The position numbers were made by a program, and so were the translations under genes. This document shows positions 1 to 64,000 of a DNA stretch of 64,000 bases, in pieces; the stretch's first letter is position 1, and every line of letters begins with the position of its first letter. The notes under the pieces were generated by a model. The model worked only from the letters and a program-made list of their open reading frames with translations, did not search any database and was not told where the DNA came from. Source of the DNA: Ascidia mentula. Lineage: Eukaryota > Chordata > Ascidiacea > Phlebobranchia > Ascidiidae. The stretch lies in assembly GCA_947561715.1 (NCBI GenBank), contig OX387201.1:3056001-3120000 (forward strand), in the 5' to 3' direction.

Positions 1-184
1 TGATGTGTGCAGAGACTTGAAAATGAAATTATTATTTTTCAAATTTTCCTTGAATATAAAACTAGAATATGTAATTACTACAGTTTTCTCTGGTAAAATG
101 ATTGGTCATTTATTTAGTTCAAAAACATATAATTATACAAACAAGTCTGGCAGCATGAACATGGCGTGTACAAATTGCTTACAG

Positions 185-264
185 GGCATGCTGTGCAGTT
201 AAATGGTTCTGAAGCTGATGGAACAACTTTCTGGTACCCAGGCATACAAGAGCAAAATAAGTCT
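185..264 (+). CDS. Internal exon of an unidentified gene (or far-upstream ankyrin 5' exon)
   Basis: A splice acceptor (TTGCTTACAG) precedes an open frame that begins in phase 2 and ends in phase 0 at a strong donor (AAGTCT then GTAAGT). The peptide contains the run GTTFWYPGIQEQNKS. The other two frames stop at once. Its donor phase fits the next candidate exon at 2190. I do not recognise the protein. It may be the end of a gene that starts outside the window or a distant 5' exon of the ankyrin gene. Transcript data would decide. Confidence 0.45.
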
Positions 265-2189
265 GTAAGTAATAAAAGAATACGGTTTCACCATCAGTTT
301 ATACCTTTCTTTTATCTTCTTGCTATTTTTTATAGAAAGTTATTATGTTTACCAACATAGAATAGTTGCATTGTTGATTAAACGTTCAGGCCACATAGCC
401 TGGAATGCAAATTCTCCGAAAAACTTACTGTCAGATGTGGGCAGGGCACCTGACCAACATGTTGTGCAGAGTTGATTTGCAGTGTTGAAATATTGCCCAC
501 TTGTTGTGCATTCTTGAGGAAGGACCGAAGGATACTGCAACTGACACTGAACTGGGTGCAATAAAGTAAATATGCAACAACTGGCAACTAAAATGTTTGC
601 GTAAAACGCCATCTACACAAGTTTTAAAACACCGCTCGGTGTTTTGGAAGACTGGCGACGACAAAAAACGGTAAATGTTTTTAAAACATCTTTCCTCACA
701 AATATGTTTTCGACTGTAAAGATCCGGACTAGTTTGGTTTATAAAAATGAAAGTCACATTTTCTTCAAAGTTAAACTAATTTTGCAAACGTAGGATTTTT
801 CCTAATAAAAAAGAATGTGTCTGATTATAACTAAGTAAAACAGACTGATAGAAAGTCCACAAATTATTTTTTAAGGCATTGTATTGGTCTAAAAGCACCT
901 GTGAAAAACAACTTCAGCTCTGTTGCAAAGGACAATTTGTCAATAACGATATCGAGATTAAGATTTCTATGATATTTTTTTTTCTTACGAAAATGATTTT
1001 TTTTATAATATGTACTTGGTTATTTCTTTCGACAGTAGGTTATGCATTAAAATCAGTATCAATAAAAAATTCTGTTAAGTTTTATTACTTTGGATCTCAC
1101 TTGTTGGTAGACCCTCTCGAACATTAATCGCTTTGTGATTTTAGTTTACTATAAGCCTACAACGCATATAGACTGAAATGGGAATATATCACAATATTAA
1201 GCAATCGTGTAAAAAACAGGCTTTCTAAATTTTTCAATTCATTTGCACGTGCAACTTAACTTAACCTTTCTAGGAAACTCCACCGCGGAGATGGCAACGG
1301 GGTGTATTCCACCAAGACCAAGCGCCAAGTCTGACATGCAAATGGCCTTTTAACAGGTGCCATTGACAGCTCCGGACCTTCGCGCGCTCATCAGTCATGT
1401 GACAAATGTGTTTTTCATTGATTCGTAGATGTGAATATTCATGGGCGGCGTTAAGCGAGTTCAAACTTGTGGTCGCCTCGTTATCCTTTTTATTTGACTT
1501 TCTATATTATACCACAGCCGCACCGCTGCCTTTTTTTCCCGGTTTAAAGAACAAGATGACATTTAAAATCGCCACAAAAGTTCTACGGTGCCACAAATGG
1601 CGAGGAACAGTTTTTATTGAATTTTTGTTCCTGCATGATTTGCAGGAATTCGCTTTGTAAAATCATAGGTGGATTGCAAAAGTCAATTATTTACATTCAA
1701 AATGCTGTTGCAGGTAGATAAAAGATATGTTTAACTAAATTTAGTCTTGGTATGTTCCTTCTAGTGCTGTGAAATATCCCAAGTCCTTTCTCGGATTTTG
1801 ATGTAATTGTATTAAATCGCAATGTCTCTTGGAACCTCTGGCCACATTTATCGGTCAGTCTACAACAGAAGACATACCCAGTCTCGGATACTTTCATTAA
1901 GGAGTAAGTCCGGATTACCGGCAAAAAGCAACCCAGGTGGAAGAAAAGAGGTATGGAAAGCTGTTTAATATGTTGTAAACTGTGACGAAATTGTTTTATA
2001 TCAAGGCAGTTTCATTAAGAGCTTCCATGGGTTATTTTAAGGTCAAGGGCCTTAATTTAGCCTATTTAGGAAACTATAATAGGCGAATATGTTGTTTGAT
2101 ATATACCCTACATATAATGTTGCGAGCAATTAACTTCACACAGTGGATACAGTTTTTGTTTTGTTTCTAACCTGTTATTTCCCATACAG
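265..2189. other. Intron-like AT-rich stretch, no gene seen
   Basis: Only short open frames without coding character occur here on either strand. I read this as the intron joining the exons at 185-264 and 2190-2388. No repeat family, RNA gene or promoter signal stood out. Confidence 0.4.
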
Positions 2190-2388
2190 AGGTCCAAGTC
2201 TTTACCGTACAATGGGAACGCCGTCTCTCCTGGCTGCACTGGCTTGTATTACATAACAGAGTGCAGAAAGCAGTCCCTGCTCTCTCAAACCGTCCGGGTG
2301 AAGAGAAAATACGTATGGGTGGAAACTGTGGTGGAGGAGAAAGGAAAAAATGGAAACAACAAATCGAATGAAAGGCGCCCCAATCATA
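2190..2388 (+). CDS. Exon of an unidentified gene, phase 0 to 1
   Basis: The acceptor CCCATACAG opens a 66-codon frame in phase 0, matching the donor phase of the exon at 185-264. It ends in phase 1 at CATA followed by GTGAGT. The peptide has two cysteines, CTGLYYITEC, then RKQSLLSQTVRVKRKYVWVE and a charged tail. If the donor is ignored, the frame runs on to a stop at 2463-2465, so this could be a last exon. In phase it could also splice to the exon at 4787, which would make it part of an extended ankyrin N-terminus. I cannot assign a family. Confidence 0.45.
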
Positions 2389-2465
2389 GTGAGTCATATG
2401 TTTTTCCACTAACCTCTGTAGTCATAGCTAACGAGATGTCTTTTTTTATCCTGCCCTATTTATGA

Positions 2466-4207
2466 TATTATCGTGACTGACGTTCAAGTCAACAAAATGT
2501 TAATTTTAATTAAATTGTAGACATAAATCAACGATGCTGATATTAGAGTTGTATCAAAATCTGTAAGAACAGGGTTTGAAATTATTTAAGAATCTAAAGA
2601 TCCATTTTACTAAATCGCAAATTATTAATACGAGAACTTAAAAAAGAATAACAAAACGACCAGCGTCAGTATACGTGATCTTCCCGTAATATACTAAAAC
2701 GTATACAAACGACATATTCGTCGCTTAACACCAACCTACACATCAGGATGATTTCTGTAGTCATTTCATGACATATTTTGCAAATAAATATATCGTTATT
2801 ATTTCTGCGAATAGAGATGAAAAGGTTGTGATCGTGGATCAATAAAATGTCAGCAGCATTCACCGGCAATGCATAAATTAATATAACAACCCATCACCTG
2901 AATCATAGCTCCAACCAGAATGCATTCGAACTCTTTCCATCGCTTTAATCCGAACGGAGTGTAGAAGTCGTAGCACGAAACAAATTAAATTTCCCCAAAT
3001 CGAATCCCATTTTGTCGTCCGTACAACGAAATAATGGTAAATGTATTGATCGGCGCGCTTCAGAAATTGTTTATAGGAAGAGAGTGGTCTCTTCCCAAGA
3101 AGTTCAAGTTGCCTTTTGCGGTGAAGAAACGAATGTCTTATACTGACTCGTATACTGTTAGCGTAGCAAGATTGTTTATATTTAGTGCTTTAAAGTCGTA
3201 AACATACATATTTGAAGGATCGAATGGTATTGAAAGAGAGCAACGTGATAGATGCGTATTTGTGCAGTTGTTTCGTCGATTTATTTTGTGACTCATATAA
3301 ATCCCTAGACTTTATACAAGGGATGTGGCTTTCTTGAAAATAACAAAAACGCATAATTCGGTTTTAGCCTAAATGTGTATATATGAAGCATGGCGAGGTT
3401 TTTGTTAATGTTTTCAAGACAGACAGAAATATAAAGTCATTTTCGTGACATAAGCTCAAATTGGAGGCTCATATGCAATTTAACGCGACAGAGACCAAAG
3501 GAGTCATCGCTTTGTATGTCAACGAAAACAAATGAAGTGCGTATACTGATGCCCCCCAACAAGCGCATGCGGGCTCGTTTGCAGCGATGCATGAATTATG
3601 CAAAGCGGTCTCACTCTACATAAGGCGAATTACGGCCTTTCGACCTCCTATCGCCCCGCTGTAGCGCTTTTGCTTTCAAATTATAGATCGTCATCTTCTT
3701 AGAGGTAAGTGTTTCCACAGCACCGTGTATATAGAACTTGTGATGGCTGGTTACAGATATAGAAATATCCTAGCCATGAGAGGAGTCAGGGTCAGGGCAA
3801 TGGAACTTGTGTTGTCAAAATTTGTTGCCCAACATCGTAATTTCTCGTCAACAAATTAGTGGCTGTGTTTTCAAACCATTTACGTTCTAGTTGGTTGCTT
3901 GGGCAAGCTGTTCAGCACTACAATATTGTGGTTTGTAAGAAACTAATAGTGGCACTTCCACAATTTATATAAGGCTTATTTGAAAGATTGTGTTAAAGAA
4001 TGGGCAAATCACTGATGATTTGGCTGAATATATTTAAATTTAATAATATATATAATTTTTCACTGGTCCAGGGTCAATCAACAAGGCAACCAGATAGTTT
4101 ATCCAGTTATAGCATAAGTCCCCAAGATTTAATGTTGTGAGACGATGGTAGTTCTGGACGCGCCTATTTTTGCCATTAAAGTAAATATTATTGCAGTTTT
4201 CTTTTAG
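2466..4207. promoter_or_regulatory. Non-coding region with candidate promoter and 5' UTR exon for the ankyrin gene
   Basis: No convincing coding frame. Near 3563-3572 lies GCGCATGCGG, close to the NRF-1 consensus found in many animal promoters. About 130 bases downstream a strong donor (AGAG then GTAAGT, at 3705) has no coding frame before it. This is what a non-coding first exon followed by the exon at 4208 would look like. The promoter role is inferred. Confidence 0.3.
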
Positions 4208-4313
4208 CCAACGAAACTTACGTTGTTTATTAAACTTGTGTGTGAAGAAACCAGGAATAACCTGACGCGCCGAAACACCGTCGCAGAAATGGTGACGTCA
4301 TCGACCGAGGCAG
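4208..4313 (+). CDS. ANK: Candidate first coding exon of ankyrin, upstream isoform (ATG at 4289)
   Basis: The acceptor CTTTTAG at 4201-4207 is followed by one open frame that ends in phase 1 at GAGGCAG then GTACGT. The only ATG in this frame is at 4289, giving MVTSSTEA plus a split glycine codon completed by the exon at 4787. I take the part before the ATG as 5' UTR. The exon at 2190-2388 has the same phases (0 to 1) and could be an alternative to it. Confidence 0.45.
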
Positions 4314-7300
4314 GTACGTTGTTAACCTCGCTTGACAGTCGCAATGCACAATTCTTCGTAACCAGTGTGACGCAAGAACAATTTATTTTTAAACAAGAAC
4401 ATGTTTGGTACTTTTTAATTATCTCAGTTGAACATTTTTTTAAAATCTCATGAAATTCTAGCTTTTTCATGACTGCTTCTATTATGACGCCACAACCCTT
4501 CCATATTTGGTTGAGGTTTGCCGAGGAATTTTAAAATTTAGCAAGTGTGACGTCGGTGAAAAAGGATGAAAAAATACAATGATATATTCCTTCGGTTCTG
4601 TCTCCATTAATATGCTCCGATTCAGTTTTAAGCTGGGGAAAACAAACAGAATACTTTTTTGAATGGTTTTATTACTGATATGATTAAGGCATATGACAAA
4701 AATACATGTTTTATGTGAGCATTAAATCAACTGAATATGATTTATTTGCGGCGAGTATCGTCTCATATTCTCTCTTTCACTTGCAGGAACCACAAGTGGG
4801 CGTGATAATGTTACTACGTCGCGTTCAGCGGATTCAACCGCGTCATCGACGGATACAAAAAGTGTGCGAAGGAAAAAGAAGCGAAAACGAAGTAGAGAAA
4901 AGGTGAAAAATAATTTCTTGTTTTCAAGAAATGTTTGGGTATTCTAGTAAATCAAAATCAGCTCTCAAAATTCAAACAGACACAAAGGTTTTGCCGAAAT
5001 GTTCTTGTGCTAATGACACTTTAAAGGCTTATCCGCTAGGTGTCAGTAGTCGGCTAAGACAATTTAAATCGCGTCTGGATTTCAACCTCAGAAGTATATG
5101 ATAGCCCAGCGGTTCAAAAAATAAAAAATTCAACCGCTTGACCCACTTATAGTTCAAACATGTTTGAATCCAGTTATGGTCAAAATATCTGACAGTTTAG
5201 TGGGTCACCACAGACCAATTTTTTATTCCTTGCCAATTATGTTTGCTGATGTGTTTGAAAGCCTTGATTGACCTATGTCAATTGCCTTTAGTTAGTAGGT
5301 CTTCGTCAAACAAAATAAACTATCGATGAATTTATCGCACAAACAAACCTACGGGAAACACTGTTTCATGTTTGACACGATATTTATACACGACACATAA
5401 AATCGACATGTTTTCGCAAAAAAATCGATTCAGAGCCAAAATTAATGGGAATCACGTCAAATAGCGCGCCAAGCGTACATTAGAACATCCTGCTTTGGAA
5501 AACAGCCGGAATATGATGAACTGGTTGACACACGTCTATCCACAGAAGTTTGTGAAGTTGGTGATATTTTTCACGCGAATGCACTTTTGTGAAGTTGTGG
5601 CTGTGTGAAAATCGAACCCTTCAGCTTCAATCTGCGAGCGTTAAGAAGATTGATATTCCATTAGTAAGAGGCTGAGTTCACCTTTGTCCTCTCATCCGAT
5701 CAATGGAACGGGTAGCTCGCGCTTTTACTGTAATTATCTGTGACGTTGCCACGAGAACGAAAATCCGTTACTCCAGGGAGGCAAATTTCGACGTACAGGC
5801 TGTGTAACGTTCATGGATCAAGTGAAAGGCTTTGCTCAACTTATGGTTATTTGAACCCGGTCAGAAACAACTTTATATCTTTGTTTTGCTTTTGACATCC
5901 ACAACCCACACTGGCGCGAATCGGACTGAAAAAAGCAGAAATATAAATTGTAACACAACCTTTGTATAAACTAATTTCATATTAATTTATGGCTGACGCA
6001 CAACGACAAAATCTACTCAATTGCGCAAAATGTATGATGTTAGTGCTGGAATACATTGACAATTGAAAGAAATAACAGCCGGAAAATACCGGTTTCCAGT
6101 ACAAAGTGCCTTGTTACCAATTTTTAACGTTTTTACAGTATTCGTCCCGCTACAATCTGTGCGTATATATGGACCAAAATTCTATTAGATTCGAGAGGCC
6201 CGTTTCAGGCAAGCTTTATTGTTTAGTGCGAAGTAATAAAAAACTTTCAGCAAATTTCACTGCTGCCACGTCACAATTTAACCGTGATCAAATTTACCGA
6301 CTTGGTTCCCGTGCCTACGTTTTTTCCCAAATTCTGTTACGCTTTTCTCAAGGGACTGAAGGTAGCTAGAGGACAATTACTAAGAGCGGATTCGACAAAG
6401 CGTAGCGTGATTATGAAGCTGCTGCCATCTACTTGTCTGAGCGCACATTTCCATGTTTTCTTGTATTTGGAAGCAACATGTTGTGTGCTCAATTTGAACA
6501 GGAAAGTGGATATACAGCAACCCTAATGCTTGTTAGGGAACTTTTTTGCGACTTGGAAGCAGTTACTCATGCAGTGGGATATACACATAAATGCGAGAAT
6601 TCAAACCTTCTCCGTTACAAGGTTTTTACCTTTGTTTTGCTGGTTGACTAAAAAAAGGTTGATTTAATGTTTAGTTGTGAAATCATGTCGCTTGTAACAT
6701 AAGCAGTTTCCTGAAAAATTTCGCCATTTTGTGTTTTGTTGCAACAAAATACCCTTGAGCAAATTTGTTTACAACGTTAACAGAATCGAAACGAAATGTT
6801 TTGTAGTAGGGTTTTTTCCGTGTCAGTTTTCTCGTTCAAGGGTAAACGTTTTATGACGTAAACAATGATTAGTCAAAGCACGGAATTCCAATCAATGTTG
6901 CAAAATTGGAATTTCCCCGTACAATAATGGATGGTTTGTACGTAAGTGCTGGGTGACGTGGTAATAGCCTTGTGTTGAAACTCAGTTACTTGCGGGGCGT
7001 GATTTAATATAGTCAAGGATGAACACAAGCGTTAAAGGCACCTTCTGGGCAGATAATCGAATGTATTGAGCCAATTTTGTGGCCTAAAGCCTACTAAAAG
7101 GCGTCATTGAACGCCTGTGTTAAGTTCTAAACTCGTATCGATTTTGGGGCATCTTTGCAAGAACTTTAGAAATACAGATTACTAACGCTCGTCTTAATCT
7201 GTATTACTGGTTCATCAAGTGGTGACTTCAGTTATAAAAACCTATCTTACCCATACCTCAAAATATTATTTGAGCTTTAAACGTGGGTATGTATATATAT

Positions 7301-10300
7301 ATAAAGCGTTTTCGAAAAAACAATTTGTGTCTTTTTGCTTGATATTATAATAATTTCTTATAAGTTTGTTTTGACTTAGCCACCAATGGGAAGCTGTACA
7401 AGGCTATACTTACGGTTTTCCTGTCCATATGCCGCGTATTAGTAAGTTTTAACATAAAATGATCAACTTTAGACAACTTGAAACGTTAACCATCGTCAGG
7501 TCGCAACTAAAGTTCCCATGTAATCATACACGCAATAACGTTAGCGCAGTTGGTTGCAACGGTGTCTGTATAGGCACGCGAGTCACGACAAGTGCATCTA
7601 ATTACTGAGGCCAAATCAATTATAGGCGCTTTGCTGATTGCAATCTTCCCTACCCCCTTGCCAAACGCTGTTTACTGGTAGGAACTCAATTGGTCTTCGG
7701 GGGCCCAGAGAGAGGTCGTTAACAGTGCGGTCAAATGTGATTTGCCGAGCGTTGTAGCGAAGAGATAGCAATCGATTGAATCAGTGATGTTTTTCGCTGT
7801 GTCGGGCGAAACAATATTATACGCGGCTGGGTTTGAACTCAACTGGGCAGCATATGTTTGTGTCAGGGCGTGATGACAAGGTCAAGCTATATTTACGTTA
7901 TATAAGCAAATAGAGATAATAACGACTTTGCCGACCAAACGGCCTTATAGGTCGAAACAGTGGCCATCTGTATGCAGCTCACAGAAATTATATTTACCGT
8001 GGCTGAGTGTCGTAACGTAGGTTGGGGCTGGCTATGTTTCGGATGTTATGAAGATGTACAGAACACTGTTTGAACAATGCGTGATAGCCGTGTTGGAGTA
8101 TCGCTGCGTTGAACTTTACTCTGAAATCCTGATATTTAAGTGAATTTATATCATTGTAAAGCTTTATATGTGAAGCCAGGCGTTTTCTGCATTTCCAGTT
8201 CATTTGAAATCCCAATGAAGCATCATCTTGTGAATGAACTTTTGCAAAGGACAAACCTCTTTTTACATTATATAGTGATCTCAAAAATCTCATTAAATTT
8301 CGGTGTCCGGGATATTGGTAATATCGTAAAAAGTTGCAACAGTAAACTATCGCACCAACAGTAAAATCCATTGTAAACAAATGAGAAATGTGTATTGTAA
8401 TAAGTATAGTTTTATTGATTTGACCGCTGTTTTTTGTTGCTGTACACTGTCAAACCCAAATACAACATAATTGGCGTTGGTATAAGTTGTCACGAAACGA
8501 GATTTGACATAGGAAATGCGAATGATCATAAACCGAACCGAATGATAAATTATTGATGCTGACCTATTAACGTCAAGGCCCATTCCGCAGGTGAACAGTA
8601 AAGTACCACACCATTTGTTGGTCTAAATTTGGCAAATTTATGGCTATGCGCTAAGAATAGAGAAGCCAACAAATTTGTCTAGTGTTGTAAATTTATTCGC
8701 CGCGTTTTTCCCTGTGGTATTTTGAAACTTTTGGTTTCATGGCAATTCAACATCGAAAGTAATGAAAACTTAAAATTTCTCTGCTCAATTTTTGTGTGAT
8801 TGTTATGTATTTACAATAGTTGTTTCATTTTATTTTTTCACCAATGTAGTATATTACAATTAGCGTGCAAATGAAAATGTAGAAAATTGGTCCCAAGAAG
8901 TATATATCGTCTCTGGTTGTTACCCCTAGGAACCTGAAAAGTGTGTTTTCCTTTAATGTGATGACGTGACACTCTCCTGGGCAACATGCCTGTAGCAAAG
9001 GGGGCCGGGTACCTGCTTAACTCTGTCAACCAGAAGAAAAATCGCGACAAAACATCTCGCAACCGCACCAGTGTTGACACCGTGTGTGCGGAACGCGGCG
9101 ATGAAGGTGACCATCAGAGGACGCTACAGATCCCCAATTCTCTGGCTTTGGAAGCGAAGAAACGTAAAAACAGAGGCTGTCGCCATTGCAAGAGAAATCA
9201 CATGAAAGAGGATTTAATAGAATGCAAAACGAACATGTGCGTTAAGTGCATTGGCTGCGAGAAAATCTTGCGACTGATTGAGTCTCAGGACAATCGACCC
9301 ACGAGGATTATCGTTAGATCTTGCTGCGCCGATTATAGAGGAAGACTGGCAAAGGTAAAACGTACACGTCACCCCTTTGAAATACACATTATTTCACCAC
9401 TGACTGCTGTTAGATATATGCAAATTTACAAAACGTAAACACACAAAAAATTAACTGTATACCAAACTAGCAGCAAATGGTGGTGTGTTGGATCCAACAT
9501 TCTAGTGTTATAACAACCTTTAAGCCAAAGAACTTACTCATACTTAAGCAGCAATGTATTTTACAGTCTCTTTTTCGATATGCATTGCATTTGTACACGT
9601 TCAAAGTAATCTGAACTTGTAATTCAAAAATGGCGCGAAAACCTTCGCTGACTTGCGTGGGTGTCGCCATTCAAAGCAATGTGAGTAATCACGTCCCCTA
9701 TTGTGTGGCGTTGAACCGTGAAGTAAAGGTGGGTTGGGTTTAGTTTGCGATTCTATAGTGTGTTCAAATTTCATCGAAAACGCCCAGGTTTCAGCAGCCG
9801 GTGTAAAAGACATGCTTCACTGCATGTGGTGTGATAAGAAATTGAATCTATAGGTTTTGTCTGATATAACAAGAAATCCACATACTTGCACTAGTGACGT
9901 GCGGACGGAGTATTACATGCAAGTTGTCAGTAATATATGGGTTTAAAAGGCTGAAATACAAATTTTGTCGCCCAAACATTTTGAGCACAATGTTATTTGA
10001 TGCAATTGAACTGCACTGGGTTGCCTATTTTCAGCGACAAGCTTACGTGAGGATAATAATGGAATTACAATGCCATTGTTACGCCATAATGGCATCGAGC
10101 GTTTTTCGAATGTGACTTTTCATAATGAGTTACTTACGCGTCATGTGTAATTCCGTGTATTGAAAGCTCTTTGCTGCGTTGAAGTAGGTTCGTACTAGTG
10201 CTCAGCAAAATTGTTTTTGTATGGTGTTGCTTGCACTACAGTAACAAGGCTGTTTACAAGTACAAGCCATACAAAACGAGCAAACAATTTCTGTGGATTT

Positions 10301-13300
10301 GTGCTTGTTGACAAGTTCAACTGTTTTCATTTTTAACTTGGAGCCTTCGCACCATCACCTGTACAGAATCGAGATTTTTTTGCACTTTTACTGGTCAAGA
10401 CAAACGGCCCAAATGGCAACATGAATGATGACCAACACCCGGATAACGACTTACAAGTGAGTAACGAAAACATGGACTTCAATTCAATTCTTTTCTTGCA
10501 AAACAAAATTGAGGTACATTGCATATTTTCTGTCAACAATGTCTCAGGGTTTACACCAAAAGTTAATAATGGTTGCGGCAAAATCGCTGTAAGTTTGGTC
10601 AGTAACTACGTTGCATGACTCGTATTTTACCTTTTTTGAAATGGTGAATCAACTGCCCCAATGTCAATGGGATTTCGTTACCATTACAATAGCCTTTTGC
10701 CCTTACTGACATTTTTATCTATTTTAAAACCCTCGTGGGACTCTGACGTGAACATGCACAAGGGCACTGTTCCCAATTAAAACATCGATCTTGCCGTGGG
10801 CAGTGTGTACTAGCCCCGTTTGTAAGTAAGACAGCAGCTGGCCTGGGAACATAGTCAATAATTTGCACTATTGATGGCCTGCCCGCTGTTCAGTCTGTAT
10901 TGCCATGGGCATGACGCAGAGCCTGTGGGTAAAATGCGCATGTCGCAAATGTAAACATCTTCAGATGATCTTGGTTTGCGGCGTGTTGCGAAGTCTTGAG
11001 TTTCCTGTGCAGTTGAAACGGCATTTCGCCTGAGGGATTTTGTGAAGCTGTAATTAATGGCAATTGCAGTTCCGAAGTCGAGTCGAGAGAGAAAATACTG
11101 TTTCTCAGCAGCTACCAGCAGACCTATTGCCAGGCAGTAGCTGACAAGTATATACCTTAGATTTGCGGTTTGTAGTAACTGTACAACACTAAAACTGCCC
11201 AAGAAAAATAGTTTCAGCAAAAAATACGTTTAAAATAGGAGTAATTAGCAGCATGAGTTAGATCGCGCAAAGTACAGCAACAGAAAAAAACCTAAACTTG
11301 TGTGCTGGAAAATATTTGTTCATTAAAATACGCTACATTCCAAACCCATCAAAGCGCTTAATACCCGTTGTAATACGCAAGGCGCGGCATAGTATAATAA
11401 GATTTGCGAATGTGCCAGTTTGCGTAGTGTTGTTCCAACGTGGCATAAGAAGGTCACTCACAGCTAACGTAGTTGATTCCATTGGCTGGGTCGAGCGGGT
11501 CTAAGTGCTTTTTATTGCTTGGTGAAGCGTAACGGCGGCGCGCAGTTAGCCAGTCGTTTTGTATTCTGTCTTTTTTCTCAGCGAACCTGGATTGTACAGT
11601 TTTGTTTTTTAAGCAAATTAGTGTTTCGACAACTATTTATTGTCTATCCATTGTTGAAAACATTGAGCGCATAATATTGCCAGTGTGTCAGGGTTGCTAC
11701 CCAGTAGTGTTTAATTAGACAACACACGGCGCGAAGACACGGATTTGAAAAGACTGCATACAGTTGACACAACAAGCCATGGTTCGAGTGGCTGAGATAG
11801 CAGCCGCCGCGACGGCTGTGCTTAGAAGCAGGCCATTACTTAGAAAAGTTGTTTGAGGTCCAGGCAAGCAAAACCATTACACAAGCCACGCATCAAAACA
11901 GCAAAGGCAAGATCTACGACCTTCAAAAACAAAAAGTGAGGCATGGGGTCTTGGTTAATAGTTAACGTATCGGCCTTAGTAGGGCCTATAGTTTGCTCAG
12001 ACTAGCGGTTTTGAAAAAGGGAGCGACCGCCCAATCGAACGGCTAAAAGTACTGCTATTGCTGGGAGATTACAGTGGCGACCTAGACCAAAGGAACAGTA
12101 GTAAAGTCCTAGTTGTCTTCGGAAATTCCACTGTGTAGTAAACCTTAACAGATCCTGCAATCTGCGAGGTGTTTCAACTGTACACTGCTATTATTTTCTG
12201 CTGTCGGATTCTAAAGCATGTGTTGGATATATTTAGAAGCTGAGGTAGGGATTGAAATAGGTGGTTTGGTACCAAACCTAATGATATGGCGCAAGACAAT
12301 GGTGAGATAGATATTGATGGAGAACCGGACAAAAGAAGGGCACCCAAGTACCACAGTACAATTCGAAAAAGCAATGATCCTACTGCCAGTATGCGAGAGG
12401 TGAGTGCTTGAGTTCTTGCAAAATGTCTTACCTGTTTGTTAGTCACAAATTAAAAACGTAAAAGCATTTTACGGGTTGGGATGTGTTACGATGTCAAAAA
12501 TATTTTTGCTAGAGCTTATGAACATTTGTTCTGCTGATTTTATTTGTGTTGTTTATGGGCAATAAACTTCACTTGTTTGCAAGGCGAACTCTTCCCTTGC
12601 TGTGAAACATGCTGAAATACAATGTAGATTACCGTGACCGCAAAGCAGTGAATTGACTTGTAAACGCCCGTTCATGGTGGCTTTGGCTTGGCTGTTTCTT
12701 GGTAATGATTTATCGTGTATTATTTCCAATTCCTTGAAACTGGTGCTGTTCGACCGGATAAGTTAAAAATTGCTTATGTGAATGTAGACTGTCCGGCACA
12801 TCAAAACCGGACTCGGCAAAGTTGTTCAAACTCTCGAAGCGGGTAATAAAGCCGGCGAGTCAATATGTTTGCACAATGCTCGTTTGACCTGTTAATGTTT
12901 AATTGCTCTTCCCTTAGCGCAATGCCAACTCACGGGCAAACACGAACACAAGGGTTATTTGTCACAAGCGCCTATGCCTAGGTTGTGTTATTGGGGCAAT
13001 GATTTTTTTCCGTTGAGACCCCGGGAGTATGGCGTCACGTAATGCTTTACGTACGCTCCTGTTGGTATTGCCACGCCGACCTACATGGCACTGGCGTTGA
13101 GTGTGGTTGTTGAGGTGGCTTAAATATGTAATGTATACAAGTATAAACATGTACAAGCTAGTGTTCAACACGAAGCTCGTCTAAGGCTCGGCGATGCCGT
13201 GCGTAAGGAAAGGGCTAAACGATTTACACTTTTTCGCCCTTAATTTTACAGTGGAAACAGTTCACCCTTATGCTTCACGCTTCACGTGTATTTGCTTTTT

Positions 13301-16300
13301 CTTGTTCGCGCTGGTACCATTCGATTTGACATCTAAATGTGTGGATGGGCGTTGCTGAATAAACAATCTCGTTCTGCCTGAACGTCTGCTCGAGAACCCC
13401 AGCGTGACATTGGTTGAAAGACGCCCAGTTTTACATTTCCACGCTTCAATGTAATTGCGTTCCATTCTATAATACCTGTGGCGAAACTTTGCAAACTTGG
13501 TGGGTTGTGTACGCAAGCTAAATGGGACAATTTTTTGGTTCAACAGTCTGTTGGAATCGGTTACACTCTGTTGCAAATTTCTGCTAATATGCTTTGCCAT
13601 GATTCGTTTCGTGCACTTGAGTAGGAAGTTTATTTTGCGCTAGAGTGTTCTCATATACAAGCCTAAAGGTACGTAAACACGAGCACAACCGAATTGATCG
13701 CAGTAAAATCACACGGTATGTGTGGTCAATGATTCCACTACAAGCTCCGACTGATTTGTCGTTTTGACACTTTACACCGTCGAAGCGTCCTTCCACGCCC
13801 ACCCATCTGTTAAACAAACGTGGCATCCCCTTGTTTAGACAAACATGTCACGGCTTGTTGCTTTTATTCACGAACGCATATCGTTTTACATCGAAGAATT
13901 GCTATTTCCATCCACTGTCCGTCTTCACAAACAGTTTCTCTAGTTTCGGTGCTTTTACTGTGAGCTTTGTTTTGCAACTTGTGGTCTGTCATTAAAGTTC
14001 ACCTGCTTTTCAAACTAACTCTGGTGGCGCGTTGCGTCTTTACATGTTGGTCTCACTCCCCTTCCTCCGATCGAACTCCCCGATGCTTGTTGACCTGAAA
14101 TGATTCCGTTACAGATTCATGACTTGGGTATTACAAACAGCGAACGTTATGAAACCGCAGAGAACAATATATCGTATGTCTGTTGACCATGATTCAAACT
14201 TCTCTTCAGAGACCGGACTTCGTTATTTGTTTGACGAAGGGTAGGTTAGTTTATTGATTCGGAAGAACAACGCCTACCATTTCTTTGAAATATAAACGAG
14301 GTTCTAGGACTGTTTTACGAATACAGCATAGCTTGTTTTTGCGTAGAATCCGTATCATCTACAATCTACAAATGGAAAATCTAATCGAAAAGAATACAAA
14401 TGCTGTTGAGTATGTTCAACATATAACATACAGTATCAATATTCAAGTTGTATTGTTGAGACCACGAGGTCACGTCGTTATTTGTTACACGAAGGATTTT
14501 ATCTTATTGAAAAAAAAACCCGCCGACAATTCTCAAGAGATTTTGAGATACCGGTCCGCTGGATTTTGTTCAGTCGTTTTCAAAACCACATCGGGCGCCC
14601 GCAAGTCTGATTTAATTCCTCTATTCGGTTTGTAAATGTCGTCACGTCACGTGTACTTTCATCCTCCTCTAAACCGACCGGTATGTTTTCCCATGGATTC
14701 CAGGATTTTACGATGCGTTTCCGTGGCACTTGCGATTAGTGAGTACAGGCATATGTATGGAACCTGAAATTTGATCATGAAAAGGATTTCTACGAACCCG
14801 AATTGTCGGAACACGAGTCTATCCCTACTCCGACGACGCGTTTAAAAAAACATCGTTTTTCTTTTCTATTTATTTTATTGGTGCTTCCTGGAAAACACAC
14901 TGAAATTCACCCTTTTTGGGTTGTAAAAGGCAACGAAAACTAAGTTCAATATTACCTGCAGGTAAACAACATAATTCCATTAGTGGAAAGTGACGACAGA
15001 AACATCCTCCCGTTATCTCATGTCTTGTCATGTACAAAGCTCCTTTCTCTCCAATTACTCTCCGACCTGACACAAACGTGTCAAAGAATATTTTCTTACT
15101 TGAGTGCTCCGTTGCGCCCTCTTGTGTCAAGCATTTCGTTTGCTCAACGAATGAATATGCCATTAAAACGTTGTGTTACTGCCGGCATTCATAAATGGGT
15201 TGTGTAGTTTTTGTACTGCGTATTTACGTATTCTCACGGTTTGTCATTTTTCGTAAAATGTGACCTTGAAAACGCATACACGTATTGTAAACACATACAG
15301 TTGATCAACCGTTGGAATGCTTTCGAAAGCAAAACTCCGATATCAAGGAAGCGAAACCATTGTTTCTCTATGGGAATGCAAAATGCCTTCGCTGCCTCGC
15401 ACATGCCTTCAGTGCGGCCGCTCATCATTTATGCATTGATCGGTGCCTGCACAGAGCACGTTTCAATGCGGCAGGGAGTGGCAGGCGGGTGAAACAGAGC
15501 GCGAAATTGATCAGAGACGCGTCGCATCTGTTTGCAGATGAACGATAACCCGGTCGTTGTTTTTTTCTTCGCGACTGCTCCCTCATTCATCGCAGACAGG
15601 TTCGAGTTTTTGGAAAGACGCTCTTTACTGCAGTGAGGATTTAAAAGTTTGTAGGATACGAAGATGAGGTGATGTGCGGTGCATTGTTTTTTTGAGCAGA
15701 ATGTTTGTAATAGTTGCTCTATCAGCTTAGAGATAAGTCATGAGAGGAGTTATATAAGTTTTTATCGTATTGTTTAAACGACGGCCGCACAGCAAAAAGT
15801 CATTACACCTGAAACATGCCACAAATCGTAACGAAAGTACTAAGTGAACACCATAAAGTTGTACAAAATAAAGTGAAATAAAAAGGGATGATTTTCCCGA
15901 TTTAAAAGTTTTGGATTGTTCGATGAGGAAACGTTTTGGTTTACTTGCGTTTGACTGCAAACTTACATTTGTTTGTACACCAGTTCAAGGGGCCTTTTTG
16001 TGTAAATTCCTGTTTGAACAAACGTTATGGTGATTGCCGAGGAACCTTCATCGTCAACGACATCGTCGACGGTAAATGAGATTTTTACTTGGGACTTCGC
16101 CACAATATTACAGAAATTTTCAGACTTAAATCAATGCTTGACTTGATTCACAACAAGCAGCATGTGTCTGTATTGTGAACGTAATTTCATACGGAGTTTT
16201 CTGACTTTTCGACTACAATTTCATATTGCAAATGACAGCAATATGTTTGTCGGGTGAAATTGGAACGATCCTGCTAATTAGATGCAATGATTGCAAAGGG

Positions 16301-19300
16301 ATTTGCAGTTAATTCCTTTCCGGCCATATGTCCCACTGTGGCAGACTCGACAAGTGACCGGGCTAACTCACGTTCGATTATTTGCACGGACAGAAAATTA
16401 TTTATTTGTATCCACTTTGTGCAAACACTTACAAATGACCGAAAAAGTAATTTTGTCAAGGATTCATAACCGGAGTACATTCAACAACGCAGAAACTTTC
16501 TGATCCATTGAGTCGAAAAATTGTTTACAAGCCGTATTTGGGTCACAATTTGCGAAATGAACCCGTTTTCCAATTTCCCGAACAAGGAGTCAAAGGTCAT
16601 GACCTTAAATGTTCTTGCCAAATTTGAAAGGATTTGAAAGGGCTGCACGAGTTGGTTGCTGCTTTCATTTTGTCACAGTGCAAAACCGTGTAGTTGTCGG
16701 ATATACACAAGGCTTTGTGACGTTGGCAGACGTAATAACTTAGTCTTCCATTTATTTTCAGGGTGGCGGAGGGAGTTTGTTGAGGGCTGCGAGGTCCGGA
16801 AACGTTGAGAAATTGACAAACCTGCTCGATGAAGATAATGTGGATATTTCGACCTCCAACAGCGTGAGTACATAACTACGGACGACCTTGTCTTACTACA
16901 GTTTGGGGAATATTGCCGGAATCTTATAGTTTGTTACCCGATTTCGAGCTTGTTCTACCATTCTAGCAGCCGCATAATATCTTGGTGATTATATTCCCCC
17001 ATAAAGCGCTTGTTTAAAGTAACAAGGTGTTTAAATGTGGCGAACTATATATTCCTGCAGTGCTTTGTATTGTTGTTACTAACACAAGATCGCCCAATTT
17101 TTACTATTTGTTGTGGTGTTTGCAAGGAACAAAGTTTTGCATCCTTGTGTGTACCCTAATATACTCTTGGAAAACTTTGCGTTGGAAAAAAGGACACAAT
17201 TTTATGTATTGTTAACTTACAGAGTGGATTGACTGCAATGCATTTAGCGGCGAAAGAAGGTCATTGCAGTATTATCAACGAACTCTTGCAGAGGGGAGCC
17301 CCCATTAACCAAACTACCAAGGTAAAATTTTCGTATCGTTAAACTAAGAAACTTTCTAAGCGTTAAAATATATTTGGACCGGCAACACTGTCGGCGTGGT
17401 TCTATGTTATCTTATCACCACCGTATGACGTAATTTCAAGTATATCGCGCCGTGATAACGTGTAGTATTGTCAATGTTTGATAATCATGTTGGGTAGTTC
17501 TTTGAACGCAACCTTATAACTGGCAAGTTGTTACTGTTGTAGAGAGGCAACACTGCTCTGCACATCGCATCTTTGGCCGGAAAACTTGCAATTGTCGAGT
17601 TGCTGATAACCAAAGGGGCCGACGCCAACAGTCAAGCACAGGTAAAATAAAATGTTATGCACAGACAGTTGCCATGCATCTATCACAAACTATACTAAAA
17701 CATACCAAGTCTAATTACGTCATACATATAAACCTAGAGGTCTTCGATTCTCGGATCCTTCAGCTTATTTCCCTTGAGTATGTACAGCCCAGTACCGTCA
17801 TGAGTGCGGCTGTATCCGACGCTAATCGATTGTGTGTTGCAGAATGCCTTCACTCCGCTGTACATGGCCGCCCAAGAAGGACACGAAGCTATTGTGGAAT
17901 ACTTACTCGACCACGGTGCTAACCAAAGCATATCAACAGAGGTAAACGCCGTTCGAATCGAATCTTTTGCAAAGCCTGGGATTTTGTTTAATGGCTGGTA
18001 TTATAGCTGCCTTGAGGCCTAAACTGTGCTGTTATGTGAAATTCATCTTACATCAAAGACATTTTGTTTCCCAATCGGGAAAAACACATCTTACCAGTTT
18101 GAGAAAATTGGTTGATGTTGTGCACTGTGCTGCCATCATTTTTCCAATTAAAGTGATTATTAATCACTTTAAACTAGTTCAACATCACCATACCTTTACA
18201 GGATAATAAAACCGTCTTTTTGTAACAACACAAGGTTTTGTGACTAGAAAGTTTCCCATAAAATCGATTCCCAGTCACTATGGCGGCACCGTAACTGTTT
18301 TTTTGTGAGCAGTTACATCCAGTATGTTTGCCGACGCCCGTACACTTGACTGGTAACAAGGCGACAGCCACAGCAATGACATCACCTTTAAGGAAACCGT
18401 TTACAGCGCTTAATTATTGATGTACAATCTATACCCTCTCTCTCTTAGCCTCTCTACTATCATGAGTCCCTAAATAATTTATACCTTGCCCTATGCTCGG
18501 TGTTTTTCCTGTGCAAAGGTAGGTGCCATCTAAATTCTGTGTATTGCAGCGCCTTGCACAAACCTGTTTTGTTGATGTTGTTTTCTGAAATCATGTGTTA
18601 TACATGTGCATACTACTGCAATTTGCCCAAGAGTTTCTAATTGATAATTTCAACCTTCCAGTATACACGCAAGTGAACAATTAATTTAAATCGTTATTAG
18701 TTGTTTATCGTTGTGATTAAATAACGTGTAACTTATATATGGCGTTTGACTATTTGATTTCACTAGTAAACTTGTGTTTTTCAGGACGGCTTCACCCCGT
18801 TGGCGGTCGCACTCCAGGAGAACAAGGACAAAGTGGTTCAACTTCTACTCGACAACGATGTCAAGGGCAGAGTTAAATTGCCAGCACTTCACATTGCTGC
18901 TCGCAAGGACGATGTGAAGGCGGCCGTGTTGCTGCTTCAAAACGATAACACTGCAGACACCACGTCCAGGGTACGTCTGCTGGGCTCTTTTTGGAGCTTT
19001 GTTTGGTGTTGTTTCATGTAAAAGTTTTTGAAAACCCTTATGTACGGGCCTAAACCAAAGGTTGTATGCGTTGTAATAATATTGATGTGTAGAAATAAAA
19101 TGGCACAAATTTTGCCTTCACCTTCAAAAACAGATTTGTTTTGATTTGAATTCCATAGCAACGTTGTGGACGTTGAGGATTGCCCTAGTTGTGTCGTGTA
19201 TAAAACTGAATAATTGTGGCTACTGCAGTTTTGTTGTAATGATTTAAAACGTTGGCACAGTACATAAAACACCGTTCAAAACATACTGTACAATCAAGCA

Positions 19301-22300
19301 CGACTTGTGCGTCATATTCATTATATTTCCACTCATGTTAAGAGGAAGAATGTTTGCTGTGACTGCAGTTCGGAATGTTCATTTCCTAACAAGTGTTCTT
19401 TTTTATTTTTTATCTTCTTGCGTGTGGATTTGGTCGTGCATGTTTCATCGTTTCGATCGATATATTGTGAATCGAACAGATGATGGTCAATCGAACAACG
19501 GAGGTAAAAAATGTTTTTATTTTGTTTTGCAGTGAGATGTGTTTTGTTGCTTTCGGCATTTTAACATTTAACGTTTGGAAATCTAAAATACACAAACTCA
19601 TGCTTTCAATGTGCCCCGTGTCACCAGTCCATGTTGTAGGAGCTTTTACGATTTTACATTGCAATAATGACACACGTTTATACGCACGAAATGTATGTGT
19701 ATTACTTTATTACACGGCAACGACAAGTTAACGTCAGGTTTTATAGTGATTGCCTTCCATTTATTCAGAGTGGGTTTACTGCCCTCCACATCGCGGCTCA
19801 TTATGGAAATGTGAATGTTGCCACTCTCCTACTCAACAGAGGGGCTTCAGTCGACTTTAAAGCTAGGGTAAGTCGAACCGAACAATCATATGGTGTACAG
19901 TTATATGGTTTTGCAGCACTTAACCCTTGGTTTAAATCCGTGTTTCGTGTTCACTTATTGGGCACTAATTTTAGTGCGCGCAACCTATATCTTGCATTGA
20001 GAATATTTTGCCACATGTGCTGCACACCAACCCGAAAATGCAATTTAGTAAGAACACATTTTTTGTAATACCTTGTCTCCCAATTGCTCCCAGGCAAGGT
20101 TTTTAGCTACAGAGCACTTTCAACCCAACGCATTAGCTGTAAACCATTAATTTACACGCAGAACGGAATCACACCAATGCACGTAGCTGCGAAACGGGGG
20201 AATACCCGCTTCTGTGCATTACTGCTGGACCGGAACGGAAAACCCGACGCTTGTACGCGGGACGGCCTCATTCCCATCCACTGTGCCGCCAGATCAGGTC
20301 ACCTGCCCATTGTTAAGCTCTTCTTGGATTGTGAGAACACTCCAAAGTATGCCAAGACTAAGGTACGCGAAATATTTGAGGTGCTTAAGACTTGAGTTGG
20401 GTTTTGGTGGGGTTACAGTGGGTCAAGCCATTGTGTAGGGGTATGGGTTTAAGTGGATGCTTTTGTTAGTGACAGGCAAAAATATTGGGATGGGGGTTTG
20501 GGTTACTAAATCACATTTTCCAATAAAATTGTGTTCGAATTTATGTTGCATAATTTTTGTTTCTCTCAGAACGGACTAACACCTCTCCACATGGCGGCGC
20601 AAGGGGGGCATGCTGACGTCATTGAGATACTGCTCGACAAAGAGTACCCAGTAGATGACGTCACTTCGGTGCGTTGACTTCAACGTTAAAATAAATACTT
20701 TAATGTAGTATTAGTTGAGGTTGAGACGTGGCATTAACTTTGTTTCCAGGATTACTTGAGCGCGCTGCATATTGCGTCACACTGTGGTCACGTGGCAGTC
20801 GCCCAACTCGTGCTGAAACACAATGCACATGTCGACTGCAAAGCACTGGTAAGAAAAGTTATATGCTCACTTTTGTTTTGCTTTGTTACACTTTTTTTTG
20901 AAAAAAAAACTGAATTTTCTGTACCTTCAGAACGGTTTCACTCCGCTTCATGTTGCCTGCAAGAAAAACAGGGTTAAGGTGGTGGAGCTGCTTCTTTCCT
21001 ACAACGCCAACATCGAAGCGGTTACCGAGGTGAGTTATCGTCCTTCAGTCCTAAACACTTACTCGCGTATAGTAAGCTCATTATACGCTTAAGTTGTTAT
21101 CAAAGAAAAGCGGTTGGAAAAGTAGCAGGCATTCTATCAAGCGATCAATACATTACAGTACATCTCTACAAAATGGTTGTGTAACCATGAAAAACTGTGC
21201 TTGGTCGAAATGAAAATGAATTTTGCGCAAATTATTCTGTATTTTGTAAATAATAAACTGAAAGTTACTTTCTTGCCTGTACCTACACTGTTATATTGGT
21301 TTGATCTACAATTGATTTTTTAAGAAGAACTTTGGTATCTGGTACACCATGCATTTCAACCTGAATGCAATTTCCCCCCTTGTGTATTATTCATAAGACC
21401 TTCGTGAATTATTGAAAACCCTGCGCCGTGGCAGGTTGTTTTGCACCTAACGGAATGTATTGTGTGTCTGCTTCATTCGTACACACGTTACCGACAATGA
21501 AACCACGTCCGTTGACAATTTAAATGAATCACTTCAATTAAAAACTGCGTTTTTACACATTTTTAACAAAAAATACTTTTAAATTAAAGTTTTTTCGCCA
21601 TTTCCATTTCCAACACAATTGTATTTAGCTTTCATTATATTCGTGTTTCCATAGTCTGGACTGAGCCCTCTGCACATCGCCTGCTTCATGGGTCACGAGG
21701 AGATCGTCCAAATCCTCATCAAGAGGAAAGCAAAACTTAACACGGTCAATGTGGTAAGATTCCATCCACCTAAAAAGCAAGAATATTTGAATATCCCGTT
21801 TTTCACACAAGAAGTTGCAAAGTCCTGCCGCAATATGCTTCACAGTGTGCGTTTATATTTTCCAGAGAGGCGAGACAGCTTTGCACATGGCAACTCGATC
21901 TGGCAAGACGGAGATAGTGACGTATCTGTTACGTCACGGAGCAAAACCGGACACTAGAAAACAGGTGCACGATGACGACGGCGCACAATCGTCGTAACCA
22001 CGCGATTGTGACGTAATAAACTGAGGAACGTGTTGTACTTTTGTGACGTCGGTGCTTGTGTCGCACATGTTGTAGAAAAGCCTGCATTGCAAATGGACAT
22101 TTGCTGCGATAGTCGCCATGTTTTTGAGTTGTAGTTTGCAATTCATCGTGTCGGCTTGTTATAATTGATTGGGATTCTGCGTCTTGCTTCGTGGGCAGCG
22201 TTCACATGGCCATGTTCATCGATTTAAACTACTATACTACCTACAGTTTCACGCCGTGGTTAATTTCGTTGCGTTGGTAAGAATTCCGTAATGCTTTGCA

Positions 22301-25300
22301 GCCACAATAGTTAATTTCATCAAAAATTTCACAAACACTGAAGCATTGACATTGTTTTTGTCAAACTGAAATTAATCCACTGCAGTATCTTGTAACGGTG
22401 GTTGACTTTTGCAAATACAGCCATGGTTACGTCATGCTTATACATGTGAACGCTGTTATAATTTGTACGTGTGTTTTTGCGATTGTGTGAGTTGTGTTTG
22501 TTTTGTGTGTGTGTGTGTTCAGTGTTACTGTCTGCTTGTAGCATGTCATGTTTTTAAGCTCCTGCTTGCCGCCAGCTCATGACGTCATTTTACAAGCCGA
22601 ATCGATCAAACTTTGCTGGGGTATACGGTGAATTTACCTACGTGTATATTAGAGCCTTTTTGAAATTTGCCAACTTAATATTATATTAACTACAGGATGT
22701 AACATGTCAGGTCGAACCGGGTGCATATATATTCGAAGCAACCATTTGTACATTATGGGAAAATAATCCGCGTCAAAATAGCTTCGTTTTGTACTGACCT
22801 ACCGTATCCGTCCAACTTCACAACGCTTCGTGTTTACGCTGCATGTGTTCTGCTTGCGTGCCGCTCACATCGTTGTGTAAACTCAGGTGCGTTCCCGCGC
22901 CGGTTTATCCCAAACTCAAAATCTGCGCCTAAATTTGTAGGACCGAGGGAACGTGCCTGCGTTATTTGAACATAATTCATTGTGACGTAACAGTAAGACG
23001 ACACATTCAACCGGCGCGAAAACGTTCCTCAGTTTATTGTTGTTTTTTATACTGTTGTATTACGATCGTCTGTACATTGTGGTGATTTCGCTTTTTGCCA
23101 TCATGTAGGTCTACATGGAATATAGTGCCTTGTATACATAATATAATATTTTGAAATATACTTACAAAAGCAGTACATAAATATATTTGTAAATTGTTTA
23201 ATGACATATGACCATTTTCAAGAAAGCTGATACAATTACTTTAAACTTACAATACTCAGCATTTACCAATCAGTGGAAAAACTATTAGTAATCATTTTGT
23301 GGTGTAAAGGCTATATAATGTAACCCGCTCTATGTTAACTTAACGCACGCTGAAAGGACTGGGAAGGCATTTACGTCGAGGTAAGTTGTTTCAAACGGAA
23401 TATTTGTCACAAGAATAAACGGCAAAAATACAGGTTTGATCGTTTTATAAAAGCTGATGTGTTATATGCATGTGTTATGTGTTACACAGGAATCGCAGAC
23501 GTGTCTCCATCTAGCGGCCAGATTGGACAAAATTGAAATCTTGAGACTGCTGATAAAGGTAAAGAACCATGCGTATCGCTCTGGAAACGACAAATCCGTC
23601 GTTTTCAAACTCTTTTGAAAGACACACAATTTTAGTTACTGTAAACAATAAACATATAAATTGCTTGTGGTTGCTGAGCGACCTTGTCCCGCGTAAACGC
23701 ACAAGTCGTCATGTGCCGTTAAATGAATTCAACAGGTGTGCCTTTACCCTATAAGCGCTAAGTCTTGTGATATTTGTAAATTTTTATTTGTCATTACATT
23801 GCCTGATGATAGTGTTTCTGGTTTCAGTAAAAATATCGTCGTCTTCCATTATTTGTTAATGTTATTATGGATTCACTGCAGCAACCGAATGATCATTTGT
23901 TTTACCGCAATGTTGTATTCGTTAAGAATGGAGCAACTGTCGATTCGACTATGGAGGATGGATGCACACCTCTACACGTTGCGGCAAGGGAAGGTCACGT
24001 GGATGTGTGCGAGACCCTATTGGCTCACAAAGCGTCCGTCGCTATGACAACAAAGGTTAGGATTTAAATACTTCCGACACACATTTTTGTGGAGCGAACG
24101 CGTGGATGTTTTCAACAGTGAAAACAATAAAATGATCGCAAGTACATTTAAAAAATAATATTGAACAAAAAAAACATTACAATTTGTTATTTTTTTTAAC
24201 TTAGCTGTGAGAAACATAATTTTTTTCAACAAATGGCAAATATGAAGATTTTCGATGTTGTTTTTCGCTCCAACTAATATTTGCCGAACCATCACACGTA
24301 AAAGACAATGCTGACGTTTTCTTGCTTTTCTGCCGTTTCAGAAGGGGTTCACGCCTTTGCATCTGGCAGCAAAATACGGAAGGCTTGAGGTCGCAAACCT
24401 GCTCATGCGGAACGAAGCCGATCCAAACGCTGGAGGAAAGGTGAAAAGAATGTTGCAACAAACAAACCTGTGTTCACAAACAATCTGAAATTATTGCCTG
24501 TTTTTGACAACCCTAAAATTGCATTGCAACTTAAAAAGTTTGTGGCCAAGCTTAGTTGAAAAATGCTGTTTTACATTTTACGTTTCAACAGAACGGTTTG
24601 ACGCCACTCCACGTAGCTTCGCATTTCGACAACCAACAAGTTGCACTGCTGCTTCTCAAGAATGGGGCTTCCCCTCACGCTTCTGGAAAGGTGCGGGAAA
24701 TTTAATTTTTAGTTTTTGCATTAACAGCCACTGTGTGTAACGCTGTCGTTTGTGTTGAAACTGCATATTTTAGTAAGCACATGGATTGATATCTTTTAAC
24801 ATTATGACACTGCATGCAGAACGGTTACACTCCACTGCACATTGCCGCCAAGAAGAATCAGATGGAGATCGCCCTCACGCTGCTCGAGTACGGGGCATCC
24901 CCCAATTCGCAGACGCGCATGGACGTTACACCGTTACACTTGGCTGCGCAGGAGGGTCACGTGGATATGTGCAGTTTGTTGCTCGCCAAGGATGCCAACG
25001 TTAACGCGGCCGCCAAGGTATCACCGTTATGTTATAAATGTGATGTTGTTTTGAATGAAATTAAGTTCTGTGCGCTGAGTGTTTAAATGTTGTTGTTTTT
25101 GAAACACGAAAATATGGTTTTAGGATTTTTAATACTTATTTCAGCACGGCCTCAGTCCCATGCACTTGGCGGCGCAAGAGGACCGCGTTTCGGTAGCGAA
25201 GATTCTGTATGACAACAAATCACTGGTTGATCCCTTAACTAAATCAGGTACGAATATTTGCTTTCCTGATAACTTACGACATTGTATAGTATTTAAATGA

Positions 25301-28300
25301 GATTACAAGCGATGTACATCCTTGAAAGTTGTCGTGGCGTTTCAAATGCAAACGCACGACTTTGATAAGTAATTTCTATAGCATAGGCCCTGAACACTTT
25401 TGAACCTTATGCACTACATTGTCGCACTGATTTTTGCTGACCGTATGTTTTCACTTGTAGGTTGCACTCCTCTCCACGTTGCTTCCCATCACGGAAATAT
25501 AAAGGTGGCCAACTATCTTCTGTCACTCGACGCGAAAGTGAACGCCAAGACCAAGGTGAATGTCATGTCAATAAATAGTAGTCGTATTTCTGAGAACAAG
25601 AAGGTTGGCCCATATCACAGAAAAAAAAGTACTCGTTTTTCAGCAAGTAGATTAAACTCCATAATGTAAACTCTTTCAAGCATTCTGTGAAAGGATTTTT
25701 TGCACTTCAATTGCATAAACGAAGAGATCTGTAGCAGTGTGCAAACGTTTTTTCTTCACAACCAGACATTAAAGGGCCAATCATACTACATAAGCAGTCA
25801 TGTCACTTGTGTACAAATTCGTTTCCCCAAAAATTGCAACCCATGCTCTTACCCAATGTTAACGAGGCCTCACACACACATACAGCCATTAAGTGCAGGA
25901 TTCCATGTACCCGTTGATCCAAAACCGGTCCGTTTACCACAAAAATGTCTCCACAAAAGCCAGTGGTAAACAGATCCTCCTTAACTTGCGGTGTTTTTCG
26001 CACAGAACGGCTACACACCACTGCACCAGGCTTCACAGCAAGGGCACACACATGTTGTTAACTTGCTCATCAAGTTCGGAGCTTCTCCAAATGAGCTGAC
26101 AAACGTAAGTACCACGTTATTAACGTATGTCAAGAATATATTTTTGTTGATCAGCGGTTAGTGCAGCTGTGTACGGCGTTTGTGTTGATTGTTTTGGTTT
26201 ATTTGCGAATGTTGGTAGTTTTCGTGAATGGATATCGGAAAAGAATCGTAAGTCGTAATGTTTGATTTCGAAATTTACTTGATTTGTATTGTCAAGGCGC
26301 AGAAAGATTAAGACTGCTATTAAAAGTAGAAACCCTCACTACCAAATACGTGCTAAACCGAACTTTTGCAGAAATAGCGTATTGCTTGCAAATATTTTTA
26401 ACGCGTCTGAACACCTTATTGGGTATAGGTTGAGTGTTCTGTGATAATTCTTACGTCGGCCCTCAATTTCTTGCATTCATTCATTTACCCCCAATTTGCG
26501 AAACGTTTGGAAACCAGTATTGTGTTAAAAGAATCATCATCGACAGCGATATTGGCAGAGAAGCTTAAACGTTTAAAAAATTTTTTAACCAAACGTTTTG
26601 TGGTGCAGAGTGGCAACACGGCTCTATCGCTCGCCAAGCGTCTGGGCTACATCTCTGTCGTTGATACCCTCAAAACGATCACCACTGAAACAACCACAAC
26701 GGTAAGATAAATGTTGAACGTTTCCTGCAATCCTGTATTTCAGGCAGGGCGCTCTTTGGACAATGATAATTTTTGATTTTTTTGTAAACAATTATTGTTA
26801 AGCTGCAGACAGATGGCCACTGTTTCGACCTAAAACTATTGTGAAGTTTGCAATGCGCAAACTCTTGCATAGCAAAAGGATCTGCGAAAATATGAATATA
26901 AATGAAAATTTACAATATTTTACCATGCCTAATTATGCCACAAACAACATTTTATGTGGATTTAAATTCTCCTCCTTCATATTATTTGTGGCTTGATTTG
27001 ACTTGGCTATGTTTTCATGTCATTGCCGTCTCATTCTATCCTTAAAAATGATGGTTCACAAAAACCTCACAAACGAAAACGAAAGATCTCGTTTACAACT
27101 AGTCATATGAAAACGGCAACCATCTGCTGTATATCGTAAAGGCTTGACACAGTTTAGCGCACGCAGCGTTTAACATTGCGTAGGTAGCGCTTATACGGGC
27201 TTACCACTGACAACTATCCCGTCCACATGTACAGGTTACAGAGGAGAAGAAAAAACTGAACATCCCTGAGACTGTGAACGAAGGATTTATGTCTGAAGCA
27301 AGCGACGACGAAGGTATTTAACCCACTTTCAGTTTAAGATTCCAGCGTACGTAACGAGTCGCCTCAGGGCTAAGGATTGTGTGCTAACTCAATTTTGTTG
27401 GTATTTTATTTTGGTGTGCGTTTGTGAGCACCCGACGGCTTGCTTGCGTTAGTAATGCTGGTAAACAAAACGCACGAACGGTTTTGCTGCTCAGAGGGAG
27501 TTAAGAGATAAGATTGTGGCCGCTGCTGCCTTTACGAGAGACAATTTTTGTAATAGCCGTAATGGTAATTCAGGCGTTTGTTAAATGACAGAAGATTCGC
27601 ACCTGTTCTATAATGAGAAAAGTGTAGAAATCCGAACGAATCCTGGAATCTTTCAAATGTTTTTGTCAATTGTGGTAGAACACACAATCTGTATCACAGA
27701 CGACGCATGTTATTGCATTTTTCGCTCTTGCGCAATCCAGAAAGTGTTTCTTCAACCCAGTTTGTCTTTAAACACTTTGCTTTCCAACTAATGTCCAGTT
27801 ACACGATCACCAGTGGTGCCACAGTTTTCTTGTTTGCTGGGACAAGACTCGCTTGTTTGTCGAACATTATCCCGCCGCTTGTAGGGAGTTCGTTTACAAC
27901 AGACGCCGAATCATAAATCAAACTTTTTCTTTTGAACGGGGCAGAAGTCTTGTGGCTTCTTAAATTCCATTCGGCTGTATGAGTAACGCTTGCTTAGGCC
28001 GATTTGGTTTTGCCAGTCGTCGAGTCGATGTTCGGTTAAGTTTGTGAATGGTGATTTTTTTTGTCCTTCTGTTACAATGTAAAAGCTTGTCTTCTCAGAA
28101 ATGGGCCTTAATGGTTTCAAAGTTTTGTAACAAAATTGTAGCTAACCGCTAAATTTTGTACAATAAAATAGCTGTAAGAACTAGTGAGCTTTTTCCAGTA
28201 TGCAGTGCGGCGTTTGGACATGTACATAAAAATGCATTTAAAACCAGCAACATATTTGAACAGTTCCAGATCAGGGTTGTAGTTAAATTATAAAATTTAT

Positions 28301-31300
28301 CAAAGGAGACGAAAGTATGGTTGGTGGAGGATTCCTGACGAATAATGAGATGAAGGAATTGGGCGACGACAGCATTGTGCCAACGGAAGCATCGTTGTTC
28401 GCCGTTCAGCAGTAAGCTCTAACCACATATAGAGAAATTAGTAAAATATAAACGCAATTTGTTTTAACGACGCTCATATTGAGAACATGTAGTTGTATGA
28501 TGTGGTGTTTCAAAGAATAACTTTACAGTGTCTTATGTATTGATCTAAATGAATATACAATCTTGTCAAGTCAGTCGAAATTTTTAGTAATAATTTTGCA
28601 TGCATATTTTCGCGTGTAGAGATTCCAAGTATTCGACTCTGGAAGCTTTGGCCGGTTACGGAGCTCGCAGACCGTCCTGGTCGTCATCAGCCACCAATGA
28701 AAGTGACAACATCAAGTCGCCCAGGAGCCCACGTTGCAACGGGTGAGACGTAACTATCATTAACATGAATAGCGTTGTAAAGGTGGCAAAGCGTAAAAGG
28801 TTAACATCGAGTAATGTTACAATTAAAACATATCCGTAAATTTGTGGCAGTCTGTTATTAACTGCAGTTTTTAATTCTGCTTTTACTCAACACTGAGGTA
28901 AATTATTGTTGATTTTAATATGTTTTTATTTGCGTTACAGCTTTCTTGTTTCGTTCATGGTGGACGCTAGAGGCGGTAAAGTGCGCGGAACACGTCACTA
29001 CGATCTACGTATAGTGGTGCCCCCGAAGGCTTGTCGGGCCCCAACCCGTGTTACGTGCAGGTTTGCTCGTCGGCGACACACAGCGGCCATCACAGCTACC
29101 AACAATCCGTCACTATTTGACGCTGAAGGCAACGCTGCTCGGGTTTTGGAAGTTGGTCCGAGGGGGGCTTCTTTTCTTGAGTAAGTGGGATTGATTTTGT
29201 TGTAAATAGTGCGAGCAGGGCTTTTTATCAATTCGGTGTTGCGCCTTACGGGTTATGGCTCGTCAGTTTACTTGGAGTAGAGAAGTTATGTGCCATGAAG
29301 TGTCAACACTCCAAACCACGAAATGGGACTATCCCTTTGGGTGTTTCCCTGATTTTCACTCATGAATGAGCGTTCCCGTCACTTACTTGCCCTATTTCCT
29401 TTCTGCAGCCAACAACATAACCCCGCACGCTTTCCGCCCTTTACGGAGGGCGAAGGTTTGGCGGCCAGAGTGATACAGTTCGGACCAAAGGCGTGTCGCT
29501 TCTTAGGGTAAATCGTCGCGTTATGACGTGTGTTGTGGTGAGCGTGACGTCAGGTGCCGTGCTGATCAATCAGCTGCCGTAATTTGTGATTCTCATGTGT
29601 GTTTGTCCTTCAGTAGTTCGTCCTCCGATGTGTTGTTTTGTGGTGTTTGTGTGCTAGGTTACATTCCGGTGCAATCAAATTACGTTTTAAGTAAGCGAAG
29701 TCATTGAAATTTGACTGTTTCTCAAAACAATGGTGATGTTATCAATAAATTGTTGACTGTGACTTTTCATCCTTCGTAATTTGCGATCACCCAAGGTTAC
29801 GAATTCGACGAGAAACATCTTCTCGACGAAACCTTCCAATTTCCATCCACAAAAATCTTTATAATATCTATTTTCCGAACTGTATTTCCGCCAATTTGTT
29901 TCTGACCTAATCTCGTTGATATTTTAGGCCAGTGGCGATCGAGATACCGCATTTCGCCAGCCTAAAGAATAACAACCGCCAGATCGTTGTGATGAGGAGT
30001 AATGACGGGAGCAATTGGAAGGAGCACAAGTGGCCGTGCACCGACCAACAGTTTTGCAAGCAGAACATCGATGAAGGTACCTCTCGTGGCAGCTTGTGTC
30101 TTTTATTGAGTAGAACGCTTCCTCGAACTCTCCTATTTTTGAGAATAAAGAAAATGGTCCATAGCGCTGAAAACATTGACATGTTTTATTTATTTAGGAC
30201 GTTATGTCAAAACCTTACACCATCGTCAGTTTAAAAGTGGAGTGGTTGGTCGAGCTCCACAGTTAGATAGAGCTGACCTGACTAAAAAACATTTTTGTGT
30301 TATTTATTGTCGACAGAATTACTTGTAACGTCAAAAACTGCTGCAGTATGTAAGACAAAAGTTTTCTGTCACAAATTTCATCCGAAATATTGGATGCAGA
30401 TCTACAGCCTGCGGAAAAGCTCGCCGAGCGTCGCATCTTCCGCATCATCACATCCGATCTTCCCCGCTTCTTTGCTCTCGTATCTCGGCCACTAGAGGAC
30501 GCCAAGTCGATCGGTTCGTCAGGAGGAGAGCTGACGTCATCGGTTGTGAAGGATGCCAGAGCGAAGTTTCCAGAAGGTTCTCTCACGAAGAAGATTAACG
30601 TTGCGATGCAGGTTGGTCGAATGTTGTTAACAGTAAATGTCTGGAAAGGTTGAGATACTTAGGATGAGTGAATATATAGTATGTTCGTGTCCGCATAACT
30701 ATAAACACACAATGGTCTTCTGCAATATAATCACCACCGCTCCTGGAAGTGATTTTAAATTATAAAGATTTCATACTTAGTTTTGATGCTGGTTTAAATC
30801 TTGGAACTGTTCATTTTATGGCTACAGTCACATGCTTAACTGAAGCGTTACCGAATGTGTGTGTGTGTTTTGATCAAACTGTTCAGCAAGACAAAAAAAT
30901 ACCTGCTCTTTATTTTGTAAGCAGTCTTTTAGAAACGAACGCAAAATAAGCACATGAAAGCAAAAACTAGTGCCATAATGCAGAAGTCCATAATTTGTAG
31001 GTGATGCCGATCACTCCCGAGATGTGCAAGAGGGCAGTTGGTGGGAAAGCTAAAGCGAGCATCATCTTAACAATCGAACCGAGAAGAAGAAAATTCCACA
31101 AACCCATTCAACTCACAGTTCCATTACCAGGTTGGTTAAACGATTTTTACTGCTTTTCTTACTTCAGGAATCCAAAAATGTTTTATTAAGATTTACAGTC
31201 GCGAAAAAATGGACTTAAAAAAAACACAAAAACAACAAATTGCGTTTTTTTACAGAGGGAACTGACAAAAAGGATTACCTGAGCACAGTTGAGGATTCCA

Positions 31301-34300
31301 CTCTGAGGCTGCTATGCAGTATTTCCGGTTAGTATGCCAACATACTTGAAACTGCAAGTTACTGTGGTAGTTTTTAACGGTAGTTGTTTGTGTTGAAATT
31401 CAGGCGAAGATAATCCTGCGCAATGGGAAGACATTACAGGTTCGACTCCACTCAATTTCCTGGATAACTTCGTCACTTTCACCTCTACAGTATCGGCCAG
31501 GTGCAGTAACAGTTTTTATGAAAATTATTTGAAGATGGCGACTTTTGAAATTTCAATTAAAAATAGACCTTGGTTGAAGTCTCTCTTTAGCCAAAATGTG
31601 ATAATCACTACGTTACAAACAAACCACAAAACTGTTTAATACCAGGTTTGTAATAAAGGCGAGTTTTTTTGAATAAGAAAATCTTCTGAAAAAATTTATT
31701 CCGTATGCCCCAATAACTTACAACTTATAACTTAAACGATTGCAAGTGATCAAATACCAAAAAGCCAAACTTTAATTAAGCTCCTGGAATAAACTCTTAC
31801 ATAAACAACACTGTTGGCAGGTTTTGGTTGATCGATTGCCGCCAACCATCCGAATCTTCAACCCTTGCCCATCAGATTTACGCCGAAGCCACGCGCGTAC
31901 CTTACATGGCCAAATTCCTCGTGTTCGGCAAATCTCACGACCCCCTGGAAGCCAGGCTGAGGGTTTTTTGTCTCACTGAGGACAAGTATGAACATTTCTT
32001 TGAAACTTAATATTGTTGTGAAGTTTTGGAATTACTAAAACGATTGATGAAATATTTATCAGTTTGGGTAAAGTATGTGGGAGCGTCATGTTATCAAAAT
32101 CCAATGTTGCTAAATTTTTGGTTGAGAATAAAACGATACTTTCGTATTATATGATTTTGGACCTACAATGTTTATCAAGTAAATTTTATGGAATTCCACT
32201 GTAGACACAGTATTTTGTTTTGTGGTACTGTTAATCGCAACATACCTTACCTTCTGCCAAAATTAACCAAGACGAAACGTTGGTAAAGTGTTTTGTTATT
32301 TTGTCATCAAAATTGCCAAATTTTAGTCTGTTTTTCCGTTCATACAAGGTACGAGAAGACGCTGGAAAAGCAGGAGAATTACGTGGAGATTGCAAGGAGC
32401 AAAGATGTGGAGGTTTGCGAAGGAAGCAAGATCTGTATTGAGTGCTCCGGGAACCTTTCGGCACCGATAAAATCAGGACAAGTTCACAATTTCCAGTTCA
32501 CCGCATTCAACGAAAATAGGATTCAAATTCTTGCCAAGGTAAAGCTCACTAAAGTCCTGGGTTCGTTTTGATTGTTTCTGACTCTGGTCATGGATTTTTA
32601 CAGATATTAAACCCGGCCAGGATTTTGACGCGTCAGAATAACTATGACATTTTTTGGGTCGTTTACAAAAACTCGTATTCTGCATTTGTGGTCAGAAATT
32701 CCTATTAAACGATTCCGGGAATCACTCCCCATTCCAGCATTATAATCATAACGATTTTCCATTTTATTTTAAAATTTTTTTTACCCTGAGAAAGCCTAGC
32801 TGGATAGCAGGCGAAACGTCGGTGAATACAAGTTACGTTTTAATGTGCCAGAAGAACAGACTATTAAAACTCAATATATTAGTACCTCGTGTGTCGGTCA
32901 ACAGACTACTAAAAAATAAATTTCCTTGCAGCAACAACAAATATAACGATTTTCACTTATTTTTTTTACCACATTTATGGAAACATGTATTTCCGAAGTT
33001 AAAAGTTAAAGAACATAAACGATTTCACATTCAACCTGATGTTTTTCCGCCAGGTCCGGGATTCGATCCAAGAACCTTGCGGTCGTCTCACTTTCACCCG
33101 CCAACCATTAGGGCCCCCGAAGAGTCACGGCGCTCGAAAAACTCTCTGCAATCTGAATGTTAGACTGCCACCTTGTGATCGGGTAAGTATCCACATGTTA
33201 TCCGGTAGCGGAAAAGTTTTGTTGTAACTGTGATGCTGATTTGCAGTTAATAAAAGCATTAACCACTAAACAACTTTTGGACGCTTAACACTTTTTTAAA
33301 ATTTAACAGATTTCTTGTGACATGGAAATCTTAAACTATATGGTGTGATTTTGTATCTAACAGTTTATGTGTCTGTGAAGTTAATACAAAATATGCGCTA
33401 TTAATTTATCTGCACTTTATTGTAACTGTAGCTGTGTAGGCACGGTACACACATACACTCCAAGTCACTCTGCATGGCGCTCGCCCTAATTTTTCAACAA
33501 ACTTGCTTTAAAGCTTATGAAGGTGTTAATTTGTTTTGCGCTGCATAGGATTCCGATTCTGAGGACGACGTGTGCATGCAATATGAGGTAATACTTCTTC
33601 TAAACACTAACACCTCTCACATGTCTATATTACACAAATATTCACTTTTGCAACGAATTTTAGTAACGGTATTGATGTGTTAGATTAAATTTTCTTTTTT
33701 TTTGTCTTATTATACTTTAAGTGTTAATTGCTTTTAGAAATGATCTGCTTGCGTACGATATGATCCATTAAAGGCACATCGAAATTTATACTTGACCGCA
33801 TTTGCATTTTTTAAGTGGAAACCTAAAAATGCGCTTAATTTATCATTAAATTATTTCCACCTTCTCCAAATTCCACAATGGAATAGAACCACATAAACGA
33901 ATGCATTCAAGCATGTCCAATGTCGATTCACTGTTACGTCGAGCAAGACAACATTCGAAAATTCCATTTTATTTTTTTGTGTGTCTTTCGCTATAAAAAG
34001 TATCTTGCAATAGAAATCTGTGTCGCAAACTCCGGAAGAGGAAGCGAGCGAGGCGAGGAAGAGGTATTTCTTGGTGGATCCCGCATCCGGTGAGAAATAG
34101 TCGCGACTAGTTTATAATGTCGGTTTACGTGGTCATTGTTGGGCCAGTTATGTACCAATACACCGCATTGGGTACCCCAACGTTTTTCTTTAAATCGGGG
34201 ATTCTTAATCTTTATTGTTCTGCGACCTCATTATAAAAGAAAAATTTTATGCGAACCCCATATTAAAAAAATAGTTTTCTGTACAAACCCATTTTGAAAC

Positions 34301-37300
34301 TGTTTTCTACGTGACCCCAGATAAACAACTAAAAGTGTGAAATACGAAATTGTCCCCACAAAAGCCAAAAAACGACTTATAGTTTTGAGGAGCCCTGGTT
34401 CAAACCACTTTAAAGGTGGTGTCAGCAAAGTTGTACCCAATAGTGGCCACCAAATCCGGCATTAACACTTCACCTTATTTAAAACAATAGAATATGAGTT
34501 GAATTACCCACTTGTTTTTATCCGGCGCTCTCTATTTTTTTCTTGCACGCTGCGTTCGGATAAATTAACCTTCCAGTGGACGCCAGCGCTCCGGACGAGA
34601 GCTCGCCTGAAGAGATAGCTCGCGATATGGGTGACGTCATAAATAAATTAAACCAAGTCCAGATTATTTTACAACCCCATGCCGAAGCCCAGGCATCTGC
34701 AACGAAACACAGTGGAGTCGAAATAGTGGAAGATATTGACGTGGGGGTCGAGGAGACCGCACAGGTGGTCACAGAGGTCCGGAATCGACTGGTGGAGATG
34801 AAGCAACTGCTGGAGTCGGAAGAGGTCAAGTCCGATAGCTATTTTGACCTGTATTCAGTTGAACCTGCGCGGGTTGAAAGTGGAGAGAATTCGGGCCATG
34901 TTGGGGAGCGCCTTGACCGCACTTCCCACGTATTCGAGCGCAACGTGGAACACGCTGAGACATCGGAGCTGAGCGAACTCCACGGGCGGGCTTATAGGGG
35001 CGCGACAGCAGTCGAGGAAATCAACGCCAACTTTGAAGTCCTGGCCCAGACCATCGACGCCGACATGCAAAACAGGGGCCAAGACGTTCTTTCGGTAAAA
35101 TTTGAGGAAAAGCTGGAAACCGCCCAGGACACTATCAGAGTAGCTTCAACTGACGTCACACCTTGCCTCGAGCCCAGTATTACATTAAGCCCCGAATCGC
35201 TGACACAGAGCAGTGACACATTTATAGACCACGAGCAAGAACAGGAGGGTTTGATCGATTATCTCGAAGCTGACTTGAACGAGAACTTTGCTCCGTTACC
35301 GAAGCCGAGGTCATCTAGACCTGCCACAGTATGCGAAACTGTCGTAGTGGACGAGGTGAAAAACACAGGCATTGCGCAAACATTACGGGACATAGAGAGC
35401 AACGAAGAGTTGTGTATGTTACTGGCAGACGACCTTGAATCTCAAAGTAACTCCTCCAATACGGTGATAACAAACGCTGTAAGATCCCAACCCGTTGTTG
35501 AGGACAAAGTTTTTCTGGTGGTGAGGAAGACCGAGTCGCAGCCGGAGCTTCTTCAAGTTTCTTCCATGAAACGTTCTCTTAGTGCAAGCTCGGATCAGAT
35601 GAAGATGGTTCGCTTCCACGAGAGTGTGACCGTGATCCACGCTGACAAATCATACGACCTTTGTTCTCTTAACCGAGAACGCTCCTCCGATTCCGAGGAA
35701 GATGAGTCCGAAATCTCTGACACTGACTCTGCATCGTTCTCGCCCCAGAGCTCGGACGCGGAGGACTCTGTCGTATCGGAGGATCAGGAACATCCAAAGA
35801 CACTTCAGGAGCGGATCACAGCGTACCGAGCGGCTAGCAGCGAACTTCAGCGTGAGCTTGAGAGATTTAGGAGGAACAACCCTCGTTATTCTGATCAGAG
35901 GGCGTATCTTCCTCCGAAAACGACGCCACCTGAGCCAAGTAGCTCCATAGATGCGAGCGCCCGGTCTGCACCGGAGGCTCCTTTGATGAATGACGCCGGA
36001 GGAGAAAGCAGCAGTGAAGACGAGGATGAGATCTCTCCTGTCATCCTGGAAGAGACTCATACAGTAAAAGAGCTTCTGAAAACGTGGGAACAAAAACCTC
36101 TGATGAACATGTCTCCAATCAGGAGGACCTCCAGCACAGAGGAACCAAAAACATCTTCTGATCCTGATGGAGCTCAGATGCTCTCCCGTTACCCTCAGGT
36201 AGAGATCGAAGTTGCGCAGCCTTCCACTATCAGCGAACTTTCCGAATCCTGTGATTCTATTCAACTTTTGGTTGATGAGGAGTGGGTTCCGGAGCTTGTT
36301 GTAGACGCAGAATCTGCTCAGCAAGAGATCCTGGTCAAGGAGCAACATTCGGGTGATGAAGAGACAGCAGAAATACGATCTGTCAGGGATCATGCACAGG
36401 AAGAAGATAAAACAGTGGAAGTTATGTTGCAGGACTTGGAGCATGTTGAAGAAAGTACAACTGTATGCGAGGACCGACAATTTATTGCAGGGGAGTATGA
36501 AGTGTCCGTCGCGGAAAATGTGGAAGTTTCTCCAAGTTTTGTTAAAGGAACCGGTGTAAGTTTGGACCATGTTTCCAGTGGTAAGAGCGACCTAGAAATA
36601 GAGGAATGCAAAACATTCGGGTATAGTTCAGAGGCAACTGCCCGTGATACATCCGAACTGGTTCTTGGTGGTACTGGTTCCCAAGTGACTGAAACCAATA
36701 CATTTAATTTTGAAACATCTGCGATAACTCCAGAAAACAGGGATAGTGACGAGGTGGTTGTTGCCAGAATTCAACCTGAAACCTTTCTTGCTTCTTCAAC
36801 TCAACTTCACACGGAATCGAATAAACTTGAAACAAAGGATACTGGTGACGTAAGAGACCACCCGATTTCAGCTCAAGTTACCTCGGATCCGACCAACACC
36901 ACAGAAAATGTTGCCATTGGCGTAAATACCAACACGGAACAGAAAAATATCGCTTCCATTGACGTTACAACAGACCAAAGCTACGAACAACAACAGCCAG
37001 ATACCAAGCACGAACCAGATGAAGACAATATCAATATTTTTCATGCCGAGGCAATATTTGAGGAAATTGGTTCAGATATTTACCAAGAATATACACGAAG
37101 TAAAGATCAATCTGCCAATAGTAAGCATTCCTTTATAGCCAAGGAAAGTGTAAGCTCATCTGTTGGGGATGATACCAGCCGAAACTTCGATAGCTTTACA
37201 ACTGTTTCACATGTTAGTAACGATTCGACGCCTGCAACCGATCAGGTTGTTACTGACGAGATCACTCATTACACCGCTGACAGCCAACTTGTGCAAGAAT

Positions 37301-40300
37301 CTGAAGAGATTATCGCAAACATGACAAAACGTGACCAAGAAACCCGCGATGTTTACGATGCCGCATTACAGAAGGCAAGCTCAATCGAAGAGGACGTTAT
37401 ACATGATGACAAGACTCTTGTCCAAACATCGGAGGACAAAATGTCACTCAGCTCAAATCAGTACGTGGTGGTAGATGGCAACGCTTCGTCTCAATCCTCC
37501 AACGTTACAGTGATTGTTTCAAGATGTACTGAGGATCGGTTGGACGAAATCGCCAGAGGTGAGTACAGATCTTATGAACAACCGGAACCGGCGGATGTCG
37601 TCACATTTTCTGCAAACGATAAACAGATAGCGGAAAACACAATAGTTGAACACGAAGACGAAACCCGCGAAACACAAGAGCATCCCGAAGAGGCAGTGGA
37701 TAATGAACTTGAAACTCGTCCCAAAGAACAGGTCTCCGACGTTGTTGTCGTTGAGCATACGGAGGAGACGGCTAAAGACGTTGATGGTCTCTGTAGGTCG
37801 CCCGATATGTTTGGCATGAAAGACGCTGATGGTGAGAAGAAGTCGATTTTCAAATGCCAGGATAGTCTGGAAGATACCGATGTCCACCAAGAAGAAAGAA
37901 TCGACACAGACGCTGATGCCGATAGCTTGGATCGATCAGGTTTCAATACTCCGGTTCGAGATACGACACAGTTGACAGAAGAGAGTACAACGTTTGTTCT
38001 TAAAGAATCAGATCACATAATTAGGAATGTATCTGATGACGAAGACAGTCTTGAGCGGCCCGCTACCTCAGACATTAATATTGTCGATGAGAACTTCATA
38101 GATCAAGTTGTGAGTAATGCGGTTTCATGTGGTGTTGTGGCTCCTGCATACGAACCAACCAACATGAAAGATTCTGCAGTTGTTGACAGTCGGGGTGAAA
38201 GTCACGATGTAAATGGTGAGGAATTTGTCAATCGTTTGCAAGCCGCTGAAGAGCGTTTGACAACAGGTGGCGAATCTGAAGATCTCGGCAGTGTCAAGAC
38301 ACAACTTGACTCTGAAGCCGAAACTAAAACCGATTACAAAACTCAACATGTTATTGCACAGAATTTTGCAAAACACGAAGAGTCTGTTTTCTGTAGTAGT
38401 AAGACAGAATTGGATGATTCTGTTTCTGTGTTAATGCCAATTCCTGATGGTAGAGTGTTTGCGGTAGAAGAACGCCAGACGGAAGTAACTGACTCGTACA
38501 AACCATACGACACAACTCTTCCCACGGAAGAATACAAAACAACTAAAACTAACACGGAAAGTTATTCAATCGATGACGTCAGTGATAAAAAGACTACCTG
38601 CGTGGAAATTTTCGAACCAACAACTCCTCAGGACGTTGATTATCCCGAAAGTATCAGAGAGGAATTTAATACGTTGTATGATGTTGCAAGCTACGACCCG
38701 TCAACTACTAACAGCGTGATACATGAGAAGACTTCTTCGGAAGGGCAAGGTGTTGTTGGCCTCACAGAGCAAAGTTTCGGCAAACCACCAGACACGAATG
38801 AAAACGAACTTGATGCGCAACTTGAGGGATCAAATGAACGGGAAACAAACTGTACTCGTGACACCAGTGGCGTTGGAGACGATCTAATCTCACACCAAGT
38901 TACGTCGGAACCGACCGGGGAGATCCATACTGCAGAGACTGTCGCGATTGTTGTAAATACCAACACGGAACAGACAAATGCCGGTTCCACCAACGCAAAA
39001 ACTGATGAAGAAATTGTCAAGTGCTATGTTGTTGACGACAGTTTGGTTTCAACCGAACAAGAAAACCTTGTTTCCCGACAAGTTGAAGCTGATGATGTGC
39101 ACATACAGAAGGAGGCATTTTTAAAATGTTTAGACGAGGCAGCTGATGAAAGCTCAAATACAACTGCAGTGACTATCTCATCTGATAAACCTGACTCCAA
39201 AGATGTTGAAGTCGTGGATGTGGGTTTGGGCGAAACCCAAGGAAACGCGGCTTTAAGACAGAGCAGCACGAGAGACCTTACCGGTGCTGAAGAAAACACT
39301 GTCCCAGAACTTGAAAGACCAGAACAGAAACACTACTTTGCCGATGTATTTGAAACGCAGTCGTCCAAAGCAGTGAAAGAAAATGGCCAAATGGATGTCG
39401 ACATCAAGCAGAGGGAATTCCCCCAACGACCGTCTGAAGACAAAACCAAGTTAAGACAGATGAGTGATTATGTGCATGAGTCTGCCAGAGTAATTGATTC
39501 ACAGGTGGTTTCTTCGAAACCTGAAAGTGATGAAACATTTTCTGTAATTATTGTTACGAAGGGTGAAGCTATGACCACAGAAACCATAATTATTGAAAAC
39601 CAGAAACTGGTTGACGATTTGGAATCGGGAAGTCCACAAGATGTTGAATGCGAGCAGGAAATCATTGATGTTTCCTCAGAAGATTCTGCAACAGAAGAAA
39701 CGAGTGCTCATCAAGCGGAAAATGTCCCCAGGGCCACTGGCGATCGTCTACCAGATGAACTTAAGTCTTCAGAAGATGTAGCCAGGAAATATGAAAATCT
39801 AATCTGGGAAGAAGCAGACCTTGCTCTACACGATCAAGTCGAGTTGGAAGATTCAAAGGAAACTTTAGGGGATGTATCGTTTTCGGTTGATGAAAAATAT
39901 CAGGATCATCTCGAAGATTCCGGTGTCTCGAATGTACTAATTTACGAAGAAAATGAATTGTTTTCCGAAGTATCGGAAGACGAATCTGTGGAAAACATCT
40001 CAAATATAGGGGTCACTGTTGAACACCTTGCTGGGGAAAATCTACAGGGGTATGCCAAAGGTACGTTGAGCGATGATAATGCCATTGACGCAAAACAAAC
40101 CTCTGCCATCGATGTGGAATCCTCAGCAGGCCAAGAAAGTGTACAAAATAAAACGGAATCGAACGAAGCCGAGGCAACGGATCAAGTCGCTTGTCGTCAA
40201 CCTGAAACTGATGAATTTAGTTTAGATCAATCGAAGGTTGAAATGCACGAAGAAGCGAGTGTAGTTGATTCTCAGCAAATGTTTTCTACAGAATTTGAAA

Positions 40301-43300
40301 GCGCTAAAACATATTCTGTAATTAATATTACGAAGGATGACAATAATGCTTTCTTGGAGCAAGAAGAGCAAGGAGAAAGTTTAGCACAAACGAATTTTGA
40401 AACTGTTGAAAGCGAAAAACTGGCTAATGACTTTGGTGTTGTTGCTCCGGAATGTACTCACGGGAATAGTGTGCAAACCTCCGAAGCCCAAGTCGTAGAT
40501 GTTTCTTTGACAGATTCAATAATAGAAAAAACACCTGCACAAGAAGGCGAAACTGGCTCGCAGGTCACTGGTTATGGGCGCCAATCGGATGAGGAAGGTG
40601 AAGCTAATGTATCCATGGATCATATCAGTGAAGAAGACCTTGCTGTGCAACAAGAAGTCAGACCGAAAGAATCCAATGATTACCGCCTCGAAATTGGTAC
40701 GACTGTCGCGGATGAATCGTTACCGGTTGGTGAAAATCTCGAACACGTTGAAGATTCTGCTGTCTCGAATGTAAAACTTTACGATGAAGTTGAATTGCTT
40801 TCCGAAGTATTGGGAGATGAATCTGTAGATAACATCCCCAAAATCGGGGCCACTGCTGAACATCTTGCTAAAGTAAGTGCACAGGGGGATGTAAAAGGTA
40901 CGTTAAGCGATGCTGATACGATTGACGCAAAACAAATCTCTGCCATCGATATGAAATCCTCAGAAAGTATTCACACCGAAACTGACCTAAACGAAGTTGA
41001 CGTAACGGATCAAGTCGCTTGCCATCAACCTGAATTAACTGATGAAACCAGTTTAGAACATTTGAAGGTTGAAATGCACGAAGCAGTGGGTGTAGTGGAT
41101 TCACAACAAATGTTTTCTTCAGAATTTGAAAGCGCCATAACAGCTTCTGGATTTATTGGTACAAAGGATGACACTAATGCCTTCTCGGAGCAAGAACAGC
41201 AAAGGGAAAGTTTGGCACAGACAAATTTTAAAACTGCTGAAAGCGAGGAACTGGTTGATGACTTTGCTTTGACCGGTCCGGAATGTACTCCTGAAGTGCA
41301 AGTCGTAGACGTTTCTTTAAAAGAATTAACAATAGAAGAAACGCACGCTCAAGAAGGTGAAACCGACCCACAGGTCACTGATGGTGGGCGCCAATTGGAT
41401 GAATGCATTTCACTGGAAGGTGGAGTCAAAACATCCATGGATGAGACCACGAAGCACAAAGACATACGAGAAGAATCAAATGAATACAAGCTCGAAATTG
41501 CTGAGACCACCGGGGTTAATTCCTTACCAGTTGGTGAAACTGTCGAACAGCTTGAAGATTCTCGTGTCGCGAATATAATACTCTATGAAGAAAATGAATT
41601 ATACTGCGAAGTGTCGGACGATGAATTCGCAGAAAACGTTTCCAAAATGACTGCACACCATGCCAGAGAAGATCTAAACGGCGATTTCAAAGGTTCGTCA
41701 AGCGATGGAATTCCATCTCTACCCGAACAAAGCTCTACCACCCACACAGAATCCGCTGAAGCCCAAGAAAGTTTTCCCACAGAAACTGACGTTCACGAAG
41801 CCGAGGATACGGATGAAGTTGTTGAAAAATTGTTCGAAATGGAGAAATTTCAAGACGAAAGTACACCCCGCACTGTGGAATATCTTCCCGGAGTTCCAAC
41901 TACATTTACTGACACAGAAACCGATTTAATTGTACACGATCTCAAATATCACGACACTCCAACTGTAGATCCTTCAAAACATGTCACAGTCGCATCCCTC
42001 GAAGCTTCAGACTTTAACTCTGAATCTAGGATAGAACAGAACTCATCACCACTCAACGAAACGGACATTTCACCGCAACAAACCGAGGTCGAATTATGTC
42101 AATATGTTGCTCCCATGCAAACTACCAGTAAATTGGGATATTCGAGTGACGAAAAATTAATTGTCGATAGCTCAGCAACGGAAGGACAAGAAGATATCAT
42201 CCTGTCCCGTAAGGATAAACAAAATGCACAGCTATATACCAGTGAACCTTACCAAAGGGAAACACTCACTGAACAAACGATTAACGAAGACAGAACTCAA
42301 CAACAAAACAATGAGGAAAGTGTGCGAAATGACGACACAAGTGTTGCCGTGACAACTGTGGAAGGCAATCTTGTTGACGTCGGTTGTTCCGACCAAACCG
42401 TTACACAAATCTGTGATATTCCTGGTGAAAGTGAAGACATTCCCACTGTTATCAAGGAAGAGTTTAGAATGGAAGAAAAAGAAGAGAGTCTTGATGATAG
42501 TTTCGTTGGAAGTTCACAGGGTAACGAAACTCAGTTTAAGGTTGTCCGTTCATCTGATGTTAAAACAACGGAGATCGTTGAAAATGCTGTTAGTTCTGCT
42601 GGGTTGGAGGATTCTCTTTATAAACCGTACTCAAATGATATCATTTTAACGGAAAATGTTGAAACCATCGTTGAAACGCAGGAACAAATTACTTTGGAAT
42701 TTAATCTGGAAGAAGAATCCTGTTATGGCGCGACCTCTGGGGATGAAACAATTAACGAACAACAATTTGTGAATGACGAAATGAACACAAACGCAACTGA
42801 AGAGCAAAGTTACGTGCAAAAGGCGAGGGATGATGTAACCAGTGATGATAATTACGTGCAAAAGGCGAGGGGTGACGTTACAAACCTTCACGTAACACGT
42901 GGGGAAATCGATTTGGTTGATTTCGGAAATGAAGAGCAAATAGTTTTACAAGTAAGAGCCGAACACCAGGAATTTCATATCAGCGGTATGGAACAATCGT
43001 GTGAATCTGCTCACAAAAGGTTCGAGGACGAGGATTGCCGCTGTAGTATTGACGATGTCGCAGCACAAACTAAACAGGATGGTTGGTCCCAAGACGAATC
43101 GGAAACAGAAGCCGATGCCACTCCATTTGACGCAGACTTGTTGCATACTTCAGGTGAAAAAGAAGATTTTATTTTACCGGAGGTTCAAACTCACAAGGAA
43201 CCGATGGACGAATTTAGCGTCAAAGAAGTTTTGGTTCACAAAGAAAGCACCGAAAGCCTGGAATACATTTCATCCTCTATCCAACCTAATACATCTGAGA

Positions 43301-46300
43301 CTGATTTCGTTTCGTCGACGAAAGTGGATGGACTGAGGCAGGGGCAAGTTGAGATGAAGGAAATCCGTTCCTCTGCTGAATTGGAAACGGATAGTAGTGC
43401 CGAAGATGTCGTACCTACATTGAGGAGAGAACCGAATCAGGTTCATGTAGACGTTGGATACTTGCACCGTAGGGAAAGCGTTAAACACGGCCTGACAAGT
43501 CTCGAGCAAACCCAGATGAGCTTCGACTCAGTGGCGCAACAACAGCAAAGTGTCGGCTCCGCTCTTAAACGACTTTCCTCAGTGTCGAGCGGTTCTTTCG
43601 TTGACTCCGAAGACGAAGAAGCCGAAACTAAGATGGCTACTGTGCTCCTAGAAGCGGATGAAGATGTTGGTGCCTCATCTTTCACCGCTATTCTCGAATA
43701 TTCAAGTCAGCTGAGTGGGGAAATAGTCGACTGCACCTTTAGGTCGCCAGAGATTGAATCCCAAACAGAAGTTCGGCGGATTTCGTGCGACCGGGATATT
43801 CCAGGGCAGGAATCAACTTCCATCCTTGTTGCGGAAGATACGCAAGTTGTTCTAGGCGACTCTCAAGTGGAGTTTAACGCCAGCACAGAACAAGTGCAAG
43901 GGAAGGAAAATGGAACTATCGACGATGGTCTTGAACCTGATGATGTGATAAAACGTGAGGTGGTAACTGTGGAAACAGATTTGAAAAATGTAAAGGATGA
44001 GTTGTCTGTCATGGTTTTCACCGACGAATGCACCATCGCTGATCCACCTTCGGTATCAGAAATAGAAACGGCAAAAACTCCTCGTAACACACCCGAAGAC
44101 CGAAATGAGATTGATTCGTTTGTAACTTCCAAAGAAAATCCGTTCGCGCAGGAGGAGCACGAGTCATTGATCACCCAAGACGATGATCCAGATTACATCT
44201 CCTGCATGTATGTCACCGACAGCATTCAGCATGACTCGTCGGTGGGAGGAGCCGATTCGTTGGCAAAAGAACTCGCCGACGCCTATTACGACGAAATCGT
44301 TGAACTTGAGAATCGCAATCTCGCTCAAGAATATGATGACGTACCCCGTGATGACGTCATGCGGCGGGATATACCGGACTCGGAGTTTGTATTAAACAGC
44401 GAACATGCCAACGAGGTGGATTTCGACGAAACGAATGACGCCTGGAATCAAAATGAAGCTGAAACATCTGTCGATGACGTCACAACTTTCGACGTCACAC
44501 GTCAAAATGAAAACCTGGAGTTTGGTTTAACTTCAGATTTCATCCACCAAGATATCGAAGAACCAGCTGAGCATAATATAGAAGAGAACATTGCATCTTT
44601 GGTGGACATGGAATACTCCTCTGTATTGAAAGAAGCGGAGATAGAAGCGGAGGCCATCGAACGGGCCATGCTCTCACCCAGCATCGGGGAATTACATCAT
44701 GCTCCTGGCAGCAGTTGTGACGACTTGACATTGCCAGCCAACGCTGAAGGGGGTGGAATTTTATCCTTCAGCATGTCACACAGCTCAGAATTCAAGCAGA
44801 AAGATTCGCCTGGAACTGACCTCCGAGAATCTGACGTTACAATACAGACCTTTAAAGTAGTGGAAAGCAGTAAGGATTCGAATTCTGCCAATGGTAAAAC
44901 TACTTTGGATTCCATAATTCTCACCGAAGAAAGTTCACTTTTCCGCGAATTCTCTGATGTTCCGAATCCATCAGCTCCCGAAATTCACGTTTCGTTTCAT
45001 CACGATCCGGTCATGGTGGTAAAAACCAGCGACAGCGGACTAGTAGACTTTAAACAAGCCGAAATGATTGACCTTGATGACGTGGAAAAGGAATCCGACA
45101 GTTGTAAGGCCTCGAGCGAGTCTTTGGATTCCGACTCGGAACGTTCCAGTGAAGCAAGCGAGATTTATGATTCCAAAATCACTTGTTCCAAAATAGTCGC
45201 GTCGGAATCGACAGAGCCACTCGTGCTTTCAGACGTCATTCAGGAGCACGTGGGTGATGCAGGGTACTTAGAAGCCCACTCCGTACATGCTGCGTCGTCT
45301 TTGACTTTGCCAGCAGTTTGTCAGTCCATCTCAACGCAAGAATTCTCAACTTTCGTGGAGGAACGTGCTTCCGGCTCACCCGAAGAGTGCGTAGAAGCAG
45401 ACGTAAGCGAGAAAAATACTGATGTTGCTGATCATCCCATGGAGCATTGGCAGGAGGAAAGGGTAGTTGAAACTCATGCTGCTTTGATGCGGGTAATATC
45501 ACAACCCTTGGAAGTGAAAACGGACGTGGACTACAGTTTATCTGATAATGAAACTGATGCTTACGCTCAATGGAGTCAAACTCATTTGTCGACCACCAGC
45601 AACATCCAAGACCTCCATGAGCGACCAAAATCTCCTCTTCCTATCCGTGATGAGAGTTTGGATTTGCACAAGGAAAGAAGATCTGATGCGGAAACCTTCT
45701 CTTCCATGGACGTTGGCTTGCCTTCCCTTCGCCTCTCGGTGGAGGACGATTTATCCTCTCTGCACGTGGATTCGGCTGGTGACACGTCTGCTAACGACGA
45801 GTTCTCTTACCGCAATTACCCGGGAGGTATTCGGTCATTTGATTCAACAGCCACCTCACAGCAATTCAACTCTTCCGAGTTCTTCATGTCGGAAGAGATG
45901 TCCTCAACCACCAAGCTGTATGTGGACCGTGAGGATTTTGTTGATCCGAGTATGAAGGAGGAGGTGGAAGAGGATCAGCAAGACCCATCTTCCATCTTTA
46001 CTGCGCACGGGGAGATGACGTACATGGAGGCGTCCACGTCATCAAAGTCTCCTAATACCAGCTATATGTCGATGACGTCACCCACTGGGGAGGTAGGGTC
46101 CTCTAGTTATTGCGTGAGGGATGATGAATTCTTAACGAGTGTTGCACTTGAGGATGTTCTGTTACCAAGCAACCTCGGCCGACAGCCTGTTGATGAGGAT
46201 GTTAGAATAGCCATGGTCGAAGAAGTAGAGGAGTCCGAGGCATTGATGACTTTCGCGGAGAAGTTTTCCCGATTCAAAGAGTCCATTGAAGGAGGATCTT

Positions 46301-49300
46301 CGCATACGGAGAGCGAGGAACGAATCGAAGTCCGGATACCGGAACAGGAGCAAGGGAGCGAATACATCGAGATCATGGACACAAAACAGGCTCGAGCAGA
46401 GGCTCTGAGATTGGAGGACCTCTCCTACATGGCAGTCGCATACAGGGATGCAGCCAAACAGCCAGTATGTGAAGAAGGAAATCAATTCTCCGACTCGTCA
46501 AGAAGCAGCGACCGATCCCCGGATTCTGAATCATCTGAAAATATTGAAATGGACAGCGTCGACACCAACCAGTGTAGATTCGTTTACGAACAGGATGATG
46601 ACGAAGACCGTCCGCTTTTGAGAGAAGACACGTTTTCGGATGACGGGGATGAAGGTCAGGGACTTCTTAAACAAGACAGTCAAGAGACTTATGAAGAGTT
46701 TAAGGCAACAAAAGAGACACCTAGACTTCTTCACTCAACGCCAAAAACCAGCAGGATTCCTGTGGCTAAACGATCGCCAATTGCTTCTGAAACGAAGCCC
46801 ACGCCAGCCACGAGGAAGTCTGGAATACCGACCGCAAAGCAGTCAGCAAGACTCTCTCAATCCTTACCATCGAAGGGAAGGCAGCAGCATATTTCCCGAA
46901 AAACAGCCGAGTCTCGAAAAACGCTTCGAAAAGAGACTACATCCATCATGAGATCCACATCCGCGTCTAAACTGCCCGTACATAAACCAAGTGGTTTTGT
47001 CACGAAATCCTCACATGTGGGCAAACAAATAAAGACAGAAGTTCCACTCAGTCCGGGATCAACTATTTCAACTGCGTCGCGTTCTTCGTCGGGAAGCTCC
47101 TTCTCTTCTTTCCGCTTCAGGAAGAGTGGGGATAGTTCTCCTACCCAGGAAGGCAGCATATTTCGAAACGAAGCGTTCACAAGTAGAACGCTGAGCTCCG
47201 ACAAATACATTGCACTGCGACAGGGAGTCTTCACCTACAAGATGTCCCCGGCCGAGGAGAAAGAGAAGCGGAAGAAGAAGAGGGAGAGAGCGACCACTGC
47301 TTCATCCACTGATAGCTCCCCTTTAACTGCGAGCGAAGAGCTGGACCGAAATACAGGGATACCCAGACCTAGGCGACTTCTTCACCAATCGTCTGCACCT
47401 TATGCCTGCGAACCAACCGAACAAGTAAAACAAAATGAGGCGGATCATTTTTTAGCTGATAGCCTGGGTCTTGGTGGAGTTTTAACTACCCGCGGGGGCT
47501 CAGGCGCTCATAGCCTCGTTTCCGAATCCACGCGCACTGTGTTCTCACTCTCAACGAGCAGCGTGATCACCTCCAGCTGCGTGGAAGCAGTTTCAACATC
47601 GGATGATGACAAACCCTTGCAATCGGAGGAAGCCAAACGTTTCTCAAACTTCGAGAGAGCTCTGGCTGAGTTGCAGGGCGGTGACAACAACCATACGTCA
47701 GCACAACATTTTTCACGTAACGAAACAGTTACCACCAGTTTTAGCTCGTCTAACGTCATCATAGATGACGCATACGGTGATGACGCAAGTGACTCCAGCA
47801 CTGTTTTATCGCCCGGACTAACTATCAGCAGCTGCCGTTCTGTGATCCGGGAAGTTGAAGAGGAGGCGGACACTCTTTCCATCACCCCAGATCTGGAGAG
47901 CTCTCCCACGCAGGAGAACGCACCATTACCGGAAGATCTGATTGGAGAGCTTCCAGATTCGCTCGATGCATCGACATCGTTGTCTGATCCTCCCTCCTGT
48001 ATTAAACCGGCCGATGATCTTTTCCACCAAACTGATATAACATTCTGCGATTCTGCCTCCGATATCACGCACCATGACAAATCTCTGACGAACGATGAGC
48101 CTCGTCGAAGTGACGTCACTCCCAGTTCGTATTACTCGATGTCGGTGTTGTGACGTCGTAATCACATCACCTCGTCATTCGTCGTGTATGTGTTTTAGCG
48201 AGCGGTGTTGCTTGTCCTACTTCTCGTTGTCCGATGTTTGGGGGCATAGTCACGTGCTTGCTTACGTCAGGGCGGCAGGCGAAGCAGAACGTTGCGTATT
48301 ATGGAGAAATTTGAATTATTTTTAATTCAAAAAGTTTTGGTAACCTTTTTTTCGAGTATGTTACTTTGCAGTAAAAAATATATGTCACGCGTTATGTTGT
48401 AAATACCTGTTGAGGAGTTTTATGTTGTCATTACGTCAACACATGTGTGACGTACGTCTTGGTGTTGTTCCAATCCGTTTTGTTTCGCACTGCCTTCTTT
48501 AACATAGAGGCCGTAGCGAAGTTTTCTCATAACTTCTTAACCGCAAGCTTGATGTGTTTAGGCGGAAATAACATAAAGTATTTGGTAGATGTTACATTAC
48601 AATGTTTAACGGTTGTTGTAAACCAAAAACCTTCACATGAACATTTGTTAATTTAACTATGTCTGTATAGCTTGCGTCATTATTTTAAAACGTTTCATAC
48701 TTTTTTACGATTCCACAACGAAACTAAAACCAATTTCACAAACCCGATGTCCACTATAAAAAATTAAGTATGTGTTTTCTCATCTCAGGTAAATCAAGTC
48801 CTGAAGTTTTGGAGCAAAAGCACCGCGAGGTGGCGTCCCAGCTCGGTATCCAGTGGCCGGCACTTGCTGGCGCCCTCGGGTTGGGCCCGGATGACGTGTG
48901 GAGGGTGCAACGCGACGCCGACGGTTCCACTCCTGGTGACCAGAGTAAGATGATGCTGTCGTTGTGGCTCTCGAAACAAACCGAAGATGAAAAAGGTAAA
49001 AGTCTTGTTGTGGAGAAATTTATAACGAAACGTTGACCTCTTACTATTGGTTGTACCTGGAGATAGTTTGGTAATTTTTCTTGATTGTGTCAAAATTTTC
49101 TCAATTAAACATGTCCCTTTATTTGTATTGATAGCAAAAATTTTAGTATTACTGATTAACACTGTCATTGTGCATAAGGTTGTACATTCCAAGGTGTTAC
49201 TGTTGCTTTGCTGTGATATAAATTTGTAATGCGACCTTTTGAATGTGGATAACCTTGTTTTCTTGTGAAACCAATATTTCTGTACCAACCTCCACTGTAG

Positions 49301-52300
49301 ATTCATAAAAAATGCCTTGGTAATTACAAAAACGTCTAATATTGCAGAAGATGCAGACTCATGTCTCAGTGATGCTCTAAGGAAAATCGGAAGAGATGAC
49401 CTTTGCCCTATTTTAGATGACCCTGTCTTTCACTACGGGGTCATTGACCCTTCCATGAACGTGGATAAGGACGACCAGGATACTTCGGGTATGCTAAACT
49501 TGTTCCGACTAATATCCTTAATACATCGTCCATGTAAATCTTTAAGCTTGAATCGTTTCAACTAAAAACCCTCCTAATCTGTTCTTTAGCTTTCCAAGCC
49601 TTGTCCCACGAGCTTGGGTCACCCTTCACTGCACACGGTCACGTGAGTTCGCCTTACCCATTCCCGGCTCCTTCAAAGTTGGCAATGGATTCGTCGACCC
49701 CTACGTCAGCCCTCAAAGTACGTTTTGGTCGTTGTTAATACGTTTTTGTTTATAATATCCATCTTATTCTGTGGAATAAACACTCGATATTCGGTGTCTT
49801 AACAATGTCCAATTATTTTATTACGAAGGCGAGAAACGAAACGCTTACTGACGGCGACACCTCGCTGATCGTGGCGCCCCCTAGCGCCGCTGATGAAGAT
49901 GATGACGTAGACAAACCACACTTTCATTACGTCGTGGATGACAGTGAGTCATTTTACAGAAAGTATTCGCAGAATGGAGAAAAATTCAAACCGATCATGT
50001 TTTTCTTTGCAGCAGATGAAGTAGACGCCTCAGCTCAGCAAGTAGAGAAAGCGTGAGTTCGAGTTGACTTTGTACCGAATACTCTATCTCGGTCACGTGA
50101 CCTTAACGTTGTACTTTTGTTTACAGGCGGGAAAGTCCATCCGAATCATCGGACAGCGACGAAGAGGGGAAAACACCTGCACGGGATGTCCCGGAAAGTA
50201 AAGATGAAGAAGCTGGTAAGCAGACGATTGTTGTTGATGCCGCGTTGTGTGTGATTGTCACTATGATTTCATTGATTAATTGTGAATATAGTTGTCTATT
50301 AATCAAGAAGGTACGTTGACAAGTAAGACACCTGTCAAGCTATTTTACTTGCTTCCGCTAGATGGTGTGCTTCTTATTACTTTTAATTTAAAACTTTTTT
50401 GCGTAATTGAGTTTTATAGTTTTCAACAAAACCTCTGTTTTCAACAGACAAAGTGGAAAGTGGACATGACAGTGACGACGAAGTTGAATCGAAGGTAGAT
50501 TTTGTAGCTCACAATAGGTTGTATGTTTGCTAAGAGAGGTGCTCCTTTCGAATCGTTTACCCATATCTATTTATAAATGCAATAGAGGTGCGTGTTACAC
50601 ACTGCTATTCATTGTATGCAAATGTTGGGCTGACGTGACGTTTAAACCTTGGTTCTTTCCTTTTATAACAGGAGAAATTAGAGAGGGAAATAGCGCCACA
50701 AAGTGGAGATAATTCCAGTGAGAATGGTAACGACAGAGATGTAACTGACGAAGGTATGGTAACTATGTGGTGGAATCTGGTGAACCTTAATTACAACGCA
50801 AGTATTTTTTGTAGCTTGGGAAGTTTTGGAAGTTCCAGATAAGAACGAAGATCCCGAAGAAGACAACGAGTAAGTTTTTGTAGATCTTGACATTTTTTTC
50901 GGAAGTCTTGGCCTTGTTGCAGCCTACTTAACCCATTCTTAATTGGGTCGGAGCGTTTAAGAAAGTAGTAACAATATACACAAGTTCGCTAAAGCAGCAT
51001 CAGTCTGGTAAAATGTGAAAATATGTATCACGCCTCTTGGGCATCGTCAGTTCCTGTGATGTGATTACAACATATTTATAAGTTAAAGTTTTCTACACGT
51101 ATTTATAGTGTATGGCCCGAAGTTGTTAAACTTACGTTGAATCATTACACTCGATGAATTTCCGGTGAATCCTTCAAACCATTTGATTGTACTGTGATGG
51201 ATCGAAAGGTTTTTCTAACACGATTCAATCCATTAGTAATTTAAAAGTGCGATTGTTTAAGAGGAGTGTACGCGGTTTCTGCAAGTGTGACTTGATCTTA
51301 CTTGTATTATTCCCGCAGGATTGCCAACGATGTTGGAAGCACAAGATCCAGAAGTTCTTCGGATTCTTCGTCGTCGGGAAACAGTGCCAAGGATTTTGAA
51401 CCGGCGCAAAATGTAGAAGAACAACAAGGCGAGCAAATATCCATTATTTAATAAACTTCCGCAATGTATGGAAGTGTTGGACGCTAATGCAAGCAAACGT
51501 TTTTACCTTTAAACTGATTTAAAGGAGTAACGCATTTAAAGGGACATGTGTTTGCCTGGTTTAAGCTTCTATATAATTTCATTCATATTACTTTTTTGGC
51601 ATAAACTGATATATTATCTGCGCTGACTTTAAGATAAATATTCCGCGACCCACCTTCGTACCTTAGGCTCTATAATCGTTTTAAGTGTGACGATGGTCAC
51701 TGGTTTGCAGGAACACATTTGGACAATCATTTAAACAAATTTTGTTGCTAATTTTTAGAATCGAAACAAGAGGAAGATGGGGTTAGTCGCCATTCAGAAT
51801 CCTCATCTTCTTCGGAAGACGAAAACGATCCGGATGTTGGGACTGAACAGAAGAAACCGGATGGGGATGAGAATAAGGACGAGGAACAAGAGGAACCCAA
51901 AGTGAATGGGAACAACGAACATGTTGATGTAAGCAGATTGTTCTTGAAAGATTGACTGTCCTTATCACTCACAACTTTTCCCAAACAACACGTTTTTGAG
52001 TTTTTTGTGGTTGTTTTTTACAAAGATACTAAGCTAAGAAAATAACCCAAAAATACGATTTTTTTTTAAACAAAGAAGAATAAACGAGGCAATATGTCCA
52101 CCGTTGGTTTTTACTTGTGAATAAAAAGACTAACTATCTGAACTACGTTTGTATATGATCAGTAATCACTTTATTACATATTTAGTTCTGCACAAAAGCT
52201 ACTGTGCAGAAAACTTTTAAATCATAGCTTTTCCGTTTTGCAGGAAACCGAACCTGAACCTGAAATAGATTATTCTCAATACGAAGAGGAATACGGAGTG

Positions 52301-52670
52301 ACGACAACAACTATAATACGAACTATTATTGTTGAAACTCAAGACCCCAGTGAGGTTAATATTACATAGTCATGTTTTTCCATTGTTTTTAAACGACGTT
52401 TAATATAATTATCGTTATGTCCTGGAACGGTAGAATTTAATTGAAATGAATAGTAACACACGTTCCACGTGCCTCGTATGTCACTGATGTACGCTGTCCT
52501 TGCGAACAATGTTGATGCGTTAATCACCAATATTTATTTAAAATTTTGTTCCCCAGTTCAAACTCCCTCCGCCAAAAGTGGAAGTTGACGGGAGCGGCGA
52601 TCACGTGATCGAGGTATCGCGTGAAGTCAAGCGTAAAGTCGTCGACCAATCATCATCGGACAGCGACTGA
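4289..52670 (+). CDS. ANK: Ankyrin gene (single ANK1/2/3 homologue), whole locus
   Basis: A membrane-skeleton adaptor: ankyrin repeats bind membrane proteins, the ZU5-UPA part binds beta-spectrin, and a death domain and unstructured tail regulate. The domain order seen here (24 repeats, ZU5, ZU5, UPA, giant exon, death domain, tail) is that of vertebrate ankyrins, and most repeat boundaries coincide with 99-nt phase-0 exons. Every junction I traced keeps frame. From the start at 12286, skipping the giant exon gives about 1781 aa (stop 51449) or 1850 aa (stop 52668). Including the giant exon gives about 5961 aa ending at 48153. Several first exons suggest several promoters. Only one ankyrin is seen, consistent with a pre-duplication chordate gene, though others could lie elsewhere. 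Confidence 0.95.
4787..4902 (+). CDS. ANK: Ankyrin N-terminal exon with basic cluster
   Basis: It follows the acceptor TTCACTTGCAG, starts in phase 1 and ends in phase 0 at AAG then GTGAAA. It encodes a Ser/Thr-rich stretch and then [15 protein letters not shown]. Joined to the exon at 16762 this places the basic cluster directly before [14 protein letters not shown]. Human ANK3 has the same layout (basic KKRKHRKRSRDRKKK before YLRAARAG), which is the main reason for assigning the exon to the ankyrin gene. If the donor were not used, the frame would stop at 4945-4947, with an AATAAA near 5119, so a terminal exon of another gene is the alternative. Confidence 0.55.
5139..5207. repeat. Inverted repeat around a 16-bp perfect palindrome
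   Basis: The centre, TTCAAACATGTTTGAA (5153-5168), is fully palindromic. Outer arms TGACCCACT (5139-5147) and AGTGGGTCA (5199-5207) are reverse complements. Together they can fold into a nested hairpin. It could be a miniature-element core or a protein-binding site. Nothing in the context decides. Confidence 0.5.
7929..7980 (+). repeat. Dispersed repeat copy with hammerhead-like core
   Basis: Contains GGCCTTATAGGTCGAAAC: a short stem-loop (GGCC/GGTC) followed by GAAAC, the arrangement of hammerhead helix II plus the GAAA core. Bases 7950-7979 match the reverse complement of 26801-26830 at 29 of 30 positions, so this is a real repeat family. The CUGANGA box is degenerate here. Hammerhead motifs of this kind are known from Penelope-like retroelements; that link is inferred. 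Confidence 0.45.
8986..9354 (+). CDS. Candidate alternative first exon encoding a Cys-rich N-terminus (123 codons)
   Basis: An ATG opens a 123-codon frame that ends in phase 0 at CTGGCAAAG then GTAAAA, the phase needed to join the first ankyrin-repeat exon at 16762. A TATATAT lies at 8901-8907, about 85 bases upstream. The peptide is basic and polar. It holds a cysteine cluster at residues 65, 68, 80, 85, 88 and 91 (C-x2-C-x11-C-x4-C-x2-C-x2-C) and a CC pair at 113-114, which looks metal-binding. I know no ankyrin with such an N-terminus. It could instead start another transcript. Without the splice the frame stops at 9436-9438. Confidence 0.5.
9355..10420. other. Non-coding stretch between candidate first exons
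   Basis: No coding frame with splice support on either strand, and no clear repeat or RNA gene. Probably 5' intron sequence of the ankyrin gene. Confidence 0.4.
10421..10456 (+). CDS. ANK: Candidate alternative ankyrin first exon ([12 protein letters not shown])
   Basis: A short acidic open frame of 12 codons starts at an ATG and ends in phase 0 at TTACAA then GTGAGT, a strong donor. The phase fits the exon at 16762. Short unrelated first exons from separate promoters are usual in animal ankyrin genes. The call rests on ATG, donor strength and phase only, so it is tentative. Confidence 0.4.
10457..12285. other. Non-coding stretch, probable 5' intron and promoter of the next first exon
   Basis: No supported gene. 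Around 11530-11560 there is a short GC-richer segment (GGCGGCGCGCAG) in an otherwise AT-rich stretch. A 25-codon ATG frame at 11779 ends in a stop without a donor and was not called. Confidence 0.35.
12286..12399 (+). CDS. ANK: Candidate alternative ankyrin first exon (38 codons)
   Basis: ATG at 12286 opens [18 protein letters not shown] and continues to SMRE, ending in phase 0 at GAG then GTGAGT. It joins the exon at 16762 in frame to give [18 protein letters not shown]. Mixed acidic then basic composition before the first repeat is like vertebrate ankyrin-B and -G N-termini. I used this exon for the isoform lengths quoted elsewhere. It is one of the two better-supported first exons, with the 4787 route. 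Confidence 0.6.
12400..16026. other. Non-coding 5' intron region
   Basis: Several open frames of 60-116 codons occur on both strands (for example 13268-13600 minus and 14285-14635 plus). None shows domain similarity, splice support or biased codon use that I can recognise. No RNA gene or mobile element identified. Confidence 0.4.
16027..16071 (+). CDS. ANK: Candidate alternative ankyrin first exon ([15 protein letters not shown])
   Basis: ATG at 16027 opens a 15-codon Ser/Thr-rich frame ending in phase 0 at TCGACG then GTAAAT. It lies only about 700 bases before the common exon at 16762, so it would be the most downstream promoter. Support is ATG, donor and phase. Confidence 0.45.
16762..26701 (+). 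CDS. ANK: Ankyrin-repeat domain, 24 repeats in 23 exons
   Basis: Exons: 16762-16863, 17223-17321, 17543-17641, 17843-17941, 18785-18970, 19480-19503, 19769-19867, 20162-20362, 20570-20668, 20750-20848, 20931-21029, 21655-21753, 21866-21964, 23490-23558, 23927-24055, 24342-24440, 24592-24690, 24820-25017, 25145-25247, 25461-25555, 26006-26104, 26609-26701. With the shared first exon they encode the canonical 24 repeats, typically NGxTPLHxAA, ending in [17 protein letters not shown], very close to vertebrate ankyrins. Repeats 5-6, 8-9 and 19-20 are fused in single exons. Repeats 15-16 are split at 23558/23927, and 21-22 at 25247/25461 (phase 1), which looks lineage-specific. The first repeat is degenerate, as in vertebrates. 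Confidence 0.95.
19480..19503 (+). CDS. ANK: 24-nt ankyrin microexon (MMVNRTTE)
   Basis: The eight codons lie between CGAACAG and GTAAAA and are in phase 0 on both sides. Vertebrate ankyrins carry the identical peptide MMVNRTTE between repeats 6 and 7, just before [14 protein letters not shown]. The next exon here starts [14 protein letters not shown]. Its presence therefore restores the vertebrate register. Automatic annotation could easily miss it. Confidence 0.9.
21965..23489. other. Long intron in the repeat region
   Basis: This 1.5-kb intron separates repeats 14 and 15. Nothing coding is seen. It contains a short GT run near 22506-22518 and one TGACGTCA octamer (22580-22587). Confidence 0.5.
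26795..26860 (-). repeat. Second copy of the dispersed hammerhead-like repeat
   Basis: On the minus strand, bases 26830-26801 read GGTCGAAACAGTGGCCATCT and continue, matching 7950-7979 at 29 of 30 positions. It sits in the intron after the last repeat exon. The upstream half, including the helix II region, is more diverged than in the first copy. Confidence 0.5.
27235..28742 (+). CDS. ANK: Linker between repeats and ZU5 (three exons)
   Basis: Exons 27235-27313 (ends phase 1), 28306-28411 (phase 1 to 2) and 28620-28742 (phase 2 to 2). The first gives [18 protein letters not shown] and SEASDDE, matching the vertebrate VTEKHKMNVPETMNE segment. The second has MKELGDDS, matching KELGDDSLP. The third is Ser/Arg-rich ([17 protein letters not shown]) and less conserved. 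The intron 27314-28305 holds only unsupported open frames. Confidence 0.85.
28941..30076 (+). CDS. ANK: First ZU5 domain (beta-spectrin-binding)
   Basis: Exons 28941-29180 and 29928-30076, with 29409-29507 as a candidate alternative in between. The start [13 protein letters not shown] contains the DAR motif that is required for beta-spectrin binding in ankyrin-G. Next come [16 protein letters not shown] and [11 protein letters not shown], which match IIPPRKCTAPTRITCR and PVIVEIPHFGS of vertebrates. The end (SNWKEHKW) matches ETWKEHQF. An internal donor (TGCAG then GTTTGC, at 29061, phase 2) would halve the 240-nt exon. Confidence 0.9.
29409..29507 (+). CDS. ANK: Alternative 99-nt ZU5 exon, duplicate of the end of the preceding exon
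   Basis: It follows TTTCTGCAG, is open in phase 2 and ends in phase 2 at TTAGG then GTAAAT. It encodes [20 protein letters not shown]. The preceding exon ends with the related [20 protein letters not shown]. Vertebrates have one such segment (EGEGLASRLVEMGPAGAQFL). Length divisible by three and equal phases allow skipping, inclusion, or exchange if the donor at 29061 is used. Confidence 0.75.
30400..34089 (+). CDS. ANK: Second ZU5 domain, UPA domain and connector
   Basis: Exons: 30400-30611, 31001-31130, 31256-31327, 31404-31500, 31821-31985, 32349-32538, 33054-33182, 33549-33587, 34014-34089. Signature peptides in order: [120 protein letters not shown]. Each has a direct vertebrate counterpart. 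The last two short exons ([23 protein letters not shown]) form the acidic connector and end in phase 1. That phase fits either the giant exon (34577) or the death-domain exon (48789). Confidence 0.93.
32786..32820 (+). repeat. Hammerhead-like relic in an ankyrin intron
   Basis: Reads CTGAGAAAGCC, a loop, then GGCGAAACGTC. The GCCT/AGGC arms can pair as helix II and are followed by GAAAC-GTC as in a hammerhead cleavage core. The CUGANGA box has one mismatch (A for G at position 6), so it is probably inactive. Likely debris of a retroelement. Confidence 0.35.
34196..34397. mobile_element. Degenerate hAT-like miniature element in the intron before the giant exon
   Basis: The left end CGGGGATTCTTAATC and the right end, read in reverse complement as CAGGGCTCCTCAAAAC, are imperfect terminal inverted repeats of about 200 bp spacing. 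The body contains GCGAACCCCA and GTGACCCCAG runs typical of non-autonomous hAT copies. Flanking 8-mers CTTTAAAT and GTTCAAAC match at five positions, a weak target-site duplication. Confidence 0.35.
34577..48153 (+). CDS. ANK: Ankyrin giant exon (13.6 kb, about 4525 codons)
   Basis: After the acceptor ACCTTCCAG the frame stays open for 13,577 bases to a TGA at 48151-48153. Phase 1 entry matches the exon ending at 34089. The protein is acidic, rich in Ser, Thr, Glu and Asp, with little predicted structure, like the neuronal giant exons of vertebrate ANK2/ANK3 and fly Ank2 but longer than the vertebrate ones. It contains tandem repeats (39490-41700). A basic Ser/Arg/Lys/Pro region (46720-47300) holds SRIP, SGIP and TGIP motifs. 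I see no strong phase-1 donor in the last 700 bases, so full inclusion should end the protein here. A strong phase-1 donor lies at 37559. By analogy the form is expected in neurons or axons. Confidence 0.92.
39490..41700 (+). repeat. Diverged tandem repeats inside the giant exon, unit about 270 aa
   Basis: The motif [18 protein letters not shown] (near 39910) recurs as [18 protein letters not shown] (40747) and [18 protein letters not shown] (41551). VIDSQVVSS (39490) recurs as VVDSQQMFS (40261) and VVDSQQMFS (41092). Spacings are 837, 804, 771 and 831 bases, all divisible by three, so units were copied in frame and then diverged by substitutions and small in-frame indels. Confidence 0.85.
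42810..42890 (+). repeat. 42-nt tandem repeat in the giant exon
   Basis: The peptide [11 protein letters not shown] is followed 14 residues later by [11 protein letters not shown]. At DNA level TTACGTGCAAAAGGCGAGGG starts at 42810 and again at 42852. The high identity marks it as a recent in-frame duplication. Confidence 0.85.
48154..48788. other. 3' UTR of the giant isoform or intron before the death domain
   Basis: No coding frame. If the giant exon is terminal, this is its 3' UTR. I found no AATAAA, only weaker variants (CATAAA near 48573 and TATAAA near 48755). For short isoforms it is part of the intron 34090-48788. Confidence 0.45.
48789..49488 (+). CDS. ANK: Death domain (two exons)
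   Basis: Exons 48789-48995 (phase 1 to 1) and 49348-49488 (phase 1 to 1). The peptide runs [20 protein letters not shown], then [24 protein letters not shown], and in the second exon [17 protein letters not shown]. This matches the six-helix ankyrin death-domain pattern (IADHLGLSWTELARELNF ... LKKWVTRDG ... LTKINRIDIV). Entry phase 1 fits the exon ending at 34089 and the internal donor at 37559, not the end of the giant exon, which stops. Confidence 0.9.
49590..50753 (+). CDS. ANK: Shared part of the C-terminal tail (six short exons)
   Basis: Exons: 49590-49717, 49829-49943, 50013-50052, 50127-50215, 50448-50494, 50672-50753. Phases join throughout. The sequence is acidic and Ser-rich (for example [28 protein letters not shown]) with no fold seen, as in vertebrate ankyrin regulatory domains. 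Several exons are under 50 nt. Some pairs share phase and could be skipped, so more isoforms are likely. The last exon ends in phase 1 and can join 50815 or 51759. Confidence 0.8.
50815..51451 (+). CDS. ANK: Alternative C-terminus A (two exons, stop 51449-51451)
   Basis: Exon 50815-50869 ([17 protein letters not shown]) leads in phase 2 to 51319-51451 ([20 protein letters not shown] ... QGEQISII). The TAA stop overlaps an AATAAA at 51450-51455, followed by a GT-rich stretch, so it is a plausible terminal exon. The only way on to 51759 from here in frame would be a GC donor (CAAG then GCGAGC), which I consider less likely. Confidence 0.65.
51026..51050 (-). repeat. Hammerhead-like relic, minus strand
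   Basis: On the minus strand it reads CTGACGATGCCCAAGAGGCG followed by TGATA. The CUGANGA box (CTGACGA) and a GCC/GGC helix are intact, but the GAAA element is altered to TGATA. It lies in an ankyrin intron. Probably the same kind of retroelement debris as at 7929 and 32786. Confidence 0.35.
51450..51455 (+). terminator. Poly(A) signal overlapping the stop codon of C-terminus A
   Basis: AATAAA shares two bases with the TAA stop. The downstream TGTATGGAAGTGTTGG is a GT-rich element at the usual distance. The resulting 3' UTR would be only about 20-30 nt. Confidence 0.55.
51759..52670 (+). CDS. ANK: Alternative C-terminus B (three exons, stop 52668-52670)
   Basis: Exons 51759-51928 (phase 1 to 0), 52244-52354 and 52557-52670. 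The first is very acidic and Ser-rich ([19 protein letters not shown]). The second has [18 protein letters not shown], and the third [20 protein letters not shown] ending in QSSSDSD. The TTIIRTI and following [19 protein letters not shown] parts resemble the conserved extreme C-terminus of vertebrate ankyrins. Entry phase 1 fits exon 50672-50753 directly. Confidence 0.8.
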
Positions 52671-53659
52671 ACGTATTTCCCTGTACATACATCACATCAC
52701 AGCACCTGGTGTTTTAATTGCTTTTATCACTGCTTCGGCCACGTGTTCTACCCGGTTAAACGCGCACATTTGTGTGTGTACCTTTTGCTTGCGTGCGTGT
52801 AGTATCCTGCCTGTGAGTACTGTGTAGTGCACTGTCAACTGCTCTTATACTTAAAATGTAGACGCTTGGTTGCCCGCTGCGCTCCTTATACTGCTCGACT
52901 ATTTTGGTCGCATTGATAGAAGGTTGCTGCTATCAAATTCGAGTCCATTGCGACAGTCTAATGTTGGTTTACTGTATATATTTTGGTACCATATGCGCTC
53001 GATAGAAAATGTGCGATTTTGTTTCGATTTTCAGCTTTTTGTTCGCCGCCCTTTCACGATCATACTCGCCGTTCGTAATTCGCTCCGTCGTGCGTCTTTA
53101 ATTTTATTCTTTAATTCACGCCCGCGTTGGCCGCCGTCACGTGATCACCCATGTCTGTGCAACGCCCGAAACTCCCAAAGAGCAAAAACTCTTCGTTCCA
53201 CGTCGAATCCTTCGGTCAAACCCCATTCCATTTCAATCACTGGAGGCATCGTTGCTTGCTTTTTTCGTTACAGCGTTCTTCAATAGATATCGCCTCTCAC
53301 ATCACACACACACACACACACACACTGTAGGCCTAACGCTGGCAATAGCTTTCTTTTTTTCTCCCCAATCAATACAAGCTGTTGTTTAGAGATAAATTGA
53401 CTGTGGTGGTTTCAAACTGAATAGTATTTACTGCTATGTAAGATGAAGTTTTGTTTTAAGCTGTTGTTGGATGGTTTTATTTGGGTGCCATATGACACAA
53501 TCTTGGAAGAACGAGATTGATTCTACTCTTTGCATTAACTTACTGACACAACACACACAAATAACTAAATTACAACAGAAAGAAAAAGTGCAGTAGAAAA
53601 ATAGAGTACCAGAATAGTATGGAAGTCAGACCAAGTCTTTCTGTATCTTGTTGGATTGA
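52671..53659. other. Convergent 3' UTR region with a CA repeat
   Basis: It lies between the plus-strand ankyrin stop and the minus-strand channel-like gene stop. A (CA)n run of about 23 bases sits at 53303-53325. No canonical AATAAA on the plus strand was found; AATACA near 53370 is a weak variant. On the minus strand AATAAA occurs at 53481-53476, about 180 bases after the stop of the channel-like gene. A long open frame at 52870-53286 has no recognisable content. Confidence 0.5.
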
Positions 53660-54846
53660 TTACAAAACAGCATCAGGCACACGATTGGGAATACCAACCT
53701 CATTATTTGCTTGTAGGTCTTCAACAATCATTCGAAACCAAACAGCTTCGTCCACCACACTTGATCGGTTTTCCATGTTTAAGAGAAACTCTATTGGGTC
53801 CAAACATACGGGTGCGCTAACACTCCGGTAACGAGCGTTGGTCTTGCAACATCCGTTACAACCATCACAGCACCCGCAGTTCGCAATGTTTTGAAGTAAG
53901 TCGACCCAAGGCACAACAAACAAATACAAAAACTTGGGGAGGTTAATTTTTGACACGCTATGAATCTTGATTTTCCTGTAAAACGTGGTTCGGCACAACC
54001 CGATCAATGAAAACGAAGCTTGTACGCCGACAAAGCCCCCGAATACGAGGCAAAGTAACAAGTAAGTCTCGTATCCCAAGTAATGACAAGTAAGCTGAGA
54101 TGAACAAGTGGAATTTGTTGGAGCCAATAGCGTATTGAAAGTGACCATGGTCGTGCCACAAAGCAGTGCTCTGCCGCTGCCTTGGCAAACAAGAAAAGAA
54201 ACGAGCTCAGGAGCAAATAGTAAACAGTCAGTGCCAATTCATGTCTTATTGTCGAAAGAATTACAATCTGTTTACATTGCCCTACTGCGTTCAAACCTTC
54301 CCGAACTTCGCGAACTTTTTGTATAGCTTCTTCACTGACTTGCGCCCCGTCGTGATGATTTTCATGCATAACACGTAAGGCTTCTCTAACCGACCTGTCT
54401 GGTAGAAGAAGATTTCTTCCAGAACGCATTGTTTCTCCGAACGTTTGCAAGGCTGTTTGGACCACGGGCACGTACAGCCACCAGTTGTGTAGCAAATAGG
54501 AAACCAATACAGTCAAAAGTGTAAACCAACCAAACAATCTTTGGGGGTACCACATCTCGTTCTGCACACATGTGTCCTTAATGAAACTCAGCACTTCTCC
54601 CTTTAACAACCAAAGGCAATCTTCGTTAACGCTTACTTGAGGGTCAATGCAAACCAGTTGTTGATTGTACCCTTTAAACGTGTATAGCGACGAAACAAAC
54701 ATCGCTACTATACAAACCTTGCCGCTTGTTTTCCACCAAGGTCGGACACCAGCTCGAAATAAAGCATCTGAAAGTAATTCCAGCTTCTGTACATACTCCG
54801 ACATCTTTCTGTGTGAGGTACAGACGAATGAGTCGCCAGATTCCAC
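53660..54846 (-). CDS. LRRC8/pannexin-like four-pass membrane protein without LRRs
   Basis: Two exons by my model: 54846-54160 and 54094-53660, with a 65-nt intron (GTGGCA...CTCAG) that restores frame. Total 373 codons, or 359 aa from the second Met at 54804, which best fits LRRC8 starts. RAGVRPWWKTSGKV is the LRRC8 pre-TM1 motif (KPWWDVF), followed by TM1 (residues 43-58) and an extracellular loop with C66, C77 and C93. Then come TM2 after CVQNEMWYPQRLFGWF (LRRC8: CYENRLHWFAKYFPY), an intracellular loop with AIQKVREVREGL, TM3 (203-221) and TM4 after LTCHYLGYETY. The tail has CGCCDGCNGCCK. No leucine-rich repeats. Likely a channel-like oligomer subunit in the membrane; function inferred. The donor is weak, so a frameshift instead of an intron is possible. 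Confidence 0.7.
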
Positions 54847-55649
54847 GGTGTTTTTAACGCAGTGTCACACAGATTCAATGTACCGAAAACTTGTTTCCGT
54901 CACGCTCTGCTATCGGTGTAAAAACCTAGGTTGCTGCTACAAAGTTTTTTTCTTGCGCTGTAACATGCTGGGTGCTGATAGAATTTAAATCAGGGATATT
55001 TTGTGTATTTATTTCATTTCGCGCACTAACCAGTGCAAAAAATGCGCAAGAAAAGCTATAGTTTTAAGCTGTAGTTTTACTTGGTAACGTAACAACTAGC
55101 GCGGTTAAATTTAACATATTATTCCCCTTGATAAAACTTCAGGTATTTGTAGTCAATATGAAATAAACCGAGCGTGGACGTTTTCTACTGCATGTGCTTG
55201 GTTCCTACATTGTTACCGGAAAGACAGACAGTGACTGCCAGGGCAAGTTATGGTTTACAGTTGTGACTTAGATAATCATATATTCATAAACTCGGAGTTA
55301 TCTTATTGTTTTATGCACCAAACGTTAATGCTACAGCGACAAACCAGTATACGATACTCTTGGTAAAGGTTCGTAACGGTTGGTCGAACAAGCACGTGAC
55401 CAGGCAAACAAATATTGACGTAACAATTGACTTCCTGTCAGTCGATGCGTAACGTAAGTGGTTCCTGTTCGACTGGTTCAGGTAGGCGTTTAAGTCTTTG
55501 TGAAGGTGACGCTTTAGCTTAATGTTGACCAGGCAACATTACCGCAGAGCTCAAACTGTTTATTATATTTAGTTTTAACGCTTTTATAGGCTTAAAGCTA
55601 AATGTTTAATAACAATTGCAGTTTAAGTTTTTGTCTTTTTCAGACAAAA
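54847..55649. promoter_or_regulatory. Divergent intergenic region (shared promoter) of the channel/nucleotidyltransferase pair
   Basis: About 800 bases separate two head-to-head start codons. The region is largely conserved in the downstream duplicate (61760-63336), including CACGTGACCAGGCAAACAAA. A splice acceptor (TCTTTTTCAG at 55634-55643) lies 6 bases before the ATG at 55650, indicating a 5' UTR intron or a spliced-leader acceptor. Confidence 0.5.
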
Positions 55650-58534
55650 ATGGCCTTTAACCGGCTAATCCTGTATTATGAGTTTGTCGACAGTGTCTAC
55701 AGAAAAACAAAAAGCGACGGGGCAGACGTCATCATTAGGGACCAGCACATACTGGGGGCGTGCGAATACTTCCTGGGCGCGACTATGCGAAAATACTGCG
55801 ACCACAAAGGTAAAGAAAAAAACCCGCAAGTCACGGGTAGAATTGTCCAGCAAATTGGGTGCATTTACAGAATGCGGAGCCCAGATAAGATGTCGCTGAT
55901 AAAGGCCGCTGTACTTTTCAATGCGGCTCTGCAAAGACAGCCGAGCAATATTGGTGAAGTCGAGAATGACCTGAAGGAACTGTGCGCCCACATACTGGAC
56001 CTGGCTGGTGCACCTGATAGAAACGTCGACGTATTGAAACAAGCGAAAAACGCGAAAGACGAGATGGGGAAGTTAAGAGAAATGGTACAAGAGGAATTAA
56101 ACGGCCCACCGTCAGTACGTTTGGACGACGAGGCTCAAAAAATGGCAAAAATCGTATCTGTGGAAAATCTTCAAAACCGAATTACTGAAGGTTACAGATC
56201 GACCATGCAACACATCATGGAATTCTGCGTCAATGCTTTAGGCCCAGCTCCGTGCAAATACGCACTTGTAGGCATGGGTTCGCTCGCCAAAAAAGAAATT
56301 ACTCCTTACTCAGACTTCGAAAACCTCATAGTTTTGCAAGACGGAATTCAGAACGAAAAAAATTACGAAAGCGTACTGGAGTTCTACCGCTGGGTGGCAG
56401 TGTTGTTTCAAGTGATATTGATCAGCATGGGTGAGACCATTCTCCCATTTATGGACATTTTTGCGTTGAGAGGTTGGCTGTACGACGCTTTTACTACCTG
56501 CGGTGTCTCGCCGGACGGTTTCGCTCCACAGGCAAGTAAGAATCCATTGGGAAGACAGCAAGGCACCTCTGCCAAGCCGTGGACTACCGAACTGATCAGG
56601 CCTGTTAAGGAGATGCTTAAATACACTAAACCCATTCACGACCTGAAAAACGGATACCACTTGGCTGACATGCTAGGGAAGACTTGTTTTGTGGCTGGAG
56701 ATGAAGGCTTGTACGGAGATTTTGCCAGTGGTGTGCGAGAGAATGTCGGCTCACAGGAGAAGAAGTTTTTTGAAGAGGTGGGTATAATATGGATAGCATT
56801 TCCTGACATGCTCTGCTAGTTACGTATAAACTTACCTATTAAACATTCTGTTCCAATAGTGGGTTAATCGTTCATATGTAATTTTCCTTCAGTTTATATT
56901 TATATGAAACAAAGAAAATGTAAATAATCCATTTGTGAGCAACGTAATAATTTGACACATATTCAGGTAATGATAAAGTTTAAATGCAACATATGGTTGT
57001 GCACCACCTCGAATAGCATCAAAATGTGAACATGACTTTAACATGTACACTCTTTCAGGTGCGAGCCGACTTAAAAAGCTTCTCCGTCATGTCGCGTCTA
57101 CCTTATGTGCAGGATTCCCAGCAATTGGACGTAAAGCGGGTTCTCTTCCGCGTCACAACTCTCTTCATCTCAGCGCTTGGGAGGTTTAAAGGAATCCATT
57201 CAATATCATCGTTTGAAATTGCCCGGGAATTACATCGAATCGGCGCAATAAATGAAAGCTTTTTAAACGACATTCTGTTCGCACTTGCAGTCGCTTGCGA
57301 GGTCCGACTCAAGGTCTACAGCAGTCAACAAGCGCAGGCCGACCGCTTGCGGAACCGAAAACGAGAAAACGAATCCACCATAGTTGATCTACTGGGCGAA
57401 GACACAGCGGTGCAGTACTTTGAAATAGCGTGGAAGTTACAATGCTTCGTTGCTCGCATTGTAAACAGTGATCAACAAGAAATGAACGATGATCCACAGA
57501 TGACGAGGATTTGGATCTATTACTCTTTGGGCAGGTGGAGCCAGAGCTTAGAAGCTTTTAACAAACTTGGAGTTCTTCACCTTCCACCTGGCGAAATTGA
57601 CACTAAGCAAGCCTTGCTGATAGGTCTGTGTTATCAGAAACTAGAGCAGTATTGGAAGGCATTGGATTACTTTAAAGTCGTTGAAAACAAATTGAAAGAC
57701 AGCGAAAGTCTGGACCTTTTGGTGAGCCAACGAGAAATGCGCGACTGTCTGATGAAGACCGGGCATGTATCGGAAGCGTTTCAACTTCTTGAAAAAAACC
57801 ATGACTTTTATAATAAGCTCGCACAAGGCGTTGGTTTGCCCCCACTTTCGGATGCAGTACAGCTGATGGCAAAAAACAAGGTGCCTCATCCACAAATTGA
57901 TCCACGGCTGGAAAACCATCACGCCATAGCTAAGCGCCTCCATTACAGCGGAAACGTCTGTCGCGGGAGACAGAATAACGACTTGGCTCTTGAGTTTTAC
58001 AACAGAGAGTTGGAGATACGGAAACGTTTAACGGCTGATCCAATTCATGACAAAAAGATCGCCAAGTGTTACCTGTACATGGGCGAGTGCTTGATAAACT
58101 TACGTCGCCTGGAAGAAGCTGAAAATATTCTAAGGCGAGCGGAGGCCATGTACGAGGTGAACAACTTTACGCCTGCCAAGGACATGGTGCTGGAAATGAG
58201 TCTCGGTCAGATCGCAATATTCAAAAAGGATTTTGATCGCTCGATGATGCACTTTCGCAAGCAGCTCGATCTGGAACTGCAGCGGGAAGATTTAAACCAC
58301 CAGCGTATTGGGTCTTGTCACTGTGGTTTAGGCGCAAATCTTCTGTACAAGGGTGAATTCGAGGCGTCGCTGGAACAGTACAGAATGGCGAGAGAGGTTT
58401 TCCTCAAGTCCAAAGTGGAGACACTTCGTGATGCTGGGTTGGCTTTATGCAACGACTGCATGAACGAGGTGTTTAGGCAGCAGAAGTTAAAAGCACGCGA
58501 GGAGCAACCACACACGTCCTCGTCAAATTCATGA
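55650..58534 (+). CDS. DUF294/GlnD-like nucleotidyltransferase with C-terminal TPR repeats
   Basis: Two coding exons, 55650-56777 and 57059-58534, joined in phase 0 (GAG|GTGGGT ... CTTTCAG|GTGCGA), give about 867 aa. The N-terminal 200 residues are helical with no family I know. The core VGMGSLAKKEITPYSDFENL (G208 to E224) is the DUF294/GlnD-type nucleotidyltransferase motif GS-x10-D-x-E, with D222 and E224 as candidate metal ligands. Residues from 377 (ADLKSFSVM, then a helical part with HSISSFEIARELHRIGAINE) fit the DUF294_C region. From about 526 to 840 there are five or six TPR-like repeats (YLYMGECLINLRRLEEAENI, HCGLGANLLYKGEFEASLEQ). The substrate is unknown. It is head-to-head with the channel-like gene and duplicated with it. 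Confidence 0.8.
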
Positions 58535-58680
58535 GACATTCCTGTATCCGATGTTTGGGAAAAACAAATTGGAAAGAACGTGTAAGAAAATAATGTCCGC
58601 CATGCGGTTTTTTTTTTCATGTGATTTTTCTTTTCTTTTTCTACTGCATGGTTTTCATGTCACATTTTTCGACAATGTTT

Positions 58681-58764
58681 TTCTGAGGTGGCCGCGGATC
58701 CCTTAATTTTCTGACCATTGATAAATCATGAGCGTGATTATTCTGAGGTGGCCGCGGATCCCTT
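58681..58764. repeat. Two 24-bp direct repeats, 60 bp apart
   Basis: The segment beginning TTCTGAGGTGGCCGCGGATC at 58681 is repeated exactly for 24 bases at 58741. It is GC-rich in an AT-rich setting. The second copy ends 15 bases before the left end of the hAT-like element. Confidence 0.85.
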
Positions 58765-58779
58765 GACAACGCTCTAGAA

Positions 58780-59004
58780 CAGTGGTTTTTAACTTTTTTC
58801 TCTCATTTCCCGCTTTCTGTTTAAACGGAATCCTTTTTTCCCACTAGTATTTAAATTTTTTGACATAGGAATTTAATGATTGCATTTCTATATTATATTT
58901 GTTTGCAACTACTTTATATATTATATTATGTTTGCAACTACTTTTGTATATTTCGGTGCCGACTAATTACAACCTTATAATTTCCCACCAGTTAAAAACC
59001 ACTG
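58780..59004. mobile_element. hAT-type miniature inverted-repeat element (225 bp)
   Basis: Perfect 15-bp terminal inverted repeats: CAGTGGTTTTTAACT at 58780-58794 and AGTTAAAAACCACTG at 58990-59004. The CAG start and A/T-rich TIR are typical of hAT elements. Flanking 8-mers CTCTAGAA (left) and CTCTATAG (right) agree at six of eight positions, as expected for an aged 8-bp target-site duplication. Inside, TTTGCAACTACTTT occurs twice. No coding capacity. Confidence 0.8.
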
Positions 59005-60412
59005 CTCTATAGGACCATTGGTTTAAAATTATTGGTATAAGAACTTCTTAACAGCAAGCATTGCTGTACATGTATATCGATTTTGACCAAACACGTCCTC
59101 GCAAAATTTATGACACACTTTTGAAATATTAGTTTAAACGTTTTCGATGGAATGTGAAAAAAGTGATTGTTCACTACCTAATATTTTATCTTTTGATATG
59201 TCTTGTTATGCGAATTGCTCGCCAGTATACCCTTTTTCCTGTTTTGTAATTTACAGCAACAAATTTGGAGTTAAAATTAGCATATGCGAGTGTTTTTTTA
59301 AGTTTGCTTTGCAGAGTTGGGGTGAACAATGTTTCTGAGCACTTCCAAAAAACAGTGGAGATTAAATCAATATATAAAAAGATAGTGTTGTAGTCATGCT
59401 CTCAAACCATATGGAGAGCGTCATTGCTCAAGAAAAATGTTTATAAACTTTGCAAAAAAGCTAGTAGGCGTATTTAGCTTAAGAACGTAACACTGTGTTT
59501 CGTATTATAATAGCTGCCGGTTTATTTGCACGAGGTAATTTAGATGAAAGGCTTTTGTTGCACGAATGTTAAGTCCAATTTCCCCAAAACCCAGTCTGTC
59601 CTAATTCTGTTTTTTGAGCAGCAAAGTTAAAAATTAACGGAAGCACGCCACCACAGAACGATGGAATTTCTACACACACCGATGACATTTGAATAACACT
59701 GTTAAGTTTTTTACCCGTGTTTTTGTTATTTATTTAACTAAAGCCGCGAAATAGACACCGAAATATAGCCGGTCGGGTTCAGGTTTTGCTTTAACAACTG
59801 TCTCGCGATCAGCTTTGTACAAATTTCGACAACCTGCATGCTACTTTATCTGGGAATTATAAATATGTTAGTATAGATCAAATTACGTAATGCATCAAAT
59901 ATGTGGCCGCTGTCCGTTTAAACAACGTGGTTTCGCTTTGTTGTATTGAGTAAGTTGTACACAAAGTTACAAAAAGTGATAAAAAAATTTGCAATTCGAA
60001 ACAAGGAGAAAACGAACGCCTTGATTGGCTACACGGTCTGAACAAATATTGCCGCTGAACAAATATTGACAGATTTTCCGTTGATTCCTTTGAGCGTGGC
60101 ATTCGCTTGTATCGGTTTAGTAATAAAAGGTAATAAGGCTGTAGTGGGAAGCTGCGCAGTAACCCTGTTGACACGGCCAAGTCTAAACCGGGTCACGTGA
60201 TTCCCAAATTCAAGGCGCAAAAACGACGAATTTACACTGGCTTCACGCTCGGGGCTCCAAAGTTCACAATTAATGGCCCATGGTTTAAATTCTTCTGCTG
60301 TATCTCAGAACCAAAGCAATAACGCGAATTTTGAATTCAGACCTTGTAACTTTCAGCTTAAATGTATTCAGAACCAACAAATTTTTCTGACAAGCAAATA
60401 GAAGAACCTGGG
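59005..60412. other. AT-rich intergenic sequence, no gene seen
   Basis: Short open frames on both strands carry no recognisable domain. No poly(A) signal for the upstream gene stands out except a GATAAA near 58720. No RNA gene or further mobile element identified. Confidence 0.4.
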
Positions 60413-61765
60413 CCATGACAAGTCAGCTGAGATGAACAAAAATAATTTGTTGGAGCCAATAGCGAGTTGTTTGTAACCATGGCCGTTTCACAAGGCAAGG
60501 AACTGCCCATTTGCTCAGCTTCCACAAGTTTACAAGATAAGGAACGAGCTCAGCACCAAAAGTTGTGGGCAACTGGCAGTGAAATGCGTCAATGTTCAGC
60601 GAAAGGAAAAATGGGTGAGGAACTTATTTTCAGTTGTTTGCGTGCTTGCTCTTTATCCGTAGTAAATCGAATGATGCGCACATGGCGTGACACATGACAC
60701 GTGAAAAAAAGGCAGCACGCACTGAAAATAACACAACCCGCGACGCCACATCCTTACAACATATTATGTCGCTACATTAGCCGGCCATTAAGTTTTCCTG
60801 AGGTTGCTGGCATTTAAGGGCACGGTCGCCAAAACGTTGGTGATAAAACAGAACCCGTTCTTACTTGATTGCTGCGCAGGTCTTGCTGAAGGCACTTCAG
60901 GCTTGCGGACTTGTCCAAATGTTCTAAGCAAACGTTCCTTGATTGCTGCGTATTTGTTCTGCTCAGGCGGACTTTCAAGTAGATCCAAAAGGCAGCATGC
61001 TGTTAATTGTCCCAATGCTAACACCACATAATAATATTGCGTTCTATCGCAAGATATTTTGCGCAGCGTAAATTGTGCTTCGGTTTGTTGAAACCAAGAA
61101 ATAGCGTTTCTTGAAGCGCGGGGTCACCAAAAGGTGGAGTGCTTGCTCTTTATTCGTAGTAAATCGAATGATGCGCACATGGCGTGACACATGACACGTA
61201 AGAGGATAGTAAGAAAAAGGCAGCACGCACTAAAAATAACACAACCCGCGACGGCAAAACCTTACAACATATTATGTCGCTACAGCTCGCAGCAAAACCT
61301 TAGGCAGTTAACGTCACGGCCGGGCAGTGAAATGTGCCAACGTTCGGCGAAAGGAGAAAAGGGGTGGGGAACTTGTTGTGAGTTGTCTGGGTCGCAGCAA
61401 ACCTTAGGCAGTCAACGTCACGGCCGGGGAGAAATCAAGACAGTCAAAAGTTTAAACCAACCAAACAATCTTTGGGGGGACCACATCTTGTTCTGCACAC
61501 ATGTGTCCTTAATGTAGCTCAGCACTTCTCCTTTTAACAACCGAAGGCTATCTTCGTTAACGCTTACTTGAGGGTCAATGCAAACCAGTTGTTGATTGTA
61601 CCCTTTGAACGTGTATAGCGACAAAAGGAACATCGCCACTATACAAATCTTGCCGCTCGTTTCATTCCAGCTTCTGTACATACTCTGACATCTTTCTGTG
61701 TGAGGTGCAGACGAATGAGTCGCCAGATACCACGGTGTTTTCAACGCAGTGTCACACAGATTCAA
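60413..61765 (-). pseudogene. Broken duplicate of the LRRC8/pannexin-like gene
   Basis: Two remnants lie in the right order on the minus strand. 61765-61430 matches the first exon of the intact copy (SLYTFKGYNQQLVCIDPQVS, then KDTCVQNKMWSPQRLFGWF). About 60580-60413 matches the TM3/intron part. Around 61660 some 44 bases present in the intact copy are missing, removing the PWW motif and shifting frame at the start. The middle (TM2 to before TM3) is replaced by unrelated repeat sequence, and the last exon was not found. I infer loss of function. Confidence 0.8.
60575..61430. repeat. Local direct repeats inserted in the pseudogene
   Basis: Block A (60644-60775; contains CGAATGATGCGCACATGGCG) recurs at 61140-61282. 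Block B (60575-60645; GGCAGTGAAATGCGTCAATG) recurs at 61323-61389. The order is B-A then A-B. A third unit with TTAACGTCACGGCCGGG (near 61290-61325) recurs as TCAACGTCACGGCCGGG about 100 bases later. No TIR or coding frame is evident. Confidence 0.7.
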
Positions 61766-63336
61766 TGTATCGGAAACTTGTTTCCGTCACGCTCTGCCAT
61801 CGGCGTAAAACCTGGGTTGCTCCTGCAAAGCTTTTTTCTTGCGCTGTAACGTGCTGGGCGCTGTTAGAATTTAAATCAAGGATATTTTGTGTATTTATTT
61901 CATTTGTTTAAAACTTCCAGTATGCGCATGAGTCTTTTGCTTTTTTAATTCCGCAAATTGAGTAGAAGTGCGCAAGAAAAGCTATAGTTTTAAGCTGTAG
62001 TTTTACTTGGTAACGTAACAACTAGCGCGGTTAAATTTAACATATTATTCCCCTTGATAAAGCTTCAGTTATTTGTTGTCAATATGAAATAGACCGAGCG
62101 TGGAGATTTTATCCTGCAAGTGCTTAGTTCCTGCATTGTTACCGGAAAGGCAAACAGTGACCGCCAGGGCAAGTTATCGTTTGCAGTTGTGACTTAGATC
62201 ATCATATATTCATAAACTCGGAGTTATCTTATTGTTTTTTGCCAAACGTTGAAACGTTGATACTCTTGGTAAAGGTTCGTAACGGTTGGTCGAACAAGCA
62301 CGTGACCAGGCAAACAAATATTGACGTAACAATTGACTTCATATCAGTCTGAGCGTAACGGAAGTAGTTAATGTTCGATTAGTTCAGGTAGGCGTTTAAG
62401 TCTTTGTGAAGGTGACGCTTTAGTTTGATGTTAACCAGGCAACATTACCGCGAAGCAAAAACTGTTCATTATATTTAATCAGCCAAGTTTAATCTTATGA
62501 ATGGCAAAAAGAAATCGTAAATATAACAAAACATTATTTCAGATATTATTTGAGCTACCTAGTATTTTGTTATTGTGGGAATTTCGATACAAGCTTGGTT
62601 TGGAGTTGAGACCGAAGCATTGAGAGCGTCACAGAAAATATATACAAGCATATCCGTGAAGGATTGTTAATCTGTCAGCCGTTATATTCTTTGCATAATA
62701 CCGTTTTACAGCCATTTTGTTGACTTGTGCCTTGCATAGAATTGTCTTTCAACACTTGCTGACTGTTACTTCATTGCTAAATCAGTATTTATATACTACA
62801 CAAAAAACGAAAAAAATCTTTTGCACCAACCACTTTCTATTATCAACGTGTTAAATTGGTTGGAAAATGAATGCATTGCAGAACCACACAGTTCATGTGC
62901 ATCTATCATGTCATATTAGAGAACAGTTCCCAGTATTGTTGTGCTATTGTTTAACACGCAATTTCTTTGTCCTGACATCAACCTGTTACAATTAGCCACG
63001 GGCACTTCCCAGACTCACGTCAACTCGTTTAGAGAGAGAGAGAGGGAGATACATAGAGAGAAGAGAGACGCAAGCCATTTGGGTTGATTGTCGCCTAGCT
63101 ATACGAGCTATTGTTTAGGACCCGATTGGATGCGTGGTTTGTAAGTTGTCGATGTGTTTTTGTTTGTGTTTCAACGAATTAAAATTGGAGGGTAAATCTT
63201 AAATGTCTACAGACTTTGTTTAACGCTTTTATAGGCTTAAAGCTAAATGTTTAATTACAGTTGTAGGTTAAGTTATCGATGTTAACTAAGAGAGCTAAGA
63301 ATATACAACAAGTACCTTTGTCTTTTTTAGTCGAAA
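61766..63336. other. Duplicated divergent promoter region with a 0.73-kb insertion
   Basis: 61766-62483 aligns with 54847-55570, and 63216-63336 with 55571-55649. The stretch 62484-63215 has no counterpart in the first copy. It is AT-rich, contains an AG run at 63031-63048, has no inverted ends I can see and no coding frame. An acceptor (TCTTTTTTAG) again lies just before the ATG at 63337. Confidence 0.6.
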
Positions 63337-64000
63337 ATGGCCTTTAACCGGCTAATCCTGTATTATGAGTTTGTCGACAGTGTCTACAGAAAAACAAAAA
63401 GCGACGGGGCAGACGCCATCATTAGGGACCAGCACATACTGGCGGCGTGCGAATACTTCCTGGGCGCGACTATGCGAAAATACTGCGACCACAGAGGTAA
63501 AGAAAAAAACCCGCAAGTCACGAGTAGAATTATCCAGCAAATAGGGTGCATTTACAGAATGCGGAGCCCAGATAAGATGTCGCTGATAAAGGCCGCTGTA
63601 CTTTACAACGCGGCTCTGCAAAGACAGCCGAGCAATATTGGTGAAGTTGACAATGACCTGAAGGAATTGTGCGCCCACATACTGGACCTGGCTGGCGCAC
63701 CTGATCGAAACGTTGACGTATTGAAACAAGCGAAAAACGCGAAAGACGAGATGGGGAAGTTAAGAGAAATGGTACAGGAGGAGTTAAACGGCCCACCGTC
63801 AGTTCGTTTGGACGACGAGGCTCAGAAAACGGTAAAAATCGTAGCTGTGGAAAATCTTCAAAACCGGATTACTGAAGGTTACAGATTGACCATGCAACAC
63901 ATCATGGAATTCTGCGTCAATGCTTTAGGCCCAGCTCCGTGCAAATACTCACTTGTAGGCATGGGTTCGCTCGCTAAAAAAGAAATTACTCCTTACTCAG
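63337..64000 (+). CDS. Second DUF294-like nucleotidyltransferase-TPR gene, cut by the window end
   Basis: The first 221 codons align with 55650-56313 without an indel and without a stop. About a dozen amino-acid changes are seen, several conservative (K to R, V to I, F to Y, E to D). The window ends inside the motif GMGSLAKKEITPYS, just before the expected catalytic Asp. On this evidence the copy is still under constraint, unlike its channel partner. The TPR part cannot be judged. Confidence 0.8.
   Translation, partial: MAFNRLILYYEFVDSVYRKTKSDGADAIIRDQHILAACEYFLGATMRKYCDHRGKEKNPQVTSRIIQQIGCIYRMRSPDKMSLIKAAVLYNAALQRQPSNIGEVDNDLKELCAHILDLAGAPDRNVDVLKQAKNAKDEMGKLREMVQEELNGPPSVRLDDEAQKTVKIVAVENLQNRITEGYRLTMQHIMEFCVNALGPAPCKYSLVGMGSLAKKEITPYS

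Follow-up and report, generated by a model that had tools for sequence, protein, structure and literature searches.

The 64,000-nt window analysed here (Ascidia mentula contig OX387201.1, positions 3,056,001 to 3,120,000) very probably carries a giant, alternatively included exon of a tunicate ankyrin gene, the positional equivalent of the Ciona long exon and of the vertebrate ANK2/ANK3 giant exons, with the neuronal working proposed below. We favour this explanation because the domain order is canonical, the splice model is phase-consistent and the position equals that of the PCR-checked Ciona exon, and because the Ser + Glu content of the product agrees with the published value. A tunicate giant ankyrin exon is already known (Ciona, 2016), and the exon described here is a further example. 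New here are a basic S/TxIP block and degenerate internal repeats.

An ankyrin gene with a giant open exon

On the + strand, 36 phase-consistent exons precede the giant exon. They range from 24 to 240 nt with a median of 99, and 12 of the 36 are exactly 99 nt, in line with the first-pass annotation, which had put the other exons mostly near 100 nt. These exons encode ankyrin repeats, ZU5-ZU5 and UPA, with the death domain following from 48789; the splice model begins at 16762 and leaves out the N-terminal exon(s) farther upstream. The ankyrin-repeat (membrane-binding) domain spans 22 exons (16762..26701, +), many of 99 nt and mostly in phase 0, and matches Pfam Ank_2 (E 5e-180) and Ank over 16 stretches. 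The linker and ZU5-ZU5-UPA region comprises 14 exons (27235..34089, +), the last being a 76-nt exon (34014-34089; 25 protein letters) with a phase 1 donor. Pfam returned ZU5 as a single stretch (6.3e-30) and UPA_2 (1.7e-40), and an alignment to ankyrin-2 (PDB 4d8o, E 1.9e-169) covers the second ZU5. Two death-domain exons, 48789-48995 and 49348-49488 (48789..49488, +), are phase 1 in and out and match Pfam Death (2.3e-6) and PDB 4d8o and 4o6x. Exons for an acidic C-terminal tail follow (49590..52670, +); their boundaries are tentative, and the likely last exon, 52557-52670, was placed by eye and ends in a 10-letter peptide. The Pfam domains and the 4d8o match uphold the earlier identification of an ankyrin gene. 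As in a chordate-type giant ankyrin, one gene encodes the ankyrin repeats, ZU5-ZU5, UPA and the death domain, and a single exon of several kilobases separates the last two.

That exon (34577..48153, +) lies within an open frame of 4529 aa (34564-48150) closed by TGA at 48151-48153; the runner-up open frame of the window is 505 aa. Its acceptor, ccttccag/TGGACG at 34576/34577, was graded good and fits the phase 1 end of the preceding exon, 34014-34089, with its 11 terminal protein letters. The splice model thus places the giant exon after the very exon, named by a 10-letter peptide, that had been proposed. A 13.6-kb exon at 34577..48153 had been claimed: the open frame and acceptor stand, but what ends at 48153 is the reading frame, and the exon itself may stop there or at an earlier donor. 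Joining 34089 directly to 48789 is in frame, and skipping of the giant exon would leave an ordinary ankyrin, as judged from the sequence.

A chance open frame, a pseudogene or an assembly artefact has a negligible probability. The longest open run in 200 base-shuffled copies of the stretch was 206 codons (mean 126), and base composition gives a log10 probability of about -114 that 4525 codons stay open. The gene is intact on both sides of the giant exon, and no observation spoke for any of the three. Chance was accordingly rejected, by length against the shuffles, as the origin of 34564-48150.

The host is a tunicate, as had been suspected: of 16 aligned AGA/AGG codons in mitochondrial COX1, 13 coincide with glycine residues in a PDB chain, and a non-tunicate host was rejected on these codons. 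An exon-by-exon genome search detected one ankyrin locus among the matches listed; given this scope, a second copy may have been missed. Both UPA matches among those listed fall within the window's ankyrin gene. ZU5 matches elsewhere were rejected as a second ankyrin: they resemble one ZO-1-type protein and, in addition, a further two ZU5 genes.

The 3′ end of the exon

The 3′ limit could lie at one of four in-phase donors (46654, 47788, 48109 or 48124), or the exon could be terminal at the stop. Flanking phases of 1/1 permit in-frame joining to the death domain. Towards the end of the exon the in-phase donors are weak, scoring 0.63 (47788), -0.31 (48124) and -1.8 (48109), compared with -0.12 to 6.2 for the 45 modelled donors. 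Among the 27 in-phase GTs in 46000-48150, the one at 46654 scores highest (1.72). Ending at 47788, 48109, 48124 or the stop gives an exon of ~13.2-13.6 kb; donor 46654 gives 12.1 kb, and its use would lose the SxIP block described below.

Two other readings of this region were weighed against a single internal exon. The giant exon might be an alternative last exon, with translation stopping at TGA 48151 to yield an isoform without death domain and C-terminal tail. We regard this as rather unlikely, though worth keeping in view. The lack of a strong in-phase donor near the stop speaks for it, as does the continuation of open frame and positive codon score up to the stop (+0.37 bits per codon over 47791-48109, -0.47 beyond the stop). 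Against it, AATAAA and ATTAAA are absent in 48154-48790, where only AGTAAA (48370) and TATAAA (48755) occur, and the Ciona long exon was joined to the death domain by PCR (PMC5135030). Very unlikely, in our estimate, is that the frame is coding but normally cut into shorter exons by internal splicing (exitrons). Fair donors do exist within it, such as 46092 (4.96, generic weights), the codon score falls near zero over 46655-47125 (+0.03 bits per codon), and a generic splice search split the region into 13 pieces starting at 34587, with an intron charge that was too low. However, introns need not stay stop-free, and 4525 codons here contain no stop. The in-frame codon score is moreover positive in all six non-overlapping pieces tested within 46501-48150, the low piece included, and the remaining pieces of this final 1.6 kb count against internal splicing.

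Composition, internal repeats and a basic SxIP block

The giant exon product contains 25.0% Ser + Glu, compared with 12.7% in the ankyrin core; the value for long ankyrin exons is about 25% (PMC5135030). Ser, Glu, Thr, Asp, Lys and Pro together make up 49.9%, under the >55% given in the same study. Searches with the whole product returned only sub-threshold matches in PDB (antibody chains) and Pfam (SUZ, 12.4 bits), and with the first 257 aa PDB yielded no more than weak matches to LOV domains (E 0.3-1.5). AlphaFold2 produced a poor model of aa 2-131, with three low-confidence helices and a mean pLDDT of 59.

Smith-Waterman self-alignment uncovered three degenerate tandem repeats of ~240-290 aa (R1 39502-40311, R2 40276-41142, R3 41107-41862, +) at 41-54% identity, and a second related pair, 36817-37158 and 38830-39198 (36817..39198, +), at 37% identity. 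The best score was 380, and 38 of 1711 window pairs exceeded 71, the maximum of 600 shuffled pairs. The repeats were not recovered by blastp of the product against itself, and DNA-level tandem repeats numbered zero. The insert may have grown partly through in-frame internal duplication. pN/pS between the repeats is 0.63-0.78, only mildly below 1, which we count against our preferred explanation; the bootstrap interval of R1-R2 (0.78) extends to 1.03, and wrong-frame controls (0.73 and 0.83) were no different.

The acidic product has a sole basic block, aa 4041-4280 (46696..47415, +), with SRIP at 46750, SGIP at 46819, TGIP at 47353 and SKLP at 46966. All three S/TxIP (EB-binding type) motifs of the exon fall in it. 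None of 2000 global shuffles and none of 2000 100-aa-window shuffles reproduced this clustering, for a block picked after seeing the data; the exon-wide total of three is not unusual (P ~0.2). SxIP motifs in a basic context are what a 480-kDa AnkG-like tether would have, and EB binding is predicted. According to PMC6839619, 480-kDa AnkG recruits microtubules via SxIP motifs and EBs.

Candidate partners are encoded in the same genome, as in vertebrates. A NaV II-III linker exon contains the anchor motif VPIAALESD (1 forward match, 0 reverse); this lone match might be chance, because a control pattern also yields one match (0 and 1), but a Na_trans_assoc match (3.6e-9) immediately downstream speaks for it being real. 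The FIGQY motif and an EB1 gene are also present.

The exon probably serves to produce a giant scaffold protein of nerve cells, as in Ciona and vertebrates. Its inclusion would lengthen the protein, after UPA and before the death domain, by ~4400-4520 residues that are rich in Ser/Glu and for the most part acidic. In the most likely neuronal arrangement, NaV1 would be held by the ankyrin repeats through VPIAALESD, as would an L1-type adhesion molecule through FIGQY, while ZU5 would hold spectrin. The long flexible insert could then extend into the cytoplasm, where the basic block near its end would bind microtubule-associated EB1 and link the membrane of the proximal axon to the microtubules.

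Relationship to other giant ankyrins

Vertebrate ANK2/ANK3 giant exons encode ~2100-2600 residues, and the tunicate exon is longer than this, as the first-pass annotation had stated. The products of vertebrate ANK3 (480 kDa AnkG) and ANK2 (440 kDa AnkB) share with it their position, Ser/Glu bias and SxIP motifs. The tunicate exon has only three S/TxIP, whereas 10 SxIP were altered in the AnkG-NN mutant (PMC6839619). We noted short collinear resemblances to the vertebrate giant exons; the vertebrate letters compared are mostly provisional, and the resemblances provide only a lead. Vertebrate giant-exon peptide strings gave no match in the literature.

We judge the chances about even that tunicate and vertebrate giant exons are homologous in sequence, with GLxxYLxxDLN..PLPK, EETxSVxELxK, TP..TSxxNPF and TSR(I/L)PV in common order, in which case the EB-binding block would predate the tunicate-vertebrate split. 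Independent origin at one site is improbable. It draws support from the want of significant homology between the Ciona and mouse AnkG long exons (PMC5135030). At E 10, with 4 candidates scored, a 167-aa AnkB stretch also found no match in the genome, an empty answer that is not informative. Two AnkB segments confirmed in PDB likewise had no detectable counterpart in the exon: for PDB 6kzj, presumably the Ndel1-binding domain, 443/2000, 35/40 and 342/400 shuffles scored as high in three tests, and for the LIR helix of PDB 5yir, presumably GABARAP-binding, 1884/2000 (first 257 aa) and 158/400 (whole exon) did. The identical site, in-frame skipping, shared Ser/Glu bias and SxIP block argue against independent origin, and the motif chain, its letters mostly provisional, is suggestive in the same direction.

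A further readable tunicate giant exon lets sequence test whether the neuronal insert was inherited from a single origin. Should the SxIP block and collinear motifs hold, the axon membrane-microtubule link would be older than vertebrates and testable in a simple larval nervous system; should they fail, the exon confirms the 2016 picture.

In that picture, an exon of 13,344 bp with PCR-checked junctions occupies the equivalent position in the Ciona ankyrin (Jegla et al., PMC5135030), the mean length of long ankyrin exons being 8103 +/- 4850 bp (n=30 exons). This overturns the earlier suggestion that only fly Ank2 is comparable. The suggested bearing on ancestral giant exons in chordates had been argued before in that study, which drew on the Ciona exon and on long exons in 23/36 bilaterian ankyrins. 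A literature search for a tunicate ankyrin 'giant exon' found nothing under that wording. Ciona intestinalis shares with the window a single ankyrin gene, in a tunicate, with a >13 kb exon between UPA and death domain. The sequences differ: each of six Ciona PCR primers, 22-26 bases long, agrees with the window at only 15-18 positions (best 18/25), which leaves the idea that the window is Ciona intestinalis itself unsupported. The 3′ junction was PCR-checked in Ciona and may lie at one of several candidate sites here; the degenerate ~240-290 aa repeats come from the self-comparison of the window's exon. Long exons of ankyrin genes likewise give rise to a giant neuronal isoform in Drosophila (Ank2 L/XL) and C. 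elegans (unc-44), but there they come after the death domain, whereas the tunicate exon precedes it.

A giant exon within an ankyrin gene

A single open frame runs along the forward strand of the window from 34564 to 48150 and closes with TGA at 48151-48153. Every other frame in the window is 505 codons or shorter, and the longest open run in 200 base shuffles of the stretch did not exceed 206 codons. Together with a good acceptor directly 5′ of 34577, this bears out the giant open exon (34577-48153) proposed in the first-pass annotation. A 313-aa antisense frame within it (35653-36591, minus strand) had no Pfam match and is probably a shadow of coding bias.

The splice model comprises 36 exons upstream and nine downstream of the giant exon, all stop-free and with consistent phases; the upstream exons have a median length of 99 nt (range 24-240). 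Pfam identified ankyrin repeats, ZU5, UPA and a death domain (DD) in the product of the 36 exons and two DD exons, and the ZU5-to-DD part matched ankyrin-2 (PDB 4d8o, E 1.9e-169) as well as PDB chains of ankyrin-3 and ankyrin-1; the gene had thus been named correctly as an ankyrin. As the preceding exon ends in phase 1 and the DD exon at 48789 begins in phase 1, skipping the giant exon preserves the frame, and so does including it provided that its length is divisible by three.

Among the matches listed, this is the only ankyrin locus in the genome: both UPA matches fall in the window gene, and ZU5 matches elsewhere, considered as a second ankyrin, belong to other proteins. Two related ZU5-domain genes, ~36 kb apart at about 4.75 and 4.71 Mb of contig G000:C69 (L004 and L005), do not look like ankyrins. 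Within the window gene the ZU5-N segment occurs twice, as exon A (28941-29180, ending ASFLE) and the 99-nt exon B (29409-29507), each ankyrin-2-like; splicing from an internal donor of exon A (29060) to exon B keeps the frame open, so the gene could make ZU5 in two alternative versions. Read by eye, a possible alternative last exon at ~51319-51451 ends in EQISII and a stop overlapped by AATAAA. Further 3′, frames 55602-56816 and 57017-58531, perhaps one gene, match a DUF294 nucleotidyltransferase (2.6e-10) and TPR repeats (1e-13).

The 3′ end of the giant exon

An in-frame codon score trained on 34578-46500 was above zero in all six non-overlapping pieces of 46501-48150 (+0.61, +0.03, +0.19, +0.22, +0.37 and +0.14 bits per codon) and fell to -0.47 beyond the stop. 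At just +0.03, the piece 46655-47125, which overlaps a basic block of differing composition, is without support as coding from this score. In-phase donors close to the end are weak (47788, 0.63; 48124, -0.31; 48109, -1.8), the 45 modelled donors having leave-one-out scores of -0.12 to 6.2. Across 46000-48150, the highest-scoring among 27 in-phase GTs is 46654 (1.72), which lies 5′ of the SxIP block. By analogy with Ciona, our preferred 3′ end is a weak, regulated donor at about 48109-48124. Termination of the transcript's coding sequence at TGA 48151-48153, with the giant exon as terminal exon, is possible but the less probable reading; neither AATAAA nor ATTAAA occurs in 48154-48790. Division of the frame by internal splicing is compatible with sequence alone, since an automatic splice search broke the exon up into 13 pieces, with 48124 as the end of the last. 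We attribute this split to the low charge that the search sets on introns and consider such splicing very unlikely.

Composition and internal repeats

Ser and Glu make up 25.0% of the giant exon against 12.7% of the core, and Ser, Glu, Thr, Asp, Lys and Pro together 49.9% against 35.8%. Windows of 200 aa have a median net charge of -29; the 235 of 4326 that are non-negative all start within aa 3945-4182. All three S/TxIP motifs lie in aa 4041-4280 (46696-47415). Three is an ordinary count for the whole exon (P about 0.2), and none of 2000 global shuffles, nor of 2000 within 100-aa windows, placed three in this block, evidence that is somewhat overstated because the block was selected after inspection.

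Three degenerate tandem repeats (R1-R3, aa 1643-2429) and a second pair (36817-37158 and 38830-39198) show that the exon expanded through in-frame duplication. Between copies pN/pS was 0.59-0.78, and 0.73-1.47 for the same alignments in wrong frames. Constraint is modest, as the R1-R2 value of 0.78 is no lower than its wrong-frame controls (0.73 and 0.83).

Tunicate and vertebrate counterparts and a possible role

The genome searched spans 195.8 Mb in 79 contigs. GH6, among animals a mark of tunicates, has two loci (E 9.2e-6 and 1.1e-4), in agreement with a tunicate host. The mitochondrial contig (L008, G000:C79; 19,461 bp) is larger than the roughly 15 kb of a tunicate mitochondrial genome. 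Under the ascidian mitochondrial code, which the title of PMC7047913 describes as widespread in tunicates, COX1 has 17 AGA/AGG codons, 13 of the 16 inside the alignment to PDB chain 5j4z falling on glycine; by this reading the host is a tunicate.

PMC5135030 describes a 13,344-bp exon, lying in a 13.4-kb frame, in the only ankyrin of Ciona. Its junctions with the UPA side and with the DD were checked by PCR, and an EST cluster from that frame is expressed in the nervous system. Of the 36 bilaterian ankyrins compared there, 23 have long exons, and the authors argue that these arose once in Bilateria and shifted from behind the DD to a position ahead of it between the divergence of echinoderms and that of tunicates. 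Our exon agrees with this chordate position, before the DD. These records supersede the first-pass comparison with fly Ank2 alone. Six Ciona primers printed in PMC5135030 gave no match to the window, agreeing at 15-18 of their 22-26 bases at best, and we rejected identity with that Ciona sequence. What is new is modest: another readable tunicate exon, the SxIP block, the repeats and a testable hint of vertebrate homology.

That homology is a lead, as the vertebrate query letters were mostly provisional and were set down after the exon had been inspected. AnkB segments of PDB 6kzj and 5yir, their letters confirmed by PDB search, matched the exon no better than shuffles. When a provisional AnkB stretch was cut into 68 pieces, the top piece, YLxxDLN, exceeded 101 of 101 controls, and the runner-up was beaten by one of 101. 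An ordered chain of eight mostly provisional AnkB/AnkG blocks reached a score of 14.2, and 400 local shuffles peaked at 13.2; 11.8% of 2000 random orders did no worse than the true order. Singly, the blocks were reached by 1 (YLxxDLN), 6 (SxIP), 17 (EETxSV), 42 (TP..TSxxNPF) and 28, 108, 158 and 342 (the remainder) of 400 shuffles. Taken as the mean of two paralogues, YLxxDLN weakened to 9 of 40 and pointed to another place in the exon. Searching the genome with a provisional AnkB stretch of 167 aa found no match.

Domain order, an in-frame optional exon, the SxIP block and partner motifs can all be read from this genome; the partners are a FIGQY motif, EB1 and a NaV II-III linker exon, which carries the ankyrin-binding motif VPIAALESD (L009, G000:C73:298414-298440). 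Because a control pattern equally gave one match, the identification of this exon rests on neighbouring channel exons: 3′ of it there is a Na_trans_assoc match (3.6e-9), along with an Ion_trans match below the cut-off, and an upstream frame resembles domain II S6. The Ciona form of the motif is VPIAAIESDLDN (PMC2597720). Modelled on 480-kDa AnkG as PMC6839619 presents it, the giant exon would be used in neurons, its SxIP block may bind EB, and giant ankyrin could tether the proximal-axon membrane to microtubules. In rat neurons the Ciona NaV1a II-III linker arrived at the axon initial segment (PMC8192821), in agreement with such a tether.
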